Below are positions 1 to 64,000 of a stretch of 64,000 bases of DNA, piece by piece. Origin of the DNA: Anaerolineales bacterium (GTDB taxonomy: Bacteria > Chloroflexota > Anaerolineae > Anaerolineales > Villigracilaceae); NCBI GenBank assembly GCA_020060625.1, contig JAGUZU010000075.1:1-64000 (forward strand), written 5' to 3'. The notes beneath the pieces are model-generated. The model was not told the origin of the DNA and did no database searches. It saw nothing but the letters and a program-made list of their open reading frames with translations. Within the stretch, counting starts at the first letter, position 1. Each line of letters opens with the position of its first letter. A program made the position numbers and the translations under genes.

Positions 1-1
1 C

Positions 2-781
2 GGCGCGTTCTTTTTCAACGGCAGTATCACCATCGTTTTGATCGCCTACCTGGTTGGAAAATCCATCATTGGGTTGGGGCTGTTCACCGCCGCGGAAATT
101 CAATTGCGGAAACATCTCGGAGCGGGCTGGCGGCGCGCACCATTCTCCGCGCTGACATCCACCCGCGAACTCCTCCGCTTTGCGTTTAGTTCCAACATCA
201 GCGCCACCATCATCAAACTCTTCCGCGAGAGCGAGTTGATCTGGGTCGGCTTCTTTCTCGACACCACCGCTGTCGGCTATTATCGCGTGGCATACACCAT
301 CGTCCATTTTCTCGCCATCCCTGCCGACCCGTTGATCGCCACCACCTTCCCTGAGATCAATCGTTTTGCCGTCGAAAAGGCGTGGAACAAACTCAAGAGT
401 TTTCTCAAAAAGATCACCGCATTTTCATTTGCGTATAATCTCGCGCTTGGCGCGGGGTTGATCCTGTTCGGTCAACTTGCCATTCGCATTTATTCCGGCG
501 CGGATTATCTCGCCGCCTATCCCGCGCTCGTTGCGCTCACCATCGGTCTCGTTTTCAATTACATCCTGTTTTGGAATCGTCCGCTGTTGCTTTCGCTCGG
601 CTTGCCCGAATTTCCCATCTACGCCACGCTCGCGGCGGGTATCATCAAACTTGCGCTTTCGTTCTGGCTGGTTCCGCGTTATGGCATCGCTGCGGCGGGC
701 GCGTTGCTTTCGTTTTATTACATTGCTTCCGTCGGCGCGATGGTCTGGCGCGGATTGAAGGAAATAGGGAATAGGGAATAG
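2..781 (+). CDS. Wzx-like oligosaccharide flippase, C-terminal part (5' truncated by window)
   Basis: The frame is open from base 2, so the gene begins before the window and only about 259 C-terminal residues are seen. They form repeated hydrophobic segments with short polar loops, as in the MATE/MVF-superfamily polysaccharide flippases that move undecaprenyl-linked repeat units across the membrane. A loop rich in charged residues (FRESELIWVGFFLDTTAVGY) followed by helices ending in short basic tails fits the C-terminal half of Wzx/RfbX proteins. The last codons (GNRE, stop) lie inside a 7-nt repeat array that runs to the start codon of the next gene. The family call rests on topology and context; a related polysaccharide membrane protein cannot be excluded. 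Confidence 0.7.
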   Translation, partial: GAFFFNGSITIVLIAYLVGKSIIGLGLFTAAEIQLRKHLGAGWRRAPFSALTSTRELLRFAFSSNISATIIKLFRESELIWVGFFLDTTAVGYYRVAYTIVHFLAIPADPLIATTFPEINRFAVEKAWNKLKSFLKKITAFSFAYNLALGAGLILFGQLAIRIYSGADYLAAYPALVALTIGLVFNYILFWNRPLLLSLGLPEFPIYATLAAGIIKLALSFWLVPRYGIAAAGALLSFYYIASVGAMVWRGLKEIGNRE

Positions 782-783
782 AA
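763..783 (+). repeat. Heptanucleotide repeat, 3 units (AATAGGG)
   Basis: Three 7-nt units (AATAGGG, AATAGGG, AATAGAA) supply the last codons and stop of the flippase gene and run into the A of the next ATG. The purine-rich AGGG also sits where a ribosome binding site for the next gene would be. The same unit recurs inside that next gene at 1776-1796. Confidence 0.8.
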
Positions 784-1943
784 TGAAGATCGCGCTTATC
801 ACAAACTCGCGGATTCCATCGTTGACCGCCAATTCGATTCAAGCGATGAAGGTCGCGCAGGCGCTCATACAATTGGGACACGACATCAAGATGTTCGCCC
901 CCGCGGAAGTTGACCCTGTCTCCAAAGAGACTCTGCTCTCACACTACGGTCTGCGCCTCGCACCTGACTTGAAATTGCTCCCATCCATCAAGCGGCTCAA
1001 ACGCTTCGACTTTATCGTCCATGCCCAGCGCGCCGCGAAGAACTTTGGCGCGGACTTGATCTATACTTGGCTGCCGCAATCCGCTGTGCTGGGACTGTGG
1101 TCGGGTTATCCCGTCGTCCTCGAAATGCACGCGGATAATTCCGGGGTGCTGGGCGTTTGGTGGATGCGTCAGTTTTGGAAGGCGAAGGGACGCAAGTTGA
1201 TGACGGTCACCACGTCAGCGTTGAGAAAGGCTTTGGAACGCTCGACCAAACTCAAATTTAAGGATGAGGCGGTGCTGGTCGCGCCGAACGGCGTCGAATT
1301 GGAAAAGTATGAAAATTTGCCGAGTCCATCTGAAGCGCGTCGTCAATTGAATTTGAAAGAAGGACTCACCGTCGGGTTCACGGGACATATTTATCCCGGC
1401 AGAGGCGCGGATTTGCTGTTCGAACTCGCAAGGCAAATGCCGCAGGTGAATTTTCTGTGGGTGGGCGGCACGCCTGAGTTGGTGGGCTTTTGGAAGAACA
1501 AACTGACCGAAACGGGGATTGCCAATGTGACGATGACGGGCTTTGTGAAGCACGAATTCATTCCGCTGTATCAGGCGGCGGCGGATGTTCTGTTGATGCC
1601 GTATTCGCGCTCCATTGAAGCCTCAAGCGGACAGGACATTGCCGAGGTCATCAACCCGATGAAGATGTTCGAGTACATGGCGGCGGGGCGGGGAATCGTT
1701 TCCGCGGATCTGCCTTCGATACGGGAGGTGTTGAATGCAGGCAGCGCGGTGTTCGTGGGGGCGGTGGAAGAAGAGAATAGGGAATGGGGAATAGGAAGAT
1801 GGAAAGCGGAGATTGAGAATCTGCTTGCCGATGAACCGCGCCGCTTGGCATTGGGCGCGCAAGCCCGCAAGGATGTGGAGCAGTTGACGTGGGTGAAGCG
1901 CGAAGCGCGGGTGGTGGAATTGTTCGTTGCGCATTTTAATTGA
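783..1943 (+). CDS. Glycosyltransferase family 4
   Basis: GT-B fold glycosyltransferase of 386 residues, expected to transfer a sugar from a nucleotide donor to a lipid-linked glycan at the cytoplasmic membrane face. The N-terminus (MKIALITNSRIPSLTANSIQ) is a typical first Rossmann strand. The C-terminal domain has VGFTGHIYPGRGAD near residue 199 and the nucleotide-sugar motif KMFEYMAAGRGIV with the conserved Glu near residue 297. Residues 332-338 (NREWGIG) are encoded exactly by a 21-nt array of three 7-nt repeats, an in-frame insertion in a surface segment. It follows the flippase by one base. Donor and acceptor are unknown. Confidence 0.85.
   Translation: MKIALITNSRIPSLTANSIQAMKVAQALIQLGHDIKMFAPAEVDPVSKETLLSHYGLRLAPDLKLLPSIKRLKRFDFIVHAQRAAKNFGADLIYTWLPQSAVLGLWSGYPVVLEMHADNSGVLGVWWMRQFWKAKGRKLMTVTTSALRKALERSTKLKFKDEAVLVAPNGVELEKYENLPSPSEARRQLNLKEGLTVGFTGHIYPGRGADLLFELARQMPQVNFLWVGGTPELVGFWKNKLTETGIANVTMTGFVKHEFIPLYQAAADVLLMPYSRSIEASSGQDIAEVINPMKMFEYMAAGRGIVSADLPSIREVLNAGSAVFVGAVEEENREWGIGRWKAEIENLLADEPRRLALGAQARKDVEQLTWVKREARVVELFVAHFN
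1776..1796 (+). repeat. In-frame heptanucleotide repeat, 3 units, inside GT4 gene
   Basis: AATAGGG, AATGGGG and AATAGGA occupy exactly 21 nt and start on a codon boundary, so they add seven residues (NREWGIG) without a frameshift. The unit is the same as at 763-783. Confidence 0.8.
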
Positions 1944-1967
1944 CACCATCTCAATTTGAGATATAAT
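1940..1967 (+). promoter_or_regulatory. Consensus sigma-70-type promoter of higBA
   Basis: A perfect TTGACA (1940-1945) and a perfect TATAAT (1962-1967) are separated by 16 nt. The -35 box overlaps the stop region of the upstream glycosyltransferase. Transcription would start about 1973-1975, at the GTG chosen as the higB start, so the mRNA is predicted to be leaderless or nearly so. Confidence 0.85.
1948..1962. promoter_or_regulatory. Palindromic operator in the higBA promoter spacer
   Basis: ATCTCAA-T-TTGAGAT is a perfect inverted repeat with 7-nt arms and a 1-nt centre. It fills the spacer between -35 and -10 and overlaps the first base of the -10. This is the usual position for autorepression by the XRE-type antitoxin, alone or with its toxin. 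Confidence 0.7.
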
Positions 1968-1973
1968 TTTCCC

Positions 1974-2276
1974 GTGCATATCATTACCCGCAGAACCCTG
2001 ATCCAGTTTTGGGAGAAACATCCCAAAAGCCGTACTGCCTTGATGCGCTGGTTCAAGATTATGCAGAAAACTGATTTTGGTAGTTTTGCTGAACTGCGCG
2101 AGGTTTTCCCTTCAGCGGATAAGGTCGGTCATTGGATTATCTTCAATGTCGGCGGTAACAAGTACAGGTTGATTGCATCTATTCACTTCAATCGCGGTAA
2201 AGTCTATATTCGATATGTGCTTACCCATGCCGAATATGACAAAGGAGACTGGAAACATGACGCTCCTGACAAATGA
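1974..2276 (+). CDS. higB: HigB-type mRNA interferase toxin
   Basis: Small protein of 100 residues matching the HigB_toxin family: N-terminal HIITRRTLIQFWEKHP, central WFKIMQKTDFGSFAELREVFPSADKV, then NVGGNKYRLIASIHFNRGKVYIRYVLTHAEYDKGDW near the C-terminus. The family cleaves mRNA on the ribosome and is neutralised by HigA. I chose GTG at 1974 because the family starts at this point and because an upstream TTG (1956) in the same frame lies inside the promoter palindrome, before the -10 box. The end overlaps higA by 20 nt. The module sits inside a glycan locus, where it may stabilise a variable region. Confidence 0.85.
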   Translation: MHIITRRTLIQFWEKHPKSRTALMRWFKIMQKTDFGSFAELREVFPSADKVGHWIIFNVGGNKYRLIASIHFNRGKVYIRYVLTHAEYDKGDWKHDAPDK

Positions 2277-2655
2277 ACTTCGAACTCACTGGGCAAATAT
2301 CGCCTCCCTGCTTTTGATTCGGAATGAGCGCGAATATAACGCGGCTGTGAAGCGGCTCAACGCCTTATTGGATGAAATTGGCGATAATGAAAAGCATCCT
2401 CTCTATGGTTTGTTGGATACACTCGGCTCATTGATCGCTCTTTATGAAGAGGAACATTACCCCATCCCCGATGCGACAGGCGCGGATGTGCTGCATTTTC
2501 TGATGGATGAGCATGGACTGGCACAATCCGACCTGCCGGAAATCGGTTCACAGGGAGTGGTCTCTGAGATATTGAATGGAAAGCGTGAATTGAATGTGCG
2601 TCAGATTCGCGGGCTGGCAAAACGCTTCAAAGTTTCGCCAGCGGTATTTATGTAA
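2257..2655 (+). CDS. higA: HigA-type antitoxin, XRE family
   Basis: Predicted 132-residue antitoxin. The N-terminal part is helical and toxin-binding by analogy; the C-terminal third carries a helix-turn-helix (LAQSDLPEIGSQGVVSEILNGKRELN, then VRQIRGLAKRFKVSPAVFM) like the HigA/YgjM group. The ATG at 2257 is preceded by AAAGGAG at 2241-2247 with a 9-nt spacer and gives the normal family length; longer frames start inside higB. It would bind the palindrome at 1948-1962. The stop codon leads directly into a strong terminator. Confidence 0.85.
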   Translation: MTLLTNELRTHWANIASLLLIRNEREYNAAVKRLNALLDEIGDNEKHPLYGLLDTLGSLIALYEEEHYPIPDATGADVLHFLMDEHGLAQSDLPEIGSQGVVSEILNGKRELNVRQIRGLAKRFKVSPAVFM

Positions 2656-2690
2656 CAAAGAACCTCCAAACATTTGGGGGTTCTTTGTTT
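2654..2690. terminator. Bidirectional intrinsic terminator between higA and ridA
   Basis: AACAAAGAACC pairs with GGTTCTTTGTT, and the stem continues inward by about five more pairs with one wobble to a small loop. T-rich sequence follows on the + strand and the corresponding A tract precedes it. It closes higBA and also overlaps the ridA stop codon, so it serves the convergent genes on both strands. Confidence 0.85.
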
Positions 2691-3084
2691 ATTCTCTTGT
2701 TACCGCCGTCAAATTCATCGTGAGCAGCACGCCGGGTTTGGGAAGTTCACTCACGCCAATGACCGTCCGCGCGGGGCGGTGGTCTCCCATTTTACTAACG
2801 TAGGCGCGGTTCATTTCTTCGAAGTCGCTCATGTTCTTGAGAAAAATGTTGATGTGGACGATGTGATTCAAATCGGAGTTGACCGACTCAAGCATGACCT
2901 TGAACGAGTCGAGAATCTGCGCGGTCTGCGAGAAAACGTCATCTCCTGCGAGTTGACCAGCGGCGGGATTCACGCCTGCTGTCCCGCCGATGGTGATGAA
3001 CGAACCGACTTTGGCGATGTGGTTGTAGGGACCAATGGGAGTGGGGGTATTGGGCGGCGTGGAAGTTTCGACTTTTGATAACAT
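2689..3084 (-). CDS. ridA: RidA family (YjgF/YER057c/UK114) protein
   Basis: 131-residue protein on the minus strand. TPIGPYNHIAKVGSFITIGG, the alternation of strands, NIFLKNMSDFEEMN and RPARTVIGVSELPKPGVLLTMN are characteristic of RidA proteins, which hydrolyse reactive enamine/imine intermediates in the cytosol; the Arg of RPART normally contacts the substrate carboxylate. I placed the start at 3084 because it gives family length and a good GGAG ribosome binding site; a longer frame to 3243 adds 53 unrelated residues. A TACAAT -10-like box lies on the minus strand at 3124-3119. It is probably a housekeeping gene unrelated to glycan synthesis. Confidence 0.85.
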   Translation of the reverse strand: MLSKVETSTPPNTPTPIGPYNHIAKVGSFITIGGTAGVNPAAGQLAGDDVFSQTAQILDSFKVMLESVNSDLNHIVHINIFLKNMSDFEEMNRAYVSKMGDHRPARTVIGVSELPKPGVLLTMNLTAVTRE

Positions 3085-3166
3085 GGCTGCTCCGGAAATA
3101 AGTTTGAGAGATTTTGATATTGTATCCAAATATCGCGCCGCTTTTTGTGATGGTAGAATTTTCATC

Positions 3167-3757
3167 ATGTTGGATTTCCTGCTTGAGAGGAAGATATTTG
3201 CATTTTCGCTTGCCGGCGCGGCTGTTGTGCTGCTGGGGTTCATCGCGTGGAGGGTTTATTCATTAAAACAACCTTCCCCCGGCGTTGAAAGACAGCCCGT
3301 CCTTCAATTCGATTATTGCGGCGCGGAATTGGACGAGCTGTGCCTTTTATCCTTTGGGCGCGATGTGAATGGGAATTCCATCATCAATCTCTTCGTGCCG
3401 GACCGCGATTTTCCCGATTTTTATTTGAATATCAGCCGCTTCAATGGCACAAGCGTGTATGTGTGTATAAAAAACGAGGAAATGCCGACCAGTGTGTTGT
3501 GCATGGGGGATGTTATCAACCTGAACGAGCGGATCGAGATCAACATCATGTCCGCGGAGGACTATCAGTTGCTGGCAAAAGGGACGTTTAACCTGACCGC
3601 GATATTGATTTCGTCCCAGGCAGGGGATTTCCAAACGCCTCGAACGGGTACGCCTATTCCCAGTTCTCCCACCCAAACTTTCACCTCCGGCGCGAGCGAA
3701 CCCCCCGCTTCCACTCTCGTTCCCACATCTTCGCCTTCCTATCCCAATTATCCATAA
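3167..3757 (+). CDS. Small membrane-anchored protein with Pro/Ser/Thr-rich tail, unknown function
   Basis: 196 residues, not recognised. The N-terminus has one strong hydrophobic helix (about residues 9-28) after MLDFLLERK, giving a type II-like anchor with an external domain. The middle has several Cys residues (DYCGAELDELC, YVCIKNEEM, VLCMGD) that could form disulfides. The last 40 residues are rich in Pro, Ser and Thr, as in cell-wall spacers or O-glycosylated linkers. The ATG at 3167 follows a TAGAAT -10-like box (3154-3159) by only 7 nt, so the transcript may be leaderless; the alternative upstream start would overlap divergent ridA. It is 3 nt from the next membrane protein and probably co-transcribed with it. 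Confidence 0.6.
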   Translation: MLDFLLERKIFAFSLAGAAVVLLGFIAWRVYSLKQPSPGVERQPVLQFDYCGAELDELCLLSFGRDVNGNSIINLFVPDRDFPDFYLNISRFNGTSVYVCIKNEEMPTSVLCMGDVINLNERIEINIMSAEDYQLLAKGTFNLTAILISSQAGDFQTPRTGTPIPSSPTQTFTSGASEPPASTLVPTSSPSYPNYP

Positions 3758-3760
3758 CCC

Positions 3761-5559
3761 ATGAATATCTGGCTGGACGGACTAACTGCTTTGAGCCGCC
3801 ATGCCTGGGCGGTTTTTGGCATTTTCCTGATGATTGCGTGGGGGCAAATTGTCGTTCGAAAAATTCTCTTGGGAATATTCAAGGAACGGTTGACGGATTC
3901 GGAATATCTTTCTTTCAGCATGGCAGGCTGGGTATTGCCTGTTACTCTTTGGTCAATCTTTTTGTTTTTTTGCGCCTATTTGTTTGGAGAGGCGGCGGGG
4001 AAAAACCTTTCGATTCTTTTGGTCGCCGTCTCTCTTTACAATGCCCTTGGCAAAACAAGGCGTATTTCCCTCTCCGCGTTTGTGTTGATCCTGCTCATTG
4101 TAGTTTTTGTCGTTTTGCGTTTTTCCTTTTTGCAGGAGGCGGTTCTCCCGTCCTACTTCGACTCGGCGGAACACTATCGCATCATCAAACATGTCTCGGA
4201 GACGTACCTGGCGGGAATTGCGCCGTCCGCTGTGCCGGGACAGCCCTACTATCACGCAGGTTATCATTTGGTCGGCGCGGCGTTTTCCCATTTCTTTCAA
4301 ATCGGCATCCTGGATGTCATGCTGGTCTTTGGGCAGGTCGTATTGGCGGTTCTGCCGATCTCGTTATTTTTCATCGTCCGGCATGAAACGGGTTCGATTA
4401 CGGCGGGGTTCTTTGCATGTCTGCTGGCGGGGCTCGGTTGGCACATGCCGTCCCATTTGGCAAATTGGGGAAAATATCCCGCATTACTAAGTTTGGTTTG
4501 CGTTCATTTTGTTTTGTCGCTGGGATACATGCTGGTTCGGGAGCAATTCAAGGAACATCGTTCGAAAATTCTTTTTCTGCTTGGAGTTGGCGTGCTCGTT
4601 TCCGGTTTGATTCACACGCGGTCCATGTTTGTCTATGCAGGCATGACGCTGGCAGTCTTGATTACCGTATTGTGGAAACGCTCCCCAATAAACATTCAAC
4701 GCGCCTTGTTTGGCATTGTCGTATTGGGCTTCGCAGTCGCAACCGGCTTTATACAAAACAACGACGCGCTCGCCCCTCTGCTCTACGGCTATTTACAAAC
4801 GGATGTTTGGATGCTCGTCCTTGTGCTGGCTTTGATTCCATTTTCCGTAAAATATCATGCGGGTCTTTCCTTTTTTCTCATCACATCCCTGGCGCTTTTT
4901 TTCCTCGCCCTTTTCATCCCCGTTGAGTTGCCGGGCTTTGGCGTCTTGACGATTCTGGACAGACCTTATGTGCAGATGCTTGCCTCTCTCCCGCTTTCGA
5001 TCTTTGGCGGATTGGGATTCGCGGGCTTGCTTCAGTGGACGCGCCGCTTCTCTCCCCGCTCCAACCTGCCAGCCCGCCTGACAGTTTTATCTGTCTTCGG
5101 CTTTGTCGTCCTCAACGCAAGCCTTTATCGCAATTTTTATCCGTCCACCTGCTGTCAATTCGCCGGGCGGGACGACCTCGCCGCCATCACGTGGCTGGAC
5201 GTATCGCTTCCATCGGATGCCAGCATCCTGATCGCCTCGGAAGATTTCCATGTCACATCGCTCGAGCAGAAAGGCGCGCGCGTTGGCACGGATGGCGGGG
5301 TCTGGATCAAACCTCTGACTTCAAGGCGGACGATCCCCGCGTGGCGGGAGTTGGATTTTAATCAACCTGAAGTTCACAACGAAGCCTGCGAGCGCCGCCT
5401 GGATTACATCTATGTCGGCGGGATGCCGCAAAGTTTCGACAGCGCTCAACTCTCCAGCCAGCCCGCATGGTATCGGGAGGTCTTTGCCCTGCCCGCTGCG
5501 AGAATCTACCAGGTGATTGGTTGCGAATGGGAAATCGTTTTCATGGTAAAAGTGGGAAT

Positions 5560-5563
<4 letters not shown>
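3761..5563 (+). CDS. Polytopic membrane protein, GT-C glycosyltransferase-like
   Basis: 600 residues, with about a dozen hydrophobic segments in the first 460 residues and a soluble C-terminal domain of about 130 residues. An acidic motif after early helices (SYFDSAEHYRII) resembles the first-loop acidic pair of GT-C enzymes, which use polyprenyl-phosphate sugars on the outer membrane face. Further conserved-looking loop features are YYHAGYHL and LANWGKYPALLS. I cannot assign a named family; DUF6541-like proteins are similar in layout. It begins 3 nt after the small anchored protein and overlaps the next membrane gene by ATGA. The role is inferred from fold and context only. Confidence 0.6.
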
Positions 5564-8126
<2,563 letters not shown>

Positions 8127-8144
8127 TTTGCTTTTTGAGAATTC

Positions 8145-10010
8145 ATGGTCAAAAAGCCGGTGTTTCTAAAACACAAGGAATTGCCCTCCTGGCTGCCGTT
8201 TGCTTTGGCAGGCTTGGGGGCGTTCCTCTATTTAATACAGGCTTTAATCTACGCCCACACCACTGGTAGCAGCCTGGACGAAGGCTCTTATTTGATCAAG
8301 GGACTGTATTACCTGCGCGGCGTGTATGAACCCTTTGAGCCATACGGACCCCTGACCAACAAGGCGCCGTTTGCCTTCCTCATTCCCGGATTTGCCGAAT
8401 ATCTGTTTGGCGCAGGTCTTCGAACAGGACGTTATTTTTCCATCTTTCTTGGTTTATTAACCCTGTTGGGCGTGTGGATCACGGCTCGCCGCTTTGCCGG
8501 AAACTGGATTGCGGCGGGTACGGTTTGGGTCTTTGCGCTGAGCCAGATGATCGTCCGGTTGCATGCGCGCGCGGTATCCGAGGTGATCGTCGCTTGTATA
8601 CTGGCTTGGATCTGCGTCCTCGTGCTGGATGAACGCCGCCCGCTTTGGCAGATCATCCTTGCTTCAATTCTTGCCGCATTTGCCGTGCTGACACGCCAAA
8701 ACATGATTCTAATTCTGCCCCTGCTTGTTTTGTACGTTTTCTGGCAGCACGGCAAACAGAAAGGGGGGTGGGCGCTTGCGGCGGGCGGCATTGTGTTTCT
8801 CGCCGTCCACGCCTATTACTGGCCCCGCATCATGATCATTTGGGCGCCGTGGCTTCCCGAAAACCTGACCCCATTCCTCAACGACTTCCGCCTGCCCGAT
8901 GATGTTATCCCGATCTGGGACCCTTCGATTGATTTTTGGAATCGGATGAACGCCTTCTTTCAAGGCGTCCGCTACCATTTCATTCCCCTTCTTGGGAGTG
9001 TCTTTGCGCTGATTCTTTGGCCGCCTCGCAGAGACTGGAAATCTGATTCTGCCTTCCGGGCGGCTGTTTTTCTCGCTGTGAGTTATTTCGTTCTGTTTAT
9101 CATGCATGCGTGGGCGTCGCTGGCGAGTCAATACGAAAGTTATAGCTGCGTCTTTTGCTTCTCGAACTACCTGACCTTTTTCGACCCGCTCGGGCTTCTT
9201 TTTTTTGTCGTTGCATTTCATGCCGCCTGGAATCGACATCCTGCGCGCGCTGTCCAGATTCTTGCTGTTTTTCTTGTCGTTGCCTTGTCAACGGGAATCG
9301 GGTTCTCCCTTTTTGAACATGTCGGCGACGGGCTTCTCAACCTGCCCGTTCCCCGGATGCGCGAGGGGCAGTTCCTGCCCGACTCGGCAAAACTTGTGGA
9401 TGTGCTGAAATACGGCTTCGATCTGCAATTGGCTCAAATCAAGCGCCTGGTTAGTTCCTTCCTTGGGTTGGCGGCTGGCTTGGCTGCGCTGGTCGTTGCA
9501 TTTTCACTTTGGCGACGCAATAAAACCGCCCGTTATTCCCTGGCGCTGGTCAATTCTTATCTGGTTATGGGGCTTGTTCTCTCTCCCGTTCTGAATTTGG
9601 GCGAAAACTCCATTCACTGCAAAGAGGACCTCATCCTCGCCAATGAAAGACTTGGCGGCTATCTCGCCTCCATTATCCCGCCGGATAGTCTGGTATATTG
9701 GGACGGCGGCAATGCCTTCACGCCGATGGTGTATGTGCCTCATGCGCGGATCTTCCCCCCGCAAATCAATGATGGTTATACTTACCATTTCGGCGGCGAC
9801 CCCGATACGCTCTATCGTTTCAGTCATTGGAACGGCGAATTGGACGCCGAATGGCGAAACGCTGCGGATGTCTTCATCATCGAAGCCAAACGCTATTCGA
9901 ACTGGAAGGATTTCCTCGATCCGCGGGAATTCCAGGAATACCCAAAGCCCGCAGATGCTCCATCGTGCGATGAAGGCGCCGAATTAAGGATATTTCACCG
10001 ACTACCATGA
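8145..10010 (+). CDS. Polytopic membrane protein, GT39 (ArnT/PMT)-like
   Basis: 621 residues: about a dozen membrane helices followed by a soluble C-terminal region of about 130 residues. After the first helix comes TGSSLDEGSYLIKGLYY with an Asp-Glu pair at the position of the catalytic acidic residue in GT39/GT83 enzymes, then PYGPLTNKAPFAFLIPG, like the second conserved loop of that clan. RQNMILILPLL and similar mid-protein loops fit the same clan. It would transfer a sugar from a polyprenyl phosphate carrier outside the cytoplasmic membrane. It is followed with an ATGA overlap by a Dpm1/ArnC-like synthase, the expected partner. Exact donor unknown. Confidence 0.65.
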   Translation: MVKKPVFLKHKELPSWLPFALAGLGAFLYLIQALIYAHTTGSSLDEGSYLIKGLYYLRGVYEPFEPYGPLTNKAPFAFLIPGFAEYLFGAGLRTGRYFSIFLGLLTLLGVWITARRFAGNWIAAGTVWVFALSQMIVRLHARAVSEVIVACILAWICVLVLDERRPLWQIILASILAAFAVLTRQNMILILPLLVLYVFWQHGKQKGGWALAAGGIVFLAVHAYYWPRIMIIWAPWLPENLTPFLNDFRLPDDVIPIWDPSIDFWNRMNAFFQGVRYHFIPLLGSVFALILWPPRRDWKSDSAFRAAVFLAVSYFVLFIMHAWASLASQYESYSCVFCFSNYLTFFDPLGLLFFVVAFHAAWNRHPARAVQILAVFLVVALSTGIGFSLFEHVGDGLLNLPVPRMREGQFLPDSAKLVDVLKYGFDLQLAQIKRLVSSFLGLAAGLAALVVAFSLWRRNKTARYSLALVNSYLVMGLVLSPVLNLGENSIHCKEDLILANERLGGYLASIIPPDSLVYWDGGNAFTPMVYVPHARIFPPQINDGYTYHFGGDPDTLYRFSHWNGELDAEWRNAADVFIIEAKRYSNWKDFLDPREFQEYPKPADAPSCDEGAELRIFHRLP

Positions 10011-10969
10011 ACCTATCACTTATCATACCGGTCTATAACGAGCAGGATAACCTCCCGCTTTTGTTCGATGCCGTTTACAAAACCATGGAATCCCTCGATA
10101 CCTCGTGGGAAGCGATCTTTGTGGACGATGGCAGCCGCGACCGGAGCCTTTCCATCCTCAAGGAATTTGCGGAAAAAGACCCCGAACGCATCCGCCTCAT
10201 TTCCTTCCGCCGCAACTTCGGGCAGACTGCCGCCATTGCCGCCGGGTTGGATTACTCCAAAGGCGAGATCATCGTCCTGCTTGACGCCGACTTGCAGAAT
10301 GATCCGGACGATATTCCCATGATGCTCGCCAAATTGGACGAAGGCTATGATTTAGTCAGCGGCTGGCGCAAGGAAAGGAAGGACAACGCCATCACGCGCA
10401 ACCTTCCATCCATGATAGCGAACTGGATCATCTCCCAGGTCACGGGCGTGCATTTGCATGATTACGGCTGTACGCTCAAAGCCTACCGCCGCGATGTGCT
10501 GGAAGGCTTCCGGCTTTACGGCGAAATGCACCGCTTTATCCCGGTCTTTGCCGATTCGGTCGGAGCGCGGATTACGGAGATCGTCGTCAACCACCACCCA
10601 CGCCGTTTTGGAAAGACCAAGTACGGGCTGGAGCGAACCGCGAAGGTCATCCTCGACCTGTTCACGGTAAAATTCCTTGTCAGTTATTCCTCCAAACCGA
10701 TCTATCTTTTCGGCGGCACGGGCGGGGTTTTGATGATCATCAGCGCCATCATCATGGCGTATTTATTTGTGCGGCGCGTGTTTTATCTTGTCAGCATTAC
10801 GGGGTCTCCATTATTGCAAACAAGCGTCATGTTCTTCATTTTGGGATTTCAATCCATCCTGATGGGGCTGATCGCGGAATTGCTCGTCCGCACCTATCAC
10901 GAATCCCAGCGTAAGCCCACCTACACCGTTCGCACCATGGTCAATCTGGATCCAAAGCGCAATGATTGA
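10007..10969 (+). CDS. Family 2 glycosyltransferase, polyprenyl-phosphate sugar synthase-like (Dpm1/ArnC/GtrB type)
   Basis: 320 residues. GT-A domain: LSLIIPVYNEQDNLPLLFDA at the N-terminus, VDDGSRDRS near residue 40, ISFRRNFGQTAAIAAGLDYS, and the metal-binding LLDADLQNDPDDIP near residue 92, all characteristic of dolichol/undecaprenyl-phosphate sugar synthases. Two C-terminal hydrophobic helices (about residues 225-255 and 265-290) match the GtrB/ArnC membrane region. It would load a sugar from a nucleotide donor onto a polyprenyl phosphate for the neighbouring GT-C proteins. ATGA overlap with the upstream GT39-like gene and an 8-nt overlap with the downstream membrane protein indicate tight coupling. 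Confidence 0.85.
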   Translation: MNLSLIIPVYNEQDNLPLLFDAVYKTMESLDTSWEAIFVDDGSRDRSLSILKEFAEKDPERIRLISFRRNFGQTAAIAAGLDYSKGEIIVLLDADLQNDPDDIPMMLAKLDEGYDLVSGWRKERKDNAITRNLPSMIANWIISQVTGVHLHDYGCTLKAYRRDVLEGFRLYGEMHRFIPVFADSVGARITEIVVNHHPRRFGKTKYGLERTAKVILDLFTVKFLVSYSSKPIYLFGGTGGVLMIISAIIMAYLFVRRVFYLVSITGSPLLQTSVMFFILGFQSILMGLIAELLVRTYHESQRKPTYTVRTMVNLDPKRND

Positions 10970-11858
10970 TTGGGTGCGTAAAAACCGCCAGACGATCGCG
11001 CGGGTGTTGGGGAGCGTTCTGGCATTGACGCTGCTGGTCGTGCTGCTGGAAGAGGAGGGGGACGGCGAACTTTTCTCCGCGCTGCGGCGCGTTTCCATTG
11101 GATATTTCCTGTTGGCGGTTGGCGCATTGCTCATATCGCGGTTGTTCGCTGTGACGCGCTGGCACATTCTGCTCAAATCGGCTGGCGTGAATATTTCCTT
11201 TCTTCGTGCCGTGATGTTGACCTTCACCGGAAACTTTTCCTCGAATTTTTTACCGACAACCATTGGCGGGGATGTGGTGCGGCTTGGCGGCGCGATGCAG
11301 CTTGGATACGACCGCGCCGTCTGTCTCGCCTCGCTCGTCGTTGACCGGTTGATTGGGATGGCGGGAATGATGCTTGCCCTCCCTTTGGGCTTGATTCCCG
11401 TCTTTTCGCCCGGCGGCGGGGTTTCGCAATCCGTTGCGATTCCAGCCTTGTTTCAAAAGGGCATGCACTTTGCCAAACGGACGTTTGAATCCTTTTCCAT
11501 CTGGTTGAAGAAACCGCTGGCGTTGACCGGCTCCCTGCTGTCCACGCTGGGGAATCAGGCGTTTATTTACCTGGCGATTTACTTTCTCCTGGTCGGCATT
11601 GACCATCGTGTTCCCTATTGGCTGGTGGCTGGGTTGTACACCCTGACCTATTTCGTGACGCTTATCCCCATTTCCATCAATGGGTTGGGGGTGCAGGAAC
11701 TCTCGATGGCGTTTTTGCTCTCCCACTTTGGCGGTCTGACCTCTTCCGAAAGCGCGACCATCGCCCTGCTGACCCGCCTGTTGTTTATCTTTGCCAGCCT
11801 GCCGGGAGCGTTTTACCTGCCGTCCATCCTTGCGGCGATGAACGAGAAGGAAATGTAA
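10962..11858 (+). CDS. LPG-synthase-TM / AglD-like integral membrane protein (UPF0104)
   Basis: 298 residues with about eight hydrophobic segments. The LPG_synthase_TM family pattern is visible: AVTRWHILLKSAGVNISFLRAV, then TFTGNFSSNFLPTTIGGDVVRLG with the Gly-Gly-Asp motif, SLVVDRLIGM, and ISINGLGVQELSMAFLL near the C-terminus. Family members include the membrane half of MprF and AglD-type proteins encoded next to polyprenyl-phosphate sugar synthases. The gene pair with the GT2 at 10007 suggests a role in lipid-linked sugar translocation or transfer; that role is inference. The stop codon lies at the edge of a 9-bp hairpin. Confidence 0.8.
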   Translation: MIDWVRKNRQTIARVLGSVLALTLLVVLLEEEGDGELFSALRRVSIGYFLLAVGALLISRLFAVTRWHILLKSAGVNISFLRAVMLTFTGNFSSNFLPTTIGGDVVRLGGAMQLGYDRAVCLASLVVDRLIGMAGMMLALPLGLIPVFSPGGGVSQSVAIPALFQKGMHFAKRTFESFSIWLKKPLALTGSLLSTLGNQAFIYLAIYFLLVGIDHRVPYWLVAGLYTLTYFVTLIPISINGLGVQELSMAFLLSHFGGLTSSESATIALLTRLLFIFASLPGAFYLPSILAAMNEKEM

Positions 11859-11877
11859 CGCAAGACTTGTCTTGCGT
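11858..11877. repeat. Short perfect hairpin ACGCAAGAC-TT-GTCTTGCGT
   Basis: Nine-nt arms flank a 2-nt centre directly after the stop codon at 11856-11858. There is no T tract, so it is not a typical terminator. It resembles dispersed REP-like palindromes and may protect the mRNA end. Confidence 0.6.
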
Positions 11878-11890
11878 CAGGCAGAACGAT

Positions 11891-13912
11891 ATGAATGTTG
11901 CGGTACATAATCTTATGGAAACCGTCTCCACTAAAAAATTCCTGCAAACATGGCTGTGGACGCTGGTTGTCGCCAGCCTGCTTGCCATTCCCCAGACGAT
12001 TCAACGCACGAACGAGCTGGAAATCGCCCTCCTGCGTTCCAAGTGGATCGGGCTGGTGGGAGTCTTTGCGTTGACTGCCATTGCGGGCGCGTGGCTTTCC
12101 TTTTCCCCGCTTTTGAATCGCATCACGGACTGGCTGGATAACCTTGCGGCTCGCCCGCTTACTCCCCCAAGAATCGCGCTTTACGTAGCGCTCATTGTTC
12201 CTGGCTTTCTTTCAGTCTGGTTCGTTCGCCTGTATGTTTTTGGAAGTGTGCTTCCCCAAGTCGTGCCGATCTTCTGGGTGTTCCTGTGGGCGGCTTTGAT
12301 TCAAACGGCGGGATTGAAATTGCTTCGCAAGTCGCTGGCATGGCATGTTGCATTTGTCGGGCTTGTTCTTGCCCAGGGAATTCTCTTTCAGGTTTATGGC
12401 TTTCTCCCCATCGTTTCCAGCGACCCGTTCTCGATTGGATATTCCGAAGCCGGGCGGCATTATTATGCCTCCCTGTTCTTTTCCAAAACCCTGTATGGGA
12501 TTTCCCTCCCGCTTCCCTTCCTGCACCCATCCCGCTATCTGCTGCTATCGCTTCCCTTCTTGATTGACGGCTTGCCGCTTTGGGCTCACCGCCTGTGGCA
12601 ATCCATCCTGTGGATTGGGCTGACGTCCGCCTCGTCCATTTTGCTTGCGCGGCGGATGACACTCAACGGCTGGATGATGGCATTTACAGCAGCATGGGCG
12701 TTTCTGTATTTTTTGCAGGGCGCAGTGTATTACCACCTTCAAGTTTGTGTGATTCTTATTTTGATCGGCGTCTCGACGCAAAAGCCCTGGCGTTCGTTGA
12801 CGTTTGTAATCCTCGCCTCGCTCTGGGCGGGAATCAGCCGCGTTAACTGGTTTCCCGTCCCTGCCATGCTGGCGATTACGATGTACCTTCTTGAAACGCC
12901 GCTTGCGGGAAAAGGTTGGCGGTATTGGGTCACGCCTTTCGTATGGGGCGCAAGCGGGCTTGCCGCCGCGCTTGCTTCGCAGTTTGCCTACATCCAAATC
13001 TCAGGCAACGCGGACTTATCCGCTTTCGGTTCCAGTTTTACTTCCGACCTGCTGTGGAACCGTCTGCTCCCGAATGAGACGTTTCCGATGGGAATATTGC
13101 CGGGCATTTTTCTCGTCACTGCGCCGATAGGGTTGATGTTTTATCAAATGGCGCGCGGAAAGACCTTTCACGTGCATCCTTTGCGTTGGCTGGCGCTGTC
13201 TGCAATGCTGTTCATCCTCTTCGTCGGCGGTGCGGTGGTCAGCACAAAAATTGGCGGCGGCGGGGATTTACACAACATGGACGCGTTCATGGTGATGCTG
13301 TCGGTGGTGGCGACGGCTTTTTGGGCAGGGCGGGCTTGCCCTGAGCGTAGTCGAAGGGTGTCGGCGGAGAAGGAGGCGAAACCTGTGTGGGGGCGGGTCG
13401 GCTGGGGCGTGATGTCCGCCGTTTTGCTGGTTCCCATGATCGCCGCGCTTCCGAAGATCGGCTTTCTTCATTCGTATGATCGTTCGATTGCGGAACAGGA
13501 TATTCAAAAGATTCAGGAAACAATTGCGGATGTGGCTGCGGATGGCGGCGCGGTGTTGTTTGTGACCGAGCGCCAGTTGATTACCTTCGGTGATTTACAA
13601 GGCATTCCGCTTGTGCCGGAATATGAGCAGGTTGAATTGATGGAAATGGCGATGTCGCGCAATCGCGCTTATCTCGAACAATATTATGCGGATTTGCAGG
13701 ATCGGCGTTTTGCGCTCATCATCGCCGAAGACCAGAAATTTACCGAACAGAAAAAAGGCGCGTTCGTGGAGGAGAATGTGGCATGGGTCCGTTATGTGGG
13801 CGCGCCGCTTTTGTGCAATTACAAACCGGTCGTATCGCTGACCTCGAACAATATTCAAATCTTCGAGCCGCGCCCGAAGGAATCGAATTGTAAAGACCCG
13901 TTTTCGGATTGA
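11891..13912 (+). CDS. Polytopic membrane protein, GT-C-like; paralogue of 50882-53032
   Basis: 673 residues from the first ATG after the upstream gene (an alternative ATG is at 11915). About twelve helices and a soluble C-terminal domain of about 140 residues. It shares with the protein at 50882 an ordered set of motifs: DPFSIGYSEAGR early, LLPNETFPMGIL, STKIGGGGDLHNMD, and the C-terminal ERQLITFG / VPEYEQ / RRFALIIAE. The acidic motif in the first long loop and the GT-C layout suggest a membrane glycosyltransferase, but I know no characterised member. A repeat-derived insertion (ACPERSRRV) lies in the loop after the DLHNMD helix. Its spacing places it in the same unit as gmd. Confidence 0.65.
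   Translation: MNVAVHNLMETVSTKKFLQTWLWTLVVASLLAIPQTIQRTNELEIALLRSKWIGLVGVFALTAIAGAWLSFSPLLNRITDWLDNLAARPLTPPRIALYVALIVPGFLSVWFVRLYVFGSVLPQVVPIFWVFLWAALIQTAGLKLLRKSLAWHVAFVGLVLAQGILFQVYGFLPIVSSDPFSIGYSEAGRHYYASLFFSKTLYGISLPLPFLHPSRYLLLSLPFLIDGLPLWAHRLWQSILWIGLTSASSILLARRMTLNGWMMAFTAAWAFLYFLQGAVYYHLQVCVILILIGVSTQKPWRSLTFVILASLWAGISRVNWFPVPAMLAITMYLLETPLAGKGWRYWVTPFVWGASGLAAALASQFAYIQISGNADLSAFGSSFTSDLLWNRLLPNETFPMGILPGIFLVTAPIGLMFYQMARGKTFHVHPLRWLALSAMLFILFVGGAVVSTKIGGGGDLHNMDAFMVMLSVVATAFWAGRACPERSRRVSAEKEAKPVWGRVGWGVMSAVLLVPMIAALPKIGFLHSYDRSIAEQDIQKIQETIADVAADGGAVLFVTERQLITFGDLQGIPLVPEYEQVELMEMAMSRNRAYLEQYYADLQDRRFALIIAEDQKFTEQKKGAFVEENVAWVRYVGAPLLCNYKPVVSLTSNNIQIFEPRPKESNCKDPFSD
13333..13358. 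repeat. Dispersed repeat inside coding sequence (GGCTTG + CCCTGAGCGTAGTCGAAGGG)
   Basis: The 26-nt element encodes part of ACPERSRRV in a loop of the membrane protein at 11891. Its reverse complement, differing only in the central trinucleotide, occurs at 51888-51913 inside the paralogous membrane protein. Such quasi-palindromic elements are known from Chloroflexota-like genomes and some others. Confidence 0.8.
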
Positions 13913-13921
13913 ACTTATTTC

Positions 13922-15064
13922 ATGCGCATTCTCACGCTCATTTATGAATTTCCACCCATCGGCGGCGGCGGCGGCAGGGCTGCCTATGACATCTGCAAGG
14001 AACTCGCGGCGCGTGGTCATGCTGTGACGGTGTTGACGGCGCGCATGGACGGTTTGCCGCGCGAGGAAATCAGGGACGGCATCCGCCTTGTGCGGATTCA
14101 ATCCCTGCGGACGGAGGCGTTTTCGGCGAGTTTTCAAACCATGCTTGCCTACGTTCTCGCCGGACTTTGGGCTGGTCTGGCGCTGATTTGGCGTTTTCGC
14201 CCCGACATCATTCATACCCACTTTGCCGTCCCGTCCGGCGCGCTTGCATGGACGTTATCTTTGCTGACGGGGATTCCATACATCCTGACCGCCCATCTCG
14301 GCGATGTGCCGGGCGGCGTCCCGGAGAAAACCGCCCGATGGTTCCGCTGGCTGGAGCCGTTCACCAAGCCGATCTGGAAGCGGGCGAAGCAGGTCGCTGC
14401 CGTAAGCGAGTTTACGCGGCAGCTGGCGTTGAAACATTACGATGTGAACATTCGCGTCATTCCAAACGGCGCCGACTTTCAGCATCTCGTCCCCGATCAT
14501 ATCGAATTGAATCAGCCGCCGCGCGTCGTCTTCGCCGGGCGTTTCGTTTCGCAAAAGAATCCGCTGGCGATTGTGCGCGTGTTGTCCACGCTCAGGGATT
14601 TGAATTGGACCTGTACCATGCTGGGCGATGGTCCCATGCTTGGGGAAGTGACAGCGGAGATCGAAAAGCATGAGTTGACCAAACGCTTCCGTTTGCCCGG
14701 CTGGGTCACGCCGGATGATGTTCTGCGCGAATTCTCCAAATGTGACATTCTCTTTATGCCCTCGTATTCGGAGGGCTTGCCCGTCGTCGGGGTGGATGCG
14801 CTGGTGAAGGGACTGGCAATCGTTGCCAGCAAGATCGGAGGATTCCTCGACCTTGTGGATCAGGATCGAAACGGCTATCTGGTCGAAGTCAGGGATGAGG
14901 CGGGGTTTTCATCCGCCCTGCGGGGATTGCTCTCGAACCGCGAGCGCCTTGCCGAACTCCGCCGCGCAAGCCTGAAAAAAGCGGGAAATTTCGACATCAA
15001 GAAAATCGCGGATCAGTACGAAGAGATCATGAACAATGCGATAAAAAAGTACGTACAGACCTGA
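13922..15064 (+). CDS. Glycosyltransferase family 4
   Basis: 380 residues, GT-B fold. It begins MRILTLIYEFPPIGGGGGRA, the glycine-rich N-terminal acceptor-side loop of GT4 enzymes, has HTHFAVPSGALAW and TAHLGDVPGG in the N-terminal domain, then AVSEFTRQLAL and VIPNGADF at the domain junction. The C-terminal motif MPSYSEGLPVVGVDALVKGLAIV carries the conserved E-x7-E-like donor-binding segment (the second position is Asp here). It is the last gene of the gmd unit, and its stop codon is within a perfect terminator hairpin. Donor and acceptor are unknown. Confidence 0.85.
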   Translation: MRILTLIYEFPPIGGGGGRAAYDICKELAARGHAVTVLTARMDGLPREEIRDGIRLVRIQSLRTEAFSASFQTMLAYVLAGLWAGLALIWRFRPDIIHTHFAVPSGALAWTLSLLTGIPYILTAHLGDVPGGVPEKTARWFRWLEPFTKPIWKRAKQVAAVSEFTRQLALKHYDVNIRVIPNGADFQHLVPDHIELNQPPRVVFAGRFVSQKNPLAIVRVLSTLRDLNWTCTMLGDGPMLGEVTAEIEKHELTKRFRLPGWVTPDDVLREFSKCDILFMPSYSEGLPVVGVDALVKGLAIVASKIGGFLDLVDQDRNGYLVEVRDEAGFSSALRGLLSNRERLAELRRASLKKAGNFDIKKIADQYEEIMNNAIKKYVQT

Positions 15065-15094
15065 CAGGTTTCGGAAAACCTGTCAGGTCTTTTC
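15057..15094 (+). terminator. Strong intrinsic terminator after GT4 gene
   Basis: AGACCTGACAGGTTT (15057-15071) and AAACCTGTCAGGTCT (15076-15090) form a perfect 15-bp stem with a 4-nt loop, followed by TTTTCTC. The stop codon of the glycosyltransferase lies in the left arm. It separates the gmd unit from the next regulator-led unit. Confidence 0.9.
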
Positions 15095-15103
15095 TCGCCA
15101 TAG

Positions 15104-15122
15104 GGGAATCGTAGGGATTCCC
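15104..15122. repeat. Short hairpin GGGAATC-GTAGG-GATTCCC
   Basis: Seven-nt arms flank a 5-nt loop between the terminator and the next promoter. No T tract follows. Probably a dispersed REP-like palindrome. Confidence 0.4.
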
Positions 15123-15136
15123 AGCCGCAGCCCGGC

Positions 15137-15178
15137 TTGACTCAACGGGGATTTTATGTCAGAATTCAAAAACTGAAT
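15137..15178 (+). promoter_or_regulatory. Promoter of winged-helix regulator 1 with overlapping operator
   Basis: TTGACT (15137-15142), a 17-nt spacer and CAGAAT (15160-15165) form a plausible promoter. ATTCAAAAACTGAAT (15164-15178) overlaps the -10 at the same offset as the palindromes at 7134 and 57707 and matches them at 12 of 15 positions (arms ATTCA/TGAAT kept). Negative autoregulation by the downstream protein is inferred. Confidence 0.65.
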
Positions 15179-15186
15179 GCTCAATC

Positions 15187-15660
15187 ATGGCAGACGTTAA
15201 ACAGAACGAATACGCCCTACTCAATGAAATTGCCCAGGATTCAATGGTCACCCAGGCGAACCTTTCGGATCGTCTGGGCATTGCCGTTGGAAGCGTCAAC
15301 TGGTACATCAAGCGGCTCATCCATCGCGGCTGGGTCAAGGTTTCGCACCTCGACCGCACCCGCCTGAAATACGACCTGACCTCCGAAGGGATGCGTGTTT
15401 TCACGCAGCGCGCCATGTCCTATGCGCGCGACTCGCTGAAGGTGTATGGTCAGTTTCGCGAGAAGGCAAAAACGACGGTCGCGGACCTGCAAAAAAAGGG
15501 AGTCGCGCGGGTCTATCTCAATGGCGACGATGAGATCATGGACATCCTGCGCCTGACCTGCATCGAAGCGGGCATACAAGTGGATAACATCCCCGACGAT
15601 ATTGTGGTCGAAGTCCGCGGACAGGATTACCATGTGAGGCAAATGAGAGGAGATTCATGA
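15187..15660 (+). CDS. Winged-helix transcriptional regulator (EPS-associated MarR-like), copy 1
   Basis: 157 residues. N-terminal winged helix-turn-helix: YALLNEIAQDSMVTQANLSDRLGIAVGSVNWYIKRLIHRGWVKV with recognition helix around residues 35-50 and wing TRLKYDLTSEGM. The C-terminal half (VARVYLNGDDEIMDILRLTC onward) looks like a short alpha/beta sensor domain. It is a clear paralogue of the protein at 57738. Regulators of this type lead EPS/LPS operons in many bacteria. It overlaps the first sugar gene by ATGA and is preceded by a promoter with a palindrome at the -10 box, so autorepression is likely. Ligand unknown. Confidence 0.8.
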   Translation: MADVKQNEYALLNEIAQDSMVTQANLSDRLGIAVGSVNWYIKRLIHRGWVKVSHLDRTRLKYDLTSEGMRVFTQRAMSYARDSLKVYGQFREKAKTTVADLQKKGVARVYLNGDDEIMDILRLTCIEAGIQVDNIPDDIVVEVRGQDYHVRQMRGDS

Positions 15661-16598
15661 CGAAAAACTTTGCTGTCATTGGCGCGGGCGGTTACATTGC
15701 GCCCCGCCATTTACGCGCCATTCGGGATACGGGCAACCGCATTGCCGCCGCCGTGGATCCGAAAGATTCCGTCGGCGTGCTGGACCAATATTCTTATGAC
15801 GTGAAATTCTTTACCGAGATCGAACGTTTTGACCGTCATCTCGAAAAACTGCGCCGCGGACCTGAAGCGGGACGCATCCACTATGTTTCGATCTGTTCGC
15901 CCAACTATTTGCATGATTCACACTGCCGCCTTGCCCTGCGCGTCGGCGCGGATGTGATCTGCGAGAAACCGCTGGTTATCAACCCCTGGAATTTGGACGC
16001 CCTCGAAGAGATCGAAGCGGAGACGAAACGCCGCGTCAATACCATCTTGCAACTGAGAGTCCACCCAAGCCTGATCCAACTCCGCGAGTCTTTGCAATCC
16101 TCAAATGAGGCGCATGATGTCGAGTTGACCTACATCACCAGCCGCGGTCCCTGGTATCAAGTTTCGTGGAAGGGCAATCACGATAAATCCGGCGGCATCG
16201 CGACGAATATCGGAATCCACTTCTTCGATCTACTCATGTGGCTCTTTGGCTCTGTGAATGGCATCAAGGTCTATCACTCGGATAATGAACGTATGTCTGG
16301 TTTTATCGAATTGGAACGCGCTCGCGTGCGCTGGTTTCTCTCGGTGGATCGAAATGATTTGCCGGAACAGGCAAAAGCAAATAACAAGACCACTTATCGT
16401 TCCATTACTGTGGATGGCAAGGAAATCGAATTTTCAGAAGGCTTTACCGACTTGCATACGAAAGTCTACGAAGAAACGCTTGCCGGGCGCGGTTTTGGCA
16501 TCAAAGATGCGCGTCCGTCTGTGCAGTTGACGTATGACATACGCAAAGCGCCGATTTCGTCCATTGATACATTGGCGCATCCGCTGCTAAAAAAGTAG
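15657..16598 (+). CDS. wlbA: Gfo/Idh/MocA oxidoreductase, WlbA/WbpB-like (UDP-GlcNAcA 3-dehydrogenase)
   Basis: 313 residues. NAD-binding N-terminus with FAVIGAGGYIAPRHLRAI, then SICSPNYLHDSHCRLAL, the family EKP motif at residues 103-105 (Glu-Lys-Pro) and GIHFFDLLMW with the catalytic-type His188. The strand order and QLRVHPSLIQLR segment match WlbA/WbpB, which oxidise C3 of UDP-N-acetylglucosaminuronic acid. The next two genes encode the acetyltransferase and aminotransferase of the same pathway, supporting the specific call. WbpA (6-dehydrogenase) is not in the window. The stop overlaps a palindromic repeat. Confidence 0.85.
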   Translation: MTKNFAVIGAGGYIAPRHLRAIRDTGNRIAAAVDPKDSVGVLDQYSYDVKFFTEIERFDRHLEKLRRGPEAGRIHYVSICSPNYLHDSHCRLALRVGADVICEKPLVINPWNLDALEEIEAETKRRVNTILQLRVHPSLIQLRESLQSSNEAHDVELTYITSRGPWYQVSWKGNHDKSGGIATNIGIHFFDLLMWLFGSVNGIKVYHSDNERMSGFIELERARVRWFLSVDRNDLPEQAKANNKTTYRSITVDGKEIEFSEGFTDLHTKVYEETLAGRGFGIKDARPSVQLTYDIRKAPISSIDTLAHPLLKK

Positions 16599-16661
16599 GT
16601 CACGTTTTCAACGTGACGAAGTTGAAATTATTGAGAATGTCACGCTGGAAGCGTGACCTAC
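16595..16661. repeat. Palindromic element, copy 1 (two GTCACG hairpins)
   Basis: Two small hairpins (GTCACGTT-TTC-AACGTGAC and GTCACGCT-GGA-AGCGTGAC) are nested between terminal inverted repeats GTAGGTCACG/CGTGACCTAC. The element begins inside the wlbA stop codon. Its reverse complement, lacking a 21-nt centre, is at 42682-42727. Confidence 0.85.
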
Positions 16662-16670
16662 AGAGTGAAA

Positions 16671-17252
16671 ATGGCTGATTATTTTGTTCACGAATCCAGT
16701 TATGTAGACGAAGGCGCTGAGATCGGCGCGGGGACGAAGATCTGGCATTTCTGCCATGTCATGCCGCGCGCGAAGATCGGCGAGCGATGCAACATCGGGC
16801 AGAATGTTTTGGTCTCTTCGGATGTCACCATTGGGAGGAATGTGAAAATTCAGAACAACGTCTCGCTTTATACCGGTGTGATCGTGGAAGACGATGTCTT
16901 TCTTGGTCCTTCGATGGTGTTTACCAACGTGGTCAATCCGCGCAGCCATGTCAGCCGCAAAGATGAGTACAAGACTACGCTGGTTAAGAAAGGCGCGTCG
17001 ATTGGCGCAAATGCGACCATTGTCTGCGGCACAACGTTGGGGCGGTATTGTTTTGTCGGCGCGGGTGCGGTGGTGACGAAGGACGTTCCCGATTACGCGC
17101 TTGTCTATGGTTCTCCCGCGCGTGTGCGCGGATGGATATGTCAGTGCGGCGAGCAATTTTCTTTTGCGGATGAGCGCGCGGTCTGCTCGCAGTGTGGAGA
17201 CGCTTACAGAAAACAGGATCAGGTCGTTATTCCAGAAAGAGGCGAAGCATGA
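16671..17252 (+). CDS. wlbB: Left-handed beta-helix N-acetyltransferase, WlbB/WbpD-like
   Basis: 193 residues. Hexapeptide-repeat protein ([29 protein letters not shown] onward, [27 protein letters not shown] at the end of the helix). In the Wlb/Wbp pathway it acetylates the 3-amino group of UDP-2-acetamido-3-amino-glucuronate with acetyl-CoA. The C-terminal [24 protein letters not shown] contains two Cys pairs, a likely zinc ribbon present in some family members. I chose ATG 16671 because the preceding in-frame codons lie against the palindromic element. ATGA overlap with the aminotransferase gene. Confidence 0.85.
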
Positions 17253-18349
17253 TTTCATTGGTTGATCTGACAGCGCAGTATCATTCCATCAAAAACGAAA
17301 TCGACGCGGCGGTCTCTTCCACGCTGGAGTCGGGTCATTTTATTCTCGGTCCGCAGGTGGCGAAGTTCGAGGAAAGTGTCGCGTCGTATCTTGGTGTTAA
17401 ACATGCGATTGGTTTAGCCTCTGGCACGGATGCGCTGGTGATTGCGTTACGCGCGTTGAATATCGGCGAAGGGGATGAAGTCATTATTCCGGCATATACA
17501 TTTTTTGCTACAGCAGGCACGGTGATGTCTGTGGGCGCGAAGCCCGTGATCGTGGATGTTGACCCGCAGAGCTATCAGATTGATGTGAGCAAGATCGAAG
17601 CCGCGATCACTTCGAAGACGAAGGCGATTATTCCCGTGCATTTGTATGGGCATTCATCGGAGATGAATCCGATTTTGGAGATCGCCCGCAAGCACGATTT
17701 GAAAATCATCGAAGATAACGCGCAAGGATTTGGCGCAGAATATCTTGGAAAGAAAACCGGCTCGTTTGGCGACATTGGTTGTTTGAGTTTTTTCCCGACC
17801 AAGAATCTTGGCGCGTATGGTGATGGCGGCGCCGTGGTGACAAATGATCCTGCGTTGGCAGAGCGTATGCGTATGCTGCGCACGCATGGCTGGAAGAAGA
17901 AATATTATTCGGAAGAAGTCGGCTACAACAGCCGCCTCGATGCGCTGCAAGCCGCCATTTTGCAAACCAAACTTCCATATTTGGATGCGTGGAACGAGAA
18001 ACGCCGCGAACTTTCGAAACGATATAACGAACATCTTTCGCCGTTGGGTATTGTTACTCCTGTGGAACGTAATTGGGCGAAGCATGTTTATCATCTGTAT
18101 ATTATTCGCGTGGAAAAACGGGATGAGTTGCAGGCGTTCTTGAGGCAAAAGGGTGTTGCTTCGGAAGTGTATTATCCAATACCGCCGCATCTTGCCGAAC
18201 CTTGCCGTAAATTTGGTTACAAGGAAGGCAACTTCCCTCACGCGGAAAAAGCCGCGAAGGAAACGCTTGCTCTTCCGCTTTACCCCGAATTGACATTGGA
18301 ACAGCAGGATGAAGTCATTGCTGCTGTGAAGGAATTTGTGAGTAAATAA
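17249..18349 (+). CDS. wlbC: DegT/DnrJ/EryC1 aminotransferase, WlbC/WbpE-like
   Basis: 366 residues. PLP-dependent sugar aminotransferase of fold type [47 protein letters not shown], and the Schiff-base lysine in [17 protein letters not shown] (Lys185). WlbC/WbpE aminates the 3-keto sugar made by WlbA, with L-glutamate as donor, and works in a coupled reaction with WlbA. Start at 17249 (ATGA overlap) removes 19 residues read from inside the acetyltransferase gene. The Wzm permease follows after 2 nt. Confidence 0.88.
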
Positions 18350-18351
18350 TT

Positions 18352-19218
18352 ATGACGACTGAATTGAAAACGACTGAGCAAGAGAATTGGTCACTGGTCA
18401 TTCGTCCACAGCGCGCTTGGTGGGATCTGCACTTGGGTGATCTGTGGCGTTACCGTGATCTGGTCTGGATGTTCGTCTGGCGCGATTTTGTGGCGTATTA
18501 CAAGCAGACTATTTTAGGTCCGCTGTGGTATTTGATCCAGCCGATCCTGACGACGGTGGTGTTCACGGTCATTTTCGGTAACATCGCCCAACTCTCTACA
18601 GACGGATTACCGCCGTTCCTGTTCTACCTGGCGGGGAATACGGTGTGGACGTATTTTTCCGCCAGCCTGACCAGCACATCCAATACATTTACAGGGAACG
18701 CAGGTTTGTTTGGCAAGGTCTACTTTCCGCGGCTTGCCATGCCTGTTTCGGTTGTGATTTCACAAGTTATTTCGTTTGGCATTCGCTTTTTTGTGTTTTT
18801 AGGTTTTCTCTTTTACTTTATGGCATCCGGCGCGGACGTGCGCCCAAACTGGTGGATTTTGATTCTGCCCGTTCTCCTGTTCATCATGGCAGGGTTGGGG
18901 TTGGGGTCGGGAATCATCGTTTCGTCTCTTACAACCAAGTATCGCGATTTACAGCAGTTGGTGACCTTTGGCGTTCAGTTGTTGATGTATGGGACGCCGG
19001 TGATCTATCCGTTATCGTCCATTACAGGCGGATGGCGCTGGTTGATCCTTGCCAACCCGATGACGCCGGTGGTCGAGGTCTTCCGCCTGGCATTTTTGGG
19101 CGTGAGCGCCATGTCCCCGGTGTACCTGCTGTACAGCCTTGCTTTTATGGTTTTGGTGCTTTTGATCGGCGTGTTGATCTTCAACCGCGTCGAAAATAAT
19201 TTTATGGATACGGTCTAG
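18352..19218 (+). CDS. wzm: ABC-2 type polysaccharide export permease (Wzm), copy 1
   Basis: 288 residues with six hydrophobic segments. WRYRDLVWMFVWRDFVAYYKQTILGPLWY is the classic N-terminal amphipathic interface and first-helix entry of Wzm/KpsM permeases; GTPVIYPLSSI and NPMTPVVEVFRLAFLG are also typical. It forms the channel that exports undecaprenyl-linked polysaccharide with the ATPase encoded 3 nt downstream. A second pair is at 60817/61732. Confident family call; the exported glycan is unknown. Confidence 0.92.
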   Translation: MTTELKTTEQENWSLVIRPQRAWWDLHLGDLWRYRDLVWMFVWRDFVAYYKQTILGPLWYLIQPILTTVVFTVIFGNIAQLSTDGLPPFLFYLAGNTVWTYFSASLTSTSNTFTGNAGLFGKVYFPRLAMPVSVVISQVISFGIRFFVFLGFLFYFMASGADVRPNWWILILPVLLFIMAGLGLGSGIIVSSLTTKYRDLQQLVTFGVQLLMYGTPVIYPLSSITGGWRWLILANPMTPVVEVFRLAFLGVSAMSPVYLLYSLAFMVLVLLIGVLIFNRVENNFMDTV

Positions 19219-19221
19219 GTC

Positions 19222-20493
19222 ATGTCGAATACTGTTATTTCTGTTGAAAATCTTTCGAAGACGTATCGCCTCGGAGTTATTGGAACCGGCACATTCTTTG
19301 GCGACCTGAATCGATGGTGGGCAAGGAAACTTGGCAAGCCGGATCCGTATGCCAAGATCGGCGAAGTGGATCATGGGAACCGCTTTGGCGAGACGATTCG
19401 GGCGCTGGACAATGTCAGTTTTGCCCTGCAACAGGGCGAAGCGCTGGGCATCATTGGGCGCAATGGGGCGGGCAAAAGTACGCTTCTGAAAATTTTGTCG
19501 CGCGTGACGGCTCCAACTTCCGGCGAGGTCAAGGTCAAGGGTCGCATTGCAAGCCTGCTCGAAGTCGGAACCGGTTTTCATCCCGAACTGACCGGGCGCG
19601 AAAATATTTACCTGAACGGAGCCATCCTTGGGATGAGCCGTGCGGAAGTCAATCGAAAACTCGATGAGATCGTGGATTTTTCGGGCGTGGAGAAATTTAT
19701 CGATACGCCTGTCAAACGCTATTCAAGCGGGATGTACGTTCGCCTCGCCTTCGCTGTTGCCGCTCACCTCGAACCCGAAATTTTGGTGGTGGACGAAGTG
19801 TTGGCGGTAGGCGATGCGGAGTTCCAAAAGAAATGCCTTGGTAAGATGAGTGATGTGGCTAGTGGCGGGCGCACAGTACTCTTTGTAAGTCACAATTTGG
19901 CTGCGGTCTCCAACCTTTGTCAAACGGCCATCCTTATGGATAAAGGCAGGATACTACATAGCGGCGAAACAGAGGGCGTCGTTTTTAAGTACATGAACTT
20001 GAACAAAGATGCAAATTCTTTTACGGCTGACCTTCGAAATGTTCAAATAAGCGGGGAACCAAAGTTTACGAGTATCAATGTGCTCAACTCGCGTCGCGAG
20101 CCTGTCGACGCCGTTTTTTCTGGAGAAAGCATGTCTGTTGAACTTGGTTACGCCTCCACACGTACAAACCCTTTGGGACAGGTTTCAGCAAGTGCCATCT
20201 TTTCCAACGAACTTGGGGAGAATGTGATCTGTTGTTGGAGCGATCTTGTGTCCTTCAACTTCAAGAATCTGCCATCTTCTGGAAAATTAATTTGTGAAAT
20301 TCCAAAACTCCCGTTACTTCCCGGGAGATATCATATTTCGTTTAATCTTGTTGTAGACAAGAGAACAACAGATAAACTGCATCAAGGCATCGCAATAAAC
20401 GTTATTGAGGGCAGATTTTTTCCGACAGGGAAAATCCCCCCGCGGAAATTAGGAATGTTCTATGTCGAACATGATTGGAAATATCATGAATAA
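19222..20493 (+). CDS. wzt: ABC transporter ATPase with C-terminal glycan-binding domain (Wzt), copy 1
   Basis: 423 residues. ATPase domain with Walker A GRNGAGKST (79-87), Q-loop region ENIYLNGAILGM, signature RYSSGMYVRLAFAV and Walker B LVVDEVLAVGDAE. About residues 245-423 form a beta-rich domain like the O-antigen-binding domain of Wzt, which selects the finished chain. Base composition changes along the gene: a 60-nt line in the ATPase part (19501) has 38 G+C, whereas lines at 20281 and 20341 in the C-terminal part have 22 and 23. This suggests that the binding domain and the next gene were acquired together. The stop overlaps the acyltransferase start. Confidence 0.92.
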   Translation: MSNTVISVENLSKTYRLGVIGTGTFFGDLNRWWARKLGKPDPYAKIGEVDHGNRFGETIRALDNVSFALQQGEALGIIGRNGAGKSTLLKILSRVTAPTSGEVKVKGRIASLLEVGTGFHPELTGRENIYLNGAILGMSRAEVNRKLDEIVDFSGVEKFIDTPVKRYSSGMYVRLAFAVAAHLEPEILVVDEVLAVGDAEFQKKCLGKMSDVASGGRTVLFVSHNLAAVSNLCQTAILMDKGRILHSGETEGVVFKYMNLNKDANSFTADLRNVQISGEPKFTSINVLNSRREPVDAVFSGESMSVELGYASTRTNPLGQVSASAIFSNELGENVICCWSDLVSFNFKNLPSSGKLICEIPKLPLLPGRYHISFNLVVDKRTTDKLHQGIAINVIEGRFFPTGKIPPRKLGMFYVEHDWKYHE

Positions 20494-21187
20494 ATCCGCA
20501 AGATTGATTGCATTGATGCATCGGGTAACGGGCTGGCTGCTGAAGAAAACCCGGAATGAATTGGCGCGAAAAGATGAACGATATGAAAATAACAGGATTG
20601 GTCCCAACGTAGATTTGGGAACTGCGGTTTTGCAAGGCGGTTGTGTCATCAAGCACCCCGTTTTTTTGAGAGGCGATATTACGATTGGAAAATACAGCAC
20701 ACTTGGTCCGGAATGCGTTCTTCATGGTGGGGTAATCCAGATAGGAAATTATTGCCAGCTTGGACCGCGTGTTGCCGTCTATGCGCTCAATCATCCAATG
20801 AACCGTGTCACAACCTATGTAAATAGTACCTTGCTCGACGGTAAACTTAAGACCTCTGCATCGGACGAGACTGTCATCATTGGTAATGATGTATGGATTG
20901 GGTACGGGGCGGTTATTCTTCCGGGTATCAATATTGGCAATGGTGCTGTCATTGGCGCGGGGGCTGTTGTTAGTAGAAACATTGGTTCGTATGAAGTTGC
21001 GGCTGGAAATCCCGCTCGCATTGTAAAAAAGAGATTTGATCCGGAGCTTATTGAATTATTGAGTGAGTGGGAGTGGTGGAAACTGGACCCTGACGAACTG
21101 AAAAAACATGAAGAAATTTTTCTTGAAGATGTGATATCCAATCCGGAGGTATTAAGAAAGTACCTAAAAAAAATCGCTGCGCGATAA
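20462..21187 (+). CDS. Hexapeptide-repeat O-acyltransferase (CAT/NodL-like)
   Basis: 241 residues. Left-handed beta-helix with VDLGTAVLQGGCVIKHPVF, GKYSTLGPECVLHGGVIQIG, the active-site region YALNHPMN (catalytic-type His), then VIIGNDVWIGYGAVILPGIN and VAAGNPARIVKKRF, as in acetyl-CoA-dependent sugar O-acetyltransferases. The start may be 20462 or 20486 (MNKSARL), both overlapping wzt; the first has a TAGGA-like RBS. The region is visibly AT-richer than its surroundings, like the 3' part of wzt. It may acetylate the glycan exported by the adjacent ABC system. Confidence 0.8.
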   Translation: MSNMIGNIMNKSARLIALMHRVTGWLLKKTRNELARKDERYENNRIGPNVDLGTAVLQGGCVIKHPVFLRGDITIGKYSTLGPECVLHGGVIQIGNYCQLGPRVAVYALNHPMNRVTTYVNSTLLDGKLKTSASDETVIIGNDVWIGYGAVILPGINIGNGAVIGAGAVVSRNIGSYEVAAGNPARIVKKRFDPELIELLSEWEWWKLDPDELKKHEEIFLEDVISNPEVLRKYLKKIAAR

Positions 21188-21226
21188 AGTTTTGCAAGTA
21201 TGTCATGATTATTCGGATTATTCAGA

Positions 21227-22270
21227 ATGGAACATACAAGATTGGAACAGTTTTCTTTAAAAAGAAAAGATAAATGTTTGATCGTCGCCGAAGTAGCCCA
21301 GTCTCACGATGGCAGTCTTGGCATGGCGCACGCCTTCATTGATGCCATTGCCAAAGCCGGGGCAGATGCAGTCAAATTTCAGACCCATATTGCCGCTGCC
21401 GAGAGCACCCGGCAAGAGCCGTGGCGCGTCAAATTCAGCAGGCAGGACGGCTCGCGCTACGACTACTGGAAGCGCATGGAGTTCACCCCCGAACAATGGC
21501 AGGGTTTGGCAGACCATGCGAAAGAAAAGGGATTGACCTTCCTCAGTTCGCCATTCTCCATCGAGGCGGTAGATTTGCTGGAATCCGTCGGTATGCCTGC
21601 CTGGAAAGTTGCCTCCGGTGAAATTGGCAACAAAATGATGTTGGATAAAATGCTCGAAACAGGCAAACCCATTCTTTTATCCACTGGCATGAGCAGTCTG
21701 GATGAAATTGACGAAACTGTGGAATACATCCGCCGCCGGGATGTGGAATACGCGGTCATGCAGTGTTCGACTGCCTACCCCTGCCCGCCGGAAAAAATCG
21801 GCTTGAACTTGATCCCCTATTTGCGGGAACGCTATGAATGCGCAGTCGGGCTCTCCGACCATTCCGGCACCATCTACCCAAGTCTTGCTGCTGTAACACT
21901 AGGGATCGAAGTATTGGAAGTACATGTTGCTTTCAGCCGCGAAATGTTCGGACCCGATGTGCCCGCCTCAGTGACTACGGGAGAGCTGAAACAACTCGTG
22001 GAGGGAGTCCGCTTCATCGAACGGATGCGCAACAACCCTGTGGACAAAAATAGTTTTGCAGAAGAAGTTTTGCCATTGCGCCGCCTCTTCACGAAAAGCA
22101 TCGTGGCTGACGCAGATCTGCCCAAGGGCACGGTGTTGGAAGAAAAACACCTTCGCATTAAAAAACCCGGCAATGGAATTCCCGGCGAGCGGATGAGAGA
22201 CTTGATCGGTAAAAAGATACTGCGCGATATAAAGGCAGATGAGCAAATTCTGGAAGGAGATTTTTCCTAA
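21227..22270 (+). CDS. neuB: N-acetylneuraminate (sialic acid) synthase-like, cassette 1
   Basis: 347 residues. NeuB family TIM barrel: CLIVAEVAQSHDGSLGMAHAF, GADAVKFQTHIA, FLSSPFSIEAVDLLES, AWKVASGEIGNKMML, LSTGMSSLDEI and GLSDHSGTIYPSLAAV, followed by a C-terminal SAF domain (SIVADADLPKGTVLEEKHLRIKKPGNGI). The family condenses phosphoenolpyruvate with a 6-carbon N-acyl sugar such as ManNAc. The next gene encodes a NeuC-like epimerase, which makes the ManNAc-type substrate, so a sialic-acid-like product is likely. It is distinct from the second NeuB at 28599. Confidence 0.88.
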   Translation: MEHTRLEQFSLKRKDKCLIVAEVAQSHDGSLGMAHAFIDAIAKAGADAVKFQTHIAAAESTRQEPWRVKFSRQDGSRYDYWKRMEFTPEQWQGLADHAKEKGLTFLSSPFSIEAVDLLESVGMPAWKVASGEIGNKMMLDKMLETGKPILLSTGMSSLDEIDETVEYIRRRDVEYAVMQCSTAYPCPPEKIGLNLIPYLRERYECAVGLSDHSGTIYPSLAAVTLGIEVLEVHVAFSREMFGPDVPASVTTGELKQLVEGVRFIERMRNNPVDKNSFAEEVLPLRRLFTKSIVADADLPKGTVLEEKHLRIKKPGNGIPGERMRDLIGKKILRDIKADEQILEGDFS

Positions 22271-22275
22271 GCTCC

Positions 22276-23433
22276 ATGAAACGAAAAATATGCGTGGTTG
22301 TAACAGCGCGTCCAAGTTATAGCCGTATTCGAACTGCTCTCAAAGCGATTAAGGCACATCCCGATTTGGAGTTGCAATTGGTTGCGGCTGCTTCTACACT
22401 GCTGGAACAGTACGGCAATGCCATCCGTTATATGGAACAGGATGGTTTTCAAATTTCAAGCAAGGTCTATATGGTTGTGGAGGGTGAGAACCTGGCGACC
22501 ATGGCAAAGACGACAGGATTGGGTTTGCTTGAACTTGCCACCACGTTCGATAATCTTAAGCCGGATGTGGTGGTGACCATTGCAGACCGTTATGAAACCA
22601 TTGCTACAGCGATTGCTGCTTCTTACATGAATACCCCTCTTGTGCATATTCAGGGTGGCGAGATTACCGGCACGATTGATGAAAAAGTGCGGCATGCCGT
22701 TACCAAACTGGCAGATGTTCACCTTGTCTCCACACAAAAGGCGGCGGAGAACGTGATTCGCATGGGGGAAGCCCCGGCTTCCGTGTTCGTCACCGGCTGT
22801 CCGTCCATTGATATTGCCGCCAATGTCCTGAAGAATCCCGCCATTGATTTTGACCCGTTCGAGAAATATAAGGGCGTCGGCTCCATCTTCGATGTTCGGA
22901 ACAAGGATTATCTGGTGGTCATGCAGCACCCGGTCACTACCGAGTATGAGCAGGCGCGCACTCAGATCACGGAAACCCTGCACGCAGTGAAGGAAATCGG
23001 TCTGCCCGCATTCTGGTTCTGGCCCAATGTCGATGCGGGTTCGGATGGAACCTCAAAAGGGATTCGTGTGTTCCGTGAGAACGAACGCCCGACTAATATC
23101 CATTTCTTCAAGAACATGGAGTCGGAGGATTTCCTGCGGCTGGTGTACAACAGCCGCTGTTTGGTGGGCAACTCCAGTGTGGGTATCCGTGAGACCTCTT
23201 TCCTTGGAGTTCCAACGGTCAATATTGGAACGCGCGAAGCGGGGCGTGAACGGGGAAGAAATGTTCTGGATGTGGATTATGACCGGGTCCAGATTCAAGA
23301 GGCGGTTAAAAAGCAGATTTCAAACGGCAGGTATCCTTCTGATCCGCTCTATGGGCAGGGCAATGCCGGTGAACAGATTGCAGAGATTTTAAGCTCGATC
23401 CCGCTCAAGTTCGAAAAGAGACTGAATTATTAA
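22276..23433 (+). CDS. neuC: UDP-N-acetylglucosamine 2-epimerase (hydrolysing), NeuC-like
   Basis: 385 residues. GT-B-like fold; VVVTARPSYSRIRTALKAI at the N-terminus, VVTIADRYETIATAIAASYM, PLVHIQGGEITGTIDEKVRHAVTKLADVHL and NSSVGIRETSFLGVPTVNIGTRE are the NeuC pattern. The enzyme converts UDP-GlcNAc to ManNAc and UDP, or acts on a diacetamido analogue. Five nt after neuB, it supplies the neuB substrate. WbpI-type epimerases acting on diamino uronic acids are related, so a role in the wlb pathway cannot be fully excluded, but position and motifs favour NeuC. Confidence 0.85.
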   Translation: MKRKICVVVTARPSYSRIRTALKAIKAHPDLELQLVAAASTLLEQYGNAIRYMEQDGFQISSKVYMVVEGENLATMAKTTGLGLLELATTFDNLKPDVVVTIADRYETIATAIAASYMNTPLVHIQGGEITGTIDEKVRHAVTKLADVHLVSTQKAAENVIRMGEAPASVFVTGCPSIDIAANVLKNPAIDFDPFEKYKGVGSIFDVRNKDYLVVMQHPVTTEYEQARTQITETLHAVKEIGLPAFWFWPNVDAGSDGTSKGIRVFRENERPTNIHFFKNMESEDFLRLVYNSRCLVGNSSVGIRETSFLGVPTVNIGTREAGRERGRNVLDVDYDRVQIQEAVKKQISNGRYPSDPLYGQGNAGEQIAEILSSIPLKFEKRLNY

Positions 23434-23445
23434 AAGGCGGCAGGT

Positions 23446-24456
23446 ATGCAGACCAATTTCGATGAAATAACCGGAAGAAAAAAATTCTTCGATAACGTAA
23501 ACAAGGAACTCAACAAATTGATTGACCCCGCCACAGGCAAAGTCAAGGCGGATTTGGTGGAACAGGTCAACTGTCCCAATTGCGAGGCGAATTCATACGA
23601 CCCTTTATTCGTCAAACAAGGCTTTGATTTTGTCCGCTGTAAGAACTGCAATCTTGTATATGTAACTCCCCGCCTGTTGGAGAGCGCCACTCTCGCTTAC
23701 TATGGCGACGCACCCAACCAGGAATCCATGGTGGATTGGTTGAATGTACTTGCCAACCCGACCAATCAAGCCTGGCAGATCCCATATTTTCAGGAAGCCG
23801 TGGATATTTTGGCAAAACTGATTCCCGCAAACGGAAAAATTCTGGATATTGGCTGCTCCATCGGTTTGTTCATGGAGATCGCTCAAAAATCCGGCTTTGA
23901 ATGTGTTGGTCTCGAACCAGAACCGAAATCCCGCGAATATGCTCTTAATCGCGGACTGGATGTACGCCCGCAGCTTTTTAACGATGCCGGATTACCCCCC
24001 GCCTCTTTCGACGCCATTACAATGTTTGGCGTTCTGGAACATCTCAGCAAGCCAAAGCAAATGCTTGCCGATATTTGGAATACCCTGAAACCCGGCGGCG
24101 TGGTCATGGTCATTGTGCCGAATGTTTATAGTTTTGCCAACGGCACGCTTCATGAACAGGCGCGTACGTTCACCGGCAGAAATCACCTTAGTTACTTCGC
24201 GTGGGACACTCTTTCCGACCTCTTCAAACGTTCCGGCTATGAAGTCGCCCATTTGGATACCACGCTTGCAGGTCTGGATGCTGTCCTCAATCATTGGCAG
24301 TTCAATGATCCCCATACAAGCCTCTCGCTCGACCTTCTGCCTCCAAAAATGCGCGCGCTTCTTCAAGACCCCGAAGGACGAGCAAAGTTCGAAAAGTTCA
24401 TCCGCGATTGGGATATGGGCTTGCGCCTGCGTCTTGCCGCAAGGAAACCGAAATAA
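23446..24456 (+). CDS. SAM-dependent methyltransferase with N-terminal zinc-ribbon-like motif
   Basis: 336 residues. Two Cys pairs (CPNCEA near residue 43 and CKNC near residue 65) form a probable zinc ribbon, then a class I methyltransferase domain: ILDIGCSIGLFMEIA, GLEPEPKSREYA, FDAITMFGVLEHLSKP and LKPGGVVMVIVP. This domain pairing is common in sugar C- or O-methyltransferases in glycan clusters. Lying between neuC and neuA, it may modify the keto-acid sugar or the glycan bearing it; substrate unknown. It starts 12 nt after neuC with a GGCAGG-type RBS. Confidence 0.82.
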   Translation: MQTNFDEITGRKKFFDNVNKELNKLIDPATGKVKADLVEQVNCPNCEANSYDPLFVKQGFDFVRCKNCNLVYVTPRLLESATLAYYGDAPNQESMVDWLNVLANPTNQAWQIPYFQEAVDILAKLIPANGKILDIGCSIGLFMEIAQKSGFECVGLEPEPKSREYALNRGLDVRPQLFNDAGLPPASFDAITMFGVLEHLSKPKQMLADIWNTLKPGGVVMVIVPNVYSFANGTLHEQARTFTGRNHLSYFAWDTLSDLFKRSGYEVAHLDTTLAGLDAVLNHWQFNDPHTSLSLDLLPPKMRALLQDPEGRAKFEKFIRDWDMGLRLRLAARKPK

Positions 24457-24459
24457 TCC

Positions 24460-25143
24460 ATGAAGCGTGTCTTGGGAATCATTCCAGCCAGAGGCGGCTC
24501 CAAGGGAGTTCCGCGCAAGAATATCCGCGAAGTGGCGGGCAAGCCGCTGATTGCCTACAGCATCATGGCTGCGCAGTCCAGCCGCCTGCTTACGCGCTGT
24601 ATCGTCTCCACCGACGATACAGAAACGGCTGAAATCTCCGCCGCGCTTGGCTGCGAAGTGATGGAGCGCCCTGCCGAATTGGCGCAGGATGACACACCCA
24701 CCGTCTCGGTTGTCAAACACATCTTTGAACGATTGGAATCAGAAGACGAATTGTTCGATTATGGACTTGTCTTGCAACCCACCTCCCCGCTTCGCACCGG
24801 ACTTGATATTGACTCAGCGCTTCAAGCCTTGTTCCAGTCTGACGCTGATTCCATCGTCAGCGTCTATCAGGTATCCGACCATCACCCGGCGCGAATGTAC
24901 AAACTGAATAATGGACTTCTCACCCCGCTCGATGAAAAATTCGCAAGCGCGCGCAGGCAGGAACTCCCGCCGATCTATCATCGCAACGGCGCGATCTACG
25001 CCTTTCGTCGCAGCCTGCTTGATAAGGATACACTTCTTGGCAACAGAATACTTCCATACATCATGGAAGAAGACCGCTCGCTTAATATTGACACTGAATA
25101 CGATCTTGTGCTGGCAGATTTTGTTTTGAGCAGGAAAAAGTAA
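24460..25143 (+). CDS. neuA: CMP-acylneuraminate-type cytidylyltransferase, cassette 1
   Basis: 227 residues. The N-terminal LGIIPARGGSKGVPRKNIRE is the CTP-binding signature of CMP-sialic acid synthetases; CIVSTDDTETAEISAALGC, LVLQPTSPLRTGLDID and the YHRNGAIYAFRRSLL segment complete the pattern. It activates the NeuB product as a CMP sugar. It completes neuB-neuC-neuA together with the flanking genes and starts 3 nt after the methyltransferase gene. A second, more divergent member is at 31196. Confidence 0.88.
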   Translation: MKRVLGIIPARGGSKGVPRKNIREVAGKPLIAYSIMAAQSSRLLTRCIVSTDDTETAEISAALGCEVMERPAELAQDDTPTVSVVKHIFERLESEDELFDYGLVLQPTSPLRTGLDIDSALQALFQSDADSIVSVYQVSDHHPARMYKLNNGLLTPLDEKFASARRQELPPIYHRNGAIYAFRRSLLDKDTLLGNRILPYIMEEDRSLNIDTEYDLVLADFVLSRKK

Positions 25144-25148
25144 CAGCG

Positions 25149-26120
25149 ATGATAAGAATCTTGAATGTCGAACCAGATCAATACAGCGACGAGGCGCGAT
25201 CCATCCTGAAGACAATCGGTCATCTTACAGAACAAAACATGGAGCGGGCTGAACTGCTCAAGCGCATCCGTGAATTCGATGTTCTTATCGTCCGCTTGCG
25301 CCATCAAGTGGATGCCGAAATAATGGATGCTGCGCCCGATTTGAAGGTGATCGTTTCAGCCACCACCGGGCTTGACCATATTGACATGGAATATGCCGCT
25401 CGAAAAAATATCACTGTGCTGAGCCTGCGCGGTGAAACGGAATTTCTCCGTTCCATTCCTGCTACTGCCGAATTAACCTGGGGCTTGCTCCTGGCATTGA
25501 TGCGAAACATCCCATTGGCTCATGTTTCCGTTCTTGCAGGCGAATGGCAACGTGACCGGTTCAAAGGACACGACCTCGCCGCGAAGCGACTCGGCATTCT
25601 TGGTTTGGGCAGGATCGGAGAAAAGATTGCCCGTTACGGGTTGGCATTCGATATGCGGGTCAGCGCGTATGACCCGTATCGAAAGGATTCTCTGTCTGGC
25701 GTCCCCATGAAAGATACGATGGAAGCGCTGCTTCGCAATACGGATGTCTTGAGCATCCACGTGCCGTTGAACACGGATACCATCAATCTAATCGGCGTCC
25801 AGGAATTGAACCTCCTTCCGCGCGGCTCATACCTGGTCAACACCGCTCGCGGCGCAGTCCTGGACGAGAACGCCCTGCTTGCCGCCCTTCATTCCGGTCA
25901 TCTCGCGGGCGCGGCGCTGGATGTGCTGGCTGGCGAGAGAACTTCCGAAAGATCACCGTTGATTGAGTACGCCCATGCGCATTCCAATCTTTTGCTCACG
26001 CCGCATATCGGCGGCGTCACGTTTGAATCCATGACTGCGACCGAGGTTTTTATGGCAAAAAAACTGAAGGCGCACCTTGCAATGGCGAACCAAATCGGAG
26101 CAAAAAGAAAAGCCGAATGA
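25149..26120 (+). CDS. D-isomer-specific 2-hydroxyacid dehydrogenase
   Basis: 323 residues. Typical two-domain family: substrate-domain motif ATTGLDHIDMEYA, NAD-binding LGILGLGRIGEKIARYG near residue 144, NTARGAVLDENALLAALHSGHLAGAALDVL (with the substrate-binding Arg) and the catalytic His in TPHIGGVTFESM. It would interconvert a 2-keto acid and a 2-hydroxy acid. Placed directly after neuA, it may act on a keto-acid sugar precursor or product rather than on phosphoglycerate; that is inference. ATGA overlap with the following transferase. Confidence 0.82.
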   Translation: MIRILNVEPDQYSDEARSILKTIGHLTEQNMERAELLKRIREFDVLIVRLRHQVDAEIMDAAPDLKVIVSATTGLDHIDMEYAARKNITVLSLRGETEFLRSIPATAELTWGLLLALMRNIPLAHVSVLAGEWQRDRFKGHDLAAKRLGILGLGRIGEKIARYGLAFDMRVSAYDPYRKDSLSGVPMKDTMEALLRNTDVLSIHVPLNTDTINLIGVQELNLLPRGSYLVNTARGAVLDENALLAALHSGHLAGAALDVLAGERTSERSPLIEYAHAHSNLLLTPHIGGVTFESMTATEVFMAKKLKAHLAMANQIGAKRKAE

Positions 26121-27484
26121 GAATTTTATTTGTTTCCGGCACTTATAGCAATTATTATGCGATTGACGATGTTATTCGCCGCTTGCTCCAACGCGGGCAT
26201 GATGTGCGTCTTATCCTCGGAATGGAAAAGAAAATAACCATCCCAGACGACGCCTTGCAAAAGTCCATAAACGAGCTTCCTGGGCTTGTTGTGGAACCGT
26301 TACGAACCCGAAAATTCCTGAAGCGCTTCACACGAGATCTGCGCGAATTGCTGAATTACGCCCATGTATTAAAAAATGAAGAAACCCGGCGATGGGATGT
26401 CGCAAAGTGGAGCCGCTTTCTACCGCCCTTTTTATGGTGGTTGGTTAACAGTTCGCGCGGTAAAAGACTCCTGAAAACTCCGCGTGTACGAAGCTGGCTT
26501 CGTTTCATCGAACAAAAGATTCCAAGTGATGGCGGCATTCGGAAACACATTCAAAAACATCAGCCGGATATTGTCATTGTCAAGCCGCTTATCAACCCTG
26601 ATTCCAAAGAAAACGAATATCTCAGGGCAGCCCAGTCACTCGGCATCCCCGTTGTTTATTCGATGGTCAGTTGGGATAATATCTCCTCCAAGGGCACTTT
26701 TCACGGACTGCCAGACCACAGCATTGTCTGGAACGAACCGCTTGCGGAAGAATTGACCCGTCTGCATGGAATCCCGCGCAGAACCATCCATATTACGGGC
26801 GCGCCCCGTTTTGAGCAATTGTTGAGCAAAACGAACGGACATTTGGTTTCACGGAGTGAGTTTTGCAAGCAGGCAGGACTTAATGCCAACAAGCCCTATA
26901 TCCTTTATGTGGGATCAACTTTCCTTGTCAATGCGGAATATAAAAAGGATCTTAATGAGGGTGCCATAATTTTGGAAATTGCTGCTGCAATGGAAAAGAA
27001 CCCGCACACAAAGAATTTCAACATCCTTGTTCGTCCTCACCCCGCAAATTCCAGTTTTGTCGAATCCTTGCTGGGGCAGGGTCGGAATAATATTTTTGTG
27101 TACCCGCGATCCGGAGAACTTCCCGACACGGAAGAGAAAAGAGCGCGTTACTATAACTCCATTTATCACAGTATTGCCGTCGCTGGCGTGAACACAACTG
27201 CATTTCTGGAATCCTCCGCTCTTGATAAGCCCTGTATTACCGTCCAGACCCCAGAGTTTGGTGAAACTCAGATGCTTCCCCATTTTCATCACTTGGTCGA
27301 GGCAGATTTTTTAGAAATAGCGCACAGTGCGCAAGGCTTGGCGGAGATTGTCAGAAAAATCAGCACCGGGGTTGATTCCCGCTCCGCGCAACGCCGCGAA
27401 TTTGTAAGAAATTTTTTGCGCCCCCGCGGCATTTCTGCCGTGGATGCCTATATCGAAACAATTGAAAAGATCAACGGGTGTTAA
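26117..27484 (+). CDS. GT-B glycosyltransferase-like protein, capsule/CDP-glycerophosphotransferase-like
   Basis: 455 residues. N-terminal Rossmann-like strand (RILFVSGTYSNYYAID), a long basic helical region, then SWDNISSKGTFHGLPD and a C-terminal domain with ILYVGSTFLV, NFNILVRPHPAN (the RPHP motif of polysialyl-, CDP-glycerol- and KDO-type transferases) and VAGVNTTAFLESSALDKPCITV. The last segment matches the donor-site loop of that clan. A role in transferring a CMP-activated acidic sugar fits the neighbourhood. Similar in layout to 33979-35391. Confidence 0.65.
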   Translation: MRILFVSGTYSNYYAIDDVIRRLLQRGHDVRLILGMEKKITIPDDALQKSINELPGLVVEPLRTRKFLKRFTRDLRELLNYAHVLKNEETRRWDVAKWSRFLPPFLWWLVNSSRGKRLLKTPRVRSWLRFIEQKIPSDGGIRKHIQKHQPDIVIVKPLINPDSKENEYLRAAQSLGIPVVYSMVSWDNISSKGTFHGLPDHSIVWNEPLAEELTRLHGIPRRTIHITGAPRFEQLLSKTNGHLVSRSEFCKQAGLNANKPYILYVGSTFLVNAEYKKDLNEGAIILEIAAAMEKNPHTKNFNILVRPHPANSSFVESLLGQGRNNIFVYPRSGELPDTEEKRARYYNSIYHSIAVAGVNTTAFLESSALDKPCITVQTPEFGETQMLPHFHHLVEADFLEIAHSAQGLAEIVRKISTGVDSRSAQRREFVRNFLRPRGISAVDAYIETIEKINGC

Positions 27485-27490
27485 TGTGGA

Positions 27491-28585
27491 ATGCCTAATC
27501 CTGTAGATCATGATGCCATGACACCTTCTTCATCCTTAACCATTTGCACGGTTTCGTACCAAAGCGCCTCTCTCCTGGACTTGAACCTGACTCTGACCAA
27601 GGAGTTGAATCCTGCCTCCCGCTTTCGCTGGCTTGTCGTGGACAACAACCACGATTTCCCGAAGCATGAGGCGAGGGATTTTGAAGTTATCGAAGGCGAC
27701 CCGTGCATCAATCAGGGCAAACTGCGCGGCAGTTATCATCATGCGCAAGCATTGAACAAGGCGCTGAACCACGTCACCACCCGCTATGTATTGGTGATCG
27801 ACCCCGACTTTTTCATCTTTCGGGAGCATTGGGTGAATGATGTTCTGGAATACATGGAGCGTTACAACCTCAGTTTTTGGGGCGCGCCCTACTACCCCGA
27901 CCTGAATTGGAAGCGGCGTTACTTCCCAACCGTTTCCTGCATGTTGATCGATTTGGAAAAGGTAAAAAAAGACGAACTGGACTTTACCCCGGAACTGGAT
28001 GAATACCACACCCTGTTGGGATATTCCACGCCTACCCTGTTGAGAATTTTGATGGGCAGGATCCCGCCCCAAGTTCAAGAGATGAAGCGCTCCATCCTCG
28101 TGGATATTGCCCGGGTCGTGCTGCGAAATCGTCTTGTCGCGTCGCCGTTGTCGAAGATGTTCTCCAAGCGCATCTACCCAAATACGGATGTGTCGCGCGA
28201 TACAGGCTTCAAGATTCAAAATTCGTTCGGCAGGGATGCGCGGCATCGGCTGGAATTGCTTAAACCTTCCTATGTGAATGACCTCTTTACAAAAAAGGAT
28301 TCGTTTTTGATGAATCTCTTCGCGCAGATATACGCCCTGCTCGTGCCGGAGAGATTTTCGATCTACCCGAAGCGGCGCGATTACGCCACTCCCGCCCGTT
28401 TTGCGGATTTCGGCTTGTTCGACCTGCGCGGACAATTTGGCTGGGAGGAGTTTTTCTGGCAGGGGAAGCCGTTTGCGATGCACATCAAAGGTGGCACGCG
28501 GAAATTCGAGGATGTCGGGTACGAAAAACTTCGGGAGATTTTGTTTCAATTGGCTGGCAGACAGTTTGCGATAGAATCAAATTGA
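27491..28585 (+). CDS. Family 2-like glycosyltransferase (GT-A fold)
   Basis: 364 residues (a start at 27521, MTPSSSL, would also fit). LTICTVSYQSASLLDLNL is the first GT-A strand, WLVVDNNHDF the UDP-binding region, ALNKALNHVTTRYVLVIDPDFFIF contains the metal-binding Asp-Pro-Asp, and WGAPYYPDLNWKRRYFPTVSCMLI the acceptor-side loop. The C-terminal third is basic and unrecognised. It lies between the two neu cassettes. Substrates unknown. Confidence 0.75.
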   Translation: MPNPVDHDAMTPSSSLTICTVSYQSASLLDLNLTLTKELNPASRFRWLVVDNNHDFPKHEARDFEVIEGDPCINQGKLRGSYHHAQALNKALNHVTTRYVLVIDPDFFIFREHWVNDVLEYMERYNLSFWGAPYYPDLNWKRRYFPTVSCMLIDLEKVKKDELDFTPELDEYHTLLGYSTPTLLRILMGRIPPQVQEMKRSILVDIARVVLRNRLVASPLSKMFSKRIYPNTDVSRDTGFKIQNSFGRDARHRLELLKPSYVNDLFTKKDSFLMNLFAQIYALLVPERFSIYPKRRDYATPARFADFGLFDLRGQFGWEEFFWQGKPFAMHIKGGTRKFEDVGYEKLREILFQLAGRQFAIESN

Positions 28586-28598
28586 CAAAGGATCAATT

Positions 28599-29645
28599 AT
28601 GCGAAAACTAACCATTGATGGCTTTACCATCTCCGACGACAGCGACTGCTTCGTCATTGCCGAGATCGGCAACAACCACCAGGGCGACCTTGAAAAAGCC
28701 AAAGACCTCTTCAAAGCCGCGAAGGAATGCGGTGTGGACTCGGTCAAACTGCAAAAGCGCGATAACAAGTCCCTGTTGACGCGCGCGGCTTACAACAAGC
28801 CCTACGATAACGAAAACAGTTTCGGCGCCACCTATGGCGAACACCGCGAAGCGCTGGAATTCGGGCGCGAGGAATACGTCGAGTTGAAAAAATACGCCCA
28901 GGAACTCGGCTTGATCATGTTCGCCACCGCCTTCGATTTCAACAGCGCGGACTTTCTCGCCGACCTCGACATGCCCGCCTACAAGGTCGCTTCGGGCGAT
29001 CTGAAAAGCATCCCCCTATTGAAGCACATCGCCAAAATCGGCAAGCCGATGATTGTCAGCACGGGCGGCGGCACGATGGAGGACGTCCAGCGCGCGTATG
29101 ATGCCATTATGCCCATCAATTCGCAATTGGCGATCCTGCAATGCACCGCTTCCTATCCCGCTGAACCCGAGGATCTAAATCTTCGCGTCATCAACACCTA
29201 CCGCAAGCGCTTCCCCGAACTGGTCATCGGTCTCTCCGACCACGAGAATGGGATTGCGATGGCGGTGGCGGCGTACGTGCTCGGCTCGCGCGTCGTGGAG
29301 CAGCACTTCACGCTCAACCATACCTGGAAAGGCACCGACCATGCCTTCTCGCTCGAACCGATTGGGATGCGTAAACTCGTCCGTGATTTGCGGCGGGTGA
29401 AGGTTGCGATGGGCGATGGTGAGAAGAAAATCTATCCGAGTGAGGTCAACCCCATTCACAAGATGGGCAAAAAACTCGTTGCAGCCCGTGACCTTAAAGC
29501 GGGTCAGGTGCTGACTCTAGAAGACATTGCCATCAAGTCGCCTAGCGACGGCATCCCGCCGTATGAGTTGGATAATGTGATCGGCAAGACGCTTACTAAA
29601 GACTTGCTCGAAGACGAGAATTTTTTGTTTGAGAATTTGAAGTAA
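28599..29645 (+). CDS. NeuB-family keto-acid sugar synthase, cassette 2
   Basis: 348 residues. NeuB TIM barrel with CFVIAEIGNNHQGDLEKAKDL, CGVDSVKLQKRDNKSLLTRAAY, FATAFDFNSADFLADLDMPAYKVAS, VSTGGGTMEDV and GLSDHENGIAMAVAAY, ending in a SAF domain (LVAARDLKAGQVLTLEDIAIKSPSDGI). It diverges clearly from the NeuB at 21227, for example QKRDNKS in place of QTHIAA at the substrate side, so a different acceptor aldehyde is expected. RBS AAAGGA 7 nt upstream of ATG. It is followed by an aldehyde dehydrogenase, a CMP-sugar synthetase and a transketolase; no second NeuC is present. Confidence 0.85.
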   Translation: MRKLTIDGFTISDDSDCFVIAEIGNNHQGDLEKAKDLFKAAKECGVDSVKLQKRDNKSLLTRAAYNKPYDNENSFGATYGEHREALEFGREEYVELKKYAQELGLIMFATAFDFNSADFLADLDMPAYKVASGDLKSIPLLKHIAKIGKPMIVSTGGGTMEDVQRAYDAIMPINSQLAILQCTASYPAEPEDLNLRVINTYRKRFPELVIGLSDHENGIAMAVAAYVLGSRVVEQHFTLNHTWKGTDHAFSLEPIGMRKLVRDLRRVKVAMGDGEKKIYPSEVNPIHKMGKKLVAARDLKAGQVLTLEDIAIKSPSDGIPPYELDNVIGKTLTKDLLEDENFLFENLK

Positions 29646-29655
29646 TTTTTGATAC

Positions 29656-29723
29656 GTCATTCTGAGCGAAGCGAAGAATCTCTACGGCGATCCAAGAGAC
29701 CCTTCGCTAGCGCTCAGGGTGAC
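29656..29723. repeat. 68-nt imperfect palindrome (MITE/REP-like)
   Basis: GTCATTCTGAGCG and CGCTCAGGGTGAC form 13-nt terminal inverted repeats (11 of 13 pairs), with a second inner pair GCGAAGAATCTCT/AGAGACCCTTCGC. It fills most of the 93-nt gap between the synthase and the aldehyde dehydrogenase genes. Elements of this sort are dispersed in many genomes; no transposase is present. Confidence 0.85.
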
Positions 29724-29738
29724 ATGTAACAGGTAACT

Positions 29739-31199
29739 ATGCTCCCTACCCAAATCCCCAACTGGATCGGCTCGCAGGAAATGCCGACTCAAGCCAATGA
29801 ATGGTTCGAGAAACTCAACCCCGCAAACGGACAATTGCTCACCCGCGCCGCGCGCTCACGCAAAGAAGATATTATCCAAGCCGTCGAAGTGGCAAAGAAA
29901 GCCCAGCCCGCCTGGGCGGATACGCCTGCGGTGCAGCGTGGCATGATCCTGCACAAGATCGTGGTGGGGATGCAAAACCGTCAGAGTGAGATCGCTGCGA
30001 TTGTTGCTGCCGAAACTGGAAAGTCCATGAAAGAGGCGTTGGGCGAAACGGGCGGAGCGATCCAATGCGGGTTGTTCTATGCCAGCGAAGGTCAACGTCT
30101 ATATGGTCGCACAACGACGAGCGGCACAGCGAATAAATATGCGATGACGATTCGTCAGCCCATCGGCGTGGCGGGACTCATCATCGCTGCGAATACTCCC
30201 ATCGCAAATGTGGCGTGGAAGGTGTTTCCTGCACTCATTTGCGGCAATGCCGCCATTTTGAAAGCTGCTGAAGATACGCCAGCTACGGCGTGGATCTTTG
30301 GGCAGATCGCGAAAGAAGCGGGTTTGCCCGATGGCGTGTTGAGCATCATGCAGGGATTTGGTGAAGAGGCGGGCGCGCCGTTGGTGGCGCATCAGGATGT
30401 GGGCGTGATCAGTTTCACCGGCTCGACCGAAGTGGGACGCATCATCAACCGTTCGGCAGGGGAACGCTTCGCGCGCATCTCGCTGGAACTGGGCGGGAAG
30501 AATCCGTTGGTGGTGTGTGACGACGCCGATTTGGAGAATGCTGCCAAGTGGGTGCTGCTCTCTGCCTTTAGCAATGCGGGACAACGCTGTGCTTCGACCA
30601 GCCGCGTCATAATTTTTGAATCAGTGTACGAAAAGTTTCGCGACATGCTGGTGGAAAAAACAAAGAAATTGAAAGTTGGAATCACGGATGATTGCGATTT
30701 TGGCGCAGTCATCAATGAGGGACAATTGCTCAACATGGTGGATGCCGTGCAAAAGGCAAAGAAGAATGGCGCGACCATCCTTTGCGGCGGCGAGCGCATG
30801 ACCGATGCCGAGCATAAAGACGGATACTACATGGCGCCGACGTTGATCGAAAACGTTGACCCACATGATGAGATTTCAGAGTGCGAGTTGTTTGGACCCG
30901 TAGCCTTGTTATTCAAAGTGAAAGATTTTGAGCACGCGCTTCAAATGGCGAACGATACGCCTTATGGTTTGACGGCTAGCATTCACACCAAGAGCATTCA
31001 CCGCGCTACTCGTTTTTATGACAAAGTTCAAACGGGTGTGGCGGTTGTCAATGCCGGAACGCATGGATCCGAACCGCACATGCCGTTCGGCGGGCGCAAA
31101 CTTTCGGGCAACGGTTCACGTGAGCCGGGCACCGAGGCGCTCAATATTTATTCTGAATTAAAAGATGTTTACATCAACATCGACCCGACGCAGGTATGA
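29739..31199 (+). CDS. Aldehyde dehydrogenase
   Basis: 486 residues, full-length NAD(P)-dependent ALDH. Conserved features: IAANTPIANVAWKVFPALICG, FTGSTEVGR, ELGGKNP with the general-base Glu250, GQRCAST with the nucleophile Cys284, and HMPFGGRKLSGNG near the C-terminus. It would oxidise an aldehyde to an acid. Its place inside a keto-acid sugar cassette, with ATGA overlap to the cytidylyltransferase, suggests a sugar-aldehyde or semialdehyde substrate in that pathway; this is inference. The start at 29739 follows the palindromic repeat. Confidence 0.9.
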   Translation: MLPTQIPNWIGSQEMPTQANEWFEKLNPANGQLLTRAARSRKEDIIQAVEVAKKAQPAWADTPAVQRGMILHKIVVGMQNRQSEIAAIVAAETGKSMKEALGETGGAIQCGLFYASEGQRLYGRTTTSGTANKYAMTIRQPIGVAGLIIAANTPIANVAWKVFPALICGNAAILKAAEDTPATAWIFGQIAKEAGLPDGVLSIMQGFGEEAGAPLVAHQDVGVISFTGSTEVGRIINRSAGERFARISLELGGKNPLVVCDDADLENAAKWVLLSAFSNAGQRCASTSRVIIFESVYEKFRDMLVEKTKKLKVGITDDCDFGAVINEGQLLNMVDAVQKAKKNGATILCGGERMTDAEHKDGYYMAPTLIENVDPHDEISECELFGPVALLFKVKDFEHALQMANDTPYGLTASIHTKSIHRATRFYDKVQTGVAVVNAGTHGSEPHMPFGGRKLSGNGSREPGTEALNIYSELKDVYINIDPTQV

Positions 31200-31945
31200 G
31201 CAAAGAGAATCCTTCGATCATCGCCTTGATTCCCGCGCGTGCTGGTTCTAAACGCGTGCAGGGAAAAAATATCCGCCTGCTGGCGGGACATCCGCTGATC
31301 GCGTACACGATCAGCGCCGCGAAGCAGAGCGGAGTCTTTGCGGATATTCTCGTTTCGACAGACTCTGAGGAGTATGCCGAGATCGCGCGTTCGTATGGTG
31401 CGGAAGTTCCGTTTCTGCGTCCGGCTGAAATCGCAGGCGACCTTGCGCTCGACATCGAATGGCTGGACTTTACGCTGCATAAACTAAGAGAAATGGGACG
31501 CGAATATGATTGCTTCAGCATCTTGCGCCCGACCAGTCCCTTCCGTTTGCCAAGCACCATTCAACGGGCGTGGAGTGCCTTCAAAGCCGAAGAAGGCGTG
31601 GACTCGCTCCGCGCGGTGGAAAAGGTCAAAGAGCACCCCGGCAAGATGTGGGTGATTCGCGGCAAGCGCATGACGCCTTTGCTTCCGTTCGGTCCGAAGG
31701 AACAGCCCTGGCACAGCACGCCATATCAGGGCTTACCCGAAGTCTATTCGCAGAATGCCAGTCTGGAGATCGCTTGGTCTCGTGTGGTGTTTGACGGTCG
31801 AACCATTGCAGGTGAAGAGGTCATGCCGTTCATTTCGGAAGGCTACGAAGGCTTTGATGTGAATCATCCCTACGATTGGGATCTGGCGGAACGTCTCGTG
31901 GCAAGTGGAGAGGCGCAACTGCCAAAGGTAGAAAAAATTTCTTAG
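31196..31945 (+). CDS. CMP-sugar (acylneuraminate-type) cytidylyltransferase, cassette 2
   Basis: 249 residues. IIALIPARAGSKRVQGKNIRLLAGHPLIAYTI is the CTP-binding N-terminus, ILVSTDSEEYAEIARSYGAEVPFLRP and FSILRPTSPFRLPSTI follow, and VYSQNASLEIAWSRVV replaces the YHRNGAIYA-type segment of cassette 1. It should activate the product of the second NeuB-like enzyme as a CMP sugar. The divergence from 24460 supports a different sugar. Confidence 0.87.
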   Translation: MSKENPSIIALIPARAGSKRVQGKNIRLLAGHPLIAYTISAAKQSGVFADILVSTDSEEYAEIARSYGAEVPFLRPAEIAGDLALDIEWLDFTLHKLREMGREYDCFSILRPTSPFRLPSTIQRAWSAFKAEEGVDSLRAVEKVKEHPGKMWVIRGKRMTPLLPFGPKEQPWHSTPYQGLPEVYSQNASLEIAWSRVVFDGRTIAGEEVMPFISEGYEGFDVNHPYDWDLAERLVASGEAQLPKVEKIS

Positions 31946-31999
31946 AGAAAAATCAGGTGCGGGCGCGGGGTGAGGCGCAGCGTCTATGAAGAGGAAAAC

Positions 32000-33976
32000 A
32001 TGGTCGAACTAAAATTGATCCCCGTGGAAGAATTCAAGCGAGTGCGAAATTCGTCCGCTGACAAATACAAGAAACTTCAGATCATCGCGGATATGTGCCG
32101 CGCCAACACGCTCACCGAAGTGAAGCGCGCCGGGTCGGGGCATCTTGGCTCAAGCTTCAGCGCGATGGATATTGTGGTGTGGATGTATTACGAAGAGATG
32201 AACACCATCAAGGTTGGCTTCGACAGCCCCGACCGCGATATTTATTTTTCATCGAAAGGGCATGATGTGCCGGGCTTGTATGCCGTGCTTCATTCGCTTG
32301 GCGAAATCCCCGACCACATGCTCATGTCGCTGCGTCGCCTCAATGGCTTGAATGGTCATCCCGATATCGGCAATCGCGGCATGGAAGCCAACTCGGGTTC
32401 ACTCGGCATGGGCATCTCGAAGGGGCGCGGTATGGCGTGGGCAAAGAAATACAATAACAATGGCGGGCATGTCTTTGTGATGACCGGCGATGGCGAATTG
32501 CAGGAAGGTCAGAACTACGAAGCCCTGCATGTCACCGCACACCATAAGGTCGATAACCTCACTGTCATTGTTGATGACAACAAAGTGCAATCTGATAAAC
32601 CTGTTGCCGAGATCATCGATCTTCGCAACCTTGTCGAAAAATTTACTGCTTTCGGTTGGCATGTCATTCGCATTGATGGACATGATTTCCGTTCTATTGA
32701 AAAAGCCATTGCCGAAGCCAAACAGGTCAAAGGTAAGCCGCAAATCATTATCGCCGATACCATCAAAGGTCGCGGTGTTTCGTTCATGGAACATCCCGCC
32801 GCGCTTGAAATTGGAAAAGGACTCTATCCCTGGCATTCGGGCGCGCCGGATGATGCAGCCTTCGAGGCAGGTTATTCTGAACTGATTCAACGCATCAATG
32901 CGGACCTCGCGGCTGTGTCGCTTGACCTGTTGCATTTGACTCCCGTTGAGCCGGAAGTGAAGACCGCGAGTCCGTCTATGTTGGAAGGTGAACCACTCAG
33001 CCAGGCGGCGCTGGATCGTCTTTCTGTGAAGCCGACCGATGAATATGTTTCGCGTGCGTATGGTCAAGCTTTGGTGGATCTCGCTGCCAAGCGCAAAGAC
33101 ATCGTCGTACTTGATGCAGATCTCTCCTCTGATTGCAAAGTCCGTGACTTTGAAAATACCTACCCTGACCGTTTCATTGAAAACGGTATTGCCGAACAGG
33201 ATATGGTCTCCATGGCGGCAGGTCTTGCTCGTCAGGGACTGTTACCTGTCGTCAACTCGTTTGCCAGTTTCCTCGCTTCACGTGCCAATGAACAGATCTA
33301 TAATGCCGCAGGCGAAAAATCCAAGATCATCTATGCCTTACATTATGCTGGACTCATTCCCGCTGGACCAGGCAAGTCACATCAATCCTTGCGCGATATT
33401 TCGCTCTTCTCTGCCTTGCCGAATTGCACCATCCTGCAACCCTGCAGTGCCGAAGAAACCCGTATGGCGATGGATTACGCCGTGAACCAGGCTGAAGATG
33501 TGATTGCGCTGCGTCTCATCATTGGTCCAAGTCCGCGCCGGATTACGCTCCCGGCTGGGTATGAGTTTAAGCCAGGGGTGGGTTGTCAACTAACGATGGG
33601 GAAAGATGCGGTCATGTTCGCGTATGGACCGGTCATGTTGCACGAAGCACTCCTCGCCAGTGAACTCCTCGCCGAGCGCGGATTCGGTTTGAACATCATC
33701 AATATGCCCTGGCTCAATCGTGTCGATGTGAAATGGCTGACCGAAACGCTCAAGCCGTACTCTAATATTTTTATGCTCGAAGATCATCATCCCGCTGGCG
33801 GTTTGATGGATAACATTCTTACGGCTTGTAGTGAACATGGCTTGTTGAATGGTAAACAAATGATTAAATTTGCTGTGGAAGGCTATCCTGCCTGCGGTAC
33901 GCCGCAGCAGGCGCTGGCGTTCCATGAGTTGGATGGGTTGTCGCTCTCCAAACGTGTGATGAAATATTGTGGGTAA
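32000..33976 (+). CDS. Transketolase (single chain, N- and C-terminal domains)
   Basis: 658 residues. Thiamine diphosphate enzyme: RAGSGHLGSSFSAMDIVVWMYY, the cofactor motif GDGELQEGQNYEA (Gly163-Asp164 onward) ending VIVDDNKVQSD, then the pyrimidine-binding domain with the catalytic-type Glu in FIENGIAEQDMVSMAAG (Glu399) and a C-terminal domain (MFAYGPVMLHEALLA). Transketolases move a two-carbon ketol unit between sugars. In many glycan clusters the two halves are separate genes; here they are joined. The start at 32000 has a GAGG RBS; a GTG at 31970 lacks one. Location implies a dedicated role in the second keto-acid sugar pathway, not central metabolism. Confidence 0.88.
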   Translation: MVELKLIPVEEFKRVRNSSADKYKKLQIIADMCRANTLTEVKRAGSGHLGSSFSAMDIVVWMYYEEMNTIKVGFDSPDRDIYFSSKGHDVPGLYAVLHSLGEIPDHMLMSLRRLNGLNGHPDIGNRGMEANSGSLGMGISKGRGMAWAKKYNNNGGHVFVMTGDGELQEGQNYEALHVTAHHKVDNLTVIVDDNKVQSDKPVAEIIDLRNLVEKFTAFGWHVIRIDGHDFRSIEKAIAEAKQVKGKPQIIIADTIKGRGVSFMEHPAALEIGKGLYPWHSGAPDDAAFEAGYSELIQRINADLAAVSLDLLHLTPVEPEVKTASPSMLEGEPLSQAALDRLSVKPTDEYVSRAYGQALVDLAAKRKDIVVLDADLSSDCKVRDFENTYPDRFIENGIAEQDMVSMAAGLARQGLLPVVNSFASFLASRANEQIYNAAGEKSKIIYALHYAGLIPAGPGKSHQSLRDISLFSALPNCTILQPCSAEETRMAMDYAVNQAEDVIALRLIIGPSPRRITLPAGYEFKPGVGCQLTMGKDAVMFAYGPVMLHEALLASELLAERGFGLNIINMPWLNRVDVKWLTETLKPYSNIFMLEDHHPAGGLMDNILTACSEHGLLNGKQMIKFAVEGYPACGTPQQALAFHELDGLSLSKRVMKYCG

Positions 33977-33978
33977 AG

Positions 33979-35391
33979 ATGTCCGATATCAAGATCGCAA
34001 TCCCCCTGCACGGCAAAATGGCAGCGCGTGCTTTCCATCAGCCTTTCTTTCGTCAGAAGCTGGCCGAGGGCAGCTTGAAGCCGCTGTACTTCCTCAGCCC
34101 CTATTACTACCGCGCCCTGACATTCGACCCCACGCAATATTTCGAGCTGCAGGTGGAGCAGTACGACGCGCAGTACAACCGGCACTTTTTATTGCAACAA
34201 TTGCGCATGTTGCGCCGTTTTGTGATAGTGACCGAAACCACCGATATGCGCTTTCGGGAGATGATCGAGACCAAGTTGTTTGACGCCACCCTGCCCGGCA
34301 TGGCGGCGCAAATGATCTATGTCAGTGCTTTGCGGCGCATTCCTCATATAGGCCGGTTTCTGGCGTGGCTTGAGAAAAGGATGTATCCCACGCATGCGCA
34401 TGACGAGTACTTCGCGCAGCAAAACGTGGATTGTGTATTGACCCCCGGTATGGGTAACTATAACTTTTGGAATGAAGGTAATTTTGCGCGTGAAGCGCAG
34501 CGTAAGGGAATTCCTGCGTTTGCTGCCATCACCAATTACGACAATATTGTCAATATGGGTTATCGCGGGTTTAATCCCACTTGCCTGGCGGTGTGGAGCA
34601 GGCAAATGGCAGATGAAGTGATTAAACTGCATGAATACCCCGCCAAAAAGCTGGAAGTGGTTGGCGCAGTGCAATATGATCGGTACTTACAGCCTTTGAC
34701 AATGAGCCGTGAGGAGTTCCTGACTTCAATAGGGCTTGACCCTGTAAAAAAAACAGTGTTTTTTGCAGGCGGCGTCAATGTCAATCACTACTTTGAGATT
34801 TATCGAATATTTGTCGAACAGAAGGAACGATTGTGGGGCGGTGATTTTAATTTTATTGTGCGCCCACAACCCCACGCAAAATTGCTCGATGCCCCGGGTT
34901 GGCAGGTTGTTGAAAAATTATTTGTAGATGCAGGCGTGTACGTCTCAAACCCCGGCGTGGTGGATGCAAACGGCAGCCGCACACAGGAAATACGTATTGA
35001 CTTGGGCATGGACGATGGGCCTGATGAATTGAATTACCTGCTGCGTTACAGCGATGTGTTGGTGAACAATTTCTCCACCATGGGGTTGGAAGCGGCCATT
35101 TGTGACCTGCCCACTATTCACATTGGGTACGACGCTTACACATTCGGCGTCAAGTTTGGTGTGACCACCGGGTTTCAGCAGCGCATGACCCACAACCGCC
35201 GACCATTACGTTTGAAGGCGTCCAAAGTGGCAAAGAGTGACCAGCAATTACTAGCGTTCATTGAGCAATATCTGAACGACCGCAGCTTTGACCGTGAAGA
35301 CCGCCATGAATATGCCGTTTCTGAATGCGGTGAATTGGATGGCATGGCGACTTCACGCCTCACGGATATGATTAAAAGCCGGATGAAATAA
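33979..35391 (+). CDS. GT-B-like transferase of capsule type, unassigned
   Basis: 470 residues. IAIPLHGKMAARAFHQPFFR at the N-terminus, LTPGMGNYNFWNEGNFARE, VWSRQMADEVIKLHEYPAKK, FFAGGVNVNHYFEIYRIFVE, the RPQPHA motif (related to RPHP) and DVLVNNFSTMGLEAAICDLPTIHIG, which matches the nucleotide-binding loop of CDP-glycerol/KDO/sialyl-type GT-B enzymes. The layout resembles 26117-27484, so each neu cassette is followed by one such gene and may use its CMP sugar. ATG at 33979 is 3 nt after the transketolase stop. Function inferred. Confidence 0.6.
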   Translation: MSDIKIAIPLHGKMAARAFHQPFFRQKLAEGSLKPLYFLSPYYYRALTFDPTQYFELQVEQYDAQYNRHFLLQQLRMLRRFVIVTETTDMRFREMIETKLFDATLPGMAAQMIYVSALRRIPHIGRFLAWLEKRMYPTHAHDEYFAQQNVDCVLTPGMGNYNFWNEGNFAREAQRKGIPAFAAITNYDNIVNMGYRGFNPTCLAVWSRQMADEVIKLHEYPAKKLEVVGAVQYDRYLQPLTMSREEFLTSIGLDPVKKTVFFAGGVNVNHYFEIYRIFVEQKERLWGGDFNFIVRPQPHAKLLDAPGWQVVEKLFVDAGVYVSNPGVVDANGSRTQEIRIDLGMDDGPDELNYLLRYSDVLVNNFSTMGLEAAICDLPTIHIGYDAYTFGVKFGVTTGFQQRMTHNRRPLRLKASKVAKSDQQLLAFIEQYLNDRSFDREDRHEYAVSECGELDGMATSRLTDMIKSRMK

Positions 35392-35410
35392 AAAACAGTA
35401 AAGGAGAAAA

Positions 35411-36184
35411 ATGTGTAATCTACAAGAGTTGTTTGAAAAAGGCCGGTGGTATCACTGCTTTCAATATGAGGGCTTAATATCCAATGGAACATATAACATC
35501 GCTGAACATATTCAGTACTATAAATTCGATAATGATTATGCTGGAAAAACAGTGCTGGATGTTGGATGCTCGGATGGCTATTTTTCTGTCTGGATGAAGA
35601 CGCATGGTGCTGCGCGTGTTTTGGGGGTGGACTCTAACAAGTATGACGGCTCTTTGGCATTTTCTCCTTCAAATGCGTACAAGCATTTGCATGAAGAGAA
35701 ATATGCCTTGTATGCAGATGATTATTCTGCCTTCAAGCCTGTATATGATCAATATAGGTTGAAAAACTCCAATAAATTGCTGCTGATGGATAAGTTGTTG
35801 GGGTTGGGTATCGAATTTCAAAATGGCTCCGTTTATGATCTTTCATCGGTTGGAGAATTCGATGTCGTCATGTGCAATGATTTGCTTGAGCATCTTCGCG
35901 ACCCGATAACGGCTATCGAACAGTTGTTTTTTGCTACACGGGAGAAGTGCATCATTACCGTATCCTCTGCAATGAAAACTGGCTGGCTCAATAGGAATAA
36001 ACCGCTCGCTCGTTACCAGGGTCATATTTCTGGAGGCTCTTTCTTTAGCCTTTCAGAAGGAGCGGTCAAAGCGATGTGCCAATCAGCAGGATTCAAGAAG
36101 GTTGAAATAGCCAGCCGGTTTGATATGAAAAACAGACGACACAGTGAAATGAACCGGCATTTTGTAGTTCATGCGTATAAATAG
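35411..36184 (+). CDS. SAM-dependent methyltransferase, class I
   Basis: 257 residues. VLDVGCSDGYFSVWM (SAM motif I near residue 50), ARVLGVDSNKYD and FDVVMCNDLLEHLRDP. The N-terminal helices and IEFQNGSVYDLSSVGEFDV give a layout like CmoB/DUF1698 proteins, but a sugar methyltransferase is more likely here. Strong RBS AAAGGAG. It is AT-rich: the 60 nt from 35701 hold 21 G+C, far lower than flanking genes, suggesting recent transfer. Substrate unknown. Confidence 0.78.
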   Translation: MCNLQELFEKGRWYHCFQYEGLISNGTYNIAEHIQYYKFDNDYAGKTVLDVGCSDGYFSVWMKTHGAARVLGVDSNKYDGSLAFSPSNAYKHLHEEKYALYADDYSAFKPVYDQYRLKNSNKLLLMDKLLGLGIEFQNGSVYDLSSVGEFDVVMCNDLLEHLRDPITAIEQLFFATREKCIITVSSAMKTGWLNRNKPLARYQGHISGGSFFSLSEGAVKAMCQSAGFKKVEIASRFDMKNRRHSEMNRHFVVHAYK

Positions 36185-36197
36185 AAAGGAATATGTA

Positions 36198-36962
36198 ATG
36201 CAGAAATTCTACTTACTCTACCAGATCAAGAATATGGTGTTGCGAACGCCGTTTTCTTATGGACACTATCGCACTCTCTCTAAATATCGTGATACCGCAT
36301 ACAGTTTTGAAAAAAATAAACATCCGGTGCGCGAGAAACATCACGGACAGGAAGGATGGAAACCGGAGTTCGAGGGTGATTTCCAATATAGAAATTACTC
36401 CTCGTACGAGGAGTATATTCAGCATCAGTCCCAAAAGTTTGATGAGATGTTAAAAGCCCAGGGCGGGTTCAAAAATCGGGACATCCTAGAGTATCGTAAA
36501 CGATTTTACAGACGATTTCGGTATCTCCCCGCGTTTTTGGATAAATCGTCAAAAATTCTTTGCCTTGGCGCACGCCAAGGTACTGAAGTGGAGGTGTTGC
36601 GGGATATAGGTTACAAAAATGCCATTGGGTTGGATTTGAATCCGGGACCGGAAAATCCCTATGTTATTCCAGGAGATTTCATGAACTTGGAATATCCAGA
36701 TGCCTCTGTCGATATGATTTATACAAATTGTATAGATCATGCCTTCAATTTGGATCAGTTTTTCAAAGAACACGCTCGTGTAGTAAAGCCAGGAGGTTAT
36801 GCTATCTATGATATTGCCAGTTACGGCATGGGGCTTGGCACCTTTGAGGCGGTGGGCTGGGAGACAGACGATGCGGTTTTCCTGCTTTCCTTGAAGTATT
36901 TCAAGACCGTAATCAAAGTGGAGACAGACGGCGGCTGGAAATGGCTACTGCTCCGCCGCTAA
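36198..36962 (+). CDS. SAM-dependent methyltransferase, class I
   Basis: 254 residues from ATG 36198 (RBS AAAGGA). About 120 N-terminal residues are basic and aromatic without a recognised domain; then ILCLGARQGTEVEVLRDIG (motif I with Ala-Arg-Gln in place of the usual Gly-Cys-Gly), AIGLDLNPGP, VDMIYTNCIDHAFNLDQFFKEHARV and VKPGGYAIYDIA. Methyltransferase_11-type with an altered SAM loop. It shares the AT-rich composition of the preceding gene, so the pair probably arrived together. Confidence 0.7.
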   Translation: MQKFYLLYQIKNMVLRTPFSYGHYRTLSKYRDTAYSFEKNKHPVREKHHGQEGWKPEFEGDFQYRNYSSYEEYIQHQSQKFDEMLKAQGGFKNRDILEYRKRFYRRFRYLPAFLDKSSKILCLGARQGTEVEVLRDIGYKNAIGLDLNPGPENPYVIPGDFMNLEYPDASVDMIYTNCIDHAFNLDQFFKEHARVVKPGGYAIYDIASYGMGLGTFEAVGWETDDAVFLLSLKYFKTVIKVETDGGWKWLLLRR

Positions 36963-36990
36963 ATGGGCGTGCCCACGCAAGGAGATACGT

Positions 36991-37815
36991 TTGAGTGGTA
37001 TCCAAATTGTCGGCATTATGCTGGTGCGCAACGAGGACGTGTTCATCGAACGCGCCATTCGTAACATTGTGGACTTCTGTGACAGAATCATCATCGCCGA
37101 CCATCAATCCACGGATCGAACGTTTGAAATCTGCCGACGCCTGTCAGACGAATTTCCGAAGATTGATCTTCGACGCATTCAACATCTGGCGGAATCGTCC
37201 CAGGCGATCGCGCTATATTATGGAACGAACACCTGGATTGTTGCTGTTGATGGAGACGAAATATTTGATCTCATTGGGCTGAGAGAGATGCGCACCCGCC
37301 TGTTGAAAGGCGAGTTTTCGCAGGACTGGAATATTTTTGCAAATACACTGAATTGCATCCGGCTGGACTTGCGGGCGAAAAAGGCCTGGGGATACCTTGC
37401 GCCGCCTTCACGGGCTGGGGCGAGGTTGTTTAATTTTTCCATTATCGAGGACTGGCCAGGAGCGACAGGGGAACGTCTGCACGGAGAGGGAATTGTTTTT
37501 AAGAACGGATACCACGCCGGTTTGCGTCATTACCTGCATCAGGAATTGGATTGGGAACATTCCTACTTTCGATATGTTCATGCGTCGTTTTTGCCGCGCA
37601 GTTCTTTACATAAGGCAAATTTATTTAAAACACGTTTGAATCCCGATGAGCTTTCCAGAATATCCAATGAGACAAATCCGATTCGCAAGCTGGCTGCCAT
37701 GTTCAAGGTTCGTTTTGATCAATTGATGAGGAGAGATTGGAAGAACCAAAAATACCGCCGCGGTCCGTTGGTGGAAAAGGATGTTTCCGCTTTTTTCCCC
37801 GATGCTGATTTATGA
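36991..37815 (+). CDS. Family 2 glycosyltransferase
   Basis: 274 residues. The start is a TTG at 36991, chosen because AAGGAG lies about 7 nt upstream. IVGIMLVRNEDVFIERAI and IIIADHQSTDRTFEI form the GT2 nucleotide-binding half; WIVAVDGDEIFDLIG contains the metal-binding Asp-Gly-Asp. The short C-terminus has HYLHQELDWEHSYFRYVHASFL. Donor unknown. It overlaps the next glycosyltransferase. Confidence 0.8.
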   Translation: MSGIQIVGIMLVRNEDVFIERAIRNIVDFCDRIIIADHQSTDRTFEICRRLSDEFPKIDLRRIQHLAESSQAIALYYGTNTWIVAVDGDEIFDLIGLREMRTRLLKGEFSQDWNIFANTLNCIRLDLRAKKAWGYLAPPSRAGARLFNFSIIEDWPGATGERLHGEGIVFKNGYHAGLRHYLHQELDWEHSYFRYVHASFLPRSSLHKANLFKTRLNPDELSRISNETNPIRKLAAMFKVRFDQLMRRDWKNQKYRRGPLVEKDVSAFFPDADL

Positions 37816-38824
37816 ATGGATGTTGAAATTGAATTTCCCCAAACGTAAATTAGGTCTGCGCAGCATATTGAATTTAATGGGCGATGGCGCTGCCATCCTT
37901 GCCGGTCAATTCACCTTATTTGACCTGTCCATCTTCCACGAATTTGAGCCGCCGCCAACGGGCGGCGGACATCAGTTCCTGCGCGCGCTTTGGAAGCAGG
38001 CGGAGGCAAAGGGGTTGTGTGTGGAGAATAACACCATCTCGCGAACTACGCGAGCTTGCCTGTTCAACTCATTTAATTTTCGCGAAAGCCGACTTGTCCG
38101 TCTGAGGCGAAGTTCTGTTCTATACGTTCATCGCGTGGATGGTCCCATTGATGTGTATCGCGGGCGGGAGGATGGCGTGGATAAAAACATTCATGCAGTC
38201 AATTTGAAATTTGCAGAGAAGACCATCTTTCAGTCGCAATACAGCCTGCAAAAACATTTGGAACTCGGCATGGAATTCAAGAATCCTGTCGTCATCATGA
38301 ACGCGGCAGACCCTGACATCTTCCACTCGCATGGGCGGGCGGAGTTTTCGCGGAATCGCAAAACGCGCCTGATCGCTTCCAGTTGGTCGGATAATGTGAA
38401 TAAAGGCGCGCCAGTCTATCAATGGCTGGATGAGCATTTGGATTGGAAACGCTTCGAAATGACCTTCGTGGGTCGCAGTCCTGTGGTATTTAAGAATATT
38501 CGCATGGTCCCTGCTGTCGATTCGTACCGTATGGCGGAGTTGTTCCACGAACATGACATTTACATCACTGCCAGCCGCAACGATCCGTGTTCCAATTCGC
38601 TGATCGAGGCGCTGACTTGCGGAATGCCCGCCGTGTACTTGAAAAGCGGTGGTCACCCTGAAATTGTGGGCGGCGCGGGAGCGGGATTCGACGAGGTGGA
38701 GGAACTGCCCGGGTTGTTGGAACAGGTTACAGGTCAATATGAGGCGTTTCAATCGCAGATTTCGATCCCATCCATTCGGGAAGTCGGTGAAGAGTATTTG
38801 AAGGTTTTGGAATTGATCCCATGA
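37802..38824 (+). CDS. Glycosyltransferase family 4-like
   Basis: 340 residues if started at ATG 37802 (alternatives 37781 and 37820). FHEFEPPPTGGGHQFLRALW matches the Gly-rich GT4 acceptor loop; VLYVHRVDGPIDVYRGRED, FQSQYSLQKHLEL, VIMNAADPDIF, then a donor domain with ITASRNDPCSNSLIEALTCGMPAVYLKSGGHPE carrying the conserved Glu of ALIEAL-type motifs. ATGA overlap with the next gene. Substrates unknown. Confidence 0.8.
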   Translation: MLIYEWMLKLNFPKRKLGLRSILNLMGDGAAILAGQFTLFDLSIFHEFEPPPTGGGHQFLRALWKQAEAKGLCVENNTISRTTRACLFNSFNFRESRLVRLRRSSVLYVHRVDGPIDVYRGREDGVDKNIHAVNLKFAEKTIFQSQYSLQKHLELGMEFKNPVVIMNAADPDIFHSHGRAEFSRNRKTRLIASSWSDNVNKGAPVYQWLDEHLDWKRFEMTFVGRSPVVFKNIRMVPAVDSYRMAELFHEHDIYITASRNDPCSNSLIEALTCGMPAVYLKSGGHPEIVGGAGAGFDEVEELPGLLEQVTGQYEAFQSQISIPSIREVGEEYLKVLELIP

Positions 38825-39909
38825 AATTGTTGATGCAAAGTGCTGCAAAAAACATCATCAAGGCGGCTTCGTGGAATTGGAAGCCGTATTCACGATTGAT
38901 CCTGTATGGAGACGATGTGGGCTGGTCGCTGGATTGGGATATGCGCGAACTTGCGAATATTTCCCGCAGATTGGGCGTTCGCCTGGCTCACCCAATTTGG
39001 AAACATGCCGCATCCCCTCAATCTATTTTTTTTGCCAGTCAGTTTTTTTTAACGAACGATGACTGGATGACTTTGTTGCCGCATCGGATCGGTTTTTCCT
39101 ATTTTCATGGCGCGCCCGGGAGCGGTGAATCGGATTTCGATGATGTATACGCTTCGCTTTGCAAACACCATGAAAAGCTTGTGCGGATTCAGGTGTCACA
39201 TACCGAAATGCTGGATGCGATCCTGCAAACAGGTATTGATCCTGCGAAGGTGTTTTTGATTCCCATTGGTATTAATGCAGGATTTTTTCCATTCCGCACT
39301 GTGCAAATGAAACGAAATGCGCGCGCCGAACTGGGCATCCCGCACTCGGCATTTGTGGTGGGGTCGTTCCAAAAGGATGGTGTGGGGTGGGGAGATGGCA
39401 TGGAGCCGAAATTGATCAAGGGACCCGATGTGTTTGTCGAGACCATGAAACGGCTGAAGAAGGATGTGCCTGAATTGTTTGTCCTGCTTTCAGGCCCCGC
39501 GCGTGGATTTGTGAAGAAGGGGTTGGAGGATGCGGACATTCCGTATTGGCATGGGTATCTCAAATCGTATCCCGATATTGCAACGATGTTTCAGGCATTG
39601 GATTTGTACGTGGTGGCGTCCCGCCAGGAAGGTGGACCAAAAGCGATCCTTGAAAGCATGGCAACCGGTGTGCCTCTTGTTACGACGAGAGTTGGGCAGG
39701 CAATGGATCTGGTAAGACATGGTGAGAATGCCTTTATGACCGACGTGGAGGACGTGGATGCGCTCGCCTCATACGCCCTTCGAGTGTATCGCTCATCCCA
39801 AGCCGACCTTCAGCCGATGCTTGTTGCAGGACGAAAGACCGCTGAAGCCAACAGATACGAGTGCCAAATTCCGCTTTGGGCGGAATTCATGAAAGGATTT
39901 GTGGAATGA
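38821..39909 (+). CDS. Glycosyltransferase family 4
   Basis: 362 residues. GT-B fold with N-terminal RLILYGDDVGWSLDWDM, RIQVSHTEMLDAIL, VFLIPIGINAGFFPF at the linker, and donor-site motif VVASRQEGGPKAILESMATGVPLVTTRVGQAMDLV with the conserved Glu pair E-x7-E. It sits in a run of ATGA-coupled transferases and methyltransferases. Donor unknown. Confidence 0.85.
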   Translation: MKLLMQSAAKNIIKAASWNWKPYSRLILYGDDVGWSLDWDMRELANISRRLGVRLAHPIWKHAASPQSIFFASQFFLTNDDWMTLLPHRIGFSYFHGAPGSGESDFDDVYASLCKHHEKLVRIQVSHTEMLDAILQTGIDPAKVFLIPIGINAGFFPFRTVQMKRNARAELGIPHSAFVVGSFQKDGVGWGDGMEPKLIKGPDVFVETMKRLKKDVPELFVLLSGPARGFVKKGLEDADIPYWHGYLKSYPDIATMFQALDLYVVASRQEGGPKAILESMATGVPLVTTRVGQAMDLVRHGENAFMTDVEDVDALASYALRVYRSSQADLQPMLVAGRKTAEANRYECQIPLWAEFMKGFVE

Positions 39910-40646
39910 GTTTGTTCATCCAAAAGATTTCTTATTATCTGTTTCCCCGTTCACTGCGCCGTTTCATTGTCAAGTCCATGATCGGCGCGGAACAGTCCGC
40001 TGACCCGCGTGAAGCGACAAAGTGGCTGTTGGGTATTTATGACTTTATCAATTATGAGATCGATTCGCAATGCAAACGCTGGGGCGATGGCGTTCACATC
40101 AAACATGAAGTGATGGACGGCATCCACTCGTTCTTTTATGAGCGGATCGAAAAAGGCGATAATGTCCTCGACCTCGGCTGCGGCTATGGTGCGCTGGCAC
40201 ATGCCATCGCGGTCAACGCGGATGCCAGAGTTTTGGCAATTGATTTCGATGCAGGGCAGATCGAATTTGGAAAAAAACGTTTCAACCATCCGAATATTCA
40301 ATTTGCGGTGGGAGACGTATTCAAGGATATTCCCAAAGGCGGAACGTTCGATACCATCGTCCTTTCCAGCGTGCTGGAGCATTTGAAGAGCCGCCCTGAA
40401 TTTTTGAAAGACCTAACCGCACGTTTCAAGCCGAAGAAGTTCCTTATCCGCGTTCCGACCTTTGAGCGGCACTTGCAAGCCGCACTCAAGAAGGAACTTG
40501 GATTGTTTCCCTACACCGACGATACGCACGAACTCGAATATTCCAAAGACATTTTTTATGAAGAGATGAAGCAGGCGGGGCTGGAAGTAAAATACTTTGA
40601 AATCCGCTGGGCAGATATTTGGGCAGAGTGCATCCCTGCCAAGTGA
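39906..40646 (+). CDS. SAM-dependent methyltransferase, class I
   Basis: 246 residues from the ATG that overlaps the previous stop (ATGA); an upstream start inside that gene was rejected. VLDLGCGYGALAHAIAV (motif I near residue 82), LAIDFDAGQIEFGKKRF, FDTIVLSSVLEHLKSRPEFL. A basic amphipathic N-terminus (FIQKISYYLFPRSLRRFIVK) may attach it to the membrane. Probably modifies a glycan sugar; substrate unknown. Confidence 0.82.
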   Translation: MSLFIQKISYYLFPRSLRRFIVKSMIGAEQSADPREATKWLLGIYDFINYEIDSQCKRWGDGVHIKHEVMDGIHSFFYERIEKGDNVLDLGCGYGALAHAIAVNADARVLAIDFDAGQIEFGKKRFNHPNIQFAVGDVFKDIPKGGTFDTIVLSSVLEHLKSRPEFLKDLTARFKPKKFLIRVPTFERHLQAALKKELGLFPYTDDTHELEYSKDIFYEEMKQAGLEVKYFEIRWADIWAECIPAK

Positions 40647-40648
40647 CC

Positions 40649-41803
40649 ATGCTCCGAACCCTGCTCAACTCCCTCAAACGAACCTTCCCCAAATTTTTTT
40701 GGGCTGTGTTCGGCTTGCGTGATTGGGCGAAGAGCATCCCCGCGCGGATGCAACTTTCCGCGCTGCAAAAAAGCAGAGATGGCATTGCAGTTGCGTATCT
40801 CAGTCCGCGCTTTCCGAATCCACCCGCACGACGAAGTGAGTTTGCACACGGCGGCGCAGTCAAGTTGACGTATCTTGCGGAGAATTTTCCGCATCGGTTT
40901 CCATCAGCCAATTTGTTGTATGCCGTCAGCAGTGTGGCGCATCCCTTGCAAATCGAAATTCTTGAAACCGCAAAACGCAAGGGATTGAAAGTCACCATCA
41001 ATCAAAATGGCGTCGCCTTCCCTGCATGGGACGGCGCGAATTATGAAGCCACGAACCAGCCGTTAAAGCGCATCATCGCCTTTGCGGATTTCATCATCTA
41101 CCAAAGCCAATTTTGCAAGGACAGCGCCGAACGATACATCTCCCCCCCGCCAGATGCTCCTAGCGAGATCGTCTATAACCCTGTGGATACCCGCCTCTTC
41201 TCACCCGATGCCTGCTCGGCGAGACCCGAAGCATTGACCTTGCTTTTAGGCGGCAACCAATATGAAAAGTATCGCCTTGAATTGGCGTTGCAAACACTTA
41301 AAGCATTACACCGTAATGCGCCAAATGCAAAGCTGATCGTCACTGGCAACCTCTGGCTTCCGCGCCACGAAGCCGAAGAATGGACAAAACAAGCCCTGCG
41401 CGATATGAGCCTGACCGAACACGTCACTTTCACGGGAACGTACGCCCAAACAGACGCGCCCGCCTTGTATTCGCAGGCTCATCTCCTGCTCCACACCAAA
41501 TACGCTGACCCGTCTCCAGGTCTGGTCTTAGAGGCGATGGCGTTGGGGATGCCTGTCGTCCATTTGGACAATGGCGGTGTGCCAGAGTTGGTCGGCGACG
41601 CTGGGATTGGCGTGGCGGTGGAACACGACTGGAACAGAATCAATCTGCCAACTCCGCAAGCCATGGCAGATGCGGTGATGCAGGTCTATGACCGCCGCGA
41701 AGAATTTTTGCAGAAGGCGCGTCAGCGGGCAGTGGATTTGTTCTCACTGGAAAAGTTTGTGGCGAGACACAAAGAAATTTTCGAGATGGTTCTGAATTCC
41801 TGA
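40649..41803 (+). CDS. Glycosyltransferase family 4
   Basis: 384 residues from ATG 40649, 2 nt after the methyltransferase stop. A basic N-terminal helix (LRTLLNSLKRTFPKFFWAVF) precedes the GT-B fold; TINQNGVAFPAWD, FIIYQSQFCKDSA, IVYNPVDTRLFSP, LLLGGNQYEKYRLELALQTL, and donor loop HTKYADPSPGLVLEAMALGMPVVHLDNGG with conserved Glu. It overlaps the next gene by one base (TGATG). Donor unknown. Confidence 0.84.
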   Translation: MLRTLLNSLKRTFPKFFWAVFGLRDWAKSIPARMQLSALQKSRDGIAVAYLSPRFPNPPARRSEFAHGGAVKLTYLAENFPHRFPSANLLYAVSSVAHPLQIEILETAKRKGLKVTINQNGVAFPAWDGANYEATNQPLKRIIAFADFIIYQSQFCKDSAERYISPPPDAPSEIVYNPVDTRLFSPDACSARPEALTLLLGGNQYEKYRLELALQTLKALHRNAPNAKLIVTGNLWLPRHEAEEWTKQALRDMSLTEHVTFTGTYAQTDAPALYSQAHLLLHTKYADPSPGLVLEAMALGMPVVHLDNGGVPELVGDAGIGVAVEHDWNRINLPTPQAMADAVMQVYDRREEFLQKARQRAVDLFSLEKFVARHKEIFEMVLNS

Positions 41804-42714
41804 TGAAGATTTCTGTCATCATCTGCACCCGCAATCGCTTCGACGATTTCGCGAAGACCCTGCCATCCATCGCGGCTCAAACCCGCCTGCCCGATGAATT
41901 GGTCGTCGTCGATTCGTCGGATGAAAAAAGGCTGGAAGGTTATCTTAACTCGGTTGAGTTGCCATTCCCTGCCCGCTATTTTTACACCCAGCCCGGCTTG
42001 ACCTTGCAGCGCAATCACGGCATCCGTGAAAGCAAGGGCGATCTGATCTTCTTCTTTGATGATGACGTGGACTTGGATGTAAACTATCTCGCCGAAGTGG
42101 AAAAAGTTTTTGCAGATGATGTAAAGCGCGAAATCGGCGCAGTTGGTGGAAAGATCGTCGAACCGACTTCACCATCCCCCCGCCTCAAATTCGAGCGTTT
42201 TGCGTTTTGCGTTTTGCGCTTTGCGTTTGGCGTTGTTGGAACTCACAACGGAAAATTCCATCCATCTGGAATGCCGTCACATCCGCGTCCGAACCAGCCC
42301 AGCGGATTCATCGAATGTCTATCAGGCTGTTGCATGGCATTTCGGCGCGACGTGTTCGAGAAAGCCGCGTTCGACGAACACCTCGCCCGCTACGGCTTGA
42401 TGGAAGACGTGGACATCTCCAAGCAAACACTGGACGCAGGATATAAAATCTATTATCAAACCTCCGCAACCCTCATCCACAACGAAAGCCCCATGAACCG
42501 TCTCAACGTCCAGCAGTGGGCGGAGATGAGCGTGGTCAATTATGATTACCTCTTCCGCAAGAGTTGGGCGTATGAAAAATGGCGCTGGCTGTTTTATTAT
42601 TGGGCGCTGATCGGTTTATTCGCCGCGAACTTTCACAGCCTGAAGGGCTTGAAGGGTACGCTTGCTGGAGTAAAAAGGATTGTAGGTCACGCTTTTAGCG
42701 TGACGTCACGTTGA
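41803..42714 (+). CDS. Family 2 glycosyltransferase (rhamnosyltransferase-like)
   Basis: 303 residues. GT-A domain: ISVIICTRNRFDDFAKTLPS, ELVVVDSSDEKRLE, LQRNHGIRESKGDLIFFFDDDVDLD with the Asp-Asp-Asp metal site, CLSGCCMAFRRDVFEKAAFDE and LMEDVDISKQTLDAGY. Two abnormal segments come from repeats: a run of 7-nt GCGTTTT units (42195-42229) encodes Phe/Arg-rich residues before the acceptor region, and the last residues (GHAFSVTSR) with the stop codon are provided by a palindromic element. Active-site residues are intact. Confidence 0.83.
   Translation: MKISVIICTRNRFDDFAKTLPSIAAQTRLPDELVVVDSSDEKRLEGYLNSVELPFPARYFYTQPGLTLQRNHGIRESKGDLIFFFDDDVDLDVNYLAEVEKVFADDVKREIGAVGGKIVEPTSPSPRLKFERFAFCVLRFAFGVVGTHNGKFHPSGMPSHPRPNQPSGFIECLSGCCMAFRRDVFEKAAFDEHLARYGLMEDVDISKQTLDAGYKIYYQTSATLIHNESPMNRLNVQQWAEMSVVNYDYLFRKSWAYEKWRWLFYYWALIGLFAANFHSLKGLKGTLAGVKRIVGHAFSVTSR
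42195..42229 (+). repeat. In-frame heptanucleotide repeat, 5 units (GCGTTTT)
   Basis: GCGTTTT three times, then GCGCTTT and GCGTTTG, inside the GT2 gene. The units encode an RFAFCVLRFAFG-like stretch between the metal-binding motif and the acceptor loop. The reverse complement unit (GCAAAAC) recurs at 63264-63298. Confidence 0.85.
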
Positions 42715-42727
42715 AAACGTGACCTGC
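42682..42727. repeat. Palindromic element, copy 2 (inverted relative to 16595)
   Basis: Two hairpins GTCACGCT-TTT-AGCGTGAC and GTCACGTT-GAA-AACGTGAC. It equals the reverse complement of 16595-16661 with three mismatches and without that copy's 21-nt centre. It contains the stop codon of the GT2 gene (42712-42714). Confidence 0.88.
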
Positions 42728-42731
42728 AAAG

Positions 42732-43658
42732 ATGAACATGAAACGCGCATTCATCACTGGTATTTCTGGTTTTGTCGGCAGGCATCTTCGCGAAGAACTT
42801 CTTCGTGAAGGATGGGATGTGTATGGATTCGACATCCGTCCTGCGGGAGAAAACGTCTTTGTGGGCGACCTTTCGGACCGCGCGCTTCTCTCTCAGGTGA
42901 TGCTTGATTGCCAACCTGATGCTGTGTTCCACCTTGCGGGCATTATCAAATCACCCGACCCGCAGGCTTATTACACCTCCAATTTGTTTGGGACGTTGAA
43001 TCTTCTTGATGCGGTCATGCAAATGGAGAGGCGACCCAAGGTAGTATTGGCAAGTTCCAGCGCGGTTTACGGCTTAACCAAGAGTGCGCGACCCATCACG
43101 GAACGTTCTCCCCTGCGCCCTGTGACGGAGTATGCCGTCAGCAAGGTGGGGCAGGAGACGGCGGCTCTGCGGTATCATTATGCGTTCGGTTTGGATGTGG
43201 TCATCGCGCGGATGTTCAACCTGCTGGGACCCGGTCAATCGCCAGACTTGGCTTGCTCAGCGTTTGCGCGTCAGATCGCGTTGGCGGAGATTTCGGAACA
43301 GGATGAAATTGTCACCGGCAACCTCGATGCCAAACGTGATTTTGTAGATGTGCGCGATGCGGCGTGCGCCTTTGCCTTGCTTGCAGAAAAAGGTGATGCT
43401 GGGCAGGCATATAATGTTTGCTCAGGGAATGCTGTGGCGATACAGGGATGCTTGCAGGAGATGATGTCACAGTCGCAGAAACAACTGTCGGCTAGGATTG
43501 ATGCGGCGCGGGTTCAGAAGAACGATGTCCCTGTGCAGGTGGGGAGTTTCCAAAAGTTGCACAAGGCTGCGGGTTGGAATCCGCGCATTCCTCTGAATGA
43601 ATCTTTAGCAGATTTGCTCAACGATTGGCGTGAGCGAGTCAAAGTGGAGTTGAAATGA
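42732..43658 (+). CDS. rmd: SDR reductase, GDP-4-keto-6-deoxy-D-mannose reductase-like
   Basis: 308 residues. RAFITGISGFVGRHLREELL (NADPH-binding GxxGxxG), VFHLAGIIKSPDPQAYY, VLASSSAVYGL, catalytic YAVSK (Tyr134, Lys138), RMFNLLGPGQSPDLACSAFARQIA and TGNLDAKRDFVDVRD. The last motifs are typical of Rmd proteins, which reduce the Gmd product to GDP-D-rhamnose. Gmd is encoded at 7167. Related sugar-nucleotide epimerases share parts of this pattern, so the exact reaction is likely but not certain. ATGA overlap with the next SDR. Confidence 0.75.
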   Translation: MNMKRAFITGISGFVGRHLREELLREGWDVYGFDIRPAGENVFVGDLSDRALLSQVMLDCQPDAVFHLAGIIKSPDPQAYYTSNLFGTLNLLDAVMQMERRPKVVLASSSAVYGLTKSARPITERSPLRPVTEYAVSKVGQETAALRYHYAFGLDVVIARMFNLLGPGQSPDLACSAFARQIALAEISEQDEIVTGNLDAKRDFVDVRDAACAFALLAEKGDAGQAYNVCSGNAVAIQGCLQEMMSQSQKQLSARIDAARVQKNDVPVQVGSFQKLHKAAGWNPRIPLNESLADLLNDWRERVKVELK

Positions 43659-44644
43659 ATTGGAACGGTAAAAAAGTTTTGGTAACAGGCGCGGGCGGCT
43701 TTATCGCCAGCCATTTGATCGAGCGGCTTGTAACCGAAGGCGCGGACGTGCGCGGGTTCGTGCGTTATAACTCGCGCAACGACCTCGGCATGTTGAAGTG
43801 GCTTGCGCCTGAAATTTTTTCGCAACTGGAGATCATGCAAGGCGACCTGCGTGACACCGAAGCCGTGCGCAACGCCGTGCGCGGCGTGGATACGGTCTTT
43901 CATCTCGGCGCGTTGATTGCGATACCGTATTCGTATGTCAACCCGCGCGAGGTCATTGATGTGAACATCATGGGCACGCTCAATGTGCTGATGGCGGCGC
44001 GTGATTTTGGAACGCGGCGCGTGGTGCATACGTCCACGAGTGAAGTGTATGGCACGGCGCAGTATGTGCCGATTGATGAGAAGCATCCCTTGCAGGGACA
44101 GTCGCCTTACTCTGCCAGCAAGATCGGCGCGGATCGTATCGCCGAAAGTTTTTATCGTTCGTTTGAAACGCCTGTCGTCACACTGCGCCCGTTCAATACT
44201 TTCGGTCCAGGTCAGTCGATGCGTGCGGTTATTCCAACCATCATCGTGCAGGCGCTCACTCGTGATGAAGTCAAACTCGGCAGTCTCGAACCTTCGCGTG
44301 ATTTTACTTTTGCAAAAGATACCGCCAATGGCTTTGTAAAAGTTGCTGAAGCCGAAGGCGTGCTCGGCGAAGAGATCAACCTCGGCAACGACAACACCAT
44401 CCGCATTGGCGACCTTGCCGAAAAGATTTTCAAGATCATCGGCAAGACTCCCAAAATTGTGACTGATCCACAACGTGTGCGACCGGGTAAAAGTGAAGTG
44501 ATGAAGTTGTGGGCATCGAACGAAAAAGCCAAACGCATGATCGGATGGGAACCCCGCATCTCTCTGGATGAGGGCTTGCGTGCCACCATCGAGTGGATCT
44601 CCGCTCATATCGAGCTCTACCGACCCGACCAGTACACGGTGTAA
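43655..44644 (+). CDS. NAD-dependent sugar-nucleotide 4,6-dehydratase, LegB-like SDR
   Basis: 329 residues. VLVTGAGGFIASHLIERLV, GFVRYNSRNDLGMLKWL (a segment typical of the LegB group), HLGALIAIPYSYVNPREV, HTSTSEVYGTAQY, catalytic YSASKIGAD (Tyr152, Lys156), RPFNTFGPGQSMRAVIPTII. LegB-type enzymes make 4-keto-6-deoxy sugar nucleotides for legionaminic acid or bacillosamine-type sugars. The usual partner aminotransferase LegC is not adjacent; the only aminotransferase in the window is the WlbC-like one. Next gene is a sugar nucleotidyltransferase, 1 nt away. Confidence 0.78.
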   Translation: MNWNGKKVLVTGAGGFIASHLIERLVTEGADVRGFVRYNSRNDLGMLKWLAPEIFSQLEIMQGDLRDTEAVRNAVRGVDTVFHLGALIAIPYSYVNPREVIDVNIMGTLNVLMAARDFGTRRVVHTSTSEVYGTAQYVPIDEKHPLQGQSPYSASKIGADRIAESFYRSFETPVVTLRPFNTFGPGQSMRAVIPTIIVQALTRDEVKLGSLEPSRDFTFAKDTANGFVKVAEAEGVLGEEINLGNDNTIRIGDLAEKIFKIIGKTPKIVTDPQRVRPGKSEVMKLWASNEKAKRMIGWEPRISLDEGLRATIEWISAHIELYRPDQYTV

Positions 44645-44645
44645 T

Positions 44646-45356
44646 ATGCGAGCAGTCATACTTGCTGGCGGTAAAGGCACACGCCTTGCCCCGTACACAA
44701 CCGTTCTTCCCAAACCGCTTATGCCCATCGGCGAAATGCCGATTCTGGAAATTGTGATTCGTCAGTTGCAAAAGAAAGGCTTCGATGACATTACGCTGGC
44801 TACTGGTTATCTCGCCGAATTGCTCATGGCATACTGTGGTGACGGAAGCAAATTCAACACTCGTATTGATTACTCCCGCGAAGAACAACCCCTCGGCACG
44901 GCGGGACCGATTTCTCTCGTCTCAAACTTGAATGACACGTTCTTGGTCATGAACGGTGACCTACTCACAACCATTGACTACGGCGCCATGCTCAAGTATC
45001 ACCGTGAACGTGGAGCGCTTGCTACTGTGGCGTGCTATCAACGTGACGTGAAAATTGACCTCGGTGTCATTCAAGTGGACGAAGACAACTGGATTTCCGA
45101 TTACATCGAAAAACCCACCTATCACTATTCCGTCAGCATGGGTATTTACCTCTTCGAGCCGGAGATTTTGAACTACATTCCCAAAGGTCAACGGCTGGAT
45201 TTACCCGAACTTGTCCTGAAGTTGATGCGCGACAGTAAGAAGGTTAATGTCTTTAATTTCGACGGCTACTGGCTCGATATCGGCAGGCACGACGATTACG
45301 AGCGCGCCATCGAAGAATTTGCAAAGCATCGTGAAGCGTTTTTGAAAGAAGAGTGA
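44646..45356 (+). CDS. Sugar-1-phosphate nucleotidyltransferase
   Basis: 236 residues from ATG 44646. MRAVILAGGKGTRLAPYTTV is the nucleotide-binding signature, followed by LPKPLMPIGEMPILEIVIRQ, EEQPLGTAGPISL, VMNGDLLTTIDY and YWLDIGRHDDYERA. It resembles the short nucleotidyltransferases (LegE/PtmE, mannose-1-phosphate guanylyltransferase type) without an acyltransferase tail. It may make a GDP sugar for gmd or for the LegB-like enzyme; nucleotide and sugar cannot be read from sequence alone. Confidence 0.82.
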   Translation: MRAVILAGGKGTRLAPYTTVLPKPLMPIGEMPILEIVIRQLQKKGFDDITLATGYLAELLMAYCGDGSKFNTRIDYSREEQPLGTAGPISLVSNLNDTFLVMNGDLLTTIDYGAMLKYHRERGALATVACYQRDVKIDLGVIQVDEDNWISDYIEKPTYHYSVSMGIYLFEPEILNYIPKGQRLDLPELVLKLMRDSKKVNVFNFDGYWLDIGRHDDYERAIEEFAKHREAFLKEE

Positions 45357-45359
45357 TTT

Positions 45360-46613
45360 GTGAATTTAGTCCTTTTTTCGGCTTCCTTTCCGTATGTGCA
45401 GGGAGGCGAGTCGAATTTTTTATCGGTTGAGACACAATACCTATCCGGAGTCTTCGACCATGTTTTTATCATCCCTGAAACGATCAAGGATTCCAGCCCT
45501 GTAGACCATGTAGGTCTGGCAGTGGATACCAATTATGCCCAGGCGCTTGCCTCCACTGACGCGGTGCGCTTGTCTCAGCTTGCCTTTTCATCCCCGATCA
45601 TTCGCCGCGGTCTGCGTGAACCGGACTTTCCCCGAACTTCATTTACTGCCTGGCGACGCCTGATTGCATTTTCCGGAAAAGCCGAACTTACCCGCCGTTG
45701 GACGCTGGATTTTCTACGCAGGCAAAACATTAATCCGCAGGACTGCCTTTTTTATACCTATTGGTTCGATCACGCAACAACGGGTGTTGCCTTCGTTCGT
45801 GAACAGTTTCCCGAACTTCGACTTGTCACACGCGCGCATGGATATGACGTGTATGCAGAGGAATATTACGACCCGCCTTTCTTTCCCTGCCGCCAGTCCA
45901 CTCTGCCATTCGTTGATCGCCTCTTCCCGGACTCGCGGGCGGGTACTGACCATTTGAAGAATTGCCACCCCGAATTTTCATCACGTATCGAAATGTCCTT
46001 GTTGGGTGTCGTGGACCCTGGGTTTCTAAACCCGGCATCTACAGATGATGTGTTTCGTATCATCTCATGCTCCATGATCCGCCCTGAAAAACGCATTGGG
46101 TTGATCTTTGAGGCGGTCAAATATGCGGCGGAACGGCGTCCGCATCAGCGATTCGAATGGACTCACATTGGCAACGGCAGTTTGCGCAGCGAGTTCCAGA
46201 AACGTGCGGCTCAGGAATATCCTCCCAATGCCAGCGCCCATTTTCCCGGTTATTCGGATCACATGGCTCTGATGCGCATGTACCGTGAACAACCGCTTGA
46301 CCTGTTCATGAATTTGAGCGAGACCGAGGGGACGCCTGTCTCCATTATGGAAGCAATTAGCTGTGGAATTCCGATCCTTGCCACGGCGGTGGGCGGGAAC
46401 CGCGAAATTGTGTCGGGGCGGAACGGATTTTTGGTTGAAAAGGATGCCTCAGCGGATGAAATATCATCCGTGATCTTGGAGGCGGTCAATGCCCCTCGTG
46501 AGATGGTGGCAAAACGGACGGGCAGCAGACAGGTCTGGGAAACACACTATAATGCCCATCATAATTTCTCTGAATTCACCGAAACATTAAAGCAGATACG
46601 GCTGAGCCGTTGA
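45360..46613 (+). CDS. Glycosyltransferase family 4
   Basis: 417 residues with a GTG start at 45360. LVLFSASFPYVQGGESNFL (N-terminal loop), FYTYWFDHATTGVAFV, VTRAHGYDVYAEEYYD (typical of colanic-acid/amylovoran-type GT4 enzymes), ISCSMIRPEKRIGLIFEAV, and donor-site LSETEGTPVSIMEAISCGIPILATAVGGNREIV with the E-x7-E arrangement. Precedes an asparagine-synthetase-type amidotransferase. Donor unknown. Confidence 0.86.
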   Translation: MNLVLFSASFPYVQGGESNFLSVETQYLSGVFDHVFIIPETIKDSSPVDHVGLAVDTNYAQALASTDAVRLSQLAFSSPIIRRGLREPDFPRTSFTAWRRLIAFSGKAELTRRWTLDFLRRQNINPQDCLFYTYWFDHATTGVAFVREQFPELRLVTRAHGYDVYAEEYYDPPFFPCRQSTLPFVDRLFPDSRAGTDHLKNCHPEFSSRIEMSLLGVVDPGFLNPASTDDVFRIISCSMIRPEKRIGLIFEAVKYAAERRPHQRFEWTHIGNGSLRSEFQKRAAQEYPPNASAHFPGYSDHMALMRMYREQPLDLFMNLSETEGTPVSIMEAISCGIPILATAVGGNREIVSGRNGFLVEKDASADEISSVILEAVNAPREMVAKRTGSRQVWETHYNAHHNFSEFTETLKQIRLSR

Positions 46614-46634
46614 CCCTTCGGAGTAACAAACGCT

Positions 46635-48617
46635 ATGTGTGGAATTTTTGGTGTATGGAACATCACCAAGCAGCCTGTTGATGTGCAAAGGTTGCTGGGT
46701 TCGCTGCAAAAGATCCGCCATCGTGGACCGGACGATGAAGGTTATTTGTTGGTCGACTCATCCAGCCGGGAAGCGGCATCTTGCCTCGGACCGGATAGCG
46801 CCGAGCATGTCAAACTTCCACGCATTGAGAGAGTCTTCGACTCGAAATTTAACGTCGCATTGGGTTTCCGCCGACTGTCCATTTTAGACCTTTCACCTGC
46901 TGGTCACCAGCCTATGAGTAATGAGGACGGTTCGTTATGGATCGTGTTTAATGGCGAGGTCTATAACTACATTGAATTGCGGGAAGAGTTAAAAGCGCTT
47001 GGCTACACTTTCCGCACCCAATCTGACACCGAGGTGATTCTCAATGCCTACGATGCCTGGGGGGTGGATTGTCTTAACCGTTTTAACGGCATGTGGGGCT
47101 TTGCGCTTTTTGACACACGCAAAAACCGCCTGTTCTGCGCGCGTGACCGTTTTGGTATCAAACCGTTCTATTATCATTTTGATCGCAAACGCTTTATATT
47201 CGCCTCCGAAATCAAGGCGATCCTTGACTACTCCGACATGGAGCGCAAGCCAAACGATGCCATTGTGTACGACTATCTGAACTATGCCCTAATGGACCAC
47301 AGCGAGGAGACTTTCTTCGAGAGTGTCAACCAACTGCTTCCTGCGCACTCCTTGATTCTTGAAAACGGAAATGTTTATATCCAGCGATACTGGGATCTGA
47401 ACCCGGAGAATAAACTATCCCTTGCCTCTGATGCCGATTACGAAAAGCGATTCCTCGAACTGTTCGAGGATGCGATCCGTGTTCACCTGCGCAGCGATGT
47501 TGCCATTGGCAGCTGTTTGAGCGGCGGACTGGACTCTTCTTCCATTGTATGCGTGACGAATAAATTATTGTTTTCAGACCGGGTGGTCGAGCCTGAGTTG
47601 ATTGGAGAGCAACAAAAGACCTTCTCCTCCTGTTTTGACGACCCGCGTTTCGATGAGCGTCAGCATATTGAAAGTGTTTTAACCACCACCTCTGCTGAAC
47701 GCAATTACACTTTCCCGACCGCGCAGAACTTGATGGAGGATATCCAGCGTTTAACCTGGCATCAGGATGAGCCATTCGGCTCCACCAGCATTTATGCGCA
47801 GTGGTGTGTGATGCGTATCGCCGCCCAGCGCGGTGTGCGCGTTCTGATGGATGGCCAGGGCAGTGACGAACTGCTAGCCGGATATCACCCATATTTCGAT
47901 TCGTATTGGGGAACCCTGCTTTCACAAGGATCGTTTCCCGCCTTGTTGAGGGAGTGGTCTGCATATCGCAATCATTATGGGGTATCTTATTCATATCTTT
48001 TTCAACATACCTTGTTTTCCATCGCGCCGAAAGCATTTCAGAGACGGGTACGTGCCGGACGCGGCGCGTTGGGGTTGAATAGCGCATTCTCTTCGCGGTT
48101 CCAATCTCGCTACCCGGATGAGAATATGAACTTCAAAAGCACGCCCCTGTCTAATCGGCTTTATCAGGCGCTGGTACGCTCCAGCCTCCCGGCTCTTCTA
48201 CGCTATGAAGACAGAAATTCGATGGCATATTCCATTGAAGCTCGTGTCCCGTTTTTAGATTACCGCCTGGTCGAGTTCATCTTTTCGTTGCCGGAGGAAC
48301 AGAAGATCAAGAATGCTCAAACCAAATTTGTCTTGAGAAATTCCATGAAGGGTGTTTTGCCCGAACCTATTCGTGCCCGCATGGATAAAATGGGATTTGT
48401 CACGCCGGAACGGGTATGGATGTCCGGTGAATTGAAGAATTGGGTGGATGATATTTTTACATCCAACTCCTTTGCTGAAAATCCATATCTGGATGTTTCG
48501 AAAGTAAAAACATTGATGGCAGATCACCGTGCCGGACAGCGTGACCTTGGCTCGACATTGTGGCGATGGATAAACCTTGAATTGTGGCGAAACCAGCAGA
48601 TTGTGCAGGGCGATTAA
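46635..48617 (+). CDS. asnB: Glutamine-dependent amidotransferase, asparagine synthetase B type
   Basis: 660 residues. Class II glutaminase domain beginning MCGIFGVWNI (Cys2 nucleophile), RHRGPDDEGY, FNGEVYNYIELREEL; then the synthetase domain with the ATP-pyrophosphatase loop SGGLDSS (296-302) and ARVPFLDYRLVEF. In glycan clusters this family often amidates uronic acid carboxylates (WbpS-like) rather than aspartate. A diamino uronic acid pathway is encoded at 15657-18349, so amidation of that sugar is the favoured inference. It could also be a housekeeping asparagine synthetase. Confidence 0.88.
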   Translation: MCGIFGVWNITKQPVDVQRLLGSLQKIRHRGPDDEGYLLVDSSSREAASCLGPDSAEHVKLPRIERVFDSKFNVALGFRRLSILDLSPAGHQPMSNEDGSLWIVFNGEVYNYIELREELKALGYTFRTQSDTEVILNAYDAWGVDCLNRFNGMWGFALFDTRKNRLFCARDRFGIKPFYYHFDRKRFIFASEIKAILDYSDMERKPNDAIVYDYLNYALMDHSEETFFESVNQLLPAHSLILENGNVYIQRYWDLNPENKLSLASDADYEKRFLELFEDAIRVHLRSDVAIGSCLSGGLDSSSIVCVTNKLLFSDRVVEPELIGEQQKTFSSCFDDPRFDERQHIESVLTTTSAERNYTFPTAQNLMEDIQRLTWHQDEPFGSTSIYAQWCVMRIAAQRGVRVLMDGQGSDELLAGYHPYFDSYWGTLLSQGSFPALLREWSAYRNHYGVSYSYLFQHTLFSIAPKAFQRRVRAGRGALGLNSAFSSRFQSRYPDENMNFKSTPLSNRLYQALVRSSLPALLRYEDRNSMAYSIEARVPFLDYRLVEFIFSLPEEQKIKNAQTKFVLRNSMKGVLPEPIRARMDKMGFVTPERVWMSGELKNWVDDIFTSNSFAENPYLDVSKVKTLMADHRAGQRDLGSTLWRWINLELWRNQQIVQGD

Positions 48618-48619
48618 GA

Positions 48620-49708
48620 ATGCGCATTGCATACGTCACTATCCACATTGCCCCGGAATTGATGCGGGGCGGTGTGGGAAGAAAAATAAAAACCCAACTA
48701 ACTCTCTGGCGCGAAGCGGGACATGAGGTTACATTGTTCAGCCTCACCCCGTCGGTGATTCCATTTCCCGAAGAACGTCAATTTATTTTTGAGGCGCGCA
48801 CCAACCTCCTGAAACGCGAAGCAAACCGCGCGTCCGGTTTGATGCGAATGCTTGAGGCGATCCGTGAACACAGACCGGATATCATCTATCTGCGTTTCGG
48901 GCTGTACTCGTATCCTCTCCATCGTCTTTTCAAAATTGCGCCGACTGTATTGGAAGTTAATTCGGATGATCGGGTGGAATATTCCACGCGCGGCAAATTT
49001 TTTTATTGGTTAAACCGCCTCACGCGCGGACTGACATTTGGTTCTGCTTCGGGAATTGTTGCCCCCACCCGTGAATTGACCGGCATCTACCCGCTGAAAA
49101 AGAATCAATCGAGCGTGATCATCTCCAACGGCGTGGATTTGGAGTCCGTTGAAATTTTGCCGCCGCCTAAAAATGAAAAGCCTGTGCTTACGCTGGTCGG
49201 TTCGCCCGGCATGAACTGGCATGGCATGGATAAATTGATTCGGTTTGCACAGCCCAACCCGGATGTGTTCGTGAACATCGTAGGCTATTCTGTCAACGAT
49301 GTGGATATGCCCATTCCATCCAATGTGACCATGTATGGATATTTGTCGTATATGCAGATCCGTGAGGTCTTGATGAAAACCGACGTTGCGTGTGGAACGC
49401 TGGCGTTGCATAGAAAGAACATGAAAGAAGCCTGCCCTCTCAAGGTTCGAGAAGCTGTTTTGTATGGCTTGCCTCTGCTTCTTGGGTATCATGATACCGA
49501 CCTGAGCGATCTTAATTTGCCGACCATTTTACAAATCCCTAACACTGAAGACAACCTTGTTGTCCATGCAGAACAGATTCTGGAATTTGCTTTTGACATG
49601 ATGGGCAAACGCATGGACTTCAATGCCGTCGCTCCGTATCTCGATCAGCGTAAGAAAGAGGAATCTCGGCTGGCGTTCTTTGAAGAAATCCTCGCGGGAA
49701 AGAAATAA
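48620..49708 (+). CDS. Glycosyltransferase, GT-B fold, GT4-like
   Basis: 362 residues from ATG 48620, 2 nt after asnB. MRIAYVTIHIAPELMRGGVG loop, DIIYLRFGLYSYPLHRLF, VLEVNSDDRVEYSTRGKFFYWL, IVAPTRELTGIYPL and ISNGVDLESVE at the linker. The usual E-x7-E donor loop is replaced by CPLKVREAVLYGLPLLLGYHD, so one conserved acidic position differs. Likely an active but divergent GT4. The next gene starts on the last base of its stop codon. Confidence 0.78.
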   Translation: MRIAYVTIHIAPELMRGGVGRKIKTQLTLWREAGHEVTLFSLTPSVIPFPEERQFIFEARTNLLKREANRASGLMRMLEAIREHRPDIIYLRFGLYSYPLHRLFKIAPTVLEVNSDDRVEYSTRGKFFYWLNRLTRGLTFGSASGIVAPTRELTGIYPLKKNQSSVIISNGVDLESVEILPPPKNEKPVLTLVGSPGMNWHGMDKLIRFAQPNPDVFVNIVGYSVNDVDMPIPSNVTMYGYLSYMQIREVLMKTDVACGTLALHRKNMKEACPLKVREAVLYGLPLLLGYHDTDLSDLNLPTILQIPNTEDNLVVHAEQILEFAFDMMGKRMDFNAVAPYLDQRKKEESRLAFFEEILAGKK

Positions 49709-50859
49709 TGCCGTACTCCATCCTTTTGCTCGGAACTCAAATGGCAGTCGGAGGCGCGCAGAAACTTTTACTGGAACAGGCGCTTTGGTTTCAGTCGCAT
49801 GGACATCGCGTGGCGGCTATCTTTTTCTACGACCGCGACAACTTGCAGGAAAAATGGACGAAGACCTATCCTTTCGAGATACAGAACCTTGAAGCCTTCG
49901 ATAAAAAAGCGGGTGGATTTCGCAGCCTTCCCAAATTATTTGGCGGCTTGCTGAAATTATGGCGCCTACTTAAGAGAGGAAAGTTCGATGCGGTTATCAC
50001 CTTTACCCATGACAGCAATGTGCTGGGACTCCCGCTTGCTAAACTGGCAGGAATTCCCGCCCGCGTAGGCACTCACCTCGGCGAGATTCGCGGCATGTCT
50101 AAATGGCGCGATGGTTTGCACACTTTTCTGGTGAACAGTGGGGTGATTCAAACACTGGCGGCTTCTTCGGCTCGCACAAGGAATAATGCAATTGAAGCAG
50201 GTGTGAAACCCGAAAAGATAACAACCATCTATAACGCCATCATGCCTTTTGACGTTTCGCACGTAGACCGTGATGCTGTCCGTCAAAAGATCGGATTGAA
50301 AAAAGATGATGTCTTTTTTGTGGCTGTGGGTCGGCTTGTGTACGAAAAGGGACATGAATTTCTTGTGGAAGCCATGTCCACGGTGACGAAATCAGATTCT
50401 CGTGCCGTTGCAGGAATCTGCGGCGCAGGTCCGTTGCATGACCAATTGCAAGCACAAATCGAGAAATTAAACCTTCATGACAAAGTGAAATTGCTTGGGC
50501 AATGGGACGAAATCCCCGAACTGCTTGCGGCTTCAGATGTCTTCGTTCTACCCTCGCGTTGGGAGGGGCTTCCGATGGCGTTGCTCGAAGGTATGATGGC
50601 GGGGCTTCCCGTCATTGCCACACGGGTTGAAGGGGTGGACGAAGTCGTACAGCCTGGTGAACATGGGCTATTGGCGCCGTTAGAGTCTCCGGCGGAGTTG
50701 GCGCAAGCTATATTACAATTGCTCCGCTCGCCCGCAGACCGTCAGCGCATGGGCAGGGCGGCAAGAGAAAGAGTATTGAATTCTTACACTACGGATCGTA
50801 TGTGCGAATCATATTTGCAGGTGATCGAACAAGGCTTGGGCGAGGGGAAAGCCGCATAG
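49708..50859 (+). CDS. Glycosyltransferase family 4
   Basis: 383 residues. ILLLGTQMAVGGAQKLLLEQ (Gly-Gly-Ala-Gln acceptor loop), FTHDSNVLGLPLAKLAGIPA, VGTHLGEIRGM, TTIYNAIMPFDVS, FVAVGRLVYEKGHEFLVEAM, and donor loop LPSRWEGLPMALLEGMMAGLPVIATRVEGVDEVV. A standard GT4 with all usual motifs. Donor and acceptor unknown. It is the last soluble transferase before two GT-C proteins. Confidence 0.88.
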   Translation: MPYSILLLGTQMAVGGAQKLLLEQALWFQSHGHRVAAIFFYDRDNLQEKWTKTYPFEIQNLEAFDKKAGGFRSLPKLFGGLLKLWRLLKRGKFDAVITFTHDSNVLGLPLAKLAGIPARVGTHLGEIRGMSKWRDGLHTFLVNSGVIQTLAASSARTRNNAIEAGVKPEKITTIYNAIMPFDVSHVDRDAVRQKIGLKKDDVFFVAVGRLVYEKGHEFLVEAMSTVTKSDSRAVAGICGAGPLHDQLQAQIEKLNLHDKVKLLGQWDEIPELLAASDVFVLPSRWEGLPMALLEGMMAGLPVIATRVEGVDEVVQPGEHGLLAPLESPAELAQAILQLLRSPADRQRMGRAARERVLNSYTTDRMCESYLQVIEQGLGEGKAA

Positions 50860-50881
50860 CGCAATCAGATAAAGGTCAAGG

Positions 50882-53032
50882 ATGAAGCGTTCGTCTATCA
50901 AGTTTGGAAATCTAACTTCGATCACAGTCGCTGCTTGGGCGCTCGTCGGGGCGTGTATCGAGTTCTACAATGTGGCGTGGGGCACTGGCGAGGCGGTGGG
51001 TGAGTTCTCGCCGAAGTGGCTGGTTCTTTTTGCGCTTTTTGTTTTGCTGAATACTGCTTTGTATGCGGGTGTTGGGTTTGCTGTTCTTCAGCGCGAGAGA
51101 TTTTTATCCCTTTTCCAAAAAGTCATTGCGGTCAGAAACAAACTGTCCTTCGCGCGCTGGCTGGTGGTGATTTTATTTCTGATCCTCCCGGCGTGGTTTT
51201 TACAGCGCACGATGTGGGGCATTGTGTTCGATGGCGTTTACTTCCGCGTATTACTTTGGGCGCTGACGATCTTTTTTCTTTCCTCTTTCATTACGCGCGG
51301 CGATACGCTGATCGAATGGAAACCATTTCTTGCTGCTTTGATACTCGCATCAAGCGCGTTCACGATTGCAATTTCCTTACAGGGCGTCACCGACTATCCG
51401 TTTTCGATGGGCTGGTCTGAAGGCAACCGCATCTGGGATTATTCGATGCGTTTCGGACGCGACCGTTACGGCATTGCCGATAATCAGGATATTTATGTCC
51501 TGCTCGATTCGGGGCGTATGTTGGTGGGCGGACTTCCATTTTTGATTCCAAACGTCACCATTGAAACCGTGCGTTTGTGGATCGGTCTCACGCTCATCCT
51601 CCCGTATTTTTTGGTCGGGATCGCCGCATATATTGTCGCCGATAAAAATATCCGCATTTGGTTTTTGCTTACGCTTTGGGTCTTCCTGTTTTTACGGCAG
51701 GGTCCCATTCATTCGCCGCTTGTTCTCACTGCCGCGCTCACAGTTTTTCTCTGGCGCAAACCGTTATGGCTGGCGATCCCATTGATTAGTTATGCCGGAT
51801 TTTTTGCAGTGTCAAGCCGCTTCACCTGGCTGTTCGCGCCCGGTCTATGGATCGGGATGCTCGAATTAGCGGGCGCCTCGACTCTTACCCTTCGACACGG
51901 CTCAGGGCAAGCCGGGAAGCTGGATCGAACCCATTGGGTTCGGGCAATCGCTTTGGGCTTGTCCGGCGCATTCGGCGGATTTGTTCTCCCGAAACTATTA
52001 CCTCTTTTGCATATCGCCGCTGCTTCTCCCAATGCAGTCAGCACAGCGGAAATGACTGAGCAAATCGCCAGCACTGGCGTCACCTCCGACTTTGTCGCGT
52101 ATGCGGTTACCGACCAGCCGCTTTTATGGTATCGCCTGCTTCCCAACTCGACCTACGGCACAGGGATTTTGCTTGGGCTGGTCATCGCCGTTTTGCCCGC
52201 AGCAATATTTTTGGTTTGGCTTTCCGCTTCTAAAAAATGGCAGTTGAACATCTGGCAGAAACTTGCCATTGCCGGTCCCTTGCTTGCCTTCCTTGTCGTC
52301 GGGTTGGTTGCCAGCACCAAAATCGGCGGCGGCGGCGACTTGCACAATATGGATATGTTCCTGATCGGCATGGCGTTCACGGTCTTTATGGCTTGGGTCA
52401 ATGGCGGCAGGGATGTGATCTTGAAGAACGAAATGCCTTCATGGATGCGGCTGGTACTTGTGGCGGCGTTGGTTGTTCCGGCGATTACGCCCCTGATGCA
52501 GCTCCGCTCTTACAACTTTGGCGATGAGATAAAAACCCTGCTGACGTTGACTGACACAAAGGAAGACCGCAAGGCGTTCGATATGCTTCCCAACAGCGAA
52601 ACTGTCAATACCGCTTTGGAAGAGATTCAAGAGGCGGTGAATGAATACCAGAAAACGGGCGATGTGCTTTTCATCGACCAGCGTCAATTGCTGACGTTTG
52701 GATACATCAAAGAGGCTGAGTTCATTCCCGAATATGAAAAGAAAGTTTTGATGAACGAGGCGCTTAGTTCGAATTATGATTATTATTCCTCGTTCTACAG
52801 AGACATTACCAATCAGCGTTTCTCCCTCATTATTAGCGAGCCGCTGCGCACACCCATCAAAGACAGCGCCTATGAATTCGGCGAAGAGAACAATGCCTGG
52901 GTGGAATGGGTGTCCATTCCTGTGCTTTGTTATTATCAAGAAATTCAGACGTACAAAGAAGCCAACGTGATGCTGCTCGTTCCCAAGCCCGTGCCGGATG
53001 AGTGTTCTGAATATATCCCGCCAAGAAACTGA
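50882..53032 (+). CDS. Polytopic membrane protein, GT-C-like; paralogue of 11891-13912
   Basis: 716 residues, about twelve to fourteen hydrophobic helices and a C-terminal soluble domain of about 150 residues. It shares with the 11891 protein: YPFSMGWSEGNR, LLPNSTYGTGIL, STKIGGGGDLHNMD, then DQRQLLTFG / IPEYEKK / QRFSLIISEP in the C-terminal domain. An insertion STLTLRHGSGQAG in a loop is derived from the dispersed repeat at 51888. The acidic first-loop motif and the overall layout suggest a GT-C glycosyltransferase of an uncharacterised family. RBS AAGG before ATG 50882. Confidence 0.65.
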   Translation: MKRSSIKFGNLTSITVAAWALVGACIEFYNVAWGTGEAVGEFSPKWLVLFALFVLLNTALYAGVGFAVLQRERFLSLFQKVIAVRNKLSFARWLVVILFLILPAWFLQRTMWGIVFDGVYFRVLLWALTIFFLSSFITRGDTLIEWKPFLAALILASSAFTIAISLQGVTDYPFSMGWSEGNRIWDYSMRFGRDRYGIADNQDIYVLLDSGRMLVGGLPFLIPNVTIETVRLWIGLTLILPYFLVGIAAYIVADKNIRIWFLLTLWVFLFLRQGPIHSPLVLTAALTVFLWRKPLWLAIPLISYAGFFAVSSRFTWLFAPGLWIGMLELAGASTLTLRHGSGQAGKLDRTHWVRAIALGLSGAFGGFVLPKLLPLLHIAAASPNAVSTAEMTEQIASTGVTSDFVAYAVTDQPLLWYRLLPNSTYGTGILLGLVIAVLPAAIFLVWLSASKKWQLNIWQKLAIAGPLLAFLVVGLVASTKIGGGGDLHNMDMFLIGMAFTVFMAWVNGGRDVILKNEMPSWMRLVLVAALVVPAITPLMQLRSYNFGDEIKTLLTLTDTKEDRKAFDMLPNSETVNTALEEIQEAVNEYQKTGDVLFIDQRQLLTFGYIKEAEFIPEYEKKVLMNEALSSNYDYYSSFYRDITNQRFSLIISEPLRTPIKDSAYEFGEENNAWVEWVSIPVLCYYQEIQTYKEANVMLLVPKPVPDECSEYIPPRN
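51888..51913. repeat. Dispersed repeat inside coding sequence (CCCTTCGACACGGCTCAGGG + CAAGCC)
   Basis: The 26-nt element is the reverse complement of the one at 13333-13358 except for the central trinucleotide. It encodes part of TLRHGSGQAG in a loop of the membrane protein at 50882. Confidence 0.8.
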
Positions 53033-53040
53033 AATCGCCA

Positions 53041-53862
53041 ATGAACCTTCGTTATTTGCTCCTTCGACTTTTACGCCATTTCATGCCTGAGGGACTTGCC
53101 CGCTTCCTCCTTAAGCGACGCTGGATCATCAAACCCGGGCTGGAATCCACCGACCCATTTGCCGCGTCCGCGCGGTATGTGGAGACGTTGTCGGCAAAGG
53201 GCGTTTCCATCGAAGGGAAGCGGGTGCTGGTCTTCGGCTATGGCGGTCGTTTTGCCGTCGGCGTCGATTTGCTCAAACGCGGCGCGGCGCATGTGGTGTT
53301 GTGCGATCATTTCGTGCTTTTGGATACGGAGCGTAACCGTGAACTGTTGTCGGCGTATGGAATGTATCTGAAAGTGGAGCAGGATGATGTCCAGCCGCGA
53401 GGCGAATTTATCACGTTGCTGCATGGAGATATCCGCGAAGAATTCATCCAGAAGCAGATAGCGCCGGTGGATGTCGTCCTCAGCACATCGGTCTTCGAGC
53501 ACTTGGACGATGTTCCCGGCGTCACGAAGGCGTTGGCGAAGTTGACTGCGCCGGATGGCATCCATTTGCATTTTGTGGATTTGCGCGATCACTTTTTCAA
53601 ATATCCATTCGAGATGTTAAAGTTTTCGGAAAATGTGTGGAAAAATTTTCTGAACCCAACCAGTAATTTGAATCGCTATCGCCTGAACGATTATCGGCGC
53701 GTGTTTGAATCGAATTTTGGCGGGGTTGAATTCACCGTGCTTGAAAGACTCGAAGATGAGTTTCGCAGGGTGGAGAATCAAATTCGATCCGAATTCAAGA
53801 CCGGGGACAAGACTGTGGATGCGGTGACGTTGATTCATGTATTTGCCAGCCAGCCAAAGTAG
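53041..53862 (+). CDS. SAM-dependent methyltransferase-like protein
   Basis: 273 residues. Basic N-terminus (LRYLLLRLLRHFMPEGLARF), then RVLVFGYGGRFAVGVDLLKRGAAHVVLCD, a glycine-rich nucleotide loop at motif I, VVLSTSVFEHLDDVPGVTKALAKL and LHFVDLRDHFFKYPFEML. The pattern is that of a class I methyltransferase with an unusual motif I (GYGGRFAVG). Eight nt after the GT-C gene. Substrate unknown. Confidence 0.72.
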   Translation: MNLRYLLLRLLRHFMPEGLARFLLKRRWIIKPGLESTDPFAASARYVETLSAKGVSIEGKRVLVFGYGGRFAVGVDLLKRGAAHVVLCDHFVLLDTERNRELLSAYGMYLKVEQDDVQPRGEFITLLHGDIREEFIQKQIAPVDVVLSTSVFEHLDDVPGVTKALAKLTAPDGIHLHFVDLRDHFFKYPFEMLKFSENVWKNFLNPTSNLNRYRLNDYRRVFESNFGGVEFTVLERLEDEFRRVENQIRSEFKTGDKTVDAVTLIHVFASQPK

Positions 53863-53874
53863 CGCGGAGTTTTT

Positions 53875-55518
53875 ATGTTTGACAAATTGAACTCTTTTTT
53901 CTCACGGCATGAATATCTGATTCCGTTTGTCATTTTCCTTCTTTTCCTTGCGGCGTCCCTGCCGGGCATAAGCTGGGGCGCGCCCGCATTGTGGAATCCC
54001 GACGAGTTGGTCTGGCGGGTGGACATGGCGTTGAACGGCGCGATGGTTTTCGATGTGACCGAGCCGGATTTCAATTACCCATCCCTGCCGAAGTATGTGA
54101 TGTATGCCATCGGCTCCGTCACCTACGGCATGGGAAAATCGAATTATGCGTTCATCGTGTCGGCGCGGGTATTCTCGGCGTTTTTGGGCGCGTTGGCTGG
54201 CGTTTTGATCTATTATCTTGCGCGCATGATCGGCGCGGATAAAAAGATTTCATTGCTGGCGGGCTTGCTGTACATTGCCAGCGGCGTTGCAGCGGCGAAT
54301 GGACGCTTTGCCCACAACGATCTGCATTTGCAACTGTTCTCCATCCTTTGCGTGTTCTTTGCCGTTAAATACCGGTACACGAATTCAAAAGTGTGGTTGT
54401 ATGCCTCTTTCCTTTCGGTGGGGCTTGCGGCTTCCAGCAAGTACACGGGCGGGAGTCTCATCCTTTTGCCTGTGGCAGTATATCTTGCCGCAAATTGGGC
54501 GGAGGTCCGCTCGCGCTGGCTTTCCATGTTCGGGTTTCTTTTCCTCGGCGGTGTGATTTCGCTCTTGGGTTATGGACTTGGCACGCCCAAAGCCCTGCTT
54601 AACCCGATTTATTACTTTTCAAATGTGATTCCCGCCTTGCAGAATTACCCGCAATACGGTTTCAATTCCGGCGCGCCAATCGGTTTATTCGGTCAATGGG
54701 GGGTGTTCGAGAATGCGGTGGGAACATTCGCGTATTACATTTTTATCCTTGCCTTTGCCTGGTTTTCGGTTCGGCTCATCTTGCGGAAGTTCGGGAAGGC
54801 TTCGCTGGAAAACAGGCAGGCGCAGGGAGCGGGCATCCTCATACTGGCGGTGTTGATTTTCGACCTGCCCTTCATGATCTCCATCAACTACATTGGACGG
54901 TATTTCATTCCCTTTGTGCCGTTCCTTGCCATTCTTGGCGCGCTGTTTGTGGATGAAGTTCTCCGCTTCGCTTCCAGCCGGAAACTGGTCTTCGTCCCCC
55001 CGCTGATTGCCGCGCTGTTGGCGGTTGGCATCGTCTACTCGTTTTTGCGTCTTGCCGGCACGGCATTGCTTTTCATGAACGACGCCCGCATCCCTGCCAG
55101 TGAATACATTGCAACCATTCGCGGTTATGGGAAGAGCGTTGAATATACCTTGTATCCGCCTCAAATTGAGAAACGACGTTTTTTGCGCGCGCATAATTAC
55201 CCCATCTATTTCGTCAAATACCCTGATGATGTCGTTCCAACAGGCGGGCGCTACGAATACAACCAGGGCGAGCGGGGACTGCTCGAACGCGATACGGATT
55301 ACTTCGTCATGGACAGTTATACTTATGACCGCTTTTATACCGAATCAGTTTGCGAGACCAATCCCGTGGAGTGTGATTTCTTCAAACGGCTGATCGCCGG
55401 GGAAGCAGAGTCCTTCCGCCTCTTGCGGGAATTCAAATACGATCTCCCGCCTTACCTGCCGCACGTTACCATTTCGGCAGTCAACCCGGATGTGCTGATC
55501 TTTGAACGGGTGAGATGA
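53875..55518 (+). CDS. Polytopic membrane protein, GT39/PMT-like
   Basis: 547 residues, about eleven helices and a C-terminal soluble segment. The first external loop SWGAPALWNPDELVWRVDMALNG has an Asp-Glu pair at the GT39/GT83 catalytic position, followed by FNYPSLPKYVMYAIGS and ANGRFAHNDLHLQLFS, which match the second and third conserved loops of this clan. Likely transfers a polyprenyl-phosphate-linked sugar outside the membrane. Last + strand gene before the minus-strand pair; convergent with the methyltransferase. Confidence 0.7.
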   Translation: MFDKLNSFFSRHEYLIPFVIFLLFLAASLPGISWGAPALWNPDELVWRVDMALNGAMVFDVTEPDFNYPSLPKYVMYAIGSVTYGMGKSNYAFIVSARVFSAFLGALAGVLIYYLARMIGADKKISLLAGLLYIASGVAAANGRFAHNDLHLQLFSILCVFFAVKYRYTNSKVWLYASFLSVGLAASSKYTGGSLILLPVAVYLAANWAEVRSRWLSMFGFLFLGGVISLLGYGLGTPKALLNPIYYFSNVIPALQNYPQYGFNSGAPIGLFGQWGVFENAVGTFAYYIFILAFAWFSVRLILRKFGKASLENRQAQGAGILILAVLIFDLPFMISINYIGRYFIPFVPFLAILGALFVDEVLRFASSRKLVFVPPLIAALLAVGIVYSFLRLAGTALLFMNDARIPASEYIATIRGYGKSVEYTLYPPQIEKRRFLRAHNYPIYFVKYPDDVVPTGGRYEYNQGERGLLERDTDYFVMDSYTYDRFYTESVCETNPVECDFFKRLIAGEAESFRLLREFKYDLPPYLPHVTISAVNPDVLIFERVR

Positions 55519-55554
55519 AAAACGACGGTCACTTTGAAGATGATCGTCATTCCG

Positions 55555-56196
55555 TCACTTAATGAAATTGCCCACCGTGTACACCGTCCCTGCAATGGGC
55601 GGTGTGCTTTTCATTTCGATCACCTTTCCCTTTGGGAATGCCTTATGTGCCGCGGCGGCAATCTCCTTTTCGGTGGAAAAATGCTCGTCGCGGATGTTGT
55701 GTCCCATCAAACGGAACATGAAGACCATGAACGGCTTCTCGACGGGGGTCCCGTAAACCATCTGTCCGCCAGGCTTAAGCACGCGCCTCACTTCCTTGAT
55801 CGCCTGTTCCAATTCCAGCGGCGTTAGGTGTTCGAGGATGCTGATTAGCAGAACCGTGTCGAATTTATTATCCGGGTAGGGCATGTTCAGCACATCGCCT
55901 TCTTCGAGGAAGAGCGGAATTCCCATCGGCTCGAACACAGATTTGACGGCTTCGATGTCGGCGGTCAGGTCGATGCCGTGAATTTCCTTATACATATCGT
56001 GCAGGTTGGGAAAGGCAAGCCCGGTCCCAAAACCGACCTCCAACACGCGCCCGCCGCCTGTGCATTCGCCCAGCGCCAGTTCCACGCGGCGGCGGTACAT
56101 TTTTCCGAAGATAGGCCAGTAATAGTATTTGATCGGGTCGTATTGATTCACGCCTTTATAAGCCTGGGCGGGCAGGAGTTTTAATTTTGGAAGCAT
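55555..56196 (-). CDS. SAM-dependent methyltransferase, class I
   Basis: 213 residues on the minus strand from ATG 56196, preceded by an AAGGAAA RBS; a longer frame to 56286 adds 30 unrelated residues. RVLEVGFGTGLAFPNL (motif I), IHGIDLTADIEAVKSVF, FDTVLLISILEHLTPLELEQAI, LKPGGQMVYGTPVEKPFM. The YKGVNQYDPIKYYYWPIFGKMYRRRVE N-terminus is typical of lipid- or polyprenyl-associated methyltransferases. It follows the fusion gene at 56220 on the same strand. Confidence 0.82.
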   Translation of the reverse strand: MLPKLKLLPAQAYKGVNQYDPIKYYYWPIFGKMYRRRVELALGECTGGGRVLEVGFGTGLAFPNLHDMYKEIHGIDLTADIEAVKSVFEPMGIPLFLEEGDVLNMPYPDNKFDTVLLISILEHLTPLELEQAIKEVRRVLKPGGQMVYGTPVEKPFMVFMFRLMGHNIRDEHFSTEKEIAAAAHKAFPKGKVIEMKSTPPIAGTVYTVGNFIK

Positions 56197-56219
56197 TGAA
56201 TTTCCTTGAAATCGGGGCG

Positions 56220-57653
56220 TTATACAAATTTGATTCGCCTCGCCGCAAAAGCAACCATCCTGAACAGCAGGATGCCGTGTTTCCAACGGGAGATATTGGT
56301 GGTTCCGTAGGTGCGTTCGCGGTAGCGGATGGGAAGGTCTACGATCTTCAGGTTTAATTTTGCCGCGCCGAAGATCAGGTCGAAATCACCGAAGGGATCG
56401 AAGTCGCCAAAGTAGGAACGGTTGGCGGCGATCTTTTCATAGTCTTTTCGCCAGAGAACTTTCGTTCCGCAAAGTGTGTCTTTGACGGGCTGACCAAGCA
56501 TCCATGAGAAGGCGAGGCTGAAGAATTTGTTGCCGAGGAAGTTAAGCGTGCGCATCGCTTCCTTTTCCATCGGGTAGACAAGGCGCACGCCATTGATGAA
56601 CTCTCCATTGCCGGAGGCAATGGCTTCGTAGAAACGCGGCAGGTCTTCCGGTGGGACGGTCAGGTCTGCGTCTAGGATCATGAGGATGTCGCCGGAGGCT
56701 TTTTCGAAGCCGAGTCGAATGGCGTCGGCTTTGCCAATGCCCGGCTGGCGGAAGAGCAGGCTTGGGGTCCGGGGGTGAAGCGGAATTTCCTTCTCGATGG
56801 TTTCGTAGGTGTTGTCGTGGGAATGCCCCTCGACGAAGATGAGTTCGGTTTTCGATCCCATGTTGGGAAGGCGCTCGAAGATATTTTTGACGTTGCCCGC
56901 TTCGTTTCGCGCGGCGACCACGACGGACACGCTTGGGTTTTGCGCGGGTTGGGGGGCGGGGCGGGCAATGACGAAGTTGGAAAGCGCAAAGCTGTTGAAG
57001 GGCCAAAGTTTTACGAGGTAGCGGTTTATAAGTCCGCAAAGAGGCAGGGGCAGAAGGATCTCGCGCGTGGCGCGGACTCTTTCAAAGCCTGCCAGTCGCA
57101 GGAGATTGTCCACGTCTTCGGGGGTCAGCCAGTTTTGACTCAAAATGGGCGCGGCGAGATTCAGGCTTTGCGCGAGCGTGAGCGGAAGCTGCCAGAGGTG
57201 GCTGTAAAAGTTCAGGATGAGGCGCGTGTGCGGCGCGCATAATTTTTTAACCTGTTCGAGCGCGCGCTGGACATCCCACAAATCGTTGACGGTGTCCGAA
57301 AGGATGATGACATCGAACACGTCTTCGAGGCTGGAGAGGTCATGTGTATCGAGCTGGCGGTATTCGATTTCGGGATGACGTTGTTTTGCGCGGGCGATCA
57401 TCTCGGCGGAAAAATCCACGCCGACGCCGTGAGAGGGTTGCAGGCTGGCGATGAGGTCTCCCGCGCCGCAGCCGATTTCAAGGATGCGTTGATTTGGATG
57501 GACGAGGAATTGATAAATCTCTGCCAGCCGGCGGTGATACCAGCGTCCCATGCCGCGCCAGTGATCGCGTTTTTTGGCAATGGCATCCCAGTTTGCCATG
57601 CGGGTCTGCTGGTAGGCTTTGCCCGCTTCATCGAAAGGTGGGTTGATGTTCAT
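56220..57653 (-). CDS. Bifunctional protein: methyltransferase fused to family 2 glycosyltransferase
   Basis: 477 residues. Residues 1 to about 220 form a class I methyltransferase: ILEIGCGAGDLIASL, GVDFSAEMIARAKQRH, FDVIILSDTVNDLWD. From about 240 a GT-A domain follows: SVSVVVAARNEAGNVKNIFE, ELIFVEGHSHDNT, ADAIRLGFEKASGDILMILDADLTVPPEDLP with the metal-binding Asp-Ala-Asp, then SWMLGQPVKDTLCGTKVLW, like polyprenyl-phosphate mannosyl/glucosyltransferases. No stop or frameshift separates the halves. It would both methylate and transfer, perhaps in one pathway step. It is divergent from the regulator at 57738, sharing its promoter region. Confidence 0.85.
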   Translation of the reverse strand: MNINPPFDEAGKAYQQTRMANWDAIAKKRDHWRGMGRWYHRRLAEIYQFLVHPNQRILEIGCGAGDLIASLQPSHGVGVDFSAEMIARAKQRHPEIEYRQLDTHDLSSLEDVFDVIILSDTVNDLWDVQRALEQVKKLCAPHTRLILNFYSHLWQLPLTLAQSLNLAAPILSQNWLTPEDVDNLLRLAGFERVRATREILLPLPLCGLINRYLVKLWPFNSFALSNFVIARPAPQPAQNPSVSVVVAARNEAGNVKNIFERLPNMGSKTELIFVEGHSHDNTYETIEKEIPLHPRTPSLLFRQPGIGKADAIRLGFEKASGDILMILDADLTVPPEDLPRFYEAIASGNGEFINGVRLVYPMEKEAMRTLNFLGNKFFSLAFSWMLGQPVKDTLCGTKVLWRKDYEKIAANRSYFGDFDPFGDFDLIFGAAKLNLKIVDLPIRYRERTYGTTNISRWKHGILLFRMVAFAARRIKFV

Positions 57654-57702
57654 GACGAGTGATTTTACCTGAGGCTGTCCGTTCGTGATGCGAAAAGTGA
57701 GT

Positions 57703-57721
57703 TATAATTCAGCGACTGAAT
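57703..57721 (+). promoter_or_regulatory. Promoter -10 of winged-helix regulator 2 with overlapping palindromic operator
   Basis: TATAAT (57703-57708) is overlapped by ATTCAGCGACTGAAT (57707-57721). The block 57703-57727 is identical to 7130-7154 in front of gmd. It lies in the 84-nt divergent gap and could also affect the minus-strand fusion gene. The -35 is weak. Confidence 0.75.
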
Positions 57722-57737
57722 TTTGGAATTATAAATC

Positions 57738-58214
57738 ATGACTGTTGAATCTACAAACGACGAACTCCGCGAACTTTCCCTGCTCGAGCAGATCGAGAGC
57801 GACCCGGATATAAACCAATCCACACTTGCCCGTCAGTTGGGTGTGGCGGTTGGCACGGTCAACTGGCATTTGAAACGCCTCATCGCCAAAGGCGCGGTAA
57901 AGGTTTCACGTGCCGAACGCAAGAAACTGCGCTACATCATCACGCCCGAGGGACTTGCATTGCGCGCCCGCCTGGCAGTGGATTATGTCGAGCGTTCGTT
58001 TTCCGTTTATCGAAAGACCCGTCAGCGTGTGAAGGATCATCTTGCAAAAGTGCGCGCCGCAGGTTTCGACCGCGTGCGCATCGTCGGATCGGGCGATGTG
58101 GCGGATATCTGCAAACTGACCTGCATCGAACAGGATATTACGGTGGTGAACGATAAATCCGCGCCCGCGCTTGTTTTGGATGGATACAAGATCAGACTGG
58201 AAGGCTTGGGATGA
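57738..58214 (+). CDS. Winged-helix transcriptional regulator (EPS-associated MarR-like), copy 2
   Basis: 158 residues, paralogue of the protein at 15187. LSLLEQIESDPDINQSTLARQLGVAVGTVNWHLKRLIAKGAVKV is the winged helix (recognition helix around residues 40-55), with wing KKLRYIITPEGLAL. The C-terminal part (RVRIVGSGDVADICKLTCIEQDITVV) is a short alpha/beta domain of unknown ligand. It leads an operon like copy 1, overlapping the next SDR gene by ATGA. The promoter carries the shared palindrome, so autoregulation and cross-regulation of copy 1 and gmd are inferred. Confidence 0.82.
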   Translation: MTVESTNDELRELSLLEQIESDPDINQSTLARQLGVAVGTVNWHLKRLIAKGAVKVSRAERKKLRYIITPEGLALRARLAVDYVERSFSVYRKTRQRVKDHLAKVRAAGFDRVRIVGSGDVADICKLTCIEQDITVVNDKSAPALVLDGYKIRLEGLG

Positions 58215-59221
58215 CGGACCGCCATATTTTGATCACGGGTGGGGCAGGCTATATCGGCTCACTCCTGACCTCGGAACTGCTTCGGCAAAATTACCGTGTT
58301 ACCATCCTCGACAGTCTCCTGTTCGGCGGCGAGAGCATTCTCCCGTTCCTGAGCCATCCAAACTTTCACTTCATCAAAGCGGATGTGACCGAGCCGCGCG
58401 CTGTGCGGGATGCCGTCCGCCAGGATTGGCAGGTTCCCAATGCGGTGGTCCACCTTGCGGCGATTGTCGGTTTTCCGGCTTGTCAGGCGGTGGGAAAGCA
58501 GGTGGCATGGAAGTACAATGTCGAGGCGACGAAAATGGTCTTCGAGCAGTCAGCAGATTTGGGCGTGGAACGATTCGTGTTCGCGTCCACCTACAGCAAT
58601 TACGGTTTGTCTGAAAACGGCAAGCCGGTCACCGAAGAGACCGCGCTCAATCCGCAATCCTTGTATGCCGAGACCAAGATTGCAAGTGAAGAATTCTTGC
58701 TCGCGCAAAAAGATGCGGCTTGCGCGCCGCTTTTGTTCCGCTTTGCGACGTTGTATGGCATTTCCCCCCGCACCCGCTTTGACTTGATCGTGAATCAATT
58801 CGTGCTTGAGGCATTCACCAAACGTTCGCTCATCATCTACCAGCGCGGATACTCGCGCTCGTTCGTTCACATCCGCGATGTGGCGCGCGGCATCATCATG
58901 GGCTTGGAGGCGGAACAGTCGAAGATTCGCGGGCAGGTCTTCAACCTGGGAACTGAGAACGGAAATTATTCCAAGGATGATATTGTACGGCTCGTCTTGA
59001 AGCGCATGCCCGAAACTACGGTGGAATATAAAGACCTGACCTTCGGCGGCGACATGCGCGACATCACCGTGTCGTTCGAGAAGATCAAGCGCGTGCTTGG
59101 TTTCGATACCACGTTGGACGTGGACGACGGCGTGCGCGAAGTGTTGTTTGCGTTGAAGTCCGGGTTGATCAAAGACCCGGCAGATGACAGATACAGGAAC
59201 GCGCAGTTCATTGTGCAGTAG
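58211..59221 (+). CDS. NAD-dependent epimerase/dehydratase (extended SDR)
   Basis: 336 residues. HILITGGAGYIGSLLTSELL (NAD-binding), VVHLAAIVGFPACQAVG, FVFASTYSNYGLSEN, catalytic YAETK (Tyr152, Lys156), FRFATLYGISPRTRFDLIVNQFVLEAF and RSFVHIRDVARGI. It resembles UDP-glucose/GlcNAc 4-epimerase-like and CDP-tyvelose-type enzymes of glycan clusters; the exact reaction is unclear. Its stop codon coincides with the start of a heptanucleotide array. Confidence 0.8.
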   Translation: MTDRHILITGGAGYIGSLLTSELLRQNYRVTILDSLLFGGESILPFLSHPNFHFIKADVTEPRAVRDAVRQDWQVPNAVVHLAAIVGFPACQAVGKQVAWKYNVEATKMVFEQSADLGVERFVFASTYSNYGLSENGKPVTEETALNPQSLYAETKIASEEFLLAQKDAACAPLLFRFATLYGISPRTRFDLIVNQFVLEAFTKRSLIIYQRGYSRSFVHIRDVARGIIMGLEAEQSKIRGQVFNLGTENGNYSKDDIVRLVLKRMPETTVEYKDLTFGGDMRDITVSFEKIKRVLGFDTTLDVDDGVREVLFALKSGLIKDPADDRYRNAQFIVQ

Positions 59222-59269
59222 GTCGCAAGTTGAAGGTTGAAAGTTACAGGTTGAAGGAGAAAAGTTATG
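59221..59269 (+). repeat. Heptanucleotide array (GGTTGAA type), 7 units
   Basis: Read in sevens from 59221: GGTCGCA, AGTTGAA, GGTTGAA, AGTTACA, GGTTGAA, GGAGAAA, AGTTATG. The array fills the whole gap and its last unit includes the ATG of the following gene at 59267. Confidence 0.85.
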
Positions 59270-59683
59270 ACAACGGCGAAGCGGTTTGAAGATTTGGAAG
59301 TTTGGCAGAGAGCGAAAGATTTGACGAACTTGATTTACAAACATTCCGCTGATGGCGCTTTTTCGCGCGATTTTGGTTTGCGCGATCAAATGCGAAGAGC
59401 TTCCGTTTCAATCATGTCAAACATTGCCGAAGGGTTTGAAAGCCAGACCCAGGCGATGTTCATCAAATTCCTTGGTTACGCAAAAGGATCGGTGGGTGAA
59501 TTACGCGCCCAACTTTATATTGCCAGGGACCAGGACTACATCACCGAAGAGGACTTTAATACAATGTTTTCAACAGCGAAAATTTGCAGCAGGCAACTCT
59601 CGCGTTTTATTCAATATCTGGAATCTCAACCCAATGCGCGGCGTGTCCGCGAAGAAGGAGTAACCTACAATGTCGAACAATAA
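59267..59683 (+). CDS. Four-helix-bundle protein (S23/IVP family)
   Basis: 138 residues. [68 protein letters not shown] and [23 protein letters not shown] are the four helices of the 23S rRNA intervening-sequence protein family (TIGR02436). The biochemical role of the family is not established; some members sit in rRNA intervening sequences. Here it interrupts a sugar-nucleotide operon, preceded by a heptanucleotide array and overlapping the next gene by 14 nt. An AAAG-rich RBS is part of the array. It is related in fold to Avd of diversity-generating elements, but no reverse transcriptase is nearby. Confidence 0.85.
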
Positions 59684-60731
59684 ACCTTCCAACCTTCGAT
59701 CTTCAGCCTTTTGGCAAAACAAGCGCGTCCTTGTGACCGGCGGGGCGGGTTTTTTGGGATCCTTTGTGACAGAAAAACTCATTGAACGCGGCGTAACTGA
59801 TATTCTTATCCCGCGTATTGAAAATTACAATTTGACAGACCGTGATGACATCCGCCGCCTGTTGAGCGATGCCGTGCTTGCGCGAGACAAACTGCCTTCC
59901 CACTTGTTGCCTGCAAACGTTAACCTGCAACCTTCGACCTTTGACCTGCAACCTTCCAATCTAATCATCATCCACCTCGCCGCGAACGTGGGCGGCATCG
60001 GCGCGAACCGCGAGCATCCCGCTGAGTTTTTCTACGACAACCTGATGATGGGCGTGGAACTCATGCACCAGGCGTACAAGAACGGCGTCGGCAAATTCGT
60101 CGCCATCGGCACGGTCTGCGCCTATCCCAAGTTCACGCCCGTCCCGTTCAAGGAAGACGACCTGTGGATCGGCTACCCCGAAGAGACCAATGCCCCTTAC
60201 GGTCTTGCCAAGAAGATGATGCTCGTGCAGGCGCAGGCGTACCGCCAGCAATACGGATTCAACGCCATTTTCCTTCTGCCTGTGAACCTGTACGGTCCGC
60301 GCGATAACTTTAATCTCGCAACTTCGCATGTGATTCCCGCCCTCATCCGCAAAGCCGTCGAAGCAGGCGAGCGAGGCGACAAGGAGTTACAAGTCTGGGG
60401 CGATGGCTCACCAACACGCGAATTCCTCTACGTGGAGGATGCCGCCGACGGTATCGTCACCGCCGCCGAAAAATACAACGGCGACCTGCCCGTCAACCTC
60501 GGTTCCGGCTACGAAATCTCCATCAAGGACCTGACCGAAATGGTTGCGAAATTAACCGGCTTCACTGGCAAGATCGCCTGGCAGACGGATAAGCCCAACG
60601 GTCAGCCCCGCCGCGGACTCGACGTCTCCCGCGCGAAGGAACTCTTCGGCTGGAGCGCGCAGGTCCCATTCGAGGAAGGCATGAAGCGCACCATCGAGTG
60701 GTTCAAGGCGAACCGAGACAAGATCAAATGA
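59670..60731 (+). CDS. fcl: GDP-L-fucose synthase (with repeat-derived insertions)
   Basis: 353 residues. [51 protein letters not shown], catalytic YGLAK (Tyr177, Lys181), [20 protein letters not shown] and [16 protein letters not shown] are the family hallmarks: epimerisation and reduction of GDP-4-keto-6-deoxymannose to GDP-L-fucose. The catalytic Tyr is at 136 in the E. coli enzyme, so about 41 extra residues precede it. An N-terminal extension ([15 protein letters not shown]) and an insertion around residues 81-97 ([15 protein letters not shown]) come from heptanucleotide repeats. Active-site motifs are intact. Gmd at 7167 provides the substrate. Confidence 0.88.
59910..59958 (+). repeat. 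Heptanucleotide array inside fcl, 7 units (CCTTCAA type)
   Basis: Read in sevens: CCTGCAA, ACGTTAA, CCTGCAA, CCTTCGA, CCTTTGA, CCTGCAA, CCTTCCA. It lies between the dinucleotide-binding part and the IHLAANVGG strand and encodes the unusual [12 protein letters not shown] stretch. Confidence 0.85.
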
Positions 60732-60816
60732 GTTGCAGGTCACAGGTTGAAGGTTAAAAGTAAGACCAACCTTCAACCTTCAACGTTCAACCTTCAACCT
60801 TCAACCTTCAACCTTT
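60731..60816 (+). repeat. Palindromic heptanucleotide array, ends at Wzm start codon
   Basis: Five units of the GGTTGAA sense (60731-60765, degenerate) are followed by seven AACCTTC-type units (60768-60816), the last ending immediately before ATG 60817. The two orientations are complementary and could form a long hairpin over the ribosome binding region. No other sequence is in the gap. Confidence 0.88.
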
Positions 60817-61659
60817 ATGACTGAAATTAAACACGAACCCGCCACCGTCTACATCAAACCGTCCAAAGGGCTTGCCGCATTAAACCTGCGCGATCTTTGG
60901 ATGTACCGCGAACTGATCTTTTTCATGGTCTGGCGCGATGTGAAGGTGAAATACAAACAAACGCTGCTTGGCATGGCATGGGCGGTCATCCAGCCCGTGA
61001 TGACCATGCTGGTCTTCACCTTCCTCTTTGACCGCGTGGCAAAACTCCCAACCGAAGGCATTCCCTATCCCGTCTTCGCGTTTACCGCACTGCTGCCGTG
61101 GGGCTTGTTCGTGGTCGCGCTCAACCAGGGCAGTCGTTCGCTCGTGGCGCACAACAACATGGTGACGAAGATCTACTTTCCGCGCCTCATCCTGCCAATG
61201 TCATCGGTCTTCGCAGGCTTGGTGGATTTTGCGATTGCCTTTGTCATCCTGGTCGGATTGATGTTCTACTATCAAGTCACGCCCGCCTGGAATTTACTCT
61301 GGACGCTTCCGCTCTTCCTGCTGCTTGCAATCGTGACCGCGCTCGGCGTTGCCCTCTGGCTTTCGGCGATCAACGTCCAGTATCGTGACGTAAACCAAGC
61401 CCTCCCGTTTCTGACTCAGTTTTGGCTGTTTGCCACGCCCGTTGCTTACTCTGCCTCTGTCATTTCCGAAAAATGGCGGATCGCCTACTCCCTCAACCCG
61501 ATGGCGGGCGTGGTCAACGGCTTCCGCTGGGCGCTGCTCGGCACCGGCAGCGGACCCGACATCACGCTTTGGGTTTCGGTTGGAATTTCAATTTTGATCT
61601 TTGTCTCGGGTCTCTTCTATTTCCGAAGCATGGAAAAGACCTTTGCGGACACAATATAG
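60817..61659 (+). CDS. wzm: ABC-2 type polysaccharide export permease (Wzm), copy 2
   Basis: 280 residues with six hydrophobic segments. DLWMYRELIFFMVWRDVKVKYKQTLLGMAW is the N-terminal interface of Wzm/KpsM; ALLPWGLFVVALNQGSRSLV, VQYRDVNQALPFLTQFWLFATPVAYSAS and NPMAGVVNGFRWALLGTG are also family-typical. It pairs with the ATPase at 61732 but lacks close identity to copy 1, so it is not a recent duplication. The usual Shine-Dalgarno is replaced by heptanucleotide repeats (AACCTTT before ATG). Confidence 0.92.
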   Translation: MTEIKHEPATVYIKPSKGLAALNLRDLWMYRELIFFMVWRDVKVKYKQTLLGMAWAVIQPVMTMLVFTFLFDRVAKLPTEGIPYPVFAFTALLPWGLFVVALNQGSRSLVAHNNMVTKIYFPRLILPMSSVFAGLVDFAIAFVILVGLMFYYQVTPAWNLLWTLPLFLLLAIVTALGVALWLSAINVQYRDVNQALPFLTQFWLFATPVAYSASVISEKWRIAYSLNPMAGVVNGFRWALLGTGSGPDITLWVSVGISILIFVSGLFYFRSMEKTFADTI

Positions 61660-61728
61660 GTTACAGGTTACAGGTTACAAGTTGAAAGTTGCAGGTTTGA
61701 AACCTTCAACCTTCAACCTTCAAACAAA
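61658..61728 (+). repeat. Palindromic heptanucleotide array between wzm and wzt
   Basis: AGGTTAC three times, AAGTTGA, AAGTTGC, AGGTTTG, then AACCTTC three times. It begins inside the wzm stop codon and ends 3 nt before ATG 61732. The halves are complementary around 61693-61707. Confidence 0.88.
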
Positions 61729-61731
61729 CAT

Positions 61732-63021
61732 ATGACAACAGCCATCAGCGTAAAAAACCTCGGCAAGCAATACAAGATCGGCGCGGCGGAGACGAAATTC
61801 CGCTACAACATGCTGCGTGACGTGATCGTGGATACGGTCTCGGCACCTATTCGTTTGGCAAAAGCGATGGTGGGCAAATCGGACCGGCGCATGAACCAGA
61901 ATTTCGTCTGGGCGTTGAAGGATGTCTCCTTCGATTTGGAGGAAGGCAAAGTCCTCGGTATTGTCGGGCGCAACGGCGCAGGCAAAAGCACCTTGCTCAA
62001 AATTCTCTCGCGCGTCACTGAACCGACTACGGGAACCGTCACCGTGCGCGGACGGGTCGGCTCGCTGCTCGAAGTGGGGACGGGCTTCCACCCCGAATTG
62101 ACGGGACGCGAAAACATCTACATGAACGGCGCGATCCTCGGCATGAAGCGCGCGGAGATTGACGCAAAGTTCGATGAGATCGTGGATTTTTCCGAAGTCA
62201 GCCAGTTCATTGACACGCCTGTCAAACGTTATTCATCGGGTATGTATTTACGTTTGGCGTTCGCTGTGGCGGCTCATCTTGAACCCGAAATCCTCGTGGT
62301 GGATGAAGTGCTGGCGGTGGGCGATGCCGAATTCCAGAAGAAATGTCTCGGCAAGATGGGTGACGTTGCCCAGCAGGGACGCACGGTCTTGTTCGTCAGT
62401 CATAACATGTCTGCCATTCTTCGTCTTACTGAAGAAGCCATCGTCTTGAACAAAGGTCAACTCATCATGCGCGCGCCTTCACAGGAGGCGGTTGACTTTT
62501 ATCTGTCCTCGGGGCAATCGCAGGCAGGCGAGCGGATGTGGGAGGCGGACGAGGTCCCGGCGGCGAGTCAGCCTTTTACGCCGATCAGTTTGAAGGTCAG
62601 GGAAAGAGGCGGGAAGGTCGTGGATACCGTCCGCTCCACTGAACCTGTCATGATTGAGTTTGAGTACAAACTTGATTCGTCCATCACGGGTTTGCGCGTT
62701 GGGTTGTACGTCAGCACGATGCGCGGCGAATACGTCTTTACTTCTTTCGATACGGACGACGCCGCCTTGTTCGAGAAATACGACACGCGCAGCGCGGGGC
62801 ATTACGTCAGCCGCGCGGAATTGCCCGGCGACATTTTCAACGAAGGACGATACAGCGTGGGTGTGAACGCGAGTTCGTTCGGCGTGCGCCGCTATTTCAT
62901 GGACGAGAACGCGCTCGCCTTCAACGTGGATATTTCGGGCGCGCCCGGCACGCAATGGGGCGAGCCGCGCGTGGGACCCGTGCGACCAAGATTGAATTGG
63001 AAGATCGAGAAGATAGGTTAA
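61732..63021 (+). CDS. wzt: ABC transporter ATPase with C-terminal glycan-binding domain (Wzt), copy 2
   Basis: 429 residues. ATPase domain with Walker A GRNGAGKST (79-87, the same position as copy 1), ENIYMNGAILGM, signature RYSSGMYLRLAFAV and LVVDEVLAVGDAEFQKK. The C-terminal domain (about 245-429; beta-rich, VMIEFEYKLDSSITGLRVGLYVSTMRGEYVF) differs from copy 1, so the two exporters should recognise different chain ends. The stop codon is part of the next heptanucleotide array. Confidence 0.92.
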   Translation: MTTAISVKNLGKQYKIGAAETKFRYNMLRDVIVDTVSAPIRLAKAMVGKSDRRMNQNFVWALKDVSFDLEEGKVLGIVGRNGAGKSTLLKILSRVTEPTTGTVTVRGRVGSLLEVGTGFHPELTGRENIYMNGAILGMKRAEIDAKFDEIVDFSEVSQFIDTPVKRYSSGMYLRLAFAVAAHLEPEILVVDEVLAVGDAEFQKKCLGKMGDVAQQGRTVLFVSHNMSAILRLTEEAIVLNKGQLIMRAPSQEAVDFYLSSGQSQAGERMWEADEVPAASQPFTPISLKVRERGGKVVDTVRSTEPVMIEFEYKLDSSITGLRVGLYVSTMRGEYVFTSFDTDDAALFEKYDTRSAGHYVSRAELPGDIFNEGRYSVGVNASSFGVRRYFMDENALAFNVDISGAPGTQWGEPRVGPVRPRLNWKIEKIG

Positions 63022-63084
63022 AGGTTACAGGTTGAAAGTTGAAGGTTTAACTTTCAATCTTCAACTTTCAACCTTCAACCTTCA
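63015..63084 (+). repeat. Palindromic heptanucleotide array after wzt, 10 units
   Basis: AGGTTAA, AGGTTAC, AGGTTGA, AAGTTGA, AGGTTTA, then ACTTTCA, ATCTTCA, ACTTTCA, ACCTTCA, ACCTTCA. The first unit contains the wzt stop codon. The two halves are complementary and could form a hairpin of about 35 nt per arm. Confidence 0.9.
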
Positions 63085-63099
63085 CCCTGAAATCATCTT

Positions 63100-64000
63100 A
63101 TGACAAACAACCTCCGAGAACTTTTAGGCGACCTGCCCTTCACTGCTGAAATTGATTGGATGCTTCGGCACGCTTCGCGGAATCGCGCGCGCAAAGATCA
63201 CTACAATCTTTCGCGTTTGCAGAAGTCGCTGCCCCCGGCGGTGGAAGCGGTGAAGCCGTTTGCGCAAAATGCCAAACGCGAAACGCGAAACGCAAAACGC
63301 GTTTTGTTCTTTGCGACTTTGCATTATTGGATCGAGCAATCCGCTTATCTTGGATTGGCGCTTGCGGGGTTGGGACACGACGTCACGCTGTTAACGCTGC
63401 CCTACTCCGAATGGCATAAACAGAAGGATAAGTTTACTCAACGTCAGCGGATTCTTCACACGAAGGATGCTCTTGCTTCGCTTTCGCCGTTGATCAAGCA
63501 CGTTTCCATGCTCGACTTGAAACCTTCAACCTTCAACCTTCAACCTTCAAACCTTCCCCCCGCTCTTCAATCCGATATCAAGGAAGTCTCTCTGTGGGAC
63601 GCGCAATACACGCTCATGCGCGAAGAGGTGGACATGAACGACCCGTCCGACCGCGCCTTGTATGATTTGCGAATCCAGCGCAACACCTTCGCCGCCAAAG
63701 CCGCGCTCGAATGGATGCAAACGAACAAGCCCGAAGTGGTGTTGATTCCAAACGGTTTGATTCTCGAAATGGGCATCGTCTTCCGTGTGGCGCGTCACCT
63801 CGGCATTGACGTAGTTACCTACGAGTTCAACGACCAGCGCGAACAGATCTGGCTGGCGCAAAACTCATCCATTATGCAGCAAGAGACGGATTATTTGGTG
63901 GATGCGCGTTGCCAATTACCAATTACCGATTCCATGTTCGAGCGAGTCGCGGATTTGGAAAACGCCCGTCGCGGCGCAAGAGTTTGGGGCAAGTCCAAAC
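63100..64000 (+). CDS. Glycosyltransferase-like protein, N-terminal part (3' truncated by window)
   Basis: The frame is open from ATG 63100 to the window end (about 300 residues). No family is recognised with confidence. After a repeat-bearing N-terminal region comes RVLFFATLHYWIEQSAYLGLALAGLGHDVTLLTLP, a Rossmann-type first strand and helix of a GT-B protein, and later PEVVLIPNGLILEMGIVFRVARHLGIDVVTYEFND. Three segments derive from 7-nt repeats: AQNAKRETRNAKR (63264-63298), LKPSTFNLQPSN (63521-63548) and CQLPITD (63912-63932). All keep the frame. A glycosyltransferase or capsule-type transferase is the best guess from fold and context. Confidence 0.65.
   Translation, partial: MTNNLRELLGDLPFTAEIDWMLRHASRNRARKDHYNLSRLQKSLPPAVEAVKPFAQNAKRETRNAKRVLFFATLHYWIEQSAYLGLALAGLGHDVTLLTLPYSEWHKQKDKFTQRQRILHTKDALASLSPLIKHVSMLDLKPSTFNLQPSNLPPALQSDIKEVSLWDAQYTLMREEVDMNDPSDRALYDLRIQRNTFAAKAALEWMQTNKPEVVLIPNGLILEMGIVFRVARHLGIDVVTYEFNDQREQIWLAQNSSIMQQETDYLVDARCQLPITDSMFERVADLENARRGARVWGKSK
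63264..63298 (+). repeat. In-frame heptanucleotide repeat, 5 units (GCRAAAC)
   Basis: GCAAAAT, GCCAAAC, GCGAAAC, GCGAAAC, GCAAAAC inside the last gene, followed by GCGTTTT in the opposite sense. The unit is the reverse complement of that at 42195-42229. Confidence 0.85.
63521..63548 (+). repeat. In-frame heptanucleotide repeat, 4 units (AACCTTC)
   Basis: Four perfect AACCTTC units inside the last gene, encoding PSTFNLQPSN, almost the same peptide as the fcl insertion. Confidence 0.88.
63912..63932 (+). repeat. In-frame heptanucleotide repeat, 3 units (CCAATTA)
   Basis: CCAATTA twice and CCGATTC, 21 nt in total, adding seven residues to the last gene without shifting frame. The same length as the array at 1776-1796. 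Confidence 0.75.

Follow-up and report, generated by a model that had tools for sequence, protein, structure and literature searches.

An ordered cassette of NeuB, SDR, aldehyde dehydrogenase, CMP-sugar synthetase and transketolase genes in nine phyla, with a possible role in making a chain-shortened relative of sialic acid

Four adjacent genes in a 64,000-nucleotide stretch of DNA from an Anaerolineales bacterium (contig JAGUZU010000075.1; the whole stretch is referred to as the window) belong to a conserved gene set, NeuB - (KdsC-type phosphatase) - SDR - aldehyde dehydrogenase (ALDH) - CMP-sugar synthetase - transketolase (TK). The probable product of this cassette is an acidic sugar of the cell surface, akin to sialic acid and perhaps two carbons shorter. 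Bacterial sialic-acid-like sugars are best known as the Neu, Leg, Pse, and Kdn types; an ordered, TK-bearing cassette in nine phyla suggests that there is one more type, missed by annotation pipelines. The original prediction of an undescribed CMP-activated keto-acid sugar, made from the window alone, fits a gene set that is conserved and apparently without a published description, as a literature search for the cassette found none.

Table 1. Cassette genes and adjoining gene in the window
Feature	Position	Strand	Remarks
NANS-type NeuB-family synthase	28599..29645	+	348 aa, TIM barrel + SAF domain
Aldehyde dehydrogenase (ALDH)	29739..31199	+	486 aa
CMP-sugar synthetase, PseF-like	31196..31945	+	249 aa
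Single-chain transketolase (TK)	31970..33976	+	668 aa counted from GTG 31970
Glycosyltransferase-like protein	33967..35391	+	474 aa, directly 3' of cassette

The four reading frames (Table 1) were correctly placed in the original prediction, and run on one strand without internal stops. TK is a full single-chain enzyme, as had been proposed, with Transketolase_N, Transket_pyr, and Transketolase_C all found by Pfam. Its translation more likely starts at ATG 32000 than at GTG 31970, because relatives start near the former and residues 1-10 of the predicted model have a pLDDT below 50. Among the matches listed, neither the synthase, the CMP-sugar synthetase, ALDH nor TK reaches an NCBIfam cut-off, and NeuB and TK are without a match in PHROGs at 1e-10.

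The grouping of the four window genes is more than chance. Co-occurrence of the neighbors is conserved, with at least three cassette genes in 66 of 81 related loci, on one strand in all 66, and the order NeuB-SDR-ALDH-CMP-TK, for the genes present, is held in 61 of the 66, spanning nine phyla. The 81 loci comprise the best 80 of 221 by similarity to the window NeuB, plus a Streptomyces locus (L115); less than 7 kb of downstream sequence is present in 31 of them, so that absence counts are lower bounds. A length filter underlies the 66/81 and 61/66 counts, which leave out a 36% CMP-synthetase match (L112), a 62-residue TK piece (L105), and a short CMP-synthetase piece (L107); an alternative count based on identity cut-offs includes the two pieces, as well as L112 by a hand-made exception. 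Myxococcota is not counted as a phylum, as six loci are so labeled only through Deltaproteobacteria in their titles. Distances between gene families correlate across loci (r 0.41-0.78, excluding the 13 near-identical Chloroflexota loci L035-L045, L084, and L113), which may reflect shared species history; in permutations the TK-KdsC value (n=9) was matched by 19 of 999 and the CMP-KdsC value by 1. Within the genus, ALDH is present in 14 of 15 genomes with TK vs. 0 of 22 without it.

The SDR, and often the phosphatase too, are usual cassette members that could not be seen from the window, as both are absent from the cassette site in the window and its close relatives. The absence of a Kdo-8-P phosphatase noted originally holds for the window's entire contig, on which a whole-genome search found no KdsC-type phosphatase; the same-locus phosphatase of a Kdn 9-phosphate pathway is thus lacking in the window. 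Elsewhere in the genome, KdsC-type matches are limited to one domain on contig C75 and a weak partial match on C19. C75 carries another NeuB locus, with one SDR and one phosphatase relative and with neither TK nor ALDH, and may be where the SDR and phosphatase missing from the window are kept. Its SDR is only 40% identical to the cassette SDR, and its presence beside a NeuB with no TK or ALDH leaves room for the SDR to work earlier than these two enzymes or independently of them. A KdsC-type phosphatase is present in 22 of the 81 loci (one of which holds the query of that search), lies 6-10 kb away in L062, L063, L077, and L086, and in L056 forms a single in-frame NeuB::KdsC ORF. Against TIGR01670 (cut-off 106.95 bits), the L058 phosphatase passes with 112.6 bits and that of L098 fails with 98.5.

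The nearest named kin of the SDR include mannonate oxidoreductase, gluconate 5-dehydrogenase, and KduD-type sugar-acid enzymes, with FabG-like proteins nearly as close. A specific kinship to KduD was considered and is weak, as the cassette SDRs average 32% identity to KduD vs. 39% to the C75 SDR, and the structural rows, from gluconate 5-dehydrogenase through FabG, are spread within about 2 Z units. PDB 6uh2, which appeared in this structural comparison, is from Leptospira borgpetersenii, and a literature search on that entry found nothing relevant.

The window synthase contains NeuB (PF03102, 266.2 bits, cut-off 22.1) and SAF (PF08666, 42.8 bits, cut-off 21) domains, and scores below the cut-offs of the models for N-acetylneuraminate synthase (TIGR03569, 315 of 399.65 bits) and pseudaminic acid synthase (TIGR03586, 248.3 of 340.25 bits). 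It is only 30% identical to the NeuB encoded at 21227, in agreement with the divergence claimed originally. The nearest reference is human NANS (42% identity, 310 bits; the next scores 213 bits), which also tops the 10 references for each of six cassette NeuBs compared; the SAF part of the NANS sequence used agreed with 1wvo. In a tree, the 30 cassette NeuBs included group by themselves (support 100/98), and NANS is sister to them on a long branch (96/76, not starred). The cassette NeuB does not group tightly with a characterized synthase and the neighbors are conserved, so that neither of the two outcomes named as refuting the original prediction occurred. The acceptor of NANS-type synthases is a hexose 6-phosphate, and the cassette synthase is predicted to use one as well, which the phosphatases at the cassette loci and the L056 fusion support. 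Loss of the arginine with which Neisseria NeuB contacts the N-acetyl group was considered as a diagnostic feature and rejected, because the NeuB at 21227, which belongs to a neuC cluster, likewise lacks it.

The window ALDH (Pfam Aldedh, 508 bits) has the nucleophile Cys284 and the base Glu250 intact, as originally noted; neither varies among the 20 sequences aligned, that of the window included. Its top NCBIfam match is alpha-ketoglutaric semialdehyde dehydrogenase (432.7 of 770 bits), and it scores 430 bits on the 2,5-dioxovalerate dehydrogenase model, again below the cut-off. These best-scoring models act on 2-keto acids that bear a terminal aldehyde. ALDH is missing beside the cassette in L049, L054, L058, and L098, in whose possibly incomplete genomes only generic ALDHs, and none of the cassette type, were found; dispensability in these four loci fits a late tailoring step. 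A class III aminotransferase in Streptomyces L115 was considered as a stand-in for ALDH; it passes the cut-off for lysine 6-transaminase (569 of 520.8 bits) and so is no evidence for use of an aldehyde. The CMP-sugar synthetase scores 77.7 bits for CTP_transf_3 and 136 of 205.7 bits for PseF, below the cut-off.

TK has the Pfam transketolase domains, and human transketolase is its nearest solved sequence. The catalytic His, Asp, and Asn are kept in 43 of 43 cassette TKs and the Glu in 42. On the other hand, alignment to the human enzyme places replacements at the phosphate-binding Ser345, His416, and Arg474 in all 43 (Ser345 to Asp in every sequence, His416 to Tyr, Leu, or Phe, and Arg474 to Ile or Ser), Asp424 is Pro in 43/43, and the phosphate-binding Arg318 is kept in only 11. 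A MAFFT alignment to E. coli TktA gives Ala/Gly at S385, Ala/Gly/Ser at D469, Gly/Leu/Cys/Ser at H461, and Ile/Ser at R520; the two alignments thus assign different residues to the phosphate site, none of them canonical in the TktA alignment. The ThDP fold and catalytic residues of a transketolase are therefore present and its canonical phosphate site is not, which suits a non-phosphorylated substrate. The predicted model (pLDDT 87.5) is best matched in structure by the split transketolase 6yak, at Z 38.8 across 280 residues; human TK gives Z 33.9 with an rmsd of 19.5 over 567. A separate transketolase-like ORF is encoded elsewhere in the genome (G000:C111).

From these genes, residues, and kinships, we infer substrates, step order, and product as follows. 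The cassette is tentatively read as a Kdn-like nonulosonic-acid pathway to which three carbon-chain-editing enzymes (SDR, TK, and ALDH) have been added. From PEP and a hexose 6-phosphate, for which mannose 6-phosphate is the simplest choice, the NANS-type synthase would form a nonulosonate 9-phosphate by condensation. A KdsC-type phosphatase, near or fused to the synthase in many relatives and here perhaps the C75 protein, would remove the phosphate, and the SDR would oxidize C8, the penultimate carbon, from a hydroxyl to a ketone, so that the chain ends in HOCH2-CO-CHOH. TK could then remove a two-carbon ketol, C8-C9, from the chain and leave a C7 aldehyde, which ALDH would convert to a C7 carboxylate; finally, the CMP-sugar synthetase would activate the product for transfer into a surface polysaccharide. 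By Fischer reasoning, C7 and C6 of a D-mannose-derived nonulosonate, viewed from the C9 end, would be D-threo, as in normal TK donors. Starting from Kdn, the predicted product is 3-deoxy-L-arabino-hept-2-ulosaric acid, which would be an enzymatic counterpart of periodate-truncated sialic acid.

That TK trims two carbons from an oxidized nonulosonic acid and so, together with SDR and ALDH, yields a CMP-activated 3-deoxy-hept-2-ulosaric acid in at least nine phyla is a possibility that we hold with reserve. Action on a 2-keto acid with a terminal aldehyde, as in the best ALDH models, is the pattern required for the C7 oxidation, and ALDH as the last step fits L054 and L098, which have SDR and TK without a cassette-type ALDH in the genome. 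However, in the four genomes without that ALDH the aldehyde would remain, which counts against truncation. Likewise, the window cassette lacks SDR and phosphatase, and that C75 provides them in trans is conjecture; with the phosphate pocket lost, moreover, it is not obvious what would accept the two-carbon unit. Further exceptions are Streptomyces L115, which has NeuB-SDR-TK without a CMP synthetase, L083, with no SDR in the 1.9 kb 3' of NeuB, and L058 and L086, in whose genomes a cassette-type TK was not found; such a TK was found outside the fetched stretch in the other 6 of 8 genomes searched.

The original prediction, in which TK builds the acceptor aldose and ALDH oxidizes it before PEP condensation, is supported as regards a conserved set for a new pathway and not in letting these two enzymes act before condensation. 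Since NeuB-family synthases require the aldehyde of the acceptor, oxidizing the latter first would lead to a dead end except where a dialdose is made, and action of ALDH on the acceptor before condensation is rejected on this ground. A version in which SDR and TK make an unusual aldose (phosphate) for the synthase, giving an ulosonic acid of ordinary length and unusual stereochemistry, is unlikely; a related SDR does accompany the C75 NeuB, which has no adjoining TK or ALDH, and the SDR PtmA offers a parallel, but the phosphorylated acceptor implied by a NANS-type synthase conflicts with the replaced phosphate-binding residues of TK, and ALDH is left without a role before condensation. PtmA is placed in the precursor segment of the legionaminic pathway, as outlined in PMC4481668.

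Two other readings place the enzymes after condensation. SDR and ALDH, which occur together in 47 of the 81 loci, might oxidize C9 to give a nonulosaric acid, with TK serving to make or recycle another compound (an acyl substituent, for instance). The Moorena loci L070, L072, and L075, with SDR and ALDH and no TK in the fetched stretch, agree with this; however, cassette-type TKs are present in the L072 and L075 genomes, SDRs of the cassette kind typically act on secondary alcohols, and the SDR and TK of L054 and L098 occur without a cassette-type ALDH, making terminal oxidation rather doubtful. Alternatively, as the transketolase reaction runs both ways and a pocket without phosphate contacts suits a small donor, TK might add a two-carbon ketol (e.g., from hydroxypyruvate) to an aldehyde or keto-sugar, the SDR reducing the new ketone. 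Such extension or branching seems quite improbable, as no cassette gene would make the aldehyde and ALDH would compete for it. Synthase, KdsC-type phosphatase, and CMP synthetase would suffice for CMP-Kdn, so that SDR, ALDH, and TK could be unrelated polysaccharide neighbors of a plain Kdn-type pathway; the conserved gene order, the correlated distances, and the association of ALDH with TK within the genus argue against this, and we consider it very improbable.

If it is correct, chain shortening would give biosynthetic access to a heptulosaric acid, put transketolase to a new use, and diversify sialic-acid-like sugars in a new way in at least nine phyla. Of known systems, human NANS and the Bacteroides thetaiotaomicron Kdn pathway, which runs via a 9-phosphate intermediate, come close to the cassette in its NANS-type synthase, KdsC/YrbI-type phosphatase, and PseF-like CMP synthetase, whereas SDR, TK, and ALDH are found in addition in the cassette. 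Against the Kdn-9-phosphate phosphatase model (NF058599, for the B. thetaiotaomicron enzyme; cut-off 180), scores of 88 and 100 bits were obtained for two cassette phosphatases. The flagellin-modification operon sfmABCDE of Shewanella oneidensis combines a NeuB-domain protein, a ThDP enzyme, and an SDR-type protein, SfmC, which is weakly like PtmA; unlike the cassette, the operon as outlined there has a ThDP enzyme annotated as ilvB, a NeuB of 290 aa, a methyltransferase, and an ATP-grasp protein, and no transketolase, ALDH, or CMP synthetase (PMC3765264). The Campylobacter/Plesiomonas ptm/leg pathway shares a NeuB-family synthase, a CMP synthetase, and PtmA, and has its own GDP-sugar segment (PtmE and PtmF, with PtmA placed there as well) and an acetyltransferase; transketolase and ALDH are not among the enzymes tabulated (PMC4481668). 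The proposed product is in the same compound class as Dha, whose plant synthesis is listed as unidentified in PMC12168206; as the isomer predicted here is L-arabino, Dha is not put forward as the product of the cassette.

Directly 3' of the cassette, the glycosyltransferase-like protein gives a partial match (64.3 bits, cut-off 200) to the BFO_1060 glycosyltransferase model and is a weak candidate for the transferase of the cassette product. Its family (cluster 17) is represented in seven loci, the window being one of them, and all seven are from Chloroflexota. No dehydratase, aminotransferase, or acetyltransferase, such as serve the synthase in the legionaminic and pseudaminic pathways, lies inside the cassette, the flanks being annotated in part. 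The other neu cluster of the window is adjoined by an aminotransferase of the DegT type at 17192 and a protein with hexapeptide repeats at 20462; of the 81 sets that were compared with the window's, 18 include the DegT family (cluster 6).

The original prediction described a four-gene set of a NeuB-like synthase, an aldehyde dehydrogenase (ALDH), a CMP-sugar synthetase and a transketolase (TK), and all four genes are indeed intact and lie on one strand (see table). Among the matches listed, none of the four proteins reaches an NCBIfam cut-off: the synthase scores 315 bits against the NeuB model (cut-off 399.65) and 248 against PseI (340), the CMP-sugar synthetase 136 against PseF (205.7), the ALDH 433 against alpha-ketoglutaric semialdehyde dehydrogenase (770), and the TK 411 (488). 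The surroundings are a surface-polysaccharide locus, which also encodes glycosyltransferases and methyltransferases. A first neu cluster lies apart from the cassette, and its NeuC scores 384 bits against a cut-off of 235.9. The stretch 15657-25143, which further holds a methyltransferase, could represent a legionaminic-type set instead of a Neu5Ac-type one. The 2-hydroxyacid dehydrogenase at 25149-26120 is absent from the gene clusters that the window has in common with other cassette loci.

Cassette genes and neighboring features of the window
Feature	Position	Remarks
Gfo/Idh protein	15657	first neu cluster stretch
DegT aminotransferase	17192	first neu cluster stretch
ABC-2 type membrane protein	18352	
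Wzt-like ATPase	19222	with ABC-2 type membrane protein
Hexapeptide-repeat protein	20462	first neu cluster stretch
NeuB	21227	first neu cluster
NeuC	22276	first neu cluster
CMP synthetase	24460	first neu cluster
D-isomer-specific 2-hydroxyacid dehydrogenase	25149-26120	between the two NeuB clusters
NeuB-like gene	28599-29645	cassette; same strand as other three; intact
ALDH gene	29739-31199	cassette; same strand as other three; intact
CMP-sugar synthetase gene	31196-31945	cassette; same strand as other three; intact
Transketolase gene	31970-33976	cassette; same strand as other three; intact

A NeuB scan yielded 221 relatives, of which the best 80 were retained and a Streptomyces plasmid locus (L115) added. 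Six-frame searches of these 81 loci found the same genes recurring together, along with two that are missing from the window's cassette, an SDR (~270 a.a.) and a KdsC-type HAD phosphatase (~170 a.a.). At least three of NeuB, KdsC, SDR, ALDH, CMP and TK occur in 66 of the 81 loci (best 80 of 221 plus L115), always on one strand (66/66), and those present keep the order NeuB-SDR-ALDH-CMP-TK in 61 of the 66; the neighbors are thus conserved together, a point that the original prediction had named as a check. The titles of these loci span nine phyla (Chloroflexota, Pseudomonadota, Cyanobacteriota, Acidobacteriota, Thermodesulfobacteriota, Gemmatimonadota, Actinomycetota, Planctomycetota, and Bdellovibrionota), and the nearest copies are from Anaerolineales (Chloroflexota), one titled Villigracilaceae. 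Where at least 7 kb follows NeuB (50 loci), SDR is found in 41, ALDH in 44, CMP in 44, TK in 41 and KdsC in 16, three of the CMP and TK matches being weak or partial (stricter count: CMP 42, TK 40); the nine SDR-less loci all come from Chloroflexota closely related to the window. NeuB stands alone in six loci, in five of which it is cut or at a contig end; in L083 it is alone although 1.9 kb follows, and no SDR is present there. Gene-family distances, computed without 13 near-identical Chloroflexota loci, correlate with r of 0.41 to 0.78 over 15 pairs, and among 999 permutations the observed r was never reached in 13 pairs, once for CMP-KdsC and 19 times for TK-KdsC. It is highly probable that the cassette, conserved across these phyla, serves to make a CMP-activated acid of the ulosonic type. 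It is a real and conserved variant of nonulosonic-acid pathways, and apparently an undescribed one: a full-text literature search combining NeuB, sialic or nonulosonic with transketolase, with subscription papers mostly outside its coverage, returned no description. By gene content, the closest published relative found is Shewanella sfmABCDE, which shares a NeuB-domain protein, a reductase weakly resembling PtmA and a ThDP enzyme, the last of these being annotated as ilvB, another family (PMC3765264). L115 (Streptomyces sp. NBC_01237 plasmid, 1-25863) carries NeuB-SDR-TK without a CMP synthetase, beside a 4-hydroxyphenylpyruvate dioxygenase, a lactate-oxidase-like enzyme, an aminotransferase-domain protein and a lysine 6-transaminase, and looks like a natural-product cluster that took over the module.

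Some members missing from a locus were encoded elsewhere in the genome. With L081 as positive control, a cassette-type TK was found in six of eight genomes whose fetched stretches lack it (L075, L072, L068, L090, L107, and L049) and in neither of the other two (L086 and L058); in L075 (Moorena bouillonii) it is encoded in the same orientation as NeuB, about 20 kb beyond it. A cassette-type ALDH (814 bits) is present elsewhere in the genome of L109 (Desulfovibrio A2), while only generic ALDHs, and no cassette-type one, were found in the genomes of L049, L054, L058 and L098 (best 333-361 bits), and only a generic one (310 bits) on the Streptomyces plasmid, searched alone. In the window's genome, the protein most similar to the SDR (40%) and the sole good match to KdsC are encoded together on another contig, C75, in a group comprising a Gfo/Idh protein, the SDR itself, a CMP-synthetase::KdsC fusion and a NeuB that lacks the SAF domain. 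Across the genus, 51 of 57 genomes carry this SDR, as do all 32 of the good ones, and our guess is that C75 supplies the window's cassette in trans. This second NeuB system (L126, G000:C75:4000-21530, at 1185-10368) also includes a bifunctional sulfate adenylyltransferase/APS kinase.

When compared with known synthases, as originally suggested, the cassette NeuB fell into a clade of its own. By maximum likelihood, 30 cassette NeuBs group into a single clade (100/98), with human NANS as sister (96/76, not starred, long branch) and the C75 NeuB next (96/86); PseI and the NeuC-cluster synthases fall outside. NANS, whose reference sequence agreed with 1wvo in its SAF part, is also the closest among the ten reference sequences compared (42% over 339 residues, 310 bits), followed by the C75 NeuB (213 bits). 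The substrates of NANS are ManNAc-6-P and Man-6-P. KdsC-type phosphatases in 22 of the 81 loci (in four, 6-10 kb from NeuB), together with an in-frame NeuB::KdsC ORF of 583 a.a. that joins a NANS-type synthase to a KdsC-type phosphatase (L056, 9992-11740), agree with a phosphorylated intermediate.

The cassette SDR has the classical Ser-Tyr-Lys set. Its best NCBIfam matches, all below cut-off, are mannonate oxidoreductase, glucose 1-dehydrogenase and gluconate 5-dehydrogenase, with KduD lower. Its top structural matches are gluconate 5-dehydrogenase 3cxr (Z 32.2, 1.9 Å over 243) and KDG dehydrogenase 4z9x (Z 31.9), FabG structures being nearly as close (30.4 to 31.2); the nearest solved sequence is 6uh2 of Leptospira borgpetersenii. 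For the ALDH, the best-scoring models are enzymes for 2-keto acids with a terminal aldehyde.

The nearest solved sequence to the cassette TK is human transketolase. All 43 full-length cassette TKs compared, counting that of the window, keep the catalytic residues H58, H98, H130, D174, N204 and H289, and 42 keep E409. Of the phosphate contacts of the human enzyme (R318, S345, H416, and R474), mapped by eye from a profile alignment, S345 is Asp in all 43, H416 is Tyr/Leu/Phe, R474 is Ile/Ser and R318 is retained in 11; human D424 is Pro in all 43. When E. coli TktA is aligned with MAFFT, the cassette TKs show Ala/Gly at S385, Gly/Leu/Cys/Ser at H461, Ala/Gly/Ser at D469 and Ile/Ser at R520. The phosphate contacts are thus lost in either alignment, although which residues replace them differs between the two. 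S385, D469 and R520 are the positions altered in the engineered variant 5hht, reportedly made to accept non-phosphorylated aldehydes. The AF2 model of the window's TK (pLDDT 87.5) best matches the split transketolase 6yak (Z 38.8, 280 residues) and fits DXS chains at 2.6 Å over 538 residues vs. about 19.5 Å for whole TK chains. The predicted monomer thus has a DXS-like instead of a TK-like domain arrangement, which may be an artefact of single-chain folding.

From these sequences we tentatively propose that SDR, TK and ALDH shorten a Kdn-like acid, a possibility we rate somewhat below even. The SDR would oxidize C8 to give a HOCH2-CO-CHOH- end, the kind of ketol end that transketolase cleaves; by our own reasoning, C7 and C6 of a D-mannose-derived acid would then be D-threo, like xylulose and fructose. 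Cleavage by TK would leave a C7 aldehyde as substrate for the ALDH; starting from Kdn, the route would yield 3-deoxy-L-arabino-hept-2-ulosaric acid. Heptulosaric acid occurs in Rhizobiaceae LPS and in RG-II of plants, whose route to it is listed as unidentified (PMC12168206). Chain shortening gives every conserved gene a role and explains why the ALDH can be missing, but leaves unexplained the acceptor of the two-carbon unit, the four ALDH-less and two TK-less genomes, and the resemblance of the SDR to one beside another NeuB without transketolase.

The cassette is unevenly distributed across the genus: TK (at least 70% identity) is present in 15 of 37 genomes, and ALDH in 14 of these 15 and in none of the 22 TK-less ones, the lone exception, G014, being 71% complete. 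Some copies are apparently decaying, as the transketolase of another genome (G001:C49:11901-13892) contains one in-frame TAA, and in L044 (14058-16200) ALDH and CMP synthetase are each matched in two pieces. A protein search finds four NeuB-type genes in the window's genome (3.67 Mb), and contig C4 holds a fifth with a weaker Pfam match. A NeuB gene with 36% identity lies 7 kb past the window end (L127, G000:C126:63500-81784, at 7836-8906), near an Antibiotic_NAT-family protein (10565-11335) that in such a setting may be a sugar N-acetyltransferase.
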